A stretch of 64,000 bases of DNA from Conchocele bisecta (taxonomy: Eukaryota > Mollusca > Bivalvia > Lucinida > Thyasiridae), in assembly GCA_029237695.1 (NCBI GenBank), contig CM055267.1, forward strand, positions 7,462,036-7,526,035, written 5' to 3'. Below the pieces are notes generated by a model. It did not search any database, was not told where the DNA came from, and saw nothing but the letters and a program-made list of their open reading frames with translations. Shown here piece by piece: positions 1 through 64,000 of the stretch. Position 1 is the stretch's first letter; every line of letters begins with the position of its first letter. Both the position numbers and the translations under genes were made by a program.

Positions 1-1093
1 TGAATGTTATATTGCCGGACTAAAATTGTGAAACTTGAATGTCCACTCGCTTATTTTTCCGTAAATACTGTTTTCGAATACTAAAATATAACTAAAATCA
101 CATATTTTGTTCGTTGACAGATAAAAAGAATTAAAAGTATATATTCAATTTTCATATGTACAGTAAATTCTTTACTATTTCTAATCTATTTTCCTACTGA
201 CTTGTTTCAAATAAATAGAAAATGTTTGGACTTGATGTTAAAAACTAAAGATGTTTTCCAGAAGAAAATCGTTGTTTTGTCAAATGGGGGTTACGTCGAA
301 GCTTGGTCCTATATGTGGCTGTGACTGGAGAAATGGGGTTTGTGTGATTTGTGACTAGTGTAGGTCCTAATCAAATATAACACTCCTGTAGTCTAAATAC
401 GATCTAGATTGCATGTTAGTGTGTTTTATTGAAGGAATGCCTTAAAGTGCAGATCCTGTTCAGACTGCAGATTTAGCATTATATATAAGTACTATGGGGG
501 GAAACATAGATTGTAACCTTACGATGTAAATATAAATACATGTATATACTGACTGGTATCCTACAGATGTTGAAAATTGCACAGTATGTCCATTTTGTCA
601 CCCACTGTCGCATTTCAGTATGTACTTTGTAACTAGGTCATTCTTATATTTTTACAGTACAGTACAGTCCAATATATTTATATCAGCGGTCTAATAAACT
701 GGAGTTCTAAGTAGCCTGTTGAACTATTACGTGTAATAATCGCATTATGCATACATTTCGGAAGTACTACTGATACATCATATACCCACGTGACAGCAAA
801 GGGAAATAACTGTGGTAAGCAAAATAAGGGGAAGTTAGTCATACAGTGACGGCTGGAAAAACTGGTTGTCCGGAATATGAAATCCGTAAAAGAACGGCAC
901 ATACTGGTGGCATTACTGTAAAATTTGTTTTATTTGATATATAAATGATGAATACATAAGCTTGTTATATCTCCTTTAAACCAAAAGTAACAGACCAATT
1001 AACTGATTAACATGTTTCCCATTATCATTTAGTGCTCACCTTAAACCAAAGAACCCTACTTTATTTTACATTATTATTTTGTTTGTGTATGCT
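1..1093. other. AT-rich non-coding stretch
   Basis: No supported exon. The stretch carries a truncated copy of the GTGACTGGAGAAATGGGG foldback family at about 307-470. The rest is AT-rich unique-looking sequence in which I see nothing that reads as coding. Confidence 0.6.
307..470 (+). repeat. Foldback family A, truncated copy
   Basis: Starts with the family signature TGTGGCTGTGACTGGAGAAA and continues with gtgactagtgtaggtcc. The closing inverted arm is missing. Fuller copies lie at 7622-7866 and 22655-22852. Confidence 0.65.
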
Positions 1094-1307
1094 TTAACCC
1101 TTAGAATGCGGGAATCGAAAATAGTTGTCTGCTGTTGATTCATATGTTGTCTTTTCTCTCAATAAAAACATGGTTTGGCAGCATTTTAGAATCATTTCCA
1201 TTGGAAATGATTCTAAAGTGCTGCCAAACCAAGTTTTTGATGAGAAAAATGGAAAATAAAAAATATTCAGCAGACGACACAAATTAATTCAGCATTGTAA
1301 GGGTTAA
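1094..1307. mobile_element. TTAA-flanked palindromic MITE, copy 1 (piggyBac-like)
   Basis: Bounded by TTAA at both ends with inverted ends ttaacccttag / gtaagggttaa. An inner inverted pair around tgtcgtctgctgtt and a near-perfect palindrome around the tip attggaaatgattctaaag make it a foldback. The TTAA target and CCCT-type ends are piggyBac hallmarks; no transposase is present, so it is non-autonomous. Confidence 0.75.
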
Positions 1308-1454
1308 GACATTTAACCCTACAGACCATAAAGCAACATTTGCAACACGTTAGATCCAGATGAGCTGGCTTGTAATCAGAATCCGCAATGTTTGTCATTA
1401 TTTTTAAGATTTGGAAACAATATCCATTTTTTGATTAATCAAATAATCAAAAGA

Positions 1455-1775
1455 TTAACCTGAACCAGACCATGCTATATATTTAGGGGTGAAAGGGTGA
1501 ATTATGTGTTCCAAGAAAAACTATTGCCCTACTCCTAGGTGTTTGATGGGATACAGGCCCTTTGGTGACAGCTGATTCGTGTATTTCCCTGCGCATGCAA
1601 TCTAGGTTGGATTGTGGTATAGGCTGTAGAGTATTACACTTCAATCCCGACCATAGGCGTGAACCAATACTTTCGGAGTATTTCCATCCCACTGGTCTTA
1701 TGGATGATACTTTTTAAACCACTTAACCTGGACCAGACCATCTTATATATTTAGGGGTGAAAGGGTTAATTAATT
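1455..1775. repeat. Direct duplication of a ~50-bp segment, about 270 bp apart
   Basis: The segment containing accagaccat and tatatatttaggggtgaaa occurs at about 1455-1502 and again at about 1726-1775, followed both times by a related taattatg.gttcca stretch. A SINE-like fragment lies in between. This looks like a local tandem duplication that later diverged. Confidence 0.6.
1605..1697 (+). repeat. SINE-like fragment, tRNA-derived family
   Basis: Carries an A-box-like tggtataggctg, a weak B-box-like ttcaatcccg, and the tail aatactttcggagtatttcc followed by atcccactggtc. The tail matches in inverted orientation the better preserved SINE at 36431-36630. Confidence 0.5.
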
Positions 1776-2718
1776 ATGAGTTCCAAATACCTGTAACAGC
1801 TGCTGGGAGCATTATCATGATTAATTACCAAGGCGTGCCAGTTTGTACAAACCAGTTTCTATGATGTGTTACAGGAACCTGCCGGGTGGACATTGGTGGA
1901 CACAGGAGTGAGTTGCAGCCACCACAGCCAACATCATGGGATAGCCAGAACACTGTGCTGGCAATAATACATATCCATCAACAGTTTGTCTTTACCACAA
2001 GTAAAGTGCAAACCCAAATATAGGATAAATGTGCACTTCAAATTGTCTAGATTATTACACAATAGCATGGTGGAATATATGAAACCTTCAAGTGGACTTT
2101 CCTTCCTATACGCCATACGTCATATTGACATACAAAGAGTTAAAGAGGACTGCAGCTTGTTACATGTACTGTGGCAGTGAGCTAACACACGGCCAGTAAT
2201 ATCCCAGGATGCTATGAACATGATGAAGTGAAGATTTGCTAATAGTGTAGAGTCAGTGAGGTAAAGCGGAGTGTATATGGTGAGTGTATATGCACACAGC
2301 TAATTGGCGATACCTGGGGAGGTGTGAACTGGATTGCCTTGGAATTATTGCCAGGGAATTACTGCCGTGTTGTCAACAGGTGTGTGGGTGTTGCTGTACA
2401 GGAGCTAGTGTCTGGGACCGCTGTGTGGTGCTGGCCGTGTGTTGGTAGCTGGGTGGTGGTTCCTGTGTGGCTAGGTGGGTGATGGTATCAGTAGCCAGGC
2501 CCAGCTGCCTCATCTGATGAATGGATTACCTACTGGATTACCTGTACATCTGCCAACTGGATATAGATATAGATCTCTCGGATACTGACCTGTCTGTAAC
2601 GAACACTGACCACACGATCATGTAGAACATCGTTATATCGTGGATCATTTTACTACATGTACAAGTAAACTAATTTGTAGGAAATGTTTGTCTGTGTTTA
2701 CTGGTTTCTGTGATCACG
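1700..2718 (+). other. Upstream region of the plus-strand membrane-protein gene
   Basis: No ORF of note. About 2330-2520 is G/T-rich. An acceptor-like aatttgtag ends at 2679, and from there the frame stays open into the first recognised exon. The 5' end of the transcript may therefore lie further upstream. No convincing TATA box or initiator was seen. Confidence 0.4.
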
Positions 2719-3599
2719 ATGTATGCACACGTGGCTGTGAGTGAGTTGATCACGCTGATCTACATTCCATGCTACCTCAGCTTGCCGTACCACCCACCAC
2801 CCCTGCCACCGCAAGTTGAGGCATATCATCGTCCATCGTCCCACCTACACACACATGGAACAATCAACAGTGCTTCCAACAGTGTTCAACTGGAGAATAA
2901 TGGTGCTTCCAAGTCCGTCCACAATCAAGTGCAATTGCCACCTATCCCCATACATGGCCGCGGCCGGGCGGGATCCCGTGGTGTAAACCTGCCAGACTCG
3001 TACCTCCGATATCCCAGTGATGATGTGCCAATGTCCCACCCTGCCAATAGTGATGATGCAAAACTATACAACTATTTCAAAAATGTCTACAAGTCAAAGG
3101 AAATAGTCAGGAAGCCAGGCACATCAACAAGCATTGAGTCACAGTCTAGTAGTGAAAGTCATGTGGAGAGTGATAACACCTTCTCATCCACGACCAGTAC
3201 TGATCGTACGCACACCGGTGTTCAGGAAGCTGCACATGCTGAATCAAATTCCAATCCTCATTTAACACCGGGAGTAAGTGAAACTGGCAACTTCCCCAGT
3301 GAAGACCTTGTCTCTGGTAAACCATACAAGGACGGCAATCACCCAGGAGTCGATGTGCGGCTGCTGGACGGGACACAACTAGCAATGCAGGAGGATGAGG
3401 GCGGTGGGGAACACTCGAAGGTCAGTGACTTGGTGCTGTCAGTCGGCACGTCCCTCGCCGCACTGTTCACACTCGGGCTCGTACTCGGGATCTTCAGCTG
3501 CTGCTGCCGGCGTGGCAAGACGGGCGGCGCCACACACAATGGTCAGGACAAGGCCAGGGTCCTGCCACAGGTCGACTCGGCCGCCATCATTAACCAGAG
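2719..3599 (+). CDS. Plus-strand gene, exon 1: signal-like N-terminus, ectodomain, membrane segment
   Basis: Open for 293 codons plus 2 nt. It ends at aaccagag|gtgagc. The membrane segment begins at about 3421 (VSDLVLSVGTSLAALF...) and ends in three cysteines and two arginines. The first in-frame ATG is 2719; its context (atcacgATGt) is weak. No N-glycosylation sequon was found in the ectodomain. GC content rises sharply towards the 3' half, unlike the flanking introns. Confidence 0.8.
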
Positions 3600-6500
3600 G
3601 TGAGCAACTAAATATTTACTTCCAGTCCCGTGTTATACGAGGCTTGTCTGTCCTTGAGCCTTTCAATATTCTGGATCTCTATCTCCATATGGGCCTCTGG
3701 CAGAGAAAGGTACATAATTGATAATTGCAGATTCTGATCATCTTGCATACTCACATAGTAGTTGTGTTACAATCCAACTGTTTTACTGAAGGCAGTATTG
3801 CTACTTTAGTGATCGAATAGCCTACAGCATAGGTCCTGATCAGACTGTGCAGATTTCCATGATGATCTGGGGCTACACTGGTTGCAAATGTTGCATACCC
3901 ACCATTTGGAAAGTATCCCCACTGTTCCAACGAGGAATCTCACTATTTAGTGAGTATCGACACTATTTCAGTGTGTATCAGTGTGTATCCGCACCATTTC
4001 GGTGTGTATCAGTGAGTATCTGCACCATTACAGTGTGTATCAGTGAGTATCTGCACCATTACAGTGTGTATCAGTGAGTATCTGCACCATTACAGTGTGT
4101 AAAAGTGAGTATCCGCACCATTACAGTGTGTATCAGTGAGTATCTGTACCATTGCAGTGTGTAAAAGTGAGTATCCGCACCATTACAGTGTGTATCAGTG
4201 AGTATCTGCACCATTACAGTGAGCTGCCCAATGCAGAGGAAGACCAAGATGAGCCGCTGTCCGTGAAGGCGAAGATTCGAGCCCTTGACAAACAGCTCAT
4301 CCTGCAGCCGTCGCCCAACCACCGACCCCCACGCAAGAAATCTCAAGAGACGAGTAGCGAAACTAGCGGCCAGGTATGTGGAGAATGGTTGAACACCGGC
4401 ATACAACTCCATGGTGCTGATGGATAGAGTTCTCATAGCACGAGCCTGTGCTTGCAGGTGTCGTTTAACCCATACTATGAATTAAATTTTGTCGTCTGCT
4501 GATTGTTTTTTTATTTTCCTTTTTTTTCTTATCAAAAACATGTTTTGACAACAATTTATAATTATTTCCATTGTGCTGTCAAACCATGATTTCATTGAGA
4601 ACGAAGGAAAAATATAGCACAACAGCAGACGACAATTTATGTTAATCTCATTCTACGGGTTAACCATTTCACCCCTATGTTTTTAATAAATATGAACATT
4701 TTTTAAAGTGTAGATCCTGATGAGATAGCAGCTGGCTCATCTGGGTCTACAATGTTTATGAACATTGATATTATGCTGTGGTCGATGTGTTAACCCTTAG
4801 CCTGCTGAATGAAATGTTGTCGTCTGCTGTTTATGTTTTATTTTTTATTTTTCTCATCAAAAACATGCTTTGACAGCACTTTAGAATCATTTCCATTGGA
4901 AATGATTCTAAAGGGCTGTCAAACCATGTTTTTATTGAGAAACAGGGCAAAATATAAAGCAACAGCAGACGACAGTTTTCGCGATCAGCAGGCTAAGGGT
5001 TAACCAGTAATATCAAGAACAACAAACCAAGTACCCAACATTCCCATACTGATTACTAATCTGACCGAATAGCACACAGATGCATGCAAAATTAATCAAG
5101 CCACAAAAATGTTGATATTAGCAAATAATTCAAGTCGAAAATAAAGATGAAACGTGAAACTATTTTCCAGCATAAACACACAAGTATTGATGGCCACTGC
5201 AGCAGTAATGTCTGCTGTTCACGATGATTAACCCTTCGAATGCGGGAAACGAAAAGTGTCGTCTGCTGTTGTTTCATACTTTATCTTTTCTGTCAATAAA
5301 ACATGGTTTGGCAGCATTTTAGAATCATTTCCATTGGAAATGATTCTAAAGTGCTGTTAAAGTATGTTTTTGATGAGTAAAATGGAACATAAAAAATAAA
5401 CAGCAGACGACAAATTTTAATTCAGCAGGGTTAATATCGCCAGTGGTAGAGCCACACTGACTGAACTGTATTGCTGATTCATTGAGGAATGAAGAATCAA
5501 GTTTCAACTGCATGTATATATGAGACACGCCATGTGATTTTGTACCTTCGGACATCTGCATAATTTCATGAAATACATATACAAAATTTACAATATTTTC
5601 ACTAAATGGCATCAAAAGTTGACAAAATTTTCAGAGTAGATGCGGAATTATGAAAATGTCAACTTTTTATGTTATTTATGAAAAATATTGTAAATTTTGT
5701 AAACGTATTTAAAGATACATTCCCACTCAGTAGGCACAAAATGTTCTTTATAGGAATTAAATAAGTAGAAATTGTGTCACCATTCCACCAGTTCTAAAAA
5801 TTGCAAGTGCCCGCCATACAGATATTAGTAATAAATATTTTACTGATAGTGACGCATGGTGGTATCAAGCTATTTTCATATGCAAATGAGGCATGCTATT
5901 TTTTAATTATTTATACTAATTAAATGCGTCACCTGAAAAAATATTTTCGATCATTGCACATCAAAATATAAATACAGATAATAAACAGTTATGTCCGTTA
6001 ACATTTTAAGGAAACCCCTGATATCAGTGTGAAAATTTACGTCTGATATAAAGTGTATAATAATGCCAATCAATACGTGGGTTAATGGTGAATGAATGTT
6101 TATTTTGCCAGAAAATGTCTCATATGATGTCTCTGATACAAAGAACATTTTGTGTCTACTGAGTGGGCATGTACCTTTAATGAAATTACGCAGATGTCCG
6201 AAGGTACAAAATAGCAGATGTCCGAAGGTACAAAATAGAAGGTACAAAATAACATAGCGTGTCTCATGTGTATGTGACTGAAGAAATGGGGCTTATGGGA
6301 TTTGTGATCAGTGATCAAATAGCACTCTCCTGTAGTCTGATAGCTATATATATATTGCTTGTTAGAAGCATGACCGTGTTTCATTAATGGAATGGCAAAC
6401 ATTGCAGATCCTGATCTGACTGTGCAGATCCATAGGCTGATCTGGATCTACATTGGTCACAAAACCCATAAGCACCATTTCTCCCGTCACATTCACATTC

Positions 6501-9500
6501 AAATATACTGCCATGACAAGGAAATACCATAATGGTATATTACCATATATGCCATAAATTTGTCATGGCACAAGATATTTTGCGAAAAGTGGATCAAGGT
6601 CACCTCACCAGTATTGTCCCTAGTTCTCAGGTTCAAGGTAACAATATTGGGCCCCCGTTCCACGGAAAGTGAATCACAAGTGATATTTTCGGGGACATTG
6701 CCAACTCAGACAGGAGAGGTAGCCATTAATCATGTATAGAACTGGTGGTTGGATAGGAACATTTTGTTTCTTCATCCCTTCGCTGATTAACTCTTTGCAT
6801 GCTGGCTATAAATAGTTCAAAACTAGCGGACAAAAATTCATCATATTTTCTTGTATTTCTCCCCGTAAATATCATGAATATGTCTTGGAATTTCATTAGA
6901 ATTGAGTCCTGAGGACTCAATTCTAATGAAATTCCAAGACATATTTACAGAGAAAAATAAAACATATACAGGTAGTCCTAATTTGTTTGGCGAATATTTT
7001 CGCTGCTAGCATGCAAAGAGTTAAGAACCTGAAATTTCATTATATGCTGAACAGAGACAAAAAATAACATTTGATTGATTGGAGATTTCAACAACAAGGC
7101 CATATACAGATAAGAATGCACCTGTATGGGGGAGCACCAACTTTCAGCAGTGAAATTACAATAAAACCATTCAGCACTGAAACACGGTGTCCTGATCTTG
7201 TGCCAGGCACCGTTACTACGCCGGATCACTTGTCCCCGGGTATAAATCTTAATACGATTCACTGTGGCGATCCCTTCTTAGCGAAATAACATTGTATGTA
7301 ACGGTTAGTGCATGATGTGAAGATATGAATTACAAAGGATGGATTCTTTGTTAAAATACGAAAACAAAGGCTCCTTCCTTTCTATGCACTGTAGAGATGA
7401 CGATTAAGGTTCATGTCTATATGTTGGCCACCTGTACAATAATGATGGATGTCCACCTGTCACACACACCTGGGTAACCAGTGACATTCCCAGTGACAGG
7501 CCAACACTACTGCTGTCACCACACAACCGGCCACCAGTCGACATTACACACCTACTGTGCTACACCAGCCCATTTCAAGCCGAGAATACGCCATTTTGTT
7601 TGTGGAACATAATATATTCTTTATATGTGGCTGTGACTGGAGAAAGGGGTCTTATGGGTTTTGCAACCAGTGTAGATCCAGATCAGCCTGTGCATCCGCA
7701 GTCTGATCAGGATCTGCACTGTTCGCCATTCCATCAATGAAACACCCGTCATATTTCTAACAGGCCATATAGATTGTTATCAGGCTACATGAGTGTGCTA
7801 GTTGATCAGGAGCTACATTGGTCACAGGTCCCATAAGCCCCATTTCTCCAGTCACAGCCACATATGTGTTTAGAAGTATTTGTCATGACCATCATTTGAA
7901 CCATCTTGTCAAGACGGTTCAAATTAGTGGTCACAACAGATACTTTCGTTGAGTAATAAAATATTTCTAAAATTTCATACCGAAAAAGGCGTATATATGA
8001 ATGTAACAGGGTGGGAGTGTTGGTAATTCCCCTGACATGACAGACTACCAGTAATATACAGGTTAGAGAACAGGGTTAGCAGGTACACATCAGAATAACA
8101 CAATTATTGTCTGCTGAAAGTGATATTTTCCTGAAACCTGATCCTCCAATTTGCCAGTATAACACATGAATCATCAGCCTGATCAAGATTTGCCCAATAG
8201 ATTTGGACAGCACACGGAATAATGTGACTTGCCTGTGAAACCATAGCCTAACCTGTACATGTACTGGTGATGTAATAATCGAGTGTACTCAATGCTATAA
8301 TTAAACCCTTTCAACACCACATGCCTGTATAGTGGTATTGGCAAATACTGTAGATCCAGATGAGCCGGGTCGTCACGAGCCGTCTCGTCAGGATGTGCAC
8401 TATTTGCAAGTAATTTTCACATTTTTTAAAACAAAAACAACCACTTTTCAATAAGTATAAATCCATCAACTGAGATGTCCAGACGATCCTAAATTTGTAC
8501 TTACGAACATTTAGTCGTACAAAGTTTAGTGAAATTGCTCCCAGACGTCAGACAGTTATGATACACCAGGACCGATGAATCAATTTAGTCTACCATCAAC
8601 CAGCTCACTCTGCAAACTGATAACAATCTATGTTGTTTCTATATACCAGTACATGATAAATCGTCATGCCCAGCAAATAGACGAGCAACTACATTGATGA
8701 ACACTGTACACTGTAGCAAATAGACGAGCCACTACATTGATGAACACTGTACACTGTAGCAAATAGACGAGCAACTACATTGATGAACACTGTACACTGT
8801 AGCAAATAGACGAGCAACTACATTGATGAACACTGTACACTGTAGCAAATAGACGAGCCACTACATTGATGAACACTGTACACTGTAGCAAATAGACGAG
8901 CAACTACATTGATGAACACTAGCTGTACACTGTAGCAAATAGACGAGCAACTACATTGATGAACACTGTACACTGTAGCAAATAGACGAGTAACTACATT
9001 GTTGATGAACACTGTACACTGTAGCAAATAGACGAGCACTACATTGATGAACACTAGCTGTACACTGTAGCAAATAGACGAGCAACTACATTGATGAACA
9101 CTGTACACTGTAGCAAATAGACGAGCAACTACATTGATGAACACTGTACACTGTAGCAAATAGACGAGCACTACATTGATGAACACTGTACACTGTAGCA
9201 AATAGACGAGCAACTACATTGATGAACACTGACACTGTAGCAAATAGACGGGCCACACATTGATGAACACTGTACACTGTAGCAAATAGACGCAACTACA
9301 TTGATGAACAACTGTACACTGTAGCAAATAGACGAGCAACTACATTGATGAACACTGTACACTGTAGCAAATAGACGAGCAACTACATTGATGAACACTG
9401 TACACTGTAGCATATAGACGAGCAACTACATTGATGAACACTGTACACTGTAGCAAATAGATGAGCAACTACATTGATGAACCACTAGCTGTACACGTAC

Positions 9501-12500
9501 AAATAGATGACAACTACATTGATGAACACTGTACACTGTAGCATAGACAGCAACTACATTGATGAACACTGTACACTGTAGCAAATAGACGAGCAACTAC
9601 ATTGATGAACACTGTACACTGTAGCAAATAGACGAGCAACTACATTGATGAACACTGTACACTGTAGCAAATAGACGAGCAACTACATTGATGAACACTG
9701 TACACTGTAGCATATAGACGAGCAACTACATTGATGAACACTGTACACTGTAGCAAATAGATGAGCAACTACATTGATGAACACTAGCTGTACACTGTAG
9801 CAAATAGATGAGCAACTACATTGATGAACACTGTACACTGTAGCAAATAGACGAGCAACTACATTGATGAACACTGTACACTGTAGCAAATAGACGAGCA
9901 ACTACATTGATGAACACTGTACACTGTAGCAAATAGACGAGCAACTACATTGATAAACACTGTACACTGTAGCAAATAGACGAGCAACTACATTGATGAA
10001 CACTGTACACTGTAGCAAATAGACGAGCCACTACATTGATGAACACTGTACACAGTAGCAAATAGATGAGCCACTACATTGATGAACACTGTACACTGTA
10101 GCAAATAGACGAGCAACTACATGATGAACACTGTACACTGAGCAAATAGACGAGCAACTACATTGATGAACACTGTACACTGTAGCAAATAGACGAGCCA
10201 CTACATTGATGAACACTGTACACAGTAGCAAATAGATGAGCCACTACATTGATGAACACTGTACACTGTAGCATATAGACGAGCAACTACATTGATGAAC
10301 ACTGTACACTGTAGCAATAGACGAGCCACTACATTGATGAACACTGTACACAGTAGCAATAGACGAGCAACTGCTTGATGAACACTGTACACTGTAGCAA
10401 ATAGACGAGCCACTACATTGATGAACACTGTACACTGTAGCAAATAGACGAGCCACTACATTGATGAACACTGTACACAGTAGCAAATAGACGAGCAACT
10501 GCATTGATGAACACTGTACACTGTAGCAAATAGACGAGCCACTACATTGATGAACACTGTACACTGTAGCAAATAGACGAGCCACTACATTGATGAACAC
10601 TGTACACTGTAGCATATAGACGAGCAACTGCATTGATGAACACTGTACACTGTAGCAAATAGACGAGCAACTACATTGATGAACACTGTACACTGTAGCA
10701 AATAGACGAGCAACTACATTGATGAACACTGTACACTGTAGCAAATAGACGAGCAACTACATTGATGAACACTAGCTGTACACTGTAGCAAATAGACGAG
10801 CCACTACATTGATGAACACTGTACACTGTAGCAAATAGACGAGCAACTACATTGATGAACACTAGCTGTACACTGTAGCAAATAGACGAGCAACTACATT
10901 GATGAACACTGTACACTGTAGCAAATAGACGAGCAACTACATTGATGAACACTAGCTGTACACTGTAGCAAATAGACGAGCAACTACATTGAACACTGTA
11001 CACTGTAGCATATAGACGAGCAACTACATTGATGAACACTGTACACTGTAGCATATAGACGAGCAACTACATTGACGAACACTGTACACTGTAGCATATA
11101 GACGAGCAACTACATTGATGAACACTGTACACTGTAGCAAATAGACGAGCAACTACATTGATGAACACTGTACACTGTAGCATATAGACGAGCAACTACA
11201 TTGATGAACACTGTACACTGTAGCAAATAGACGAGCAACTACATTGATGAACACTAGCTGTACACTGTAGCAAATAGACGAGCAACTACATTGATGAACA
11301 CTGTACACTGTAGCAAATAGACGAGCAACTACATTGATGAACACTAGCTGTACACTGTAGCAAATAGACGAGCAACTACATTGATGAACACTAGCTGTAC
11401 ACTGTAGCAAATAGACGAGCAACTACATTGATGAACACTGTACACTGTAGCATATAGACGAGCAACTACATTGATGAAAACTGTACACTGTAGCATATAG
11501 ACGAGCAACTACATTGATGAACACTGTACACTGTAGCAAATAGACGCAACTACATTGATGACACTGTACACTGTAGCAAATAGACGAGCAACTACATTGA
11601 TGAGCACTGTACACTGTAGCAAATAGACGAGCAACTACATTGATGAACACTGTACACTGTAGCAAATAGACGAGCAACTACATTGATGAACACTGTACAC
11701 TGTAGCAAATAGACGAGCAACTACATTGATGAACACTGTACACTGTAGCAAATAGACGAGCAACTACATTGATGAACACTGTACACTGTAGCATATAGAC
11801 GAGCAACTACATTGATGAACACTAGCTGTACACTGTAGCAAATAGATGAGCACTACATTGATGAACAACTGTACACTGTAGCATATAGACTACAACTACA
11901 TGATGAACACTGTACACTGTACATATAGACGAGCAACTACATTGATGAACACTAGCTGTACACTGTAGCAAATAGACGAGCAACTACATTGATGAACACT
12001 GTACACTGTAGCATATAGACGAGCAACTACATTGATGAACACTAGCTGTACACTGTAGCAAATAGACGAGCAACTACATTGATGAACACTAGCTGTACAC
12101 TGTAGCAAATAGATGAGCAACTACATTGATGAACACTAGCTGTACACTGTAGCAAATAGACGAGCAACTACATTGATGAACACTGTACAGTGTAGCAAAT
12201 AGACGACAACTACATTGATGAAACACTGCTGTACAAATTGTAAACAAATAGATGAAGCACCTACAAATTGAAGAACACAGTAACACTGGCAAATAAAGAA
12301 AGCAACTACATTGATGAACACTGTACACTGTAGCATATGCAGCCTATGCTCAATAAATGTAAATGCAATAATTGTTTACAAGCAAACATTGTTAACCCTT
12401 AGACCACTACTCACAACAATTGTCGTCTGCTGTTGCTTTTATATCTTGCCTTATTTCTCAATAAAAACATGGTTTGACAGCACTTCAGAATCATTTCCAA

Positions 12501-15500
12501 TGGAAATGATTCTGAAGTGCTGTCAAAGCATGTTGTAAATTATTCTAAAGTGCTATCAAAGCATGTTTTTGATGATAAAAATGGAAAATATAAAATAAAC
12601 AGCAGACAATAAAAAAATTAAGATAGCGGTCTAAGGATTAATGTTAAATTTACAGACTCATAATTGTGTACTTACGAACATTTTAGTTGTACAAAGTTTA
12701 GTGAAACGGCCCCCTGGTCACTGGTACATTTGGTTCCAACTTTTCATTACGTGTCACAAAAGAGAGATAAGGTCATCAAAACTAAACAAACATTATTGTC
12801 GGGATCTGCAATGGCTGCTATGCTAAATGTCAGAGTCAAATGGCATAGAAAATGGTAGAAATCAACCGGCAATAATGACTGTGAACGGTGTGATTTTCTG
12901 ATATGCAAACCATATCGTTGTGGCCTCTATATTACAGTCGCAGCCGCCCCAGATTGTGATATCGGACAAGGATGACGTCGCCCGACGGTCCAGCAGCAAC
13001 ATGGAAAGTCGGGAGACCGTGAGCCCCAGCGACACGCAGGACGATGTTTCCGAGATCACTATGGACAATGACTCCATGCACAGGTACGGCATGGTATCAC
13101 CAGCCAGTACTATGAATGCAAGGCGCATGATTCAGGCGCTCAATCACATCTTAGCATAGGGACTATCAGGACCTGCACTTCTTCAGATTTCTCAACAGAA
13201 AAAAACACCCCCTTTTCATAAATGGACTAGTCTGACAAATCATTTTTCGATGATTTGATTTCGGAAATTTTTCAAAATCCATTCCAGTTATTTAGGGATG
13301 AAAAGAGTTTAAAACACCAAAATTATAGTACATGTATTTGGTATGCCATATACATGGTATGTCGCTGTGACTGTCGAAATGGAGTTTATGTGTTCAGCGA
13401 CCAGTGTAGATCCAGATCAGCCTGTGCATCCAGTCTGACAGGATCTGCACTGTTCGCCATTCCATCAATGAACACCCATCATACTTCTAGCAAGCAATAT
13501 AGATAATTACCAGTACAATATAGATAATTACCAGTACAATATAGATAATTCAATATAGATAATTACCAGTACAATATAGATAATCCAGTACAATATAGAT
13601 AATTACCAGTACAATATAGATAATTACCAGGGCCTGGTTGCTCAAAGCTTCTGTTAGCTTAACAGACTATTAAATCCTTAGCATTGCTAAGGATTTAACA
13701 GTTAAGCTAACAGAGGTTTTGAGCAACCAGGCCCAGACTGCATGAGAGTGCTATTTGATCAGGAGCTACACTACGCAGAAATCCCATAAGACCCGTTTCT
13801 CCAATCAGAGCCGCATATCACCAACATCCTTCTTAGCCAGCTGTCTGTTCCTGTATGTAGCTATACAGTGGAACCTCTCTAAACCGGACACCAAGAAAAC
13901 ACCTGTGATCTTATGTTTGATGAGTTTCTTGGTCATTTATCTCAAGTAATAATGTCTGCTATGGCTCAGAATGATCGAATGCCTGATTTACCGTGAAACC
14001 TCCCTAAGCCGGACACCCTGGGAGTCCGGTTTAGAGATGTTCCACTCTATATGGATGACTGAGCATGTACATGTCGTGCCCATACTGCAGTTCGATGGTG
14101 TCGCAGCCCCACAACCCTGACGTCGTAATTGCCGACGAGGGCGAGCCAGACGAGTTTGCTGACATACAGCGCGGCACCAGCATACTCAAGTCGGTAAGAA
14201 ACAATATCAGAAATAAACAAAGTTGTTTTATTGCTCGTTAGAAATAAAAGAAATAAACAAGAAATAAAAAAAAAATTATTTCTTGTAAATGATATAATTT
14301 GACAAGATGAAATGATTGCTGAAAACCACATTCAGAAATAACAAATAATTAAAAACTTACAAAGCTTTGAAATTTTTAATTAGCTGAAATATGCTCATTC
14401 CACTATGATGTCAGCAATGAACAATGGTGTTTTATTATTAATTATATTGATTATTTATTTTTTATCATGTTTATTTACATGAACATTTTAATTGGGTCAT
14501 AATTTTTGGATGGAGGTTTTCTGCATGTGGTTTGTATTTTATTTATGATTCTAACAGTTTACAAAATATCTTGAAAAGTGTATTTTTTTTATTTACTTGC
14601 TCTTTAAGTTCTAGGGAAGAGATTGCAACTACTGAAAGTGAACATAATAATTCTCACATACATAATGATGAGTGGATTGTAGTATTGTAGCAGTATTTGC
14701 CTTGCAGGGTTGGCAACATACTGGTGGAGGGGGTGATGTAAGAACAGGGTCAAAACTAATATTACAGGTGCACCTATAAAATTTACAGGTGGACCTGTAT
14801 ATTTTACAGGTGGACCTGTATATGTTATAGGTGGGCCTGTATATTTTATAGGTGGACCTGTATATTTTATAGGTGGACCTGTATATTTTACAGGTGGACC
14901 TGTATATTTTACAGGTGGACCTGTATATTTATAGGTCCACTTGCATATTTTACAGATGGACCTGCACATTTTTATAGGTTCACTTGCAATTTTAGTTTTG
15001 ACCTCATTCATACACCATAATTATGAGGGGGTGGGTTATAGAGACATACAACACAAGACATACAACACAGTTTATACGCTATGTCAAGTTCGGCAGACCG
15101 GAATTTGATATGCCAGGCGCATGAAGAAATCCTCACTGTATGAACGGCAAAGTCTAATATGTCATGGCTGGGTGTACGCCTGTCACAAAGACGAGGCTGA
15201 TATATGTCATCAGGATGTGTCGGTAAACCAGAATGTGAAGGCCACATCGTGTGAAACACCTTAATTTAAATGTATGTGAAGTTTGAGGAAATACCCTTTT
15301 GTGCTTTGTATAAGGTCATGATATTAAACCCTAATACACAATTCCAATTTCAGCACTCAAGATATCTGCACCAATGCAATATTTCTTGATCTTTGTTCTG
15401 CAATTTCAGTATCAACGAGTGAAGCCACCGAGAAACAGAAGTCCAGCAACGAGACATTCCAAGGGGAGAATCAGAAAGTCACGGCCGGTAAGTTGGTCAA

Positions 15501-18500
15501 ACCTGGCAATAAAAGAAACCATTGAATGGTACAATGTATCCACGGACTGCTTATGTATATATAGTCAACGTAAAGGATCAGTAAAGAGTGTTTCTCATTT
15601 CCTGTCAATGTTATTTAATTATATGTATATAATGTTTTTTAAATCATTTTGTGGCGACTGGATTGGTAGGATACATCACAGACCATTTCAGTTATTTAGG
15701 GGCGAAAGGGTTATGGTTGCGAAGTAGATGCTGATTCAAATATTGTTGAACCTGAAGTTTTTACGTTCCTCAAAATATATGTGACGAGATGATATGGTGA
15801 GGAAGAAAAATAACAACATTTGAATAAACTAACAAAGAGAGATAACTCTAAAATTAGGATAGAGATGTAGGAGTTGTCATTCTTCAACACAACACAACTT
15901 TGGCCTCTCTGTTTTCAGGTTTTGGATCCGAAGGCAAACAAGGACAACACGGTAAATGAAAAGCCAGACGACAGCAGAAAACCTCTACACTCTCCAGCAG
16001 GTACCAGGGCACCTCACAAGTCTCCGGCTGACACAAGGACACCTAACAAGTCTCCGGCTGACACAAGGACACCTAACAAATCTCCGACTGACACAAGGAC
16101 ACCTAACAAGTCTCCGGCTGACACAAGGACACCTAACAAGTCGCCCACTGATACCAGGAAAGCTCCTAACTCGCCAGCTGGTATTAAGAAACCAGTAAAT
16201 AAACTGGATGATAGCAGGAAATCTCAATATGAACCAATCCATGCACGAAAAACAGAATTACTTGATACACCTCGTAGAAAACCTATAGAAACCAACGAAA
16301 AAGTGAAATTCCGCCCATCGGAGCCGAGTCGCCGGTCTCGCCCACTCAGTGCTTCCATTCCAGTGATTTTCGGGTCGCTGGCTGACAGAGTCAAAACAAG
16401 GAGCCACGAAAACCTGTGTGATAAACCTAATGATACAAAAAGTATTTTTAGTGACCTTAAAGACTTGAATGCTATTAAGGATAAACTAGCAACCATTCAA
16501 AGTCAGCAGGACAAACAGCCAGAGTTGCCTTCCAAGTACAAGAAACCATCTGATACGCCGGATAATAAACCCAGTGTAAAGGCCAGTGAGGTGCCATCCT
16601 TGTATAAGAGCAAAGAGTCTCAGAAAGGTGACGGCAGTAACAATGACAAAGGACAAGACTTGCCTTCACTGTATCAGAAAAGTGTTGAGTCCCCCAAACA
16701 CAAACATAGTGAGAATGAAGCGGACAGAAGACTAGATTCGCCAACGCGGTATAAGAAACATAAAGGTTCGCCCGCGGTCAACAAGAAGAAGCTGAGGAAA
16801 CACGAGGGTGAGAGCAGCAGCCTGCCGCGGACGGACACACGGGACGACGACCGCGGTGACGACAGCACCGACCCCAATGATGCCGCCAGGAGCCGGCTGT
16901 CGGCCATCCCCGCTGGCGCACAGAACAATATCTTCTACCTGATTGATCCCACGGTGAAAAACAAGTGCCAGTCTGCAGGGGAACTGGTGGCCAGACAGAA
17001 TGCTCAACACAAACAGTAAGTCACACATCTTGTACCCAGTATTGGGCAATGTTAACATTACCATCTGCATAACTGAATGCAATTCAAATTTAGCCTACCA
17101 GAGCAAGTTTTATAAACCCTATGTTTGTATTCAATAACCAGGGCCCGGTTGCTCTAAACCTCTGTTAGCTTAACAGACTGTTAAATCCTTAGCAATGCTA
17201 AGGATTTAACAGTCTGTTAAGCTAACAGAAGCTTTGAGCAACCGGGCCCAGTTTGTTAGTGTAAACGATTTATGTAGTAGTTTGACGAGGTCAAACTTCA
17301 ATATATCTGTGTACATTCGCCGTATTATTTTGTTGAAGCTGTCATGGATTTTATGATGAATGACAAAAGGACAAAACTTAAGCCACTTTTGTTTTCCAAT
17401 GTTGTGATTCTTAGATTTCTTTCTGATCAGTTGATACTACAGACCACAGGCACATGCAACTGAATTTCAGTCCACTCAAAGTTCCATCAACTGTTACATG
17501 CCAGTCGCCACTATACATTCCAACCTGTCTGCGCAGCAAATATGAGACACGCCATACAATTTTGTACCTAAGAAAATGTGCGATATCTCATGAAATATAT
17601 TTACAAAATTTACGACATTTTCCTTAAATGACGTTGAAATATGACAGAATTTTCATAGCAATTGCGGAATACTGTTCTCATAGGCCGACAACTTGGAATA
17701 GAGCGCCTGCCGTTCAATTGCATGTACATATATCAATTTGTTGGTACTATCATAGAGATATTCCATGTGCATTACACTGACTTTAAACGTAAGCTAAGTA
17801 CATGTACTTGGAATCGTGTGTATGTTACTTTTAACATTTTCCACTTATTTTTTCAGGAAATCGGAAGAAACATCAGGTAAATATGAGAAATTGGTATACT
17901 TTACCAGTTTGGTGAAAAGCAGCCACCATCATAATATCTTGCTAGAATCTTATCAATATTTACTAGGGATGTTATCGAATGCCAAAAACGGTATTCGAAT
18001 ATTCGGTCGAGGTATTCGAATAGTATTCGAATATTCGGAAAACGCTATATTCGGTAGGCAGACGTAGTTACTCCGCTGGTAATCACACTACACTACACGG
18101 TGTGTGCTCTAAATAGCCATTGTTTGCTAGACGGGATCTGGTTCAGATAGCCGCGATTGATGCGTCACAGGTTACAGGTTACATTTCTGTACCTGCGTAG
18201 TTACCGGTAGTTAGAAAATGAAAAAATAAACGGGAAAAAATCGATCTCGATATGAAGGATATATTAAATATAATCCAGTTAACCTGGCCTTACACGACCT
18301 TAGCTGTTGATAGGCCGTTAAGCACCAATATTCAATCAATCACTGGTGTGTGTGTGTGGGGGGGGTGTACATCAGACCACTTTTAATGACTGGAGAAAAC
18401 GAACAAACAAACGCTAATCATCCAAACAGTTTATCAATATTCAACAGAGCATATATGTATGTGAAGAAATGACAAAATTAATCTGACCAGCTTACAGCGT

Positions 18501-21500
18501 ATCGGTGTAGATGTAACGCTCCAGTTACGCTGTGTAATTTGATAGTAAAATTATAATTTCTCCCCAAAATGGCAAGTTATAAGTGCTTTAGAATCGTCTC
18601 AATGAATTAGTCTAAATAAAGTGACTCCCTACGTACTTGTAATTTTTCGAAGACATATTAAAAACATCACGCCTAATTGATCAAACAAATTACACACCGT
18701 ATCTGGAGCGCTGTTAATTATAAATCCCGTGCCAGCTAGGTCACGTGTCGGATTGTTTGGAATTGTCGCCGTAAACGCCTGCGGTGTAAGTTGGCTGGCA
18801 GCCAGTGACACGTGAAATTTACACAAAGTTGAAAGATAACTTTATTGAGTTTATTCTTAGAACACAAAACAAAACAGGGGCAATATACGGCGTTGCGTTA
18901 AGGGTGGTTTTCTCAGATCCAGTTTCATTACTGAATGTATCACGCACAGTTTATCCAACAAATTGTAACTTAATAACTTAATCACTGTTGTCTAAGTCAG
19001 AAATGTGTGAAACCTTGTTCTTATTCAAGAAGATAATTTTGTCCACTATGTCACTGGATAGCCGGTTACGTAGTTTATTCAGTAATAGTCCGGCGGTGGA
19101 GAAAATGCGCTCAGAGGGTACAGAAGTGGCGGGTACAGCGAGAACTTGTCTGGCGATCACGGCGACCCTGGGGAACTTGGTCTCGTTGTGCTTCCACCAC
19201 GACAAGGGGTCAACTTCCGGGTCCGGAGATTCACGTAGGTAGGAACGAAGTTCGTCATTGTCCTCATTCACTGGCGAGTCAAATGTGAGAAAGTTCGGTT
19301 TCCGGCGTTTTGAGGGCGTGGGTTCACACTCGTCGCTGTCACGGGTGGGTAGACGGAGGGGTATCTCGTCCATGCGGGATTCGAGTGTTTCCTCGGCGGT
19401 CTGGCGCTGCAGGCGGTTCAGGAAAGGCAGCCGCTTGTATCGTGGATCCAACAGGGAAGCGATCACCGGTACAGAGGTGGCGGTGTCCACGGACGTCGGC
19501 TTGAAACGGCGATCTAACTCTACACGCATAGTGTCCTTCACTTTCAGAACGAGGCTGCTGTCGTCGTCGATGGGTCTTAGACTGTTGCGTAGGAGGCCGC
19601 ACACAACGGGGTAGATCTGCGAGCTGGAGACGGATTTCTCGGCGCACATGTAGGTAGTCACTTCCGTCAGATCGCCGAACACGGTGGACAGGTCCCCGAT
19701 GATCTCCCACTCGGTGTCTTTGGGAAGTAGATACGTGTCGCTCTTCTTCGTCACCCGTGAGTCCAACATGATGTCTGTGATGACGCGGCGTTGTTCGTGA
19801 AGACGACCCAGCATCATCTGTGTGGAGTTCCAGCGTGTCGTGACATCTTGGATCAGATCGTGTTGTGGTTCCTGGAGGAGTTGTTGTCGTTTCTTCATCT
19901 CGGCTGTTAGTGTGGTTGAATGTTTGAAATGTCCAACTAGTTTCCTACACTTCGCGACGACTTTAGATACGGTGGGTAGTTCCATTGCCGGTTTAATACA
20001 TAACTGTAACGTGTGAGCAAAACATCCCAAATCACTCCAGTCCTCACACTTGTCACCGGCACACTCCATATTTCGCGCATTGTCGTGGACACATGTCTCG
20101 ATTTTTTCCCGGTGAGGCCGAACTCGGAGACGCAGTCTTTAAGCTTGGTGGCGAGATTCTCCCCGGTGTGTCGTTCCGGCATGGCCCTGGTGATCAATAC
20201 GTTGGCTTTCATATCCCAGTCGTCTGTTATATGATGCTCAGTCACCGTGATATAACTCTCGGTCGAATTCGAAGTCCATGTGTCGGTGGTTATCGCGGCC
20301 GATGACACAGATGATAGTTCGTTAATGAGCGCCTCTCTGTCGTCGTCGTACCTCTTCACAATACGCGATCGTACTGTAGCCCGGCACGGCACTGTATATT
20401 CGGGGGCTACATTGGACATGAGCTTCCGGAACCCGGCGCCTTCCACGAAACTGAGGGGTAGATAGTCCGATACAACCATGTCGGCCACTGACTGTGTGAT
20501 CTTTTCACTTTCTGGTCGCGATAACTTTTTCTCGGTCTTGACAAACGATGTCATGGACACTTGTTTCTGACTGTCATTACTGACGTGTGTTGAAGGGTGT
20601 TTGGCGTTTACGTGATTCCGCAGATTTGACGTTGTCCCGCGTAAGTAAGTTCCGCACTACACAGTTGGCACTTTGCCGACTTCTTATCCAGTGATAACTT
20701 GAAATGTCTCCAAACGGCAGACGCTGCAGGTGGCATAATTCCAATATTAAGTGTGTATCCGATTATCAGAATAACTACGTGTTACTTTACAGAAAAGTAA
20801 AACATATCCAGAATGTTGCCATTATATAATCCGTTAACATTTACTCAAATTTGTAATATGGAGTAATTAATTAACGATTAACCAATAAGGTGTTGGAAAT
20901 TGACATCCGTTCGTAATCAGTTTACCGATTGGTCAACCATACCGAATTTGTTCGATTCAATGCACAAATGCAAACGCCCCCATAAAAGACGGTGCCACCG
21001 ACAAACTATCGATAGATCTTACACCAATCAACAACAAACTTCTTCAATCAATACTACAAATGCGTGCCGCTAATACGGAGACCGACGTCATACCTGTTTA
21101 AGCCTGTGTGCCCATCGGCGCTGTACACAAACACGTTAGTTAACGAGTTCGCGGGTTATTGTTTACCGACGATGGCCGACGATGGCTGTCGCAAACTTTC
21201 ACACATCTCAAGATATCAAAGTGTTGACTTTAAATAACGATTAATCCCTTCGGTACACAGAAAATTGATAGAAAAAAAAAAATATTTTTTTTTTTTACTA
21301 TTCGAATAGCAAAACGGTATTCGAATATTCGGACAACAACCGAATATTCGAATATTCGAATATTCGATAACAACCCTAATATTTACACTAGCTTCAACAT
21401 TAAAACTCATAAAACAAGAAAGGTGACTTAAGTTTGATAAACACACAAAGTAAAAGGCAATATACACAAAGACTTAAGAAAGAATGTTAATTATGGTCGT

Positions 21501-21958
21501 TCATTGTTATGACGAGCATGTACAGTTACATAACAAACACTTAAAGTGCTAGCAAATGTTACTACGTTTAACCCTGTCAACCCAACAGATCTCTCGTCTC
21601 ATCAGGATCTTCAGTGTTTCTCAACTACTAAATATCCAATTAAGTGAATAGTACAGAGATGAGCAAGGGAGTATCAATGTCAGAGATTTAGGGGTGAAAT
21701 GGTTAAATATGCAGATAGATGTATACAACTAAATTATGAAGTAAGCCGAGACAATTATCTTCCTTTGTCTATTTCAGGCTCGAAGCACCGACTAACGGTG
21801 AAGGACTCGGAGACTCCAGTGTCAAGGGAGAGAACACTGTCAGATCCATCCAGAAACTCACAACTCGTCGAACAGACGAACTTGTGAAAACTGCTCACAC
21901 TGATGGCCCTGTAGCCGATTTCACCAAAATTGCTAAGCATACTTATCTAGCTAAGTAA
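2719..21958 (+). CDS. Predicted single-pass membrane protein with long disordered cytoplasmic tail (8 coding exons)
   Basis: I joined the exons 2719-3599, 4220-4373, 12938-13083, 14091-14193, 15410-15487, 15919-17015, 17857-17876 and 21778 onward. All introns are GT-AG and every junction keeps phase, giving 862 residues with the microexon (stop at 21887) or 879 without it (stop at 21958). Residues about 1-25 are hydrophobic (MYAHVAVSELITLIYIPCYL) and could be a signal peptide. The ectodomain to about 234 is short and rich in Ser/Thr/His. One membrane segment lies at about 236-260, followed by CCCRR, a typical cytoplasmic stop-transfer sequence. The tail of about 600 residues is charged, with a 10-residue tandem repeat and four LPSxYK-type motifs. 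I do not recognise the family. The start is uncertain because the frame is open upstream to 2680 behind an acceptor-like site. The gene is convergent with ASH2L. Confidence 0.75.
3952..4219 (+). repeat. 31-bp minisatellite ending at the exon-2 splice acceptor
   Basis: About eight units with period 31 (tgcaccattacagtgtgtat plus cagtgagtatc). The last unit runs straight into the real acceptor ccattacag|TGAGCTG of exon 2. Each unit repeats the acceptor-like ccattacag|TG and also holds CA|GTGAGT, a strong donor-like sequence. Confidence 0.85.
4220..4373 (+). CDS. Plus-strand gene, exon 2 (juxtamembrane tail)
   Basis: Acceptor ccattacag ends at 4219; donor cag|gtatgt starts at 4374. Entering in phase 2, it encodes SELPNAEEDQDEPLSVKAKI and on to ETSSETSGQ, leaving in phase 0. 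It is acidic then basic, and followed by a Ser/Thr-rich stretch. Confidence 0.85.
4465..4663. mobile_element. TTAA-flanked palindromic MITE, copy 2 (degenerate)
   Basis: TTAA ends with ttaacccata and ctacgggttaa. The inner tgtcgtctgctg / cagcagacgac pair is conserved, but the central palindrome is partly decayed. Confidence 0.65.
4790..5003. mobile_element. TTAA-flanked palindromic MITE, copy 3
   Basis: Ends ttaacccttagcctgctga and ggctaagggttaa, with the tip palindrome tttccattggaaatgattc. It is well preserved and about 214 bp long. Confidence 0.75.
5228..5434. mobile_element. TTAA-flanked palindromic MITE, copy 4
   Basis: Ends ttaacccttcgaatgcgg and cagcagggttaa, with the same tgtcgtctgctgtt inner motif and the same central palindrome as copies 1 and 3. 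Confidence 0.72.
5521..6266. mobile_element. Foldback element with long inverted ends
   Basis: tgagacacgccatgtg at the left recurs inverted as catagcgtgtctca at the right. Both arms carry ttttgtaccttcggacatct and cccactcagtag. In the right arm the gatgtccgaaggtacaaaat unit is locally repeated. A related one-armed copy is at about 17541-17665. There is no coding capacity. Confidence 0.6.
6268..6502. repeat. Foldback family A copy
   Basis: Left arm gtgactgaagaaatggggct and right arm agcaccatttctcccgtcac are inverted relatives. Between them lies the gtagatcc / gcagatcc core seen in the other copies. Confidence 0.65.
6787..7024. mobile_element. TTAA-flanked palindromic MITE, second subfamily
   Basis: Ends ttaactctttgcatgct and agcatgcaaagagttaa form a perfect inverted pair behind TTAA. 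The central palindrome is around gagtcctgaggactcaattc. The tip sequence is related to palindromes at about 23296-23376 and 61364-61445. Confidence 0.72.
7622..7866. repeat. Foldback family A, near full-length copy
   Basis: Left end atatgtggctgtgactggag and right end ctccagtcacagccacatat are near-perfect inverted repeats about 35 bp long. The interior has a second nested inverted pair (gatccagatcagcctgtgca / gatcaggatctgcac). This is the reference copy for the family in this window. Confidence 0.75.
8301..8450 (+). repeat. TTAACCCTTT MITE family, truncated copy
   Basis: Begins ttaaaccctttcaacacc and contains gtagatccagatgagccg and gcaagtaattttc as in the full copies at 24786-25023 and 62238-62466. 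The 3' end is lost. Confidence 0.55.
8455..8543 (-). repeat. Foldback family B, solo arm
   Basis: Contains ccagacgatcctaaattt, cttacgaacatttagtcg and tacaaagtttagtga, i.e. one arm of the family whose full copies are at 22331-22591 and 56266-56511. Confidence 0.65.
8657..12334 (+). repeat. 43-bp minisatellite, about 84 units
   Basis: Unit gcaaatagacgagcaactac + attgatgaacactgtacact + gta. Common variants are 47 bp with an extra AGCT (aacactagctgtacac), a gcatatagac form, and a gagccac form. It fills most of intron 2 of the plus-strand gene. The minus strand is almost stop-free, which produces several spurious ORFs. Its last unit (12300-12334) runs into the tip of a foldback family B element. 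Confidence 0.92.
12333..12715. mobile_element. Foldback family B copy split by a TTAA MITE
   Basis: The tip gcatatgcagcctatgctca at 12333 continues through ataattgtttacaag to 12391, is interrupted by the MITE at 12392-12641, and resumes with acagactcataatt through gtgaaacggcccc. The left arm is absent, replaced by the 43-bp array. Confidence 0.7.
12392..12641. mobile_element. TTAA-flanked palindromic MITE, copy 5, nested
   Basis: Ends ttaacccttagaccac and ggtctaaggattaa. The flanks ...cattg and tgttaaatttacag together restore the uninterrupted host sequence seen at other family B copies (cattgttaatgtgaaattta), so it inserted at that TTAA. It contains an extra partial duplication of the central arm. 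Confidence 0.8.
12938..13083 (+). CDS. Plus-strand gene, exon 3 (acidic Ser-rich tail)
   Basis: Acceptor ctatattacag ends at 12937; donor ag|gtacgg starts at 13084. Phase 0 in, phase 2 out. It encodes SQPPQIVISDKDDVARRSSS through DNDSMHR. GC content and codon use stand out from the AT-rich intron. Confidence 0.82.
13497..13628 (+). repeat. 21-bp minisatellite, about 6 units
   Basis: Unit caatatagataattaccagt a, with two shortened units. The matching single-copy sequence in other family A copies is the segment around ccatatagattgttatcag, so the array grew inside the element. Confidence 0.75.
13628..13736. mobile_element. 109-bp palindromic element, family C copy 1
   Basis: cagggcctggttgctcaaag folds back on gagcaaccaggcccag, with arms continuing through ctgttagcttaacag and ttaaatccttagca to a tip at tagcattgcta. 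One mid-arm deletion separates it from a perfect hairpin. Confidence 0.75.
13865..14051. repeat. GGAACCTCTCTAAACCGGACA dispersed repeat
   Basis: acagtggaacctctctaaac and ccggtttagagatgttccac are inverted relatives. The same motif appears at about 25610-25790 and 57031-57361. Confidence 0.6.
14091..14193 (+). CDS. Plus-strand gene, exon 4
   Basis: Acceptor catactgcag ends at 14090; donor tcg|gtaaga starts at 14194. Phase 2 in, phase 0 out. It encodes SSMVSQPHNPDVVIADEGEP and on to RGTSILKS. Other frames contain stops. Confidence 0.82.
14762..14992 (+). repeat. 21-bp minisatellite (GGTGGACCTGTATATTTTACA)
   Basis: About ten units, several with t/c changes at the 3' end, decaying at both edges (gtgcacctataaaat on the left, gttcacttgcaat on the right). 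It lies in intron 4. The minus-strand heptapeptide repeat it encodes is a by-product of the 21-bp period. Confidence 0.85.
15410..15487 (+). CDS. Plus-strand gene, exon 5 (basic segment)
   Basis: Acceptor caatttcag ends at 15409; donor cg|gtaagt starts at 15488. Phase 0-0, 26 codons, strongly basic: YQRVKPPRNRSPATRHSKGR... A second frame is also open (STSEATEKQKSS...), but the phases of exons 4 and 6 require the basic frame. Confidence 0.78.
15919..17015 (+). CDS. Plus-strand gene, exon 6 (main cytoplasmic tail exon)
   Basis: Acceptor ctgttttcag ends at 15918; donor aaaca|gtaagt starts at 17016. Phase 0 in, phase 2 out. It opens with VLDPKANKDNTVNEK, then a 10-residue tandem repeat (NKSPADTRTP type, about 16018-16160). 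Next comes a segment ending FGSLADRVKTRSHENLCDK, then four LP[ST]xYKK-type motifs at 16525, 16591, 16660 and 16738. It closes with the less disordered NNIFYLIDPTVKNKCQSAGE. Lys, Ser, Pro and Asp dominate, so disorder is expected. Confidence 0.9.
16018..16160 (+). repeat. 30-bp coding repeat, about 5 units
   Basis: Unit aagtctccggctgacacaag + gacacctaac, encoding KSPADTRTPN, with gcg/act changes giving KSPTDTRTPN. In-frame period, so unit gain or loss would change tail length by 10 residues without a frameshift. Confidence 0.85.
17139..17250. mobile_element. Palindromic element, family C copy 2
   Basis: cagggcccggttgctctaaa folds back on gagcaaccgggcccag, through ctgttagcttaacagactg on both arms, tip tagcaatgcta. 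It is almost perfectly self-complementary over 110 bp and related to 13628-13736. Confidence 0.78.
17541..17665 (+). repeat. One arm of the GAGACACGCCAT foldback family
   Basis: tatgagacacgccatacaat and catgaaatatatttacaaaa match 5521-5610. No second arm nearby. Confidence 0.5.
17857..17876 (+). CDS. Plus-strand gene, 20-nt microexon 7
   Basis: A pyrimidine tract and tttttcag precede GAAATCGGAAGAAACATCAG, which is followed by gtaaat. It takes up phase 2 from exon 6 (CA+G = Gln) and leaves in phase 1, encoding QKSEETS. Because 20 is not a multiple of three, including or skipping it changes the frame of exon 8. Support is splice signals and phase only; no homology was available. Confidence 0.55.
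17964..21378 (-). mobile_element. hAT DNA transposon, 3415 bp, complete ends
   Basis: Terminal inverted repeats tagggatgttatcgaat at the left and, inverted at the right, tagggttgttatcgaat (16 of 17 identical), flanked by a perfect 8-bp duplication. Subterminal regions at both ends are packed with TATTCGAA/ATTCGG motifs. The transposase lies on the minus strand between 20736 and 18978 and is frame-broken twice. The element sits in the last intron of the plus-strand gene, in the opposite orientation. Confidence 0.93.
18978..20736 (-). pseudogene. ZBED-type hAT transposase, two frameshifts
   Basis: Translation can start at 20736 with MPPAASAVWRHFKL, a BED zinc finger showing CxxC (CQLC) and, after a one-base shift near 20640, HxxxxH (HVNAKH). 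A second shift lies in the six-base A run (sense strand) at 20102-20107. Between the two breaks is the RNase-H-like core with ITTDTWTS, whose Asp is expected to be catalytic. After the second break come CFAHTLQLC and TRWNSTQ. The C-terminal hAT dimerisation region is intact, with PLSWWKHNE and VPATSVPSERIFSTAGLLL, ending at 18978. Catalysis would be cut-and-paste transposition in the nucleus. The frame breaks may be decay or, for the homopolymer one, a sequencing error. Confidence 0.9.
21778..21958 (+). CDS. Plus-strand gene, terminal exon 8, open in two frames
   Basis: Acceptor ctatttcag ends at 21777. With the microexon the frame reads GSKHRLTVKDSETPVSRER and ends ...LVEQTNL at the TGA 21885-21887. 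Joined directly to exon 6 it reads QLEAPTNGEGLGDSSVKGEN and ends ...KIAKHTYLAK at the TAA 21956-21958. Both look like real coding sequence. QTNL fits a class I PDZ-ligand C-terminus; the alternative end does not. The nearest AATAAA I see downstream is 22455-22460, inside a foldback repeat. Confidence 0.72.
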
Positions 21959-22154
21959 ACTTTGAGGGAGTAATCATTTATTTTTCCAGAAATGCATTAT
22001 TTCATATACAACTAACAACTGCATATATTTTATGATCAAAAGTATGCAGAATTATTATACTGAATTTATTACATTATCAGTAGTATACTTTACAATGTTG
22101 GTGAAATAGGCGACTGATGTGTACCAACCAACATAAACTAAACATCAGAAATTC

Positions 22155-22310
22155 TGATAGAAAATGTGGCTGTGACTGGAGAGATGGGGCGTATGGCATT
22201 TGTGACCAGTGTCAGATCAGCCTGTCACTGCGCATCCACACTCAATATGCTTCTACATACGGTAGGATTTGTCATTAGGCTGCAGTAGATCAGGAACTAT
22301 ACTGATCACA
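22155..22310. repeat. Foldback family A, decayed copy
   Basis: Starts tgtggctgtgactggagaga and contains gtgaccagtgtcagatcagc; the right arm is degraded. Confidence 0.55.
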
Positions 22311-22330
22311 ATTCACACACATGCGCTCCA

Positions 22331-22591
22331 GGGGGCCGTTTCACTAAACTTTGTACGACTAAAATGTTCGTAAGCGCAAATGTAGGATCGTCTGGAAATT
22401 TCAACTGATGGATTTACATTTATTGAGCATAGGCTGCATATGCAGCCTATGCTCAATAAATGTAAATCCAATAATTGTTTACAAGAAAACATTGTTAATG
22501 TGATATGATTATTTACGGACTATCATAATTTTCCACTTACGAACATTTTAGTCTTACGAAGTTTAGTGGTGAAGTTTAGTGAAGCGTCCCC
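22331..22591. mobile_element. Foldback family B, full copy
   Basis: gggggccgtttcactaaact folds back on gtttagtgaagcgtcccc. Inner pairs are gtacgactaaaatgttcgta / cgaacattttagtcttacga, with the tip ggctgcatatgcagcc. A short local duplication (gaagtttagtg) sits in the right end. Confidence 0.78.
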
Positions 22592-22654
22592 AAGTTCTGC
22601 AGTTAGAGCCACAGATGTGTGGATAAGTTGTTACGATCTGGCCTGGTTTATTGT

Positions 22655-22852
22655 ATGTGGCTGTGACTCGAGAAATGGGGCTTGTTGAATTTGTGACCAG
22701 TGTAGATCCTGAGCAAATAGCACACTCTGATAACGATATAGTTTGCTGGATAGAAACATGACGGGTGTTTGATAGATGCAATGGCTGATCTGGATCTACA
22801 CTGACCACAAAACCCATAAGCCCCATTGCTCCTGTCACAGCCACATATGTTA
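22655..22852. repeat. Foldback family A copy
   Basis: tatgtggctgtgactcgaga at the left and tgtcacagccacatatg at the right are inverted; the interior is shortened relative to 7622-7866. Confidence 0.65.
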
Positions 22853-23140
22853 CCAGTGTTATAAATGCAGGTAACGGTATACACTGGTAACATGCAGAAC
22901 TAGAGTATTAAAAATGTTTGCTGGATGCATTGTTAATGTTTCACTTAATGGAAGGTGAACAGTGTACACCTAATCCGACGGCATGGATGTACTGGCTGGT
23001 GTTGGTCAGCAATGATCACAGATATTAATACAAGCTTTGGCAAATTGTGCTCATATATTGTTATTAACTGTTCAGGATTATGTTGTTATTTCCATTGCTT
23101 TTATACAACATTTCAGCAGAAACACCGTACTGGCACATAC

Positions 23141-23541
23141 ATGTACAGGGCTCCAGATAAGGAATTAGTAATTGAGTATTGCCACTCGATCATTTCTGAA
23201 GCAATTAGGTATTTCAAAATTTTAATTGGGTAAAATAAAATCACACTACTGTTTACACATCAGCAGACCGCAATTACTTAATAGTTTGCTTCTAAATGAA
23301 AACATGTCTTGGCATTTCATTAGAATTGTCTCCTTGGAGACAATTCAAATGAAATACCAAGATGTGTTTTCATGGAAAAATATGCTATATTTCTGGCCTG
23401 TTTTCTGTAGCATGATAAAGATACCACAAATGTTTTATTGCTTTTTGATACGCACTACTTCTGATTTCAATTGGGTTTTTGGCAATTTTAATTGGGTATT
23501 TAAGCAAATACGCAGCTTATCTGGAGCTTGCATGTATCAGT
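23141..23541. repeat. GGAGCTCCAGATAA / CAATTGGGTTTTTGGC dispersed repeat with central palindrome
   Basis: Bounded by ggctccagataaggaattag and agcttatctggagc. The inner palindrome at about 23296-23376 (cttggcatttcattagaatt / caaatgaaataccaag) is shared with 61212-61445. A partial copy is at 62895-63045, where ttgggtttttggcaatttta is triplicated. Confidence 0.55.
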
Positions 23542-23641
23542 GCTGACTACATGGTCTGCTATTGTCATTGAGCCTTATCTTGCACATACAATCTACTCCT
23601 CTTCTAAACATTGCTTTTGGGTTTTAACTTATTTATTAACT

Positions 23642-23876
23642 TTGGCTGTGACTGCGGAAATGGAGTTTTGCAACCAGTGTAGATCCAGATCAGCCTGTGC
23701 ATCCGCACAGACTAATCAGGATCTGCACTGTTCGCTATTCCATCAATTAACCCCCTCCCTGTCAAGTCTCTAACAAAGCAATGTAGACCGTTATCAGGCT
23801 ACAGAAGTATTCTATTTGATCAGGAGTTACACTAGTCAGAAATCTCATAAGCCCCATTCTTCAGTCATAGTCACAG
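23642..23876. repeat. Foldback family A copy
   Basis: Contains ggctgtgactgcggaaatgg, gtgtagatccagatcagcct, and the closing agccccattcttcagtcat. The terminal arm is partly lost. Confidence 0.6.
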
Positions 23877-24785
23877 AGGAGACACATCAGGTGTTTACTA
23901 ATAACATTCATATGTTGTTCTAGTCAAAGTCAGTACACACTGGTCCCTAATGATCAATAAGTCATTAAATGGCAATATAATATATAGAGGATCGCAAATG
24001 AGCTTTATGAAAAGAGTCAGGTGCATAAAATTGCTGACGAGTTTCATAAATGTCATATCAAATGAAAACCAGTTTGAGATTATGTTTATCACATGACTTT
24101 ACGCTCCAAATAACAGAAAACTTGGAGATATCAGCGATCCGCTTCATGCCATTTACTATTTTCACATCTAGTTGAACATCTCCACAGAGAAAATAGTTTT
24201 AATACTAGCAAAAACTTGCCAAGCAAAATGTGCCAAGTTGTATGTTCTCGCTCTTTGTCAGTACTTCATATTACTATGCGGGAGCCCATTCTAACAATTT
24301 CAGTAAGTTTACATTGTCACTTACGCTTCTAATGACATTTAAAACATAATGACGTCAATGTCAAAACAACATGTCTGTGTCGCGCCATTAGGACATCACT
24401 TGGAACGTCTTCGCGTTGTTCGTTTGGCATAACGTTAGAGCATAATACGAATATGTAATTAGGGTGATGCGGCTACCCAATCAAATTCACTCCAGGTGTT
24501 ATTACATGTGTGTCATATCACATTTATGAAATGGGTTACAGGACGTCATAACAAGGTTTTCATGTGATAAACATGATTACTAATTTATCTTTGAAATGTT
24601 CAACTACCTACTGTTCTACTGCCATTTATAAATGTTCAAATACCAGTGCAATTACCATATGTAAACGTTACCGATGTTCAACAATGATTACTTGTGTCAG
24701 CAACAAATGTTCAACAAGAACCTACGTTATTATTCTACACATTCAACATTGTTCCGAAGTTTCCAACTAGCTTACTGAATCTATA

Positions 24786-25023
24786 TTAACCCTTTGAACC
24801 CGAAAGCCCGCTATAGCGATTTATGCAAACAGTGCAGATCCAGATGAGACGGCTCGTGACGAGCCGTCTCATCAGGATCTGCACTTTTTGCAAGTAATTT
24901 TCATATTTTTTGAGAACAAATAATACCTCCGTTTCATAAATGGACTAGTCTGAAAATCATTGGATCGGTCCGGAAATTAACATATAAAAATCCTTTCCAG
25001 TTACTTAGGGGTGAAAGGGTTAA
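24786..25023. mobile_element. TTAACCCTTT MITE, full copy
   Basis: TTAA at both ends, ends ttaaccctttgaacccg and aggggtgaaagggttaa. It contains a perfect inner hairpin gatgagacggctcg / cgagccgtctcatc and the conserved tccagttacttaggggtg stretch. It is 238 bp long; the TTAA target suggests piggyBac-type mobilisation. Confidence 0.72.
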
Positions 25024-25606
25024 AGGAAGAAGTATTTGTGATACCACAGAGATTCTCTATTTCTCTCAATATGTCGGAGTCACTACTGCTGGGTTTTAAC
25101 ATATAAATGTTTATCATTTTCTCGTTTAAAATGTATGCAAAGTTCCATGTGCCAACTGTGTATTGGTGTATCTAAGGATAATGATATCATCCTGCCACTA
25201 TGCTAGTGCTTGCCTTTGTCAGACATAATGTAATTGCATCTACCAATATGGCCATCATTCAAAATCAACATGCGTTAAGTTTAGTTCCTATACATGCCAT
25301 TCATGATAAGTGTTCTCCCAACATTGTATTGGTAATACGGAGCAGAATCATCCATCGTCAACCTGTCAGTGCTATAAGTTACACATAAAGTATACATTTT
25401 GGGCAACAAAGGAAATATTTTAACTCATCCACATAATGGTTTAGGGTTAACCAAACTGCTGTAAATATGCAAACTGATCAGCAACTCTCGCCTCTCATGC
25501 TCAACATTAGCAGCAATTTGATTGCTTGAGGCTAAGCCATGCTCAATCTTGGCAAATCAAAGTGCTTCATAGAGGGCAATATCCGAGCATCTGCTCAGAA
25601 AGAAGT

Positions 25607-25790
25607 CCCCAGGGTGTCCGGTTTAGAGAGATTTCACTGTAATTAAGCACCTGATGGCAATTATTTTTAATTGTCTATTTATAAACAGGCAGGATAATGG
25701 CATAGATTACATTGAAACCCATCTAAATTAGACACAATGGGGTCCCCCAGGATGTTCGGTTTAGAGGGATTCCACTGTACCCGAAGACTG
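25607..25790. repeat. AACCGGACACCCTGG dispersed repeat
   Basis: ccccagggtgtccggtttag at 25609 and gatgttcggtttagagggat at 25752 are direct relatives, each followed by a gat/att-cactgta stretch; compare 13865-14051. Confidence 0.5.
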
Positions 25791-25911
25791 ACAAATATAT
25801 TGCAATATAAAAATGAACTTGTCAATAGAGCTATTGCATAAACTGTGCCTTAAGTTGCTGCCATTGAACAGAGACACACATCTTATGTTTGATTTATACC
25901 ATATGCAATAC

Positions 25912-26073
25912 CAGGGATTCCGCTGGGGAAAAAAAAATTGCCACTTCAAAAAACAATAACAAAAAAAACAATTGGCGATAAAAAATTACAATTTTCGGGA
26001 AAAAAATCAAACAAAAAAAATAAATTATTTTTATCGCCAGTTCCGAAAGTGGCGATCGCCAGCGGAATCCCTG
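25912..26073. mobile_element. Inverted-repeat element with GGGATTCCGCTGG ends
   Basis: cagggattccgctggggaaa at the left and gatcgccagcggaatccctg at the right are inverted. The interior is A-rich with a second inverted pair (attggcgataaaaaatt / aaattatttttatcgcca). There are no coding features. Confidence 0.65.
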
Positions 26074-26895
26074 CAATACTGTGTTGTGTGGTGTAGGCAC
26101 TAGTGTGTTACAACAGCCAACCATGTAGGTCTGCATAGCAGGCCGTTAATAGCTCACTACACGGCAACACCAACACTATATTTTGTAGATTTACATGTTT
26201 GTGTATTTAATAAACAATAAACTGAGGATTACAATGAGTTGTTGTTCCAATTTCTAACCACACATAATTCACAATCATACAGTAACCTGTCTAGCGTTTG
26301 TCGATCTACAGAGATCATAAATACCAACAGACATATTTAAATTAACTCTTAAAGACATAACATGGTCTGTTCCATATTAACTTTGGTCTGTTCCATTAAT
26401 CAAACAAGAAATCAGTATAAACACTGAGAGGATGTAGACTTCAACAATTTCTTTTAATGCAAATAACCATGAGCACAGAGGCCGCATGGGTGGGCTATAA
26501 AATGAACATAATTTCAAGGCTATCCAACAGACAGACAGGGTGCCAACTGTATGTACCCTAACAATCTTTGGCTTATCGTACATAGCAAGAAACAAGGCAA
26601 AGTCAAGAAGGCGGTGTTTTCTTCAAGGCATAGACAACCGGATAACATGTAATTATGCAAGTATGGTCGTTCTAGGTGGTATAGTGAGAAACAGATGTAA
26701 CTGCGAAAAGTTAACGTTGAAAATGGCTAAGTCGATTACACGGAAAAAATAGGTCAAGGTAAAAAAAAGGTCACAAAATGTTAGATAGTGGTATGTGATG
26801 GGCACCTGTTTGTTATGAAGTTGTGCCAGTGTGTTGGGTCTAGGTGGTACAGTCACAGAGAAATGGACAAAACATGAAAACTTAACATTGGACTT

Positions 26896-26990
26896 GGATG
26901 CAGCCGCCCGTCCACCCACCTTTGTCCGCCCACCGCCCGTCCACCCACCGCCCGTCCGCCCACCGCCTGTCCGCCCGACTTTCGCCCATC
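26896..26990 (+). repeat. C-rich decanucleotide-like tract
   Basis: Repeats of ccgcccgtccacccac. About 95 bp almost without A or G runs; it breaks the surrounding AT richness abruptly. Confidence 0.7.
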
Positions 26991-27643
26991 CAATAGCCGT
27001 TTTTTTTTTAAAAAAAACGGCTACAAATTGGGGGAAGTTGAAAAAGGCAACAGTATATAATGTAAATATAAACAGCCTAGATCCTGCTCAAGGTACGTAA
27101 ATGTGCAGGCTGACCAGGACAAAGTAAACAAAACACTTCCTCATGACATATGGCCCATATGGAGGTAATTTTTGATGTGTGCCACCAGCATAACTCCAGA
27201 TCAGGCTTCAATGATGTGCAGATTGATCTGGGCCTATGCAGATTGTCATTTCTCAAATCGAACATTGTGTATACCTTTGAGTAACAATGTTGATGAAAGT
27301 GACTATGAGTACATGTGATGATGAGGATCTACATAGGTCAAAAATGTTCAATGGTCGCTTGTCTCAGCCAGCATCCCATATTTCTAGTAGTACAAACACA
27401 TAAATATGCAAAAACTGCATATTCTGCGTAGCTACGGACAAAACGGAAGGTTTTGCAGGGTTACGTGTTAACCATCAATGTTCCAAGGTAGCTTTTGACA
27501 GCTAGCATCCCATATTTCTAGTAGTGTGGACACATAACTCTGCACAAACATATATGGAGAATAGGGAGATTTTAAAGTGTGACGTGTCCCACAACAAGCA
27601 GTATTTCCACTCCCGCTATCCTTGGTACGAGAACAATTCTTAC

Positions 27644-27837
27644 CTTGTCCTTGAGCGTGGCGGGCAGCAGCAGGTGGGGGTCACTGGGCTCGGGCAGCGA
27701 GATGTGCACGCCCACAACATCGCCTTCCCTGTAGGGGGCGCTGTACACGCGGCCCCGACTCTGGTGGAACTTTGTGCCCTTCCGTGACCGCCACGAGTAG
27801 CTGAACTTGTCGTAGCCACACGGGGCCTGTAGGTTAC
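27644..27837 (-). CDS. ASH2L: ASH2L exon: central SPRY
   Basis: Acceptor tccctacag, donor aag|gtaaga. It completes the Gly codon of the previous exon and encodes [20 protein letters not shown] ... [20 protein letters not shown] and LPATLKDK, closely following vertebrate ASH2L. It ends in phase 0, but no continuing exon was found to the left. Confidence 0.95.
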
Positions 27838-30800
27838 CTGTAGGGAGACATGAGTCAAGTTAACTACTGTCTGTTTCATGAAACCTGCCAATGTTATGTC
27901 CAAATTAACAATGGAAAAACAATAATAAATTTCACCTAGATTTTTCAGAATAATGAAACTGTTACAAACACAGTATGCCAAAACGACAATTTTACGCTTT
28001 AATCATGCACATGAACTGAAAAGTAACGGAGCCAGAAAATATTAACAATGGACATATGGATGCATGCAAGTACGGATAAACACACACACACGAAGCACTG
28101 ATAAACACACGGCACACAATTAAGCAACTAAAACACACACACACAAAGCACTGAAAACTGGAAACACACGGCACACACGAAGCACTAAGCATGAAACACA
28201 CAACACACAAAGCATCTGACACACACAACACACATGAAAGCACTGATAACACACACACACGAAGCATGCATAAACACACACTAAACACGAAGCACTGATA
28301 AACACACACACAGAAGCACTGATAAACACAACACACTCAAAGCACTGATAAACACACAAGCACTGATAAACACACACACGAAGCACTGAAGCCACACAAC
28401 AACTACGAGCACTGATAAACACATGCACACGAAGCACTGATAAACACACACACACACACACATGAAGCACTGATTAAACACACACACACAAAGCACTGTA
28501 CACACATCGAAAGCACTGCTAAACACACACACAAAACCACGATAGACACACCACACAAAAGCAATGATAAACACACATCACACACGAACACTGATAAACA
28601 CATCGCACCACAAAACACTGATAAACACACCACACGAAGCACTGATAAACACGCCACCGCCCACGAATATAACACACGCACACAAAAACCTGATAAACAC
28701 ACGCACACGCGCACTGATAAACACTGAAATAAACACACACACAACAAGAACGAAAAAACACTTGATAAACACACGCACACAATGATAAAACACACACAAC
28801 ACATAAGCACTGATAAACACATGCACACGAAGCACTGATAAAACACCACCACACAAACCTGATAAACACACACACACACGAAGCACTGATAAAAACACAC
28901 GCCACAACACTTGATAAACACAACCACCGAAGCATGATAAACACACGCACACTAAGCACTGATAAAACACACACACACGAACACTGATAAACAACACTCA
29001 CACAAAACACAGAAAAAACAAACCCACGCACGAATGAAGCTCTGATAAACTACACACACACACAAGCACTGATAAACACGCCCACCGATCACTGAAAACA
29101 AACACGCACACAATAAACACCTGATAAACACACGCACACGAAGCATCTGATAAAAACACACAACACACAACAAAGCACTGAAATAAAACACACGCACACG
29201 AAAAAGCACTGATAAACACAGACACACAAAACAAAGCACTGATAAAACACACCACACGACCTGAAATAAACACACACACAAAAACAGACACTGATTAAAC
29301 ACAACACCAACAAAGCACTGATAAACACACACACAACACAAAGAAACACTGATAAACACGCAACAAACTGCACTGAAATAAACACACCAACATGCACAAC
29401 GAAGCACTGATAAACACACAACCCCAACCAAAACAATGATAAAACACACGAAAGCACTGATAAACACACGCACTACGAGCTCTGATAAACACACGCACAC
29501 GAGCACTTGTAAACAACACACACCCCCAACACGAAGCACTGATAAAACAAACCTCACCCAAAGGCACGATACACAAACACAACACACACGAAGCACTGAA
29601 ATAAACACACGCACACGAAGCAACTGATAAACACACACACCACAAAACCCCAATGCACACGAAGCACTGATACACACACGCACACGAAAGCACTGATAAA
29701 CACACACGAAGCCACTGATAAACACACTGATAACACCATGAAGCACTGATAAACACACGCACGAAAGAACACTGATAAAGAGCACCACACACACGAAGCA
29801 CTGATAAACACACACACACAAACAACGAAGCACTGAAAACACGAAAACACACCACCACAAGCACTGATAAACACACCCACATGGAAGTACGAAAAACACA
29901 AACACACACACAAAGCAGATAAAAACACACACAACACACACACGAAGCACTAATAAACACACTCACACCGAAGCACTGAAATAAAACACACACACACGAA
30001 GCACTGATAAACACACAGCGGAAGGCACTGAAACACACGCACATGATGCAAACTGATAAAACACACGCACACAAAAAGCACTGATAAACACACGCACACG
30101 AAGCACTGATAAACACACACACACCACGAAGCCACTGAATAAACACACACAAACAATCAAAGCACTGATAAAACACACACAACGACGAAGCACTGATAAA
30201 CACAGAACTGCACATGAAAGCAGCCTGCTACACACGCACATGAAGCACTGATAAACACACACAACGAAAAGCACAGATAAACACACCCGCACTACGAACA
30301 CTGATAAACACACACACACACGAAGCACTGATAAACACACACACAAGAAGCACTGATAAACACACGCACACGAAGCACTGATAAACACACGCACACGAAG
30401 CACTGATAAACACAACGGAACACGCCACCACGTAAGCACTGATAAACACAACACACGACAAGTAAACGAAGCACTGATAAACACACACGAGCACTGATAA
30501 ACACACGCAACAGAAGCACTGATAAACACACGCACACAAAGCTGATAAAGCACAACACACACAAAGCTCTGATAAACACACACAACACACACGAAGCACT
30601 GATAAACACACACACAAAGCACTGATAAACACACGCACATGAAGCACTGATAAACACACGCACACGAAGCACTGATAAACACACACACACAAAGCACTGA
30701 TAAACACACACGAAGCACTGATAAACACACGCACATGAAGCTCTGATAAACACAAACGCCACGACAAAGCTAAGATAAACACGATCACACACGACTGAAG

Positions 30801-33800
30801 CACTGATAAACACACAAACACCACACGAAGCACTGATAAAACCACCCCACCACACGAACGTCACTGATAAACACGCACACGAGCACTATAAGAACACACA
30901 CACCTAAAACACTGATAAACACACGAAAGCCTGATAAACACACGCACACGAGCACTGATGAAACAATGCATACACGAAGCCTGATAAACACACACACACA
31001 CGAACACTGATAAACACACCATACACGAAGCACTGATAAACACACACACACGAAGCACTGATAAACACACACGAACATAAGCACTGATAAACACACGCAC
31101 ACGAAGCAACTGTAAACACCACATACTCGACACTGATAAACACACAACACAACAAGCAACTGATAAATAACGACACCCATGAAAGCACTGATAAACACAC
31201 AACAACGAAGCACGATAAACACACACCGAACAAAGCAGACTGATAAACACACACGTAGCACTTGATAAACACAGAAAGCCATGATAAAACACACTACACG
31301 AAGCACTGATAAAACACACACACACCGAAAAGCACTGGATTAACCTCCAACATGAGCACTGTTAAACACACGCACATGAAAGCACTGATAAACACACGCA
31401 CACGAAGCACTGATAAAACCACACGCACACGATAAAAGACTGATAAACACACACACACACGAAGCACTGTTAAACACACATAAACACAAGCCAGCTGATA
31501 AAACACCCACACCGAAGCATGATTAAACACACGCACTGAAGCACTGATAAACACATTGCACACGAAGCACTGAAAAACACACACAAATAACACACGAAAC
31601 ACTGATAAAACACACACCCACACTAAGCAACTGATAAACACTCACACACACGAACACTGATAAACACACGCACACAAAGCACTGATAAACACACAAACGT
31701 CCGCTCGACAATCACTGATAAACACATCACCACATGCTAAAACACTGATAAACACACCAACCACACGAAGCACTTGATAAAACACACACACACACAAAGC
31801 ACTGAATAAACTACACAGCACACGAATCACTGATAAACACCGCACAACAAAACACTGATAAACACACCACACGAAGCACTGATAACACTCACACACACAA
31901 AGCACTGATAAACACACGCACACAGAAGCACTGACACACACACACGAAGCACTGATAAACACACCGCACACGAAACACTGATAAACACACACACACAGCA
32001 CTGACACACACACACACAAAGCACTGATAAACACACGCACACACGAAAGCACTGATAAACACACGCACACGAAGCACTGATAAACACACGCACACGAAGC
32101 ACTGACACACACGAAGCACTGATAAACACACGACACACTGAACACTGATAAACACACACCACACGAAGCACTGATAAAAAAGCACAAACACGACACGAAG
32201 CATGACACACACACACACTCACACACAGCACTGATAAACACACACACACACAAGCACTGATAAACACACGCCATAAAAGCACTGATAAACACACGCACAC
32301 AAACACTGACACACACAGCACACTGATAAACACACACGAACACTGACACAACGCACGAAGCATGATAAACACACGCACACGAAGCACTGATAACACACAC
32401 ACACAAGAACTGCACACACACAACTGATAAACACACACACACACAGAAGCACTGATAAACACACGCACATGAAGCACTGTAAAACACACTACACACACAG
32501 CACTGACACACACACACACACACGAAGCACTGATAAAACAGCACACAAGCACTGACACACACACACACACGAACACTGATAAACACACACTGAAGCACTG
32601 ATAAACACACGACATGAAGCATGATAAACACACCACACGAAGCACTGATAAACACACGCACACGAAGCACTGATAAACACACACACACACAAGCACTGAT
32701 AAACACACATACACAAACACTGATAAACACACACACACAGCATGATCAACACACACGACGGAGCACTGATAAACACACGCACATGAAGCACTGATAAACA
32801 CACGCACACGAAGCACTGATAAACACACACACACGAAGCACTGATAAACACACACAAGCACTGATAAACACACGCACATGAGCACTGTATAAACACACGC
32901 ACACACACTGATAAACACACACACACAAGCAGATAAACACACACCAACACACAGCACTGATAAAAGTATAACACACACACAAACGACACACACACACACA
33001 CACGAAGCACTGATAAACACACACACACACGAAGCACTGATAAACACACGCACATGAAGTACTGATAAACACACACACACACAAAGCACTGATAAACTAA
33101 CACACACACACACACGAAGCACTGATAAACACACGCACACGAAGCACTGATAAACACACACACACACGAAGCACTGATAAACACACACACACAAAGCACT
33201 GATAAACACACACACACACGAAGCACTGATAAACACATGCACATGAAGTACTGATAAACACACGGACATGAAGCACTGATAAACACACGCACACAAAGCA
33301 CTGATAAACACATGCACACAAAGCACTGATAAACACACACGAAGCACTGATAAACACACACACACGAAGCACTGATAAACACATGCACACAAAGCACTGA
33401 TAAACACACACAAAGCACTGATAAACACACGCACACGAAGCACTGATAAACACATGCACACAAAGCACTGATAAACACACACGAAGCACTGATAAACACA
33501 CACACACGAAGCACTGAGTGAAAGGAGGAAACCATACTACACCCCTCAATATAGGAATGAATGGCCTTTTTGTGGAATTTATCGGGGTATAAACTTGGAA
33601 AAGTAGCCGGAAGGCCTCATCCAATATTCCCGCGACTTTTCCAAGTTTATATCCCCGATAAATTCCACAAAAAGGCCATTCATTCCTTATAATTTCAGCA
33701 TTTGAAATAAATTCATCAAGAAAATGTGTTTATTTTGACAGACGGCAGCCATTTATTTACAATGACAGCATTGACAGCGCACCTGTAGAAAGTAGTTCGG

Positions 33801-36800
33801 CGTGGTGGGAGTTTACTGGGATATAACTTTTGGACAGAAACTTGCTACGGGCCAATCAAATGTTAGGGAATTGTGTAAATATGTTTGTGCTGGAATTATC
33901 ATACTATGACATGGCAACATTGACATGAGCACTGCAATGAAAAGTGGAAGTGAATGGGTTTAACGTCCCAGCTACGGCTAAAGTAATTTAGGGACAGGCG
34001 AGGTTTGAAGCCACTTCTAGTTTGGAAGTCAGGTGTAAAACCCCTAGGCCACAACCCATCCCACACCGCAATGACGTGGCTGCTATTACACAACAACATA
34101 CATTATCAAATGAATAATAAACAACATTATGATTGATTGGTATATAGATTAATTGATTGTGGTTTTAAGTGAATTCAACAGCATGGTCATATACAGATGA
34201 AAATACACTTGTTCACGGGCAGCACCATACAATAACATGCAAATACAAGTACATGTCATAAGAAATTGATAAGCAGGGGAGATAATTTGGCTTCACATAA
34301 TTTGACATTTTTGCTCTTCATAAGTTAAAGGAAAAATTCTGAAATTTATTTTTTGTTGTGAAATGGTGTAAATACGATACCAAATTTAGAAAGAAGTTCC
34401 CATTATAGAAGCAGCCAGCATAATTAATTACATACCATTTACTTAACCAGGTCAACTGATTACCGTGAAAAAAGATGTTTGTTTTGTTTGTTGGATTCAT
34501 GGTCAGATGCGTATAGCCTCCCCATCCCCCAGACACAGAGGTGAATTCTGAACAAACTAGAGCAAGTGAGCAGGAGCTCACGGATACCCCCAGCCACCGC
34601 CTGGTCTCACCATCAAATATTTCTAAATCATTCTGCCTTGAGAGCTGCATGGATGATGATAAAGAAGTATATGAAGTTTCAAATCAATCCGACTTATGGT
34701 TGCAGAGATAATGGGTACCAGAAAACTTACGGACTGACGGACGGAAATACGAAAACTATATATGCCGTGACATACTTTGTATGCAGTGTGTATAATAAAG
34801 AACATGCGGACTGCGAACAATGACGGCCTTACCCAGCATCTGTGACCAGCCTATCCGGATGGCCGCGTTTTCTGGCATCTCATTGACGATCACCTCGTAA
34901 TACCACGAGCCCCGCTTTACACCTGAAACGGGAACCAGTGTATTGGGAACATCAAAATGGCCGACATCTACTACAATATCTGTGTCTGCGCCTTACAGCC
35001 TTTGTGACCAGTGTAGACCCAGATCAGACTGCACATATGTGCAGTCTGATCCGGGTCTGCACTGTTCACTATTCTGCGAGTGAAACACCCGTCATGATTC
35101 AACCAACATTATAGATCTTATGTGTGCAGTTGGATCTGCGTCTGCACTGTTCAACATTCTGCGAGTGAAACAACAATTATGCTTCCAGAAAACATTATAT
35201 TATACAGACGTGTGCTAGATGACCTTGGGGCCGTTTCACTAATCTTTGTACGACTAAAATGTTCGTAAGTGCAAAAGTATGATAGTCTGTAAATTTCACA
35301 TTAACACTGTTTTCTTGTAAACAATTATTGGATTTACATTTATTGAGCATAGGCTGCATATGTAGTATGCTCAATAAATGTAAATCCATCAATTGAAATT
35401 TCCAGACGATCCTAAATTTGAACTTACGAACATTTTAGTCGTGTGAAGCTTTAATAGTGAAACGGGCCCCAGGATCTAGATGGCCATGTATGCCCTAAAT
35501 GATATTCCACTGGTCATAGTCACATATGTAGCCAGCAAATATTAGTGAGTAGTCACTACTTTCATGAGATGATCAGGGTCACACATCGATGGTCTAGTAA
35601 CATAAGGTCGTAACTGCTATGCTAAAGCATAGCAGTTACGACCTTATGTTACTAGACCATAGACATGTGTTTCAAGTTTGAGAATATATGAAACTATACT
35701 GCCAGAATATAAATTCTGTACAACAGTTTGTCAGAAAATATTCTGATGCTCATAGACCTAATATTATTGTGCTGACTCACACCATGTTCAAACAATGGGA
35801 ACATACTAAAATTGAATTAGAGATTGCTGACTTTCTATCGTCTCCGTATTGTTTCAGTAAATATAAGGATATATTTTGACAGGTGGATGACTCGGATCTA
35901 GGACAAGTCTTCCACCTGTGAGCTGTGACTGTTGTAACCATTGAGGATGGTGTACGTACCATGTGAGGCGCGAATCATGCAGTAACCCTTCTCCCCTGTG
36001 ACGGAGAGCCGGTCCTCAGACAACTTCAGCTGCGGAGCTGTAAACAACAAAGGCTATGCAGTCACTGTGCACACAATACACCAGTCTTATGCAGGTGATC
36101 GACCTCGGAAAATCACATCATTTTGTTTAGTTTAACCCTTTCAACACCACCTGTATAGTGGAATTGGCAAACAGTCTGAAAATAATTTTGTGACGGTTGG
36201 ATTGGTTGCAAAATTAACATATCAAAATCCATTCCAGTTAGTTAGGCGTGAACGGGTTAAACAAAACAGTCACATGATGTCAAACAGATAAACTCATCGA
36301 ACCAAACCAGCATGTGTATGTAATCGATTTGTTCAGGGTCTCTGTCTGCCAATTGGTCAGTGGAACCCCAGTTACGCCTCAAACAAACAATACAGATTAT
36401 AATCAGACATACATGGTCAGAAATTAAAATAAGTGAAAGTGAATGGGTTTAACATCCCAGCAACAGCTAAGGTCATATAGAGACGGGACCACAGATTAAA
36501 GTTTCATCCGACAGACCAGTGGGATGGAAATACTATGAAAGTATTTTTGATGCTTAAGGCGAGGTTTGAACCCACAACCTCCGGATTGGAAGTCAGGTGT
36601 CCTAACCCCTATGCCACAACCGATCCCACAGCACGGTATACTAGGCACTCATATCAATAATTTCAGAACATCCCTAAGATATTTGACAATAACATACCTC
36701 GGTCATGCATGGCGAGCAGTACCTCGGACCCCAGAAATATGCGGTACAGGTAGGCGGGGATGGGTTTGCCGGCCCACTCCACACTCTCGTCGTACTCGCG

Positions 36801-39800
36801 GCGGTTCGGGGCGTGGGGATCGGGCTCCGCGAGGATGTAGCGGTACCCGTCCTTGTTGTACGGGTGCTCCAGTGGGTAGCCGTGGGGCGCCAGCTTCGCC
36901 AGGTTCAACAACTCACTGCACAGACAGACCAGCATGAAATAGGTACCAAACTTGGACAATCCTGAGTAACTTCCCTTTAATAGAACATCTACCGAGGCAT
37001 CATCGGATCTAGAGTTGGGGGTGTTTGTTGGTTTGGAAGTTCTTGTTCACGGGAACTTACTCATTATCTTTAAAGTTTAAAGTCACCTGGTGCCCGTTTC
37101 ACTAAACTTTGTATGACTAAAATGTTTGTAAGTGCAAATTTAGGATCGTCATCAATTGATGGATTTACATTTATTAGATTTACATTCATTGAGCATAGGC
37201 TGCTTGCAGCCTATGTTCAATGAATGTAAATCCAATAATTGTTTACAAGAAAACATTGTTAATGTGAAATTTACAGACTATCATAATTCTGCACTTACGA
37301 ACAGCTTAGTCGTACAAAATTTAGTGAAACGGCCCCCTGTTTATAAGAATGGCCTATAGGAAACATGCAACCACCATTATACCATACAGGTGAAGATTAA
37401 TAGGTGGTTCTCAAACAAGAGCAACTGAGCAGACACTCACAGATACCCCCAGCCGCCGCATGGACCAATGAACAAAAACTTTAACGCAAATCTTACGGAC
37501 AGACGAACGGACAGACGGAATAACAAAAACTATATATCCCTTGACATACTTCATATGCCAGGAGTATAATCAATTAACATTATGCGATTAAATTTTACTG
37601 ATATGTATTTAATGTTTGTTATTTTCCAGTGTATAATTCCAAGTCCAAAAAGGGAGATAATCCATGACCTGGGTGTCGAATCAACAATCAAAATAAACTT
37701 TGTGCATCTACTCATCATAAGAAAGCTATATACCAAATTTCAGGTCTGTAGCTATTACGGTTTAAAAGTTTTACGAGCTACAGGGCAAAATTGCCAAATT
37801 TTAAGTCGAAAAGGGGGAGATAATCCATGACCCAGGGTCGAATCAAAAGTCGAAATAAACATTGCGCATCTACTCATCATAAGGAAGCTACATACCAATC
37901 ACAAGGCAAAATTGCCAAATTCTAAGTCGAAAAGGGGAAAATAATACATGACCGGGGGTAGAATAAAAAATTGAAATAAACTTTGCGCATCTACTCATCA
38001 TAAGGAAGCTACATACCAAGTTTCAGGTCTGTAGCTATTACGGTTTAAAAGTTTTACGAATCACAAGGTTGGTGACGGACGGAAGAACGGGACTGACGGA
38101 TGGGACAGACGGACAAGGGTAACATTAAATACCCCCTCCACTATCATGGTGGGGCATAAAATGGCTGCCAATGGGAGACGAGTCATCTGATATGATAAAT
38201 GGTGTGATAAATATGTATACCCGAATTTGGTTACGATCCATCAAGTAAAACTTGAGTTATTGCGTGGACGAGGATACAGAGGGCGAAAATTACAAATAGG
38301 CTTCTTCGTCTTGCCGTGATAAACATGTATAAAATTTGGTTACGATTGTTCAAGTAGAACTCATAGTTATTGCATGGATAAGCTGTACCCGCCCACCGGT
38401 GAAAGGTGAATACATAATATGTCTCTGTTTCTCTGTGCAATTTCACCACAAACAACAGCCACTCACCCCTTCTTGGTCTTCACATGTGTAGGCTGCACAA
38501 CTTCCTGTGTCGTCTTCCTTTTCTGGCCACGTAATCCCTCTGAAACCATTAAGAAATGGTTATACAGCAAGAGTTGTCAGGGGATAATGAAGTGTGCCAG
38601 GTGGTGCAAGAAGAAACCTCAGTGCATGAGTATGATATATGTATATATGTGAAAGGCAAAGTTGTAAAAGTTGGCAGACATCTTCAGCATTTAATTTCTC
38701 TATACATTGATCATGAGACTTGATTTGCTAACGAGAAGTGGACTTACTGTCGACGACCTGGCCAGGCTTCGTGGTCGCCTGGATCTGGGTGTTACCCTTC
38801 GTGAGGATCTCAAACGCTGGCGTCACCTTGTACAGGTCCTGGGGAGATACTCATGGTTTAAACACAGATTGTCTCACACAGACACAGTACAGGTATCACC
38901 TTGTACAGGAAGTTATTTTACCGTGTCATGGTATTTATTTCACATTTGCATGTATATCTTGTAAATTTGAAAGCTTCATTTTGTTATATTGAATGTTGAG
39001 CAACAATTTGAGAAAAGTTGGCTTCCATGGGAAAATGATTTCCCTGTTCTATTATTGTTGGCAATTTACTAGTTCTACATCAAAGATTATTTGTGTAAAG
39101 GTATAAACTATACAGTTTACTCAATTTTGACCTACATGCAACAGGTTTTGGTATGCTCTTTGATTGCTCACATTTTTTTTAATGGGTCAAATTGTGGCCG
39201 TAGATAACATATCGGTGGCAAATTATTGTAGCTAAGGTCCTGGGGTGATAAACTCTTGGTTTAAACACATACTGTCTCACACAGACATAGTACAGGTGTC
39301 ACCTTGTACATGTCCTGGGGAGATAAACTCATGGTTTAAACACAGACAGTCTCACACAGACACAGTACAGGTGTCACCTTGTACAGGTCCTGGGGAGATA
39401 AACTTATGGTTTAAACACATACCGTCTCATACAGAAATAGTACAGGTGTCACCTTGTATAGGTCCTGGGGAGATAAACTCATGACTTAAACACACACTGT
39501 CTCACACAGACATAGTACAGGTGTCACCTTGTATGGGTCCTGGGGAGATAAACTCATGGCTTAAACACACACTGTCTCACACAGACATAGTACAGGTGTC
39601 ACTGTGCACAGGTCCTGGGAAGATAAACTCATGGTTTAAAAACAGACTGTCTCACACAGATATAGTACAGGTGTCACCTTGTACAGGTCCTGGGGAGATA
39701 AACTCGTGGTTTAAACACATACTGTCGCACAGAGATATAGTACAGGTGTCACCTTGTATAGATCCTGGGGAGATAAACTCGTGGTTTAAACACATACTGT

Positions 39801-42800
39801 CGCACATAGATATAGTACAGGTGTCACCTTGTATAAGTCCTGGGGAGATAAACTTGTGGTTTAAACACATACTGTCGCACATAGATATAGTACAGGTGTC
39901 ACCTTGTACAGGTCCTGGGGAGATAAACTCGTAGTTTAAACACATACTGTCTCATACAGAAATAGTACAGGTGTCACCTTGTATAGATCCTGGGGAGATA
40001 AACTCATGGTTTAAACACATACTGTCGCACATAGATATAGTACAGGTGTCACCATGTATAGGTCCTGGGGAGATAAACTCATGGTTTAAACACATACTGT
40101 CGCACATAGACATAGTACAGGTGTCACCGTGTACAGGTCCTGGGGAGATAAACTCACGGTTGAAACACAGACTGGCTCATACAGACACAGTATAGGTGTC
40201 ACCTTGTACATGTCCTGGGGAGATAAACTCATGGTTTAAACACATATTGTCTCACACAGACATGGTACAGGCGTCACCTAGTACAGGTCCTGGGGAGATA
40301 AACTTGTGGTTTAAACACATACTATCTCACACAGATATAGTACAGGTGTCACCTTGTACAGGTCCTCTGGAGATAAACTCATGGTTTAAACAAAGGCTGT
40401 CTCACATAGACATAGTACAGGCGTTCACTTTGTACAGGTCCTGGGAGATAAACTCATGTTTTAAACACCATACTGTCGCAACATAGATTAGGAACAGTAC
40501 AGGTGTCACCTTGTACAGGTCCCTGGGGGAGATAAAACTCTGTGGATTACAACCTACCGTCTCATACCAGAAATAGTACAGGAGGTGTCACCTTGTATAG
40601 GAGTCCTGTGGAAAGATAAACTCATGGCTTAGGCTTAAAACACCACACTGTCTCACACACAGACCATAGTACAGGTGTCCACTGTGCAACAGGTCCAGGG
40701 GAGATAACTCAATGGGTTTAAACACAGACTGTCTCACAAAGAATAAAATAGTACAGGTTCACCTTGGTTTTAACAGGTCCCTGGGAGATAAAACTCATGT
40801 ATAAACACATACTGTCCGCACAAACAGACACAGAACAGGTGTCTCCTTGTACAAGGTCCTGGGGAGATAAACCTCGGTGGATACATACCGTTCTCATACA
40901 GAAAAGATACAGGTGTCCACCTTGTATAAGGTCCTGGGGAGATAAAACTCATGGCTTTAAACACCACACTGTCTCAAACAACAGACATAGTACCATGGTG
41001 TCCCGTGCACAGGTCCAGGGGAGTAATAAACCTCATTGTTTTAAACACAGGACTGTCTCACCAAAGATTATAGTACAAGGTGTCACTCGTTGTACAGGTC
41101 CCTGGGAGGGATAAACTCGTGGTTAAACACATAAAAACTGACGCACATTAGGATTATAGTAAAAGGTGTCACCTTGAATAGAATCTGGGGAAGAAAAAAA
41201 TAAACTGTGGTATAAACACATACTGTCGGCGACAAGCAAAATATAGTACAGGTGTCACCTTGTATAAGGTCCTGGGGAGATAAAACTTGTGGTTTAAACA
41301 CATGGCTTGGTCGCAACATAGATAAGTACAGGTGTCACCTAGTACAGGTCCTGGGGGAGATAAACTCGAGTTTAAACACATACGTCCTCAATACAGGAAA
41401 TAGTACCAGGTTGACCTTGTATACAGGATCCTGGGGAGATAAACTCATGGTTTAAACACATACTGTTCTCACCAAATAGATTTATAGTACAGGGTGTCAC
41501 CTTGTACAGGTTCCTGGGAATAAACCTCATGGTTTTACCAACACATCCTGGGGTCGCACATAGATAAATAGTACAGGTGGTTTTTTTCAAAAACCATGTA
41601 TAGGTTCCTGGGAGATGAAACTCATGGTTTAAAAACACATACTGTCGCATAAAGACCTAGTACAACGGTGTCACCGTTGTACAGGTTCCTGGGGAGATTA
41701 AACTCCACGGGGTTGAAACACAGACTGGCCTCAAACAGACACAGTTATGGAAGGTGGTTTCAAAAACCTTGTACATGTCCTGGGGGCGATAACCTCAAAT
41801 GGTTTTAAAACAACAATATTGTCTCCCACAGACAAGGTACACGGTGTTCAACCTTAGTATAAGGTCCTAGGGGAGATAAACTTGTGGTTTTAAAACACAT
41901 ACTGTCTCCACCAGATATATACAGGTGTCACCTTGTAACAGGTCCTTTGGAGATAAACACCATGTACATGTACCTGGGGGTCAGCACATAAACGACATCG
42001 GGTTAAACAGAGTTTCACCGTGTACAGGTCCAGGGAGATAAACTCACGGTTTGAAACACAGCCTGGCTCAAACCAGACACAGAATAGGAATGTACCGACC
42101 TTGGTACCATGTCCAGGGGAGAATAAACACCTTGGTTGGTTTAAACACATACTGTCTCAACACTAGATATAGGTACATGGTGATCACCAATTACCGGTAC
42201 CTTGGGAGGATAAACCTTGTGGTTTAAAGAAAAACATCACTGTTCCAAAACAAACAGATAAAGTACAGGTGTCACCTTGTACATGTCCTGTGGAATAAAC
42301 TCATGGTTTAAACAAACTGTCACCCAAAGACATAGGTACAGGCGTTCCCACCTTAGTACAGGTCCTGGGAGAATAAACTCATGGTTTAAACACATACTGT
42401 ATCGCACAGACATAGTACAGGTGTCATTATGTATAGGTCCTGGGGAGATAAACTCATGGTTTAAACACATACTGTCGCACATAGACATAGTACAGGTGTC
42501 ACCGTGTACAGGTCCTGGGGAGATAAACTCATGGTTGAAACACAGACTGGCTCATACAGACACAGTATAGGTGTCACCTTGCATATGTCATGGGGAGATA
42601 AACTCATGGTTTAAACACGTACTGTATCATACAGAAATAGTACAGGTGTCACCTTGTATAGATCCTGGGGAGATAATCTCATGGTTTAAACACGTACTGT
42701 CGCACATAGACATAGTACAGGTGTCACCTTGTACATGTCCTCTGGAGATAAACTCATGGTTTAAACAAAGACTGTCTCACATAGACATAGTACAGGTGTC

Positions 42801-45800
42801 ACCTTGTACAGGTCCTGGGGAGATAAACTCATGGTTTAAACACAGACTGTCTGACACAGATATAGTACAGGTGTCACCTTGTACAGGTCCTGGGGAGATA
42901 AACTCGTGGTTTAAACACATACTGTCGCACATAGATATAGTACAGGTGTCACCTTGTATAGATCCTGGGGAGATAAACTTGTGGTTTAAACACATACTGT
43001 CGCACATAGATATAGTACAGGTGTCACCTTGTATAGGTCCTGGGGAGATAAACTTGTGGTTTAAACACATACTGTCGCACATAGATATAGTACAGGTGTC
43101 ACCTTGTACAGGTCCTGGGGAGATAAACTCGTGGTTTAAACACATACTGTCGCACATAGACATTGTACAGGTGTCACCTTGTACAGGTCCTGGGGAGATA
43201 AACTCATGGTTTAAACACATACTGTCGCACATAGATATAGTACAGGTGTCACCTTGTACAGATCCTGTGGAGATAAACTCATGGTTTAAACACATACTGT
43301 CGCACATAGACATAGTACAGGTGTCACCGTGTACAGGTCCTGGGGAGATAAACTCACGGTTGAAACACAGACTGGCTCATACAGATACAGTATAGGTGTC
43401 ACCTTGTACATGTCCTGGGGAGATAAACTCATGGTTTAAACACATATTGTCTCACACAAACATGGTACAGGTGTCACCTAGTGCAGGTCCTGGGGAGATA
43501 AACTTGTGGTTTAAACACATACTGTCTCACACAGATATAGTACAGGTGTCACCTTGTACAGGTCCTGGGGAGATAAACTCATGGTTTAAACATAGACTGT
43601 CTCACACAGACATAGTACAGGTGTCACCTTGTACAGGTCCTGGGGAGATAATACATGGTTAAAACTCAGACTGTCTCACATAGATATAGTACAGGTGTCA
43701 CCTTGTATAGGTTCTGGGGGATATAAAACTGATGGTTTACACACATACGTCGCACATAGACATAGTACAGATGTCACCGTGTACAGGTCCTGGGGAGATA
43801 AACTTCATGGTTTAAACACATACTGTCTCACACAGACTAGTACAGGTGTCACCGGTGTATTGGTCTGGGGAGATAAAACTCATGGTTTAAACACATACTG
43901 TCTCACACAGATATAGTACAGGTGTCACCGTGTACAGGTCCTGCGCAGATAAACTCATGGTTTAAACACATACTGTCTCACACAGACATAGTACAGGTGT
44001 CACCGTGTATAGGTCCTGGGGAGATAAACTCATGGCTTAAACACATACTGTTTCACATAGACATAGTACAGGTGTCACCGTGTATAGGTCCTGGGGAGAT
44101 AAACTCATGGCTTAAACACATACTGTTTTTCCCCCCACACAGACATAGTACAGGTGTCACCGTGTATAGGTCCTGGGGAGATAAACTCATGGTTTAAACA
44201 CAGACTGGCTCATACAGACACAGCATAGGTGTCACCTTGCATATGTCATGGGGAGATAAAATCATGTTTAAAACACATAAACTTGTCGACATAGGACTTT
44301 TAAAGTAACAGGTAGTCAACCATTTGTACAGGTCAGGGGAGATAAATCATGGTTGAAACACAGGGACTGGCTCATAAGGGACCAGTTATAGGTGTCACCT
44401 TGGCATATGTCGTGGGGAGTAAATCCATGGTTTACCACGTTACTGTCGAACATAGATATAGTTACAGGTGTCATATGTATTGGTACGGGAGATAAACTTG
44501 GTTTAAATACCACATACTGTCGCACATAGACATTAGTACAGGTGTCACCGTGTAACGGTCCTGGGAGATAATATCTTGGTTTAATCATATTGTCTACAAC
44601 AGACCATTTTACAGGTGTCACCTAGTACACGTTTGGGGAGATATAAACTAGTGGTTTAAAAACATTACTGTCTCACAGATATAGTACCAGGTTGTCACTT
44701 GTACGGTCCTGTGGGAGAATAATTCGAATGGTGTTAAACAACGACTGTATCCATAGACTTAGTTCAGGTGTGAACTGTAAGGTCCTGGGGAGATAAACTC
44801 ACTGGTTTAAAGACACAGACTCCACCATAAAACACATACTGTTTCACACAGACATAGTACAGGTGTCCAGTGGTATAGGTCCTGGGGAGGGTAATACTTC
44901 ATGGTTTAAACACAGACTGGCTCATAGAGACACAGCATAGATAAACTCATGGTTTAAACACATATTGTCTCACACAGACATGGTACAGGTGTCACCTAGT
45001 ACAGTTCCTGGGGAGATAAACTTGTGGTTTAAACACATACTGTCTCACACAGATATAGTACAGATGTCACCTTGTACAGGTCCTGTGGAGATAAACTCAT
45101 GGTTTAAACAAAGACTGTCACACATAGACATAGTACAGGCGTCACCTTGTACAGGTCCTTCGGAGATAAACTCATGGTTTAAACACATACTGTCGCACAT
45201 AGATATAGTACAGGTGTCACCTTGTACAGGTCTTGCAGAGATAAACTCATGGTTTAAACACAGACTGTATCACAGACATAGTACAGGTGTCACCATGTAT
45301 AGGTCCTGGGGAGATAAACTCATGGTTTAAACACATACTGGCTCATACAGACACAGTATAGGTGTCACCTTGCATATGTCGTGGGGAGATAAACTCATGG
45401 TTTAAACACGTACTGTATCATACAGAAATAGTACAGGTGTCACCTTGTATAGATCCTGGGGAGATAATCTCATGGTTTAAACACATACTGTCGCACATAG
45501 ACATAGTACAGGTGTCACCTTGTACAGGTCCTGTGGAGATAAACTCATGGTTTAAACAAAGACTGTCTCACATAAGACATAGTACAGGTGTCACCTTGTA
45601 CAGGTCCTCGGGAGATAAACTCATGGTTTAAACACAGACAGTCTGACACAGATATAGTACAGGTGTCACCTTGTACAGGTCCTGGGGAGATAAACTCGTG
45701 GTTTAAACACATACTGTCGCACATAGATATAGTACAGGTGTCACCTTGTATAGATCCTGGGGAGATAAACTTGTGGTTTAAACACATACTGTCGCACATA

Positions 45801-48800
45801 GATATAGTACAGGTGTCACCTTGTATAGGTCCTGGGGAGATAAACTTGTGGCTTAAACACATACTGTCGCACATAGATATAGTACAGGTGTCACCTTGTA
45901 CAGGTCCTGGGGAGATAAACTCGTGGTTTAAACACATACTGTCGCACACAGATATAGTACAGGTATCACCTTGTACAGGTCCTGGGGAGATAAACTCATG
46001 GTTTAAACATAGACTGTCTCACACAGACATAGTACAGGTGTCATCTTGTACAGGTCCTGGGGAGATAAACTCATGGTTTAAACACATATTGTCTCACACA
46101 GACATGGTACAGGTGTCACCTTGTACAGGTCCTGAGGAGATAAACTCATGGTTTAAACACATACTGTCGCACATAGACATAGTGCAGGTGTCACCTTGTA
46201 CAAGTCCTGGAGAGATAAACTCATGGTTTAAACACAGACTGTCTCACATAGATATAGTACAGGTGTCACCTTGTATAGGTCCTGGGGAGATAAACTGATG
46301 GTTTACACACATACTGTCGCACATAGACATAGTACAGATGTCACCGTGTACAGGTCCTGGGGAGATAAACTCATGGTTTAAACACATACTGTCTCACACA
46401 GACATAGTACAGGTGTCACCGTGTATAGGTCCTGGGGAGATAAACTCATGGCTTAAACACATACTGTTTCACACAGACATAGTACAGGTGTGACCGTGTA
46501 TAGGTCCTGGGGAGATAAACTCATGGTTTAAACACATACTGTCTCACACAGACATAGTACAGGTGGTCCTGGGGAGATAAAAGCTCTGACATGGTTTAAA
46601 CACATATTGTCTCACAGACAAGGTTTACCGATGGTATGAACAGACACCATCTTGCACAGAAATAGTAGCAACACTACAGATATTAACCCAATAACTGATG
46701 GTAAAAACACTTTAAATAAATACTGTCCTTGGTTGAATATTGGGATACGAAAAGCCACTGTGTATTTGCTCAACAACTATACTTACAGAGTTAAGTAGCC
46801 CAAACTGTGTGCCCGCAGCCGCTGTCTCATTCCCAAAGAATATGTCCGTCTCTTTCGCCTACAATGGGCAACATATCATTCATACTATGGCTAAAATCAT
46901 TTTGTCGGCTCTCAATAGAAATATACAGGCAAGATGACTTATTTAGAAACATTTCACTGAATTTAAAATTTATCTTTCAACATTTGTGGTTATGATAAAA
47001 ACACACGAACATGTTTGATGGATATACATGTACGATATTAAAACAACATTTTCAGATTGGGAAGAAAAATTAAATTTTGTTAAAAACATATTTCGCAGAA
47101 CAATTGTAGACTATACTTCAGTTTTGATATAAATGTGTATTAGATATTTAACATGCACATTTGAATTAACTTTTCAAAGTATTCATTACCATCTGTGTAT
47201 ACAGTAGCGTAACCATTTGTCGGGATTACCCCGCGTCGGGAATTTTCGTAAACCACATTTGTCACTAATCACGGAAACTTTCACGGTCAATTTCCCGGAC
47301 ATTTTTTACAGAAGACACCTATCTGTCAAATGGAGAAAAATATTCCACATCGCCCTTGGTCATGTAAGGTTTTAATCAAACTTGTTAGAATACCTTCAAA
47401 ATGTTGTATTTCAGCTATTCCCACTTTTGTCCACTCATAAACATCATTATTTAAAAAGATTTACAAAGCATGGTTCTGTCAGTCTGCGTCACTGGATTAT
47501 TTAGCCATTTTGAGCAGTCAATGTCATGTAAACACAGACTGGTAGCTGTCAAATTACCAGAATAGAGCTTCTATTATACTGGGGGGTCTTATATGAAAAA
47601 CAATAACAAACTAACACAGAATTATATTTGATTACACAGATGTAGATATAAACTCTGTGTTTATAATATAATTTATTGTTCTGTTGATTATAAAAATGCT
47701 CAGAATAATATGCTACAGTTTGTAGATTGTTATTATCTTGTTGTTGGTATAAATTCTGCCTGTAGTGTCTGTGTGCACCATAATGAATATGGTAAAATAG
47801 CATGAACCACAAATGAAAATTAAACATGATCTGAAAGCATCTTGCATTATGAGTATTAGCCTTGTGATAATATTATTGTCATTTATGACTGGCAAAGGAA
47901 ATGGTGGAAAATTGTTTACTGTACACTCCTCTGATAATTTACATAACAATTTTTTACTCTGATCTGATGGTGCGCCACACTACAGGATGAGAATAACCCA
48001 ACAACAACAATCCAGAGTCTAAGGTCACAGTCTATTTTCTACAAGCGCCTGGATGATACGTTAACAAAATGGACGACATGGAAACAAGCAGGACTTTTAG
48101 ATAAATCTGGTTTCACAGCACTTTTACGATAAGTTTATTGTTTTAAAAAGTTTTGAATAATTGTTTTTGTATGCTTATAGCTCTAGTAACTGGCCAACGA
48201 AGGCTTATTATCCAGAACCTAGGCATATCCACTGTACTGGTTTAATCGGGTACACATGCTTTTGCTTTATTGATAAACATATGGAGAATCCTTGAAGCAC
48301 TGTAATGTGATTATAGGAATGAATGGCCTTTTTGTGGAATTTATCGGGGTATAATCTTGGAAAAGTCGCGGGAATACTGGACGAAGCGATAAAAAATTAT
48401 AATTTTCGAACAAAAATAATTTGTTTTTTTTTTCTTCTTTTTTTCTCTCCAAAATTGTAATTTTTTTAAGGCCTCGTCCAGTATTCCCGCGACTTTTCCA
48501 CGTTTATATCCCCGATAAATTCCACAAAAAGGCCAGTCATTCCTTATAATTCCAGCATTTGAAATAAATTCATCAAGAAAATGTGTTTATTTTCCGTTTT
48601 CTTAAGAATTATTTTAACTGCGCCTCACGGTTTACTGGGATATAAATGTCAGGGAATTGTGTAAATATTGTGGACAGAGACGCTACGGACCAATCAAATG
48701 TCAGGGAATTGTGTAAATATTGTGGACAGAGACGCTACGGACCAATCAAATGTCAGGGAATTGTGTAAATGTGGACAGAGTCAGGTAATTGTAAATATTT

Positions 48801-51800
48801 TGTGGGTAAAGAGGGAACGCTACGGCCAATCAAATGTCAAGGAATTTTGTGTAAATATTGGTGGACAGAGACGCTCGGGACCAATCAATAATTGTCAGAT
48901 TGGTGTAAATATTGTGGACAGAGACGCTACGGACCAATCAAATGTCAGGGAATTGTGTAAATATTGTGGACAGAGACGCTACGGACCAATCAAATGTCAG
49001 GGAATTGTGTAAATATTGTGGACAGAGAGACGCTACGGACCAATCAAATGTCAGGGAATAGGTGTATTAAATTGTGGACAGAGACGCTACGGAACCCAAA
49101 TCATGTCAGGGAATTGTGTTAAAAATAAAAATTGTGGACAGAGACGCTAGACCAATCAAATGTCAGGGAATTGTGTAAATATTGAGGACAGAGACGCTAC
49201 CGGGCTGGGCCAATCAAATAAAGGTTCATTGGGAATTGTGTAAATTATTGTGGACAAGAGACGCTACGGACCCAATCAAATTTACAGGGGAATTGGTGTA
49301 AAATAGTTGTGGACATAGATGGCTGACGGACCAATCAAACATGGTTCAGGGAATTGTGTAAATAATTTGTGGGACAGAGACGCTACGGGACCAAATCAAA
49401 TGTCAGGGAATTAGTGTAAATATTGTGGAACAGAGCACCCGCTACGGACCAATCAAAATGTCCAAGGGTAATTGTTGTAAATATTAGGGGTAGTGGCCAG
49501 AGGACGCTACGGACCAATCGGAAAATGTTTCAGGGCAAATTGTGGTAAAATATTGTGGGAAACAGAAAAACGCAACGGGCAAACAAATGTCAGGGAATTG
49601 TGAAAAATTATAGTGGAAAACATATACTTGCTAAACATGCCAATCAAAATAGGTTCAAAGGCTTGTGAAAAAATTGTGGAACAGAGAACTGCTACGGCTA
49701 CCAGTCCAAATGAAATATAGGGAATTGTGTTAAAAATTGTGGAAAACAGAGACCATGCTACAGTGACCAATCAAAATGTTTCGGAGGGAATTGTGTAAAA
49801 TATTGTGGACAGAGACATGCTAACCGGCCAAAATCAAATGTCAGGGGAATTGTGTAAAATTATTGTGGACAGAGGACTTAGCTACGGAGGCCAATCAAAT
49901 GGTTCAGGGCAAATTGTGTAAATTGTTTGTGGACAGAGACGCTAACAGGTCCAATCAAAATGTTCAGGGCAATTGTTGTAAAATTCTTTGGTGGAACAGA
50001 GACCTTGCAACTGACCCAAATCAAAATGTCAGGGTGAATTTGTGTAAATATTGTGGACATAGACGCTAAGACGGGCAATCCAAATGTCCAAATGTTGGGA
50101 ATTGTTGGTAAAATAATTGGTGGACAGAAGACCGCTAACGGAGGCCAATCAAATGTTTCCAGGGAATTAGTTGTAAACTATTTGTGGACTTGAGACTTGC
50201 TACGGACCAATCAATTAAGTTCCAGGGAAATTTGTGTAAATAATTAGTGGACAGAGACTTTGCTCCGGGACCAATCCAAAATGTCAGGGAATTAGTTGTA
50301 AAAATTTTATTTGGTGGACAGAGACTTGCTACTGGGACAATCTCAATGGTCAAGGAAGAATTTTGTGTTAAAATATTAGTGGACAGATACTTGCTACTGG
50401 ACCAATCAAATGATTCAGGGCAATTTGTGTAAATATTTTTGGTGGACAGAGACTTGCTACGGGCATCAAATTCTTTTAGGGAAAGTTGTGTAAATAATTT
50501 AGTGGACAGAGACTTATGCTATAACTGGGCCAATCCAAAATGTTCGGGAATTGTTTGGAAAAATATTGGTGGACAGAGAACTTGCTATACGGCAAGGTCC
50601 AAATCAAATGTTTTAAGGGAATTGTTTGGTGAAATATTGTTGGACAGAACTTGCTACAGGGTCCAATCAAATTTGTTAGGGGCAAATTGTGTAAATAATT
50701 TGTGGCAGAAGGACTTGCTACAGGGCCAATCAAATATGTTCAGGGAACAATTGGTGTAAAATAATTTTTTGGATGGATAAGACTTGCAACGTGCCTAATC
50801 AAAATGTTCAGGGAATTTGATGTAAATATTTTGGTGGACAGACAGACCTGCTACTTGTCCAATCAAATTGTTAGGGAAAATTGTGTAAATAATTTGGTGG
50901 ACAGAGACTTGCTACAGGGAACCGGCCAAATCAAATGTTTCAAGGGAATTGTGTAAATATTGTTTGGACAGAAGACCTTGCAACGGGACCAATCAAACTG
51001 TTAGGGAAAATTGTGCTAAAATATTTTGGTGACAAGAAGACGCTACAGGGCCCAAACTCAAAATGTTAGGGTAATTGTGTAAATTTTTTATTGGTGGACA
51101 GAGACTTGCAAACTGGCAATCAAATATGTTAGGGAATTAGGTGTTAAAATATTTGTGGACAGAAGACTTGCTACGGGTGCATCAAATGTCAAGGGAATTT
51201 GGTGTAAATAAACTTTTGGACAGAGACTTGCTTAACGGTCCATCAAATGTCCAGGGAATTGTGTAAATATTAGTTGGTGGAGAAGACTTGGCTAACGGAC
51301 CAATCAAATGTTAGGGAATTGTGTAAATATTTTGGACAGAGACCTTGCCCCTACCATGGCATCAAATGTTTAGGGAAGTTTGGTAAATTATTTTGGACAA
51401 GAGACCTTGCTACGGGACCCGCAATCAATATTTGTTAGGGAACTTGTGTAAATAATTTTGGTGGACATAGAACTTGCTACGGGACCAATCAAACTGTTTA
51501 GGGAATTGGTGTAAATATTTTGGTGGACATAGGACTTGCTAACGGGGCCAAATCAAATGTTAGGGAATTGGTTGTAAAAACAATTTTTAATATGGACAGC
51601 GACTGTGCTACGGGCCAATCAAATGTTTAGGGCAATTGTGGTAAATATTTTGGATAGAGACTTGACTACGGGCCAATCAAATTGTTAAGGGAATTGTTGT
51701 AAAATATTTTTTGGACCTGAGACTTTGCTACGGGCCAATCAAATGTTAGGGAATTGTGTAAATATTTTGGACAGAGACGCTACGGGCCAATCAAATGTTA

Positions 51801-54800
51801 GGGAATTGTGTAAATATTTTGGACAGAGACTTGCTACGGGCATCAAATGTTAGGGAATTGTGTAAATATTTTGGACAGAGACGCTACGGGCCAATCAAAT
51901 GTTAGGGAATTGTGTAAATATTTTGGACAGAGACTTGCTACGGGCATCAAATGTTAGGGAATTGTGTAAATATTTTGGACAGAGACTTGCTACGGGCATC
52001 AAATGTTAGGGAATTGTGTAAATATTTTGGACAGAGACTTGCTACGGGCATCAAATGTCAGGGAATTGTGTAAATATTGTGGACAGAGACTTGCTACGGA
52101 CCAATCAAATGTTAGGGAATTGTGTAAATATTTTGGACAGAGACTTGCTACGGGCATCAAATGTTAGGGAATTGTGTAAATACTTGGACAGAGACTTGCT
52201 AACGACCAATCAAATGTAGGATTTGTGTAAATAATTGGGGACTAGAGCTTGCTACGGGGGCCAATCAATGTTAGGGAAATTGTGTAAATATTTTGGACAG
52301 AGACTTGCTACGGGCCAATCAAATGTTAGGGAATTGTGTAAATATTTTGGACAGAGACGCTACGGGCCAATCAAATGTTAGGGAATTGTGTAAATATTTT
52401 GGACAGAGACTTGCTACGGGCCAATCAAATGTTAGGGAATTGTGTAAATATTTTGGACAGAGACGCTACGGGCCATCAAATTTTAGGGAACTAGTGGTAA
52501 AATTATGACAGTAGACTTGCTACGGGCACAAATGTTAGGGAAGGAATTGTGTAAATATTTTGGTTACAGAGACTTGCTAACGACCATGTAGGGAATTGTG
52601 TAAAAATTTTTTGGACAGAGACTGCTTACGGGCAATCAAAGTTAGGGAAAGAAAATAAATTGGACAGAGACTTGCTACGGTGCATCCATGCTAGCATGTT
52701 AGGGGAAATTGGTGTAAAAATATTTTGGACAGAGACTGCTGGGCACGCATCAAATGTAGGGAATTGTGTAAATATTTTGGACAGAGACGCTACGGGCCAA
52801 TCAAATGTTAGGGAATTTGTGTATATGACGAGACTGCTAACGGGCATCAAATGTTAGGGAATTGAAATGATAGGACTTGGCCTACAAGTAAGTTTGTGTA
52901 AATAAATTTGGACAGAGACTTGCTACGGGCAATCAAATGTAGGGAATTTGTGTATATGGATGTAGACATCAAATGTTAGGGAATTGTGTAAATATTTTGG
53001 ACAGAGACTTGCACGGGCAATCATGTTAGGGAATTGTGTAAATATTTTGGACAGCTTCACGGCTCAAAGGGTTAAAAGTTAAATTAAATGGGATGTACGG
53101 CGCATCAAATGTTAGGGTCTGTGATAAATGGACAGACATGTTAGGAATTGTGTAAATATTTTGGACAGAGACTCTACGCATCAAATTTAGGGAATTGTGT
53201 AAAGGGCAGGACTTGCTACGGCCAATAAAAATGTTAGGGAATTGTGTAAATATTTTGATGGACGACTTACGAAGTACTCTACGCTCAAACGTCTAGATTT
53301 GTGTAAAATGGACATTATGACGTTACGGGCCAATCAAATGTTAGGGAATTGTGTAAATATTTTGGACAGAGACTTGCTACGGGCCAATCAAATGTTAGGG
53401 AATTGTGTAAATATTTTGGACAGAGACTTGCTACGGGCCAATCAAATGTTAAAGAAATGGTGGGTAAATATTTGACAGAGACTTGCTACGGGCCAATCAA
53501 ATGTTAGGGAATTGTGTAAATATTGTTGTGCTGCAATTATTTATCTATGAATCACAGAAAATATGTACAATGTAGCAATATTTCTATATCAATTTGCTTT
53601 TTACATTTACATTTGGAAATATCAATAGGTAGATCATAGAGAATATACCTGAATATTCTGGTTCTATTTACAACTAACTCCAGGGCTCCACATATGATGT
53701 CTATCAATCTATTTCATGCATTTATTTTAGATTTTCAAAAGTGACAGAACAAAATATTATACAACCATTTGAAATTACTAAGTTTGAACAAGAACTGGCA
53801 TCGTTACACGAAGCTAATCCCCTCGCTGGAAGCCATGATAATAATACTAATAATAAAAAAAAACACAAGTCCTCAGTGACCTTGACCTTGGGCGGTCGAA
53901 CGTGGGTCGTATGCAAAACAAAGCAGCATCCATAGACACACATTGTGGCCAAATATTATCAATATCGATGAAGCGGTTTATGAGTTATTGAACGAGATGG
54001 TTGTGGCCCGCATGTCGCGCCAATGTGCGTACATACGCCAATGTGCTGACTATATTGCACTGTCCGCAAGTGGGTGCGACAAAAATGAAAAGTGTTACTA
54101 TAAACATACGTACACACGTACGTACATGGACTAACGCTATATCCCCTCCTGCCTATCGGCGAGGGGATAATAACAGGCACTCGAATAGACCTACAATTAA
54201 ATGGGCAGTGGAAAAAGGGGACTAACTCCATAATTCAATTACAATGTGCGACACGAGCATCCAGAGACGTGACTTACAAGCGTCTTATGACACGAGCATC
54301 GAGAGACGTGACTTACAAGTGTCTTATGACACGAGCATCCAGAGACGTGACTTACAAGTGTCTTATGACACGAGCATCGAGAGACGTGACTTACAAGTGT
54401 CTTATGACACGAGCATCGAGAGACGTGACTTAAAAGTGTCTTATGACACGAGCATCGAGAGACGTGACTTACAAGTGTCTTATGACACGAGCATCGAGAG
54501 ACGTGACTTACAAGCGTCTTATGACACGAGCATCCAGACGTGACTTGCAAGCGTCTTATGACACGAGCATCCAGAGACGTGACTTGCAAGCGTCTTATGA
54601 CACGAGCATCGAGAGACGTGACTTACAAGTGTCTTATGACACGAGCATCGAGAGACGTGACTTACAAGTGTCTTATGACACGAGCATCCAGAGACGTGAC
54701 TTACAAGTGTCTTATGACACGAGCATGCAGACGTGACTTACAAGTGTCTTATGACACGAGCATCGAGAGACGTGACTTACAAGTGTCTTATGACACGAGC

Positions 54801-57800
54801 ATCCAGAGACGTGACTTACAAGTGTCTTATGACACGAGCATCCAGAGACGTAAGTGTCTTATGACACGAGCATCCAGAGACGTGACTTACAAGTGTCTTA
54901 TGACACGAGCATCGAGAGACGTGACTTACAAGTGTCTTATGACACGAGCATCCAGAGACGTGACTTACAAGCGTCTTATGACACGAGCATCCAGAGACGC
55001 GACTTACAAGCGTCTTATGACACGAGCATCCAGAGACGTGACTTACAAGCGTCTTATGACACGAGCATCCAGAGACGTGACTTACAAGCGTCTTATGACA
55101 CGAGCATCCAGAGACGTGACTTACAAGCGTCTTATGACACGAGCATCGAGAGACATGACTTACAAGCGTCTTATGACACGAGCATCGAGAGACGTGACTT
55201 ACAAGTGTCTGATGACACGAGCATCGAGAGACGTGACTTACAAGCGTCTTATGACACGAGCATCCAGAGACGTGACTTAGAAGCGTCTTATGACACGAGC
55301 ATCCAGAGACGTGACTTAGAAGCGTCTTATGACACGAGCATCCAGAAGCGTCTTATGACACGAGCATCCAGAGACGTGACTTACAAGTGTCTTATGACAC
55401 GAGCATCCAGAGACGTGACTTACAAGCGTCTTATGACACGAGCATCCAGAGACGTGACTTACAAGCGTCTTATGACACGAGCATCCAGAGACGTGACTTA
55501 CAAGCGTCTTATGACACGAGCATCCAGAGACGTGACTTACAAGCGTCTTATGACACGAGCATCCAGAGACGTGACTTAGAAGTGTCTTATAACACGAGCA
55601 TCCAGAGACGTGACTTACAAGTGTCTTATGACACGAGCATCCAGACGTGACTTACAAGTGTCTTATGGATGGTGGTGTGCCATGTGAGCTTTGTTCTCCG
55701 TGGCATTGTTGTCAGGTTCTCCCACTGCGTGTCGACAAACGGAATGATCTCCTGCAACAGTCAATATATAGATCCGTGAAAGATGTACACCTGTGTTTGC
55801 CACGTACATTTATTGAATATGTATCTGGTTAGAGCAATCGGAGAGTGGAGATATTAGGTACTTAAAAACTTTAACACATATTTTAAAGACTAATTTTACC
55901 TTGACCTTGAGAATGGGGGCCACATGGGTGGGCTATAGAATGTTAATATGGATGATGATAAAGAGGTATGTGAAGTTTCTAGTCAATTGGGCTTAGAGTT
56001 GTGGAGATATTGGGTACTGGTTGTGTGTGAATCCCAGAATGGATGAATTCAGTATTGACAAACGAGTACCCTCCCATCCAAGACTTTGCTTGATGCAAAT
56101 ACTTCCCAATCAACAGTGAATAGAGCAGGCGCAAATGTACAGTGATCTTGGGAATACACGGGTCACAAACTATAAGCCAGGTCACAAACTATAAGCCAGG
56201 TCACAACTATAAGCCAATCTTTACACCATATGACGTCACTCAGTATGGAAAGTGTGCAGAGACCAGGGGCCCGTTTCACTAAACTGCTTACGACTAAAAT
56301 GTGTAAGTGCAGATTTAGGATAGTCTGTAAATTTCAATTGATGGATTTACATTTATTGAGCATAGGCTGCATATGCAGCCTATGCTCAATACATGTAAAT
56401 CCAATACTTGTTTACAAGAACACAATGTTATTGCGAAATTTACAGACTATCATAATTTTGCTCTTACGAACATTTTAGTCGTACGAAGTTTTAAATAATG
56501 AAACGGCCCCCAGAATCATAACTCATAAAGTGACCAAGTGTTTGTAATGTCTTCTGCATTTGAAAGTTATGATACCAACATACCACAGTAGTTTGGAGTT
56601 CCTTCATACTTGCGCATAGATGTGGCTACCCACAGCAAGCGAAAATTGTGCCAATCGTTTGGAGTTGGCATAATTACAGAATGATGAACTGAATAACTAT
56701 CATGGAAATCCATGTGAAATAACGGTCCACAAATAACTTTACAATATCATAAATTTGATAAGGCACTTGATGGCATACATCAACCACCATAACAGGCTTC
56801 ATAGTATATTGACAGTTACAATGCTGATTTAATTTTAATTAATTTTATTTTTGTTGTCTGTTGCTTATTTTCCATTTCCCAATTTGTTTCATCAAACACA
56901 TGCACTATACTTTAGAATCATTTCCAATGGAAATGATTCTAAAGTGCTGGCAAACGTGTTTTTATTCAGATATAAAACACCAGCAGACGACAATATTAGT
57001 TTGCACCATTCTAAGGGTTAAATAAATACAGTGGAGGTCCCCAGGGTGTCTGGTTTAGAGAGGTTCCACTGTAAAACAGACAGATGAATACTTCAAGACA
57101 TGAGTGGCTACTTAGTGATCACAAACAGACATTATTATTGGAGGGAAATGGCATTGCAACATTTTCACTCGTCCTTACTTCGACAGAGATGGCAAAAATA
57201 AGAAATTTACATAAAAAACTCAGAACTTCTACTCGTCCTGCATGCATTCCCACTCGTCAGGACGAGCGGACGAGTGGAATTTTCATGCCCTGTGTAACAT
57301 ATCTAAATTAAGCTCAACTAACTTTCCTCTGTGTTTGGTTTAGAGGGGTTCTACTGTAGAAGGTACTGACCTTGTCCTTGGAGAACATGACCCTGCTCTC
57401 ACCGTGGACGTTGGACAGGAAGGTCAAGTTGGCCAAGGTCGTGTAGCAGATCTGCTGGAAACCTGCAACACGGCCGGCAATGGTGACACACCGGGAACAA
57501 GTCAACATCATTGTAGAAGTACGGAAAGCTTACCAAGAATAGACCAGCACCTGATAAGTTTGCGTCTTAATATTTCCAGATTTCAAATTCAATGCGTATT
57601 TTACGTTTACAAATGTATTATTAATTTTCTTCCATATTATATTAGGAAACAAATGATAAAAAAATAAAAAAAAATAAAAATTCACTTATTTGAGCTGCAA
57701 AAAGCAAACACTGTTTGCTTTTTGCAGCTCAACTAAGTAAATTTTCAACTTTATTACAGTATTTCCGCTACTCAATTTGAAAACCAATGCGCATTTTCAA

Positions 57801-59771
57801 ATTGCTGAGAGTATTTTGTACTCCCAGTTTTGATAATCAATGCACATTCAGCTAAAATAAATGAACAAAATATGCCACAACGCACCTTATCTGGAGCTCT
57901 GATAGACATTGGGAGATGATGGATGCCCCCAATGGAAGTATGTGTATACACTCACTAATGGTTTAGTACTAAATCCCATATATTACCTGTAGAAGTACAT
58001 GTACAAAATGGGGGGGGGGATCCCAAAATCAGAACTGAATATTTACAATAACAAAACTATATATTCAGCCCTGAAATCAGAATAATCCTGATCTGATGCC
58101 GGGTCCTCGCCACACCAGAATCACTTGGCCCCTCCCAAAAGCAGTAGGATCAGTAATAATCTTACTACTTTTATAATGGGCAATAACCCAATTCAACTCC
58201 CAGGTAACTAAAGAGCCAAAGATTAAAACGTACCTGAGGGCCAAACCAGGCAAATTGTGAATCCTATAAGGAGGAACCCATACCGTTAATTTACGCCGTC
58301 TCATTCGCCCGACCACCACCCACTCACCAATGGTGTACAATTGAAGGGCCATAAAACAGGGATAGTGCACACCAAATTGGTGAAACAAGTCTACTGTCAG
58401 GGAGTGTCTCACCCACAAAAACTGTAGGTCAAGGTCACCGAAAGACAAAAGGTCGTCAGCCATCAATCTGAGGAAGGTACAGATGATGTATCTGACTCCA
58501 TAAGTATATCAAAAGAAAGTACTTTTGGAGCGACACGTCCCATATTTTTTTTTGTATTTCAAAAAAAGGGGATCAAGATCGCCTGAGTGACACAGGGTAT
58601 AATTGTGCTGTTGACAAGCATCTATGACATTTACATCAATATTACAGCCTGATTAAATGTTTTTAATAAAATTGATTATTTTCAGAAATATATCCTCGGT
58701 TCCATAATTGTGACAAAATCACTTACTGGCCTGTTTGCGCTGGAAGCTCTCCAGTGCATTGTCATTGCAGTGTTTACACGAGTAGACGTAGTTGCACATA
58801 AAAGGGATACACGTGCTGTGGAATAAAGTTAGCAACACAGTGAAATATGTATGTATTATGCTATTATACACCAGGGAGCCGTGTCACTAAACTTTGTACG
58901 ACTAAAATATTTGTAAGTGCAAACTTAGGATGGTCTGGAAATTTCACTTGAATGATTTACATTTATTGAGAATAGGCTGCATATGCAGCATATGCTCAAT
59001 AAATGTAAATTCAATACTTGTTTACAAGAAAACATTGTTAATTTGACATTTACAGACTACATTGTTAATTTGACATTTACAGACTATCATAATTTTGCAC
59101 TTACGAACATTTTAGTCGTACAAAGTTTAGTTTAGTTTAGTTAGTGAAACGGCCCCCAGTTAATTGCAATTTCTGTCGGACAGAAGACATAGCGTGGAAT
59201 CTATACAATTCTTCGACAACTTGATAGATGCATGCGACCAATCACAAACAGCAGAATAAAAGCAAACAGTGTTGTATTTGCTGGGCCATGTTGCAGTAAA
59301 ATGCAGTGCCATTTGATAGTTACTGTAAAAATACTAAATATTCAGCCACAATTTCTTCTCAGAACCACTTGTATAAATATATGATTTACGGTTAGTATGA
59401 TTGTACTTGCTTAGCACAATAACAATGTATTTGGACACCATTTGTTTTGGGAAATCCCTATTATATAAGGGTTTCCCAAAACAAATTGTGTCCAAATACT
59501 TAGGGTTATTAAGGTATGGCAGACAAATTTACTAAAAATATGACTTGAAACATTACGCAATGCATGTAATTATCTGACAACATGTGATCCCCGACCCTGA
59601 AAAACACACAATGTACATCATGTTTTTGACCACACTGGCAGGGAGTAAGAGCGACTTGTGACACTGGCGGAGAGAACTTACCCGAGGTAGCAACTGGTGC
59701 AGTCTGCGTGGTACCACTTGCCGCATGCTGTACACTGTAACTCCACGGAGCCCAGGTTACGGCCCTTCCCA
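27644..59771 (-). CDS. ASH2L: ASH2L, COMPASS/MLL H3K4 methyltransferase core subunit (11 exons, both ends missing)
   Basis: Eleven minus-strand exons read in order without a phase error and follow the animal ASH2L protein from the atypical PHD finger into SPRY: 59682-59771, 58727-58815, 57371-57462, 55656-55751, 46787-46858, 38748-38838, 38467-38539, 36698-36915, 35960-36037, 34833-34922, 27644-27837, together 1183 nt (about 394 residues). Diagnostic matches to the family are ALANLT-like [23 protein letters not shown], the block around [20 protein letters not shown], and the SPRY signatures [13 protein letters not shown] and [21 protein letters not shown]2L works in the nucleus with WDR5, RBBP5 and DPY30 to stimulate MLL/SET1 methylation of H3K4; its SPRY domain contacts RBBP5. 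The N-terminal exon(s) and the last third (about 120-130 residues of SPRY and the DPY30-binding tail) are not in the window. Introns are loaded with tandem arrays. Confidence 0.93.
28077..33516 (-). repeat. 25-bp (CA-rich) minisatellite, on the order of 200 units
   Basis: Unit aagcactgataaacacacgc + acacg, length varying between about 19 and 31. It lies in an ASH2L intron. The ASH2L sense strand is almost stop-free in all frames because the unit has no sense-strand stop codon, which generates overlapping ORFs of up to 558 codons; these are artefacts of the repeat. The sense strand of each unit reads tgtgtttatcag|tg, an acceptor-like sequence. Its left two thirds are noisy; 32500-33516 is regular. 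Confidence 0.92.
33553..33900 (+). mobile_element. Foldback element family D, copy with a single internal unit
   Basis: ggaatgaatggcctttttgt through cttggaaaagt pairs with acttttccaag through ggccattcattcc (about 50-bp arms, 33553-33690). A tail follows with cttgctacgggccaatcaaa, ttagggaattgtgtaaat and tgtttgtgctggaatta. The same tail segment is expanded about 94-fold at 48660-53530. Confidence 0.75.
33941..34066 (-). repeat. tRNA-derived SINE, shortened copy
   Basis: Minus strand carries tggcctaggggtttt (A-box-like) and ggcttcaaacctcgcc (B-box-like). It matches the longer copy at 36431-36630, including the end gtgaatgggtttaac. Confidence 0.6.
34640..34790 (+). repeat. GATGATGATAAAGAAGTAT dispersed repeat
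   Basis: atggatgatgataaagaagt ... gcagagataatgggtacc is repeated with changes at about 55946-56015; the closing gactgacggacgg motif also appears near 37500 and 38090. Confidence 0.45.
34833..34922 (-). CDS. ASH2L: ASH2L exon: SPRY, GSWYYEV
   Basis: Acceptor cgtttcag, donor ctgg|gtaagg. Encodes [20 protein letters not shown] and [10 protein letters not shown]; the W-Y/F-E and GWSQ blocks are ASH2L-specific SPRY landmarks. Confidence 0.95.
34978..35175. repeat. Foldback family A core copy
   Basis: gtgaccagtgtagacccaga followed by a hairpin atcagactgcacatatgtgc. A second partial gttggatctgcgtctgcac follows. The outer arms are lost. Confidence 0.5.
35227..35470. mobile_element. Foldback family B, full copy
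   Basis: ggggccgtttcactaatctt to tagtgaaacgggccc, with inner gtacgactaaaatgttcgta / cgaacattttagtcgt and a shortened tip (gcatatgtagtatgc). Confidence 0.75.
35590..35659. repeat. Perfect 70-bp palindrome
   Basis: Arms of 34 bases (tggtctagtaacataaggtc ...) separated by two bases, ending ...gttactagacca, with no mismatch seen. It lies in an ASH2L intron just downstream, in the direction of transcription, of the 35960-36037 exon. No other copy was noticed in the window. Confidence 0.9.
35960..36037 (-). CDS. ASH2L: ASH2L exon: start of SPRY
   Basis: Acceptor gtttacag, donor catg|gtacgt. Encodes [20 protein letters not shown] and IRASH, matching the ASH2L block that opens the SPRY fold. Confidence 0.95.
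36132..36260. mobile_element. TTAACCCTTT MITE, internally deleted
   Basis: TTAA-bounded, ends ttaaccctttcaacacc and ggcgtgaacgggttaa; the middle hairpin present in 24786-25023 is missing. Confidence 0.65.
36431..36630 (-). repeat. tRNA-derived SINE
   Basis: Read on the minus strand, the head has tggcataggggttagg (A box) and gtgggttcaaacctcgcc (B box GGTTCAAACC) at tRNA-like spacing. A tRNA-unrelated body with ataccatgag-type sequence (reverse of aaatactatgaaagtatt) follows, ending in gttaaacccattcac. This is the best of three copies here. Confidence 0.75.
36698..36915 (-). CDS. ASH2L: ASH2L exon: pre-SPRY / SPRY N-terminal block
   Basis: Acceptor gtctgtgcag, donor cgag|gtatgt, 218 nt. Encodes [40 protein letters not shown] and ...[20 protein letters not shown]. 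This is the most conserved ASH2L segment in the window. An antisense ORF over it is only a shadow. Confidence 0.97.
37091..37337. mobile_element. Foldback family B, full copy
   Basis: gcccgtttcactaaactttg to gtgaaacggccccc. The tip cataggctgcttgcagcctatg has a shortened loop and a local duplication of tttacatttattaga. Confidence 0.75.
37560..38165 (+). repeat. Internally repeated GGGGGAGATAATCCATGACC repeat
   Basis: Three imperfect copies of a roughly 160-bp segment (taagtcgaaaagggg ... tctactcatcataaggaagc) at about 37630, 37800 and 37920, closing with gactgacggatgggacagac. This resembles a common mollusc dispersed repeat; no ORF. Confidence 0.5.
38467..38539 (-). CDS. ASH2L: ASH2L exon: basic linker (KGLRGQKRK)
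   Basis: Acceptor ggtttcag, donor aaggg|gtgagt, 73 nt. Encodes (K)[23 protein letters not shown]. It corresponds to the GRGAKRK...KKAR basic linker of vertebrate ASH2L; phase 1 in, phase 0/2 fit with both neighbours. Confidence 0.88.
38748..38838 (-). CDS. ASH2L: ASH2L exon: linker (DLYKVTP), source of the 75-bp array
   Basis: Acceptor tctccccag, donor gaca|gtaagt, 91 nt. Encodes [20 protein letters not shown] and [23 protein letters not shown] across the junction lines up with vertebrate FGLLDQDLSNIGP. The first 16 nt or so and the acceptor are copied in every unit of the adjacent array. Confidence 0.9.
38839..38910 (-). repeat. Founder-like first copy of the 75-bp repeat at the exon boundary
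   Basis: From the exon edge, ggggagatactcatggttta through cagtacaggtatcaccttgt repeats the unit once. About 320 bp of unrelated sequence then separates it from the main array starting near 39235. Confidence 0.8.
39235..46640 (-). repeat. 75-bp array carrying ASH2L acceptor plus exon start, about 98 units
   Basis: Sense-strand (minus) unit: tatctccccag|gacctgtac, then aaggtgacacctgtactgtg, then the remainder with gtttaaaccatgag. Every clean unit contains a full 3' splice site and the first 16-20 nt of the exon at 38748-38838. Period 75 is 25 codons, so both strands show 25-residue ORF repeats that are not genes. Units are uniform at 39235-40430, 42400-43640 and 44960-46500, and indel-rich at 40436-42370 and 44255-44960. 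Confidence 0.93.
46787..46858 (-). CDS. ASH2L: ASH2L exon: FGLLNS
   Basis: Acceptor cccattgtag, donor aactct|gtaagt; 24 codons, phase 0-0. Encodes [35 protein letters not shown] aligns with KTMSKERDVFLV of vertebrate ASH2L. Confidence 0.9.
46860..48300. other. Intron sequence without recognised features
   Basis: AT-rich ASH2L intron. I see no repeat family, exon or RNA gene here apart from short A/T runs. Confidence 0.5.
48314..53545 (+). mobile_element. Foldback element family D, copy with a hugely expanded internal unit
   Basis: Opens with ggaatgaatggcctttttgt and the same about 50-bp inverted arms as 33553-33690, with an extra A/T-rich insert in the loop. It continues into aaataaattcatcaagaaaa and closes with attgttgtgctgcaattatt at about 53517-53540. 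Between lies the 52-54-bp array. Confidence 0.75.
48660..53530 (+). repeat. 52-54-bp array inside a mobile element, about 94 units
   Basis: Unit ttgtgtaaatattttggaca + gagacttgctacgggccaat + caaatgttaggga; a left block has the form gagacgctacggaccaatca with gtcaggga. Other family D copies (33553-33900, 63925-64000) have one unit. 49060-51720 is full of single-base indels. Confidence 0.9.
54243..55675 (-). repeat. 39-bp array carrying the ASH2L exon end and GTAAGT donor, about 36 units
   Basis: Sense-strand (minus) unit: cataagacacttgtaagtca + cgtctctggatgctcgtgt. Each contains the last 12 nt of the exon at 55656-55751 and its donor. The unit touching the exon is 37 bp (lacks two bases). Variants acgctt|gtaagt also keep the donor; a few units have lost it (gcaagt, ctaagt, tttaag). 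Confidence 0.95.
55656..55751 (-). CDS. ASH2L: ASH2L exon: EIIPFVD, source of the 39-bp array
   Basis: Acceptor gactgttgcag, donor cactt|gtaagt; 32 codons, phase 0-0. Encodes [32 protein letters not shown], matching vertebrate [20 protein letters not shown] and VKTM. This is part of the winged-helix (DNA-binding) region. Confidence 0.95.
56165..56215 (+). repeat. Short tandem triplication
   Basis: gtcacaaactataagccag occurs three times in a row, the last one base shorter. Confidence 0.75.
56266..56511. mobile_element. Foldback family B, full copy
   Basis: gggcccgtttcactaaactg to aatgaaacggcccc, tip ggctgcatatgcagcc intact. Confidence 0.77.
56837..57021. mobile_element. TTAA palindromic MITE, copy 6 (left end decayed)
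   Basis: Right end accattctaagggttaa is typical. Central atttccaatggaaatgattc and cagcagacgac are conserved; the left end has no clean TTAACCC. Confidence 0.6.
57371..57462 (-). CDS. ASH2L: ASH2L exon: [10 protein letters not shown] ... MFSKDK
   Basis: Acceptor gtgttgcag, donor gacaag|gtcagt. Encodes [20 protein letters not shown] and [11 protein letters not shown]; vertebrate ASH2L has NLKEMCLSALANLT and TMFSKDKD. A nearer AG (tttccag) was rejected because it breaks phase. Confidence 0.95.
57680..57744. repeat. 65-bp imperfect palindrome
   Basis: gagctgcaaaaagcaaacac folds on gtttgctttttgcagctc; flanks cacttattt / aactaagt extend it imperfectly. Confidence 0.75.
58727..58815 (-). CDS. ASH2L: ASH2L exon: atypical PHD finger, second half
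   Basis: Acceptor tattccacag, donor gcca|gtaagt. Encodes (G)[18 protein letters not shown] and [16 protein letters not shown] and CxxC (CKHC) followed by RKQA match the family's CLPFM, CNVC and RKQAN. Confidence 0.95.
58873..59158. mobile_element. Foldback family B copy with local duplications
   Basis: agggagccgtgtcactaaac to gtgaaacggccccc. The segment atttgacatttacagact is tandemly duplicated, and tttag is repeated near the right end. Confidence 0.72.
59427..59499. repeat. 73-bp near-perfect palindrome
   Basis: gtatttggacaccatttgtt folds on aacaaattgtgtccaaatac, with inner ttgggaaatcccta / agggtttcccaa. Confidence 0.8.
59682..59771 (-). CDS. ASH2L: ASH2L exon: atypical PHD finger, first half (first exon in window)
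   Basis: Acceptor caacttgcag, donor ctcgg|gtaagt. Encodes [30 protein letters not shown]; vertebrate ASH2L has NGRQLGEVELQCGICTKWF. It enters in phase 2, so at least one upstream coding exon exists; none was found between 59772 and 64000. Confidence 0.93.
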
Positions 59772-61211
59772 CTGCAAGTTGACGTACATGTACCGTCATA
59801 ATAACAATCAGAGCTCCAGATAATCTTTGTGTCAAAAGAGAGGTGTATCTGCTGATTTCAAATCCAATTCATATTTTATATTTGCAAATGCTGTACTGAA
59901 TTCATCACAAATGTTCTGATATATAATAATATATGAGCAAACAAAGTCGACACTGCTTTTTCAAATCAAACTAGAAAATGTGGTCTGTCGACACACTTAG
60001 GGCCCCCATAGGTGATTTAAAATAAACAGACAGACGGACGGATGTACAATCAGTAGTGAGGGTAATTGTATTAATGTGGAAGGATGTATCGTTACTAAGT
60101 AATGCATGTATGCAATATGAAGATATAAGCTGAATGCAAACAGAATTGTTAGGTGATATGAGAAACTTTTCCAAAAACATACAAAAACTTATCGCCCTTA
60201 AATTGCAGTTTACGCCATTTGTAAATACACCTAATAAAACGGAAATTACATATGTGCAATATTCCGCCAGTGAAGTTTTCGTTTGTTTTTCACCATAGGC
60301 CGGGCACAAAGCGGGAAAGTTTTAGCTAAAGGACTGAAATATCGACCGCAGCAAGAAATTTTGAAATATATTGATAAATAGCGAAGCTGGCGTCACATCC
60401 GTTTGCTCTATTTTGAAAACTTGAAAAAAAGACGTTCATCTTTGACATCCAATAGAACCGGAAGTAGTCAAGATAGAGCTCTGAAAATTATCATCTTTTA
60501 TGCGCCTGACACTCCCCTATCACACTGACAAGAAATTATGTTGCTGACATTACTGTACAAATTGGAAAACGTTTGTAAAGACCACCCGTTATCAACCGAA
60601 ATTCGGCAAAAAGAATTTTTGAAATCGGTTGGAAAATAAGGAAGTTATAGAAAGTATGACGTCACTTCCGGTTTCGTGGAAAGTGGCATTAAGAGATTTC
60701 TGAAAATCTCTAAGTCTCGACTCACACTTGATACGAATCGGCATGCAAAATTTGAAGTCTATCCGACCAGCGGTTTGGGCTGTAGACTGAACGGCTGAAT
60801 AAAAATAAAAAAAACCAGCGAATACAATAGGTTTTCGGCACAGCTGAAAGCCGCCTCAAACCTAATAAATGGATAGACAGACAGGGCGAAACCTGTAGGG
60901 CACCGCCAATTCTCGGCGGGGCCCTAATAAGTTAATTTTCATCTTTATTAGAGCATTTTTCTTCCGAATTTGAAAATCAGTAGGTATTTTTAGATTAGTA
61001 TGCATGTTATGTACTCCACATTTGAAAATCAATGCATATTTAGCTAATATAAATATGCAAAATAGACCAATATATGGAGCTGTGGGCAATATCAGAATAC
61101 AACAGGCCATACTGGTGGTTGGACCATGTAGCTCCACATGACAGTGAGATACCAGCACTCAACCACCTGCTCAGGGGCTTAACTAGTGTTTATCATAGCA
61201 AACAGGAATAC

Positions 61212-61445
61212 TTGCTCAGGGCTCCAGATAAGAAATTAGTAATTGAGTATTGTCACTCCATCATTTCTGAAGCAATTGGGTATTTAAAAAATTTGATTGA
61301 GTAAAATAATCACACTACTGTTTATACATCAGCAGAGAGCAATTATTGAATAGTTTGCTTCGAAATGAAAACATGTCTTGGTATTTCATTAGCATTGTCT
61401 CCTTGGAGTCAATTCTAATGAAATACCAAGATGTGTTTTCATGGA
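61212..61445. repeat. GGGCTCCAGATAAGAAATTAG repeat with central palindrome
   Basis: Second copy of the repeat at 23141-23541: gggctccagataagaaatta, then cttggtatttcattagcatt / ctaatgaaataccaag. Confidence 0.55.
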
Positions 61446-62237
61446 AAATATGCAAATTATGATATACAATATGCAAAATAATCGGGAGCCAAGGCACAAC
61501 CGTGTACTAACCGAAACCGTGTTATAGTGAAGCGTGTACTACCGGGGTCGCACTGTAATTACTTTAACTTCTGTTCAAATGACATTATTTTATATGGGTC
61601 CGTTGCTAATGGAATTCCCGCAATAGTTGGTAACCGAAATGCGGATGATACCAGTACCCGTGCATGTCCAGAAATTTTATGACGTGATCGGATTCGATCG
61701 CGATTTGAAATCTTGGACCCCGACCATCGCGTTATAATGCAGCTGCAGTGTATTTGTTTTTTTGTTGTTTTTTTTTCAGGTTTGAAATTATTTTTTTCCC
61801 CGTAATAGGTTTGTGGTGGGTCGGGGCCATCCCACACAAACCGTACATAATATACATGTAATAGTCAGATACAAATATAAAATATACAATTACAGATATT
61901 CACCCTCTTTTGCTCTTGCAGTACTGGGTAGAAATCACTGTTCTATTAAGACTTCATGGTTGGGTGGTACATTAGAATCGTCATTAATGAGAGACCTGAA
62001 TTTTCAATAAAAAAACTTGCATGTTTATTAAGAAAAAGACAGTAATACTTATAATAAACCCGCAGATGACAATGTCACTCTCCAGCGCTGTAAGAGCCAA
62101 AGTTTGATTTAGCATATGTAATACATGTGATTGATTATATGTTGTCATTCATATTACCCATGATCCAACTGAACCAGCCCCACTCTGTAAAAAGTGAAGT
62201 TCAATCCTACTGTGCATCTACATGTTTAAATCGTGTA

Positions 62238-62466
62238 TTAACCCTTTCAACACTACAGCCGTTTATATAGGTGTTTTTAAACAGTGTAGATCCAGATGAG
62301 CCGGCTCATCAGGATCTGCACTCTTTGCAAGTAATTTTCATATTTATAAAAAAAAATAAAAATTATAAATCGATTATTTGAAAAGTAGTTTGTGTTGAAT
62401 GGAATTGACCGAAAATTAACATATTATATATAATCCATTCCAGTTATTTAGGGCTGAAAGGGTTAA
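62238..62466. mobile_element. TTAACCCTTT MITE, full copy
   Basis: TTAA at both ends, ends ttaaccctttcaacactac and agggctgaaagggttaa; hairpin gatgagccggctcatc in the middle. Confidence 0.72.
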
Positions 62467-63124
62467 ATGTTAAAGTTGTTGGTAACATTATGTATTGACA
62501 AGCCAATGTACAATCTGTTCCGATCCCCACACTGGTTATAAAACAAAACGCGGCTGGTTCCGTCAGATCATGGTCTTTGCTTGAACCTGTATTACTCTGT
62601 GTATATTATATTCTTCTACTAGATTCATATTTATAATGTCTTTATTGCCCAAACCTATAATATGAGGTGGAAGGGGGGGTGGGGAGGGGGTGGGGAAGGG
62701 GTTAAAACAAAGAAAGGAAGAAAAAAAACTGCACAAAAGCAGAGATTTATTATAGCACCCGCAACTAGCTCAGCTGAAGATGAAATCTTATTTTGGTATT
62801 TTTGTTACATAAATTAAACTTTTGAAATGATAAAGTCTGTTGGCCATTATTGCTGCCTTCCTGGCAATAGTGATATATTTGTGGTCTGTTTATTGTTTTC
62901 TGCAGCACGATAAAGGTACCACACATTTTTTATTGCTTTTTGATACTCGATACTTCTAATTTCAATTGGGTTTTTGGCAATTTTAATTGGGTTTTTGGCA
63001 ATTTTAATTGGGTATTTAAGCAAATACGCAGCTTATCTGGAGCTCTGCTTGCTGACTAGATGTTTTTATAATCTGCACAGATGATAGAAACAGTAGAAGA
63101 TATATGTTCCAGTTACGGATCAGC

Positions 63125-63240
63125 GGGCCATTTCCCTAAACTTTGAACGATTAAAATATTGTTCGTAAGTGCAAATTTAGGATCGTCTGGAAATCTAAAT
63201 TGGTGGATTTACATTTTATAGAGCATAGGCTGCATATGTT
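63125..63240 (+). repeat. Foldback family B, truncated at the tip
   Basis: gggccatttccctaaacttt, ttcgtaagtgcaaatttagg and ggctgcatatg are present; the right arm is missing. Confidence 0.65.
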
Positions 63241-63924
63241 AGTGGTAAGGTCATATAAGGAGTTGCAAAAATGGTAGATGCAGACAGTATTAAATCTCTA
63301 TGCTCAAAAAGCTCTATGAAACACGGATATGTGTTTTGTGTCACATGGACTGGAAGGTTACAATTTACATGTACGTCGAGCTGCACCCTTTTATATTGCG
63401 GGTCGATGGGTGTGTCGATATGCTGAGTGAGAAGAGGTGTACATTGTCGCCATCAGGAGACGTTCCATGGGTTCGTACGAGCCCCCTTTTTTGGAGACAG
63501 CAAGAATTTCTTTTTATATAAATGAGATCCGCCGTTTTCAGTGCAAGAACGAGCACACATTATATTATTCAAATGCCCTACTAACAAGACACACTCAAGC
63601 GACGCCAAACTTATTGCAATATGCCAATTTTCAGAAATACGTTTCTTTAATTTTACCAAAAATAGTTGTTGTCTGAATGTCATAGGACACATTTGTATTA
63701 CATATATTCTAATTCAATAAACTTGCTGAACACCCCTTCTTCGTGTTATTTACCCCTGGGAACTTTTATTATACATGGGTATGGCTATACGACTACTTCG
63801 TCTTTACGGGTCATTGCTTCCCAATAATCCGCTTGCGTGTGCTCTGTGTGTTGACCTATGCAGTAGCCAATACACCATGTACATGTATGTGTGAAGTTAT
63901 CACTTTACATATTTGATAATAATT

Positions 63925-64000
63925 CCAGCACAAACATATTTACACAATTCCCTAACATTTGATTGGTCCGTAGCAAGTCTCCGTCCAAAATTTATATCCC
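63925..64000 (-). mobile_element. Foldback element family D, third copy, cut by window end
   Basis: On the minus strand: tttggacggagacttgctac, ggaccaatcaaatgttaggg, then tatgtttgtgctggaatta. It has a single unit, showing the unexpanded state. Confidence 0.7.

What the first reader, a model, noticed from the sequence alone, without database searches (positions are those of the whole stretch)
38748..46640. ASH2L 3' splice site and exon start amplified into a ~98-copy 75-bp array
On the ASH2L sense strand every clean unit reads tatctccccag|gacctgtac and on through aaggtgac. That is the acceptor and the first 16-20 nt of the real exon at 38748-38838. The exon part is ancestral, since it aligns with conserved ASH2L (FGLLxxDLxxxxP), so the array grew from the gene and not the reverse. 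The spliceosome would meet about 98 equivalent acceptors before the true one. A decoy used in the exon frame reads DLYKVTP, then ten further codons, and hits TAA at codon 18. Decoy use would therefore be a poison event unless suppressed. This could act as a splicing-rate or dosage control on a chromatin regulator, or be a tolerated accident.
Basis: partly seen in the sequence, partly recalled or inferred. Interest (0 to 1): 0.88.

Follow-up and report, generated by a model that had tools for sequence, protein, structure and literature searches.

The report
Splice site multiplied inside clam gene
In a bivalve's gene for a chromatin protein (ASH2L), a stretch holding one splice site and the first few letters of its exon is repeated almost a hundred times inside the neighbouring intron; smaller duplications of this kind are known from lancelets, and whether it changes the gene's output is not known.

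Summary
Observation confirmed. On the minus strand, ASH2L exon 7 (38838-38748) starts at the AG that ends the last unit of a 75-bp tandem array: 96 units (46616-39235, the first and last incomplete) plus the flush unit 38839-38908. A dispersed ~323-bp repeat splits the last unit from the rest. Units carry the acceptor and ~17 nt of exon 7. That exon part is ancestral (identical in Mya and Dreissena), and a 150-bp query of the unit matched only this locus in the 1.89-Gb assembly, so the array grew from the gene. The gene reads through 16 exons, 527 residues.

It is not alone. Exon 5's donor is likewise repeated (39 bp, 37 units, flush). Exon 13's acceptor ends a 31-bp array whose other units lack the AG. 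A probable opposite-strand gene has an acceptor array at 3941-4221. [quoted passage not shown]

Best reading: a very large mirage-type minisatellite, grown by unequal exchange and tolerated because only the terminal unit has a whole exon behind it. A cost or dosage effect is possible, untested. Copy number is uncertain where the sequence is indel-rich (31 of 96 units).

The parts
38748..38838 (-). ASH2L exon 7 (91 nt; [30 protein letters not shown]+1 nt), preceded by the true acceptor tatctccccag
   Evidence: residues conserved in relatives
38839..38908 (-). terminal array unit flush with exon 7; holds the functional acceptor; lacks 2 nt (tt) of the interior units; its upstream end again carries ctgtacaaggtga
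   Evidence: acceptor score 5.77
38909..39234 (.). dispersed high-copy repeat (~323 bp) inserted in the array between the terminal unit and the rest
   Evidence: 2657 first-look candidates, 40 scored, all 40 match (one is itself; the other 39 at 89-92% identity, from query 3-5 to 324-326)
39235..46616 (-). 75-bp array, 96 units (first and last incomplete); units carry the exon-7 acceptor plus about 17 nt of exon 7; spans most of intron 6 (46786-38839)
   Evidence: found only at this locus
40422..42269 (.). indel-rich block of the array (units 58-79), probably unpolished assembly; unit count here uncertain
44230..44932 (.). indel-rich block of the array (units 23-31)
46787..46858 (-). ASH2L exon 6 (72 nt, [24 protein letters not shown]), donor tct|gtaagt; exon upstream of the array intron
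55656..55751 (-). ASH2L exon 5, ending ...TIHKTL|gtaagt; its end and donor are the first unit of the donor array
54250..55667 (-). 39-bp array, 37 units including the real one, repeating exon-5 end plus 5' splice site (cataagacactt|gtaagt); 29 of 37 read GTAAGT
   Evidence: found only at this locus, (16 of 16 matches)
3941..4221 (+). 31-bp array (about 9 copies) ending flush at the acceptor caccattacag of a probable opposite-strand exon (4220-4373); 7 further acceptor-like copies (1.65 to 4.53 bits, real one 3.94)
   Evidence: exon by open frame and splice signals only, no homologue found

Best explanation
A boundary-spanning minisatellite ('mirage' type). A local duplication once caught the intron 6/exon 7 junction; unequal exchange and block duplication then expanded the copies into the intron. 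Only the terminal unit stayed attached to the exon and was kept as the working acceptor. The other ~96 are intronic copies that are normally removed with the intron. Inferred, not shown: the true site wins because it alone is followed by a whole 91-nt exon with a donor, while each decoy has ~17 nt of exon; the inserted repeat further isolates it. A moderate cost in splicing speed is plausible, since decoys that bind U2AF/U2 can hinder splicing. Shown: the array, its descent from the exon, its restriction to this locus (within a capped search), an open gene, parallel arrays at other junctions of the same gene. Inferred: duplication mechanism, tolerance, absence of function.
For: Exon part ancestral: [14 protein letters not shown] identical in P0001, Mya and Dreissena, one change in P0002; none of the 34 relatives aligned (of 120 listed) has an insertion at either junction. 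Unit found only here: 50 of 50 listed matches within C3:7500857-7508651, 4 of 4 candidates scored. Gene complete and open: 16 exons, 527 residues and a stop (exons 1 and 15 rest on weak matches). Array turnover: units 9-17 and 46-54 are 2.1% apart, mean over all unit pairs 12.7%. Same thing at exon 5's donor, 34 other matches. Exon-derived letters no more conserved than intron-derived ones (8.3% against 6.6% divergence in 54 units; 7.1% against 6.7% in the 53 complete ones), as expected without selection on the decoys. RNA folding does not hide the decoys (0.52 against 0.47 unpaired). Repeat inserted between array and exon. Precedent with normal splicing: lancelet mirages (PMC3087553; PMC3902484). 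[quoted passage not shown]
Against: Decoys keep the AG (52 of 54 indel-free units) and score above the true site, so 'silent' decoys need an explanation. AG and the inner GT are both intact in 49 of 54 indel-free units and 74 of 96 overall, making 87-nt pseudo-exons that could be recognised. Two arrays of 5 or more copies spanning junctions is somewhat more than random placement predicts (15 arrays, 0.25 expected, P(2 or more)=0.026), and exon 13's flush array would be a third; this is post hoc. No RNA data were available.
Confidence: 0.72

Rival explanations
1. The array is a working decoy-exon or poison-exon bank. U2AF/U2 and U1 assemble on many units, delaying intron 6 or giving nonsense transcripts, so array length sets ASH2L output.
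For: Decoy acceptors median 10.3 bits; 1 of 1959 minus-strand AGs outside the five big arrays reaches that. Unit donor AAGGTGACA 6.65 bits, within the range of the real donors of exons 2-12 (5.27-10.85); 44 of 2635 GTs outside arrays score as high. AG and GT both intact in 49 of 54 indel-free units; 42 of 42 adjacent-unit pseudo-exons tested are 87 nt, 38 stop at codon 18, 2 at codon 4, 2 open. Decoy exons in long introns are reported to promote intron retention (PMC12017769, passages). Concurrent 3' site occupancy inhibits splicing (PMC5389562, passages).
Against: No RNA. No sign of selection on the decoy letters. Lancelet mirages with AG/GT signals are reported not to disturb splicing. Weights are human and recalled.
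Confidence: 0.15
2. Decoys are used productively: some mRNAs take up 12-nt microexons (GACCTGTACAAG, in frame, adding DLYK) or longer open pseudo-exons.
For: The 12-nt interval is in frame with phase-0 flanks and closed by AAG|GTGACA (frame by reading).
Against: None of the 34 aligned relatives has such an insertion, but none is known to carry the array; most 87-nt versions stop.
Confidence: 0.05
3. The copy number, or much of the array, is an assembly artefact.
For: 31 of 96 units are indel-rich in two blocks with sharp edges; by eye similar noise in the 48.6-53.5 kb array.
Against: Three mostly clean stretches of 75-bp units remain (11 of their 65 units carry any indel), next to clean flanks; the donor array is clean. 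A long array is not in doubt, only its length.
Confidence: 0.06
4. The unit is a dispersed satellite or transposon-borne repeat that landed here and gave the gene its exon start.
For: The gene is 34% tandem repeat and a dispersed repeat sits in the array.
Against: Unit and donor unit matched only at this locus; exon start conserved in relatives.
Confidence: 0.02

Closest known systems
'Mirages' of lancelet genes (Adh3, globins BflGb6 and BflGb9, troponin C, PGBD5; PMC3087553, PMC3902484, passages seen)
   Same: Tandem repeats spanning an intron-exon boundary; both 5' and 3' boundaries hit; many units keep AG/GT signals; authentic copy at the edge; turnover of units.
   Different: Bivalve instead of lancelet; 97 and 37 units instead of 3 or 6 (BflGb6; copy numbers of Adh3 not seen); array fills most of an 8-kb intron; two large arrays in adjacent introns of one gene; decoys outscore the true acceptor; dispersed repeat inserted. 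Splicing not tested here.
[quoted passage not shown] cited in PMC4526556, passage seen; original not held)
   Same: Repeat units that each carry a 5' splice site next to an exon, like the exon-5 array here.
   Different: There two downstream repeat donors are used in mRNA; here use is unknown, and the main array is of acceptors.
Internal tandem repeats at exon-intron boundaries in human segmental duplications (PMC2812944, passages seen)
   Same: Minisatellite expansion at exon-intron boundaries.
   Different: On average about 4 copies of 30 bp; linked there to novel introns and alternative transcripts.
Decoy exons in retained introns such as OGT (PMC12017769, passages seen)
   Same: Splice-site pairs inside a long intron, with a premature stop if included.
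   Different: Decoy with tested effect there; about 96 tandem copies and no test here.

Membership tests
Mirage (boundary-spanning intronic minisatellite) | tandem units that span an exon-intron junction, with exon and intron letters | tested here: met
Mirage (boundary-spanning intronic minisatellite) | real exon and junction intact and terminal in the array | tested here: met
   (open frame of 527 residues)
Mirage (boundary-spanning intronic minisatellite) | many units keep AG/GT signals | tested here: met
   AG 80 of 96; GTAAGT 29 of 37
Mirage (boundary-spanning intronic minisatellite) | homogenisation inside, boundary unit left out | tested here: inconclusive
   block duplications and 2-nt differences of both terminal units fit; no allele comparison
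Mirage (boundary-spanning intronic minisatellite) | length instability between or within individuals | not testable with these tools
   one assembly only
Mirage (boundary-spanning intronic minisatellite) | normal mRNA splicing | not testable with these tools
   no RNA
IFI6-type minisatellite with used alternative donors | repeat donors used in mRNA | not testable with these tools
   no RNA
Decoy exon / poison exon | paired 3' and 5' splice sites in a long intron | tested here: met
   AG and GT both intact in 49 of 54 indel-free units, 74 of 96 overall; intron about 7.95 kb
Decoy exon / poison exon | causes intron retention or nonsense transcripts | not testable with these tools
   no RNA
Dispersed satellite or transposon-borne array | copies at other loci | tested here: not met

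The most novel reading that the evidence does not exclude
Boundary-spanning minisatellites arise repeatedly in this bivalve genome, and the ASH2L acceptor array is a length-variable decoy bank: the number of strong decoy 3' splice sites sets how fast or how completely intron 6 is removed, and so tunes a core subunit of the SET1/ASH2 histone methyltransferase complex between individuals or tissues.
Probability: 0.1. Interest if true: 0.82.

Novelty: new member of a known kind. Interest (0 to 1): 0.5.

Why it matters
It is a natural experiment on how splicing picks one acceptor among nearly a hundred copies that look as good or better. It would test exon definition, first-come choice and U2AF/U2 sequestration inside an open gene that is probably essential (my inference). 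In the library searched I saw mirages of this kind only in lancelet papers. One search lists 9 papers with at least two of 'mirages', 'amphioxus', 'minisatellite'; 6 hold 'mirages': two in this sense, three only in reference titles in another sense, one on pine and spruce not opened. In one search, 86 papers hold at least three of the five terms 'mirages', 'exon-intron', 'mollus', 'oyster', 'minisatellite'; the 10 listed hold no 'mirages'. A bivalve case with a much larger array would suggest the process is not special to lancelets and would give a source of new introns and exons.

Tried and rejected
Rejected: dispersed-repeat origin (searches find the units only here). RNA structure hiding the decoys (no clear difference; local folding in 150-nt windows only). 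Special constraint on the AG (37 of 75 sites have at most one variant in 54 units, so AG does not stand out). Junctions as hotspots: 3 of 30 junctions have another copy against 1025 of 3000 random 28-mers in the gene (the random set also falls inside arrays, which inflates it), so junctions are not enriched per position. Per array birth, 45 merged arrays predict 1.0 junction hit (P(3 or more)=0.08; 0.84 and 0.05 under a stricter count), and 15 arrays of 5 or more copies predict 0.25 (P(2 or more)=0.026). This is post hoc, because the window was chosen for one of them.

Led nowhere: the probable opposite-strand gene (3260-17019) gave no Pfam, PDB or protein match (candidates are limited by length), so its exons rest on open frames and AG/GT only. 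A genome-wide pattern search for arrays of CAGGTAAGT did not complete, so how common such arrays are in this genome is unknown; my background is one region of 204 kb. Papers whose passages I saw but that decided nothing: PMC4039745, PMC3443670 (intron gain by tandem duplication), PMC12480690, PMC6905558 (an abalone intron minisatellite, junction not discussed in the passages).

In one search exon 1 (28 bits, P0001 only) and exon 15 (27 and 32 bits) are weak matches, and the edges of exons 1 and 15/16 were set by splice signals and frame. Unit counts in the two noisy blocks depend on the alignment. The 74 boundary-type AGs were picked by a simple filter out of 400 AGs in the array.
Full report
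What is there. The minus strand of the window carries most of an ASH2L gene. With 140 kb of flanking sequence a whole gene can be read: 16 exons from window coordinate 66413 to -41659, one open frame of 527 residues and a stop (exons 1 and 15 rest on weak matches), with the ASH2L winged-helix, PHD and SPRY families of Pfam. The closest proteins are two unnamed sequences (79% each), Mya arenaria (78%) and Dreissena polymorpha (76%), and the tree puts the window with these four (100/100). The host is therefore a bivalve near Myida (classification recalled); its name is hidden. The assembly has 1.89 Gb in 1196 contigs.

The acceptor array. Exon 7 is 38838-38748; intron 6 runs from exon 6's donor (tct|gtaagt, exon end 46787) to exon 7's acceptor. 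TRF finds 75 bp x 94.9 copies; a wrap-around alignment finds 96 units from 46616 to 39235, the first and last incomplete. A further unit is flush with exon 7 (38839-38908). Between them lies a 326-bp stretch whose positions 4-326 match a dispersed repeat (2657 first-look candidates; all 40 scored match, one being itself, the others at 89-92%). The array sequence stops and resumes in phase around it, so it was inserted into an array that once reached the exon. Consensus of a unit in gene direction...gagtttatctccccag|gacctgtacaaggtgacacc...; the true exon reads ...gagtatctccccag|gacctgtacaaggtgacgcc.... AG is intact in 52 of 54 indel-free units, in 80 of 96 overall and in 21 of the 31 noisy ones.

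Origin. The exon part is old: [14 protein letters not shown] is identical in P0001, Mya and Dreissena, with one change in P0002, and none of the 34 relatives aligned (of 120 listed) has an insertion at the exon 6/7 or 5/6 joint. The unit was found nowhere else: 50 of 50 listed matches of a 150-bp query fall in this locus, 4 of 4 candidates scored (the tool warns that counts are lower bounds and that very common words are skipped). So the array grew from the gene. It shows recent block turnover: units 9-17 and 46-54 differ by 2.1%, against 12.7% over all unit pairs.

Quality. Units 23-31 and 58-79 hold 281 of 306 inserted bases and begin and end sharply; of the other 65 units 11 carry any indel. 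This is most easily read as unpolished long-read sequence, so the true unit number may differ.

Not a single case. I compared 30 splice junctions of the gene with 204 kb. 27 match only themselves. Exon 7's acceptor has 54 other matches at up to 6 mismatches in 28. Exon 5's donor has 34: the 39-bp array 55667-54250 begins inside exon 5 and repeats cataagacactt|gtaagt in 37 units including the real one, 29 with GTAAGT; it too matched only here (16 of 16). Exon 13's donor has one degraded second copy, 99 bp downstream, without GT. TRF shows a further array, 31 bp, ending flush at exon 13's acceptor; its last unit alone has GCAG, while the 12 before it found by a pattern read GCAT (11) or GCAA (1). 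On the plus strand a probable gene has a 31-bp array ending flush at an acceptor (4220) with 7 acceptor-like copies before it, 1.65 to 4.53 bits against 3.94 for the real one. That gene is supported only by open frames and splice signals; homology searches failed.

Are junctions special? 34% of the gene is tandem repeat. Random 28-mers in the gene have another local copy in 1025 of 3000 cases, so junctions (3 of 30) are not enriched by position. By array birth, 15 arrays of 5 or more copies would cover 0.25 junctions by chance, against 2 seen by the 28-mer scan (P=0.026), with exon 13's flush array as a possible third; the window was chosen for one of them. The fair reading is that arrays are born all over this gene and those at junctions survive because the copies fall into the intron.

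How the cell may cope. By recalled human weights the decoys are strong: median 10.3 bits, the true acceptor 5.77, real acceptors of exons 2-12 2.4 to 9.8, and 1 of 1959 AGs outside the big arrays reaches the decoy median. The unit also has AAG|GTGACA, 6.65 bits, above one real donor of exons 2-12 (exon 6, 5.27) and close to those of exons 3, 5 and 7 (6.9 to 7.1). AG and GT are both intact in 49 of 54 indel-free units (74 of 96 overall), and 42 of 42 adjacent-unit pseudo-exons tested are 87 nt; 38 stop at codon 18, 2 at codon 4, 2 are open. Folding gives no shield. What the decoys lack is the exon: 17 of 91 nt. In published minigenes with duplicated 3' splice sites, both can bind U2AF and U2, concurrent occupancy inhibits splicing, and upstream copies with 14, 55 or 205 nt of exon were not used; splicing was very inefficient and only distal, although an earlier report had the proximal exon's length affect the choice (PMC5389562, passages). 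That predicts correct but perhaps slower splicing here. This step is inference.

What it is like. [quoted passage not shown] PMC3902484, one passage). The human IFI6 minisatellite gives donors that are used (PMC4526556, passage; the 1995 original is not held). Boundary repeats in human duplicated genes are described in PMC2812944 (passages). I file the finding as a mirage-type array, new for a bivalve as far as searches show, and far larger than the examples I saw described. Length instability and splicing remain untested. Whether the decoys tune ASH2L is open.

Noticed in passing
54250-55667 (minus): 39-bp array of 37 units repeating exon 5's end and 5' splice site, flush with exon 5; 29 units keep GTAAGT; matched only at this locus.
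   Followed up: yes
window coordinates -36693 to -37084 (L025, own genome C3:7424951-7425342): 31-bp array ending flush at ASH2L exon 13's acceptor; none of the 12 preceding units found has the AG that the last one has. Just downstream, a 99-bp duplication of exon 13's end whose second copy lost GT.
   Followed up: partly
3260-4380 and 15871-17019 (plus): Probable opposite-strand gene inside ASH2L's 64.7-kb intron 12: a membrane-protein-like exon, an exon at 4220-4373 preceded by a 31-bp array of acceptor-like units, and a long exon with a 30-bp (10-codon) coding repeat at 16006-16159. No homologue found.
   Followed up: partly
40422-42269, 44230-44932, and by eye much of 48.8-53.3 kb: Indel-rich stretches with sharp edges inside tandem arrays, which suggests unpolished assembly in repeats.
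   Followed up: partly
ASH2L gene, 108 kb: 34% of the gene span is tandem repeat (37061 of 108072 bases, 45 merged arrays), among them 43 bp x 84 at 8672-12335 and 52 bp at 48644-53524.
   Followed up: partly
about 33820-33880: A piece whose translation ([12 protein letters not shown]) also occurs in the 52/54-bp array of 48.6-53.5 kb lies beside the 28-33.5 kb array, so that unit may be dispersed, unlike the junction arrays.
   Followed up: no
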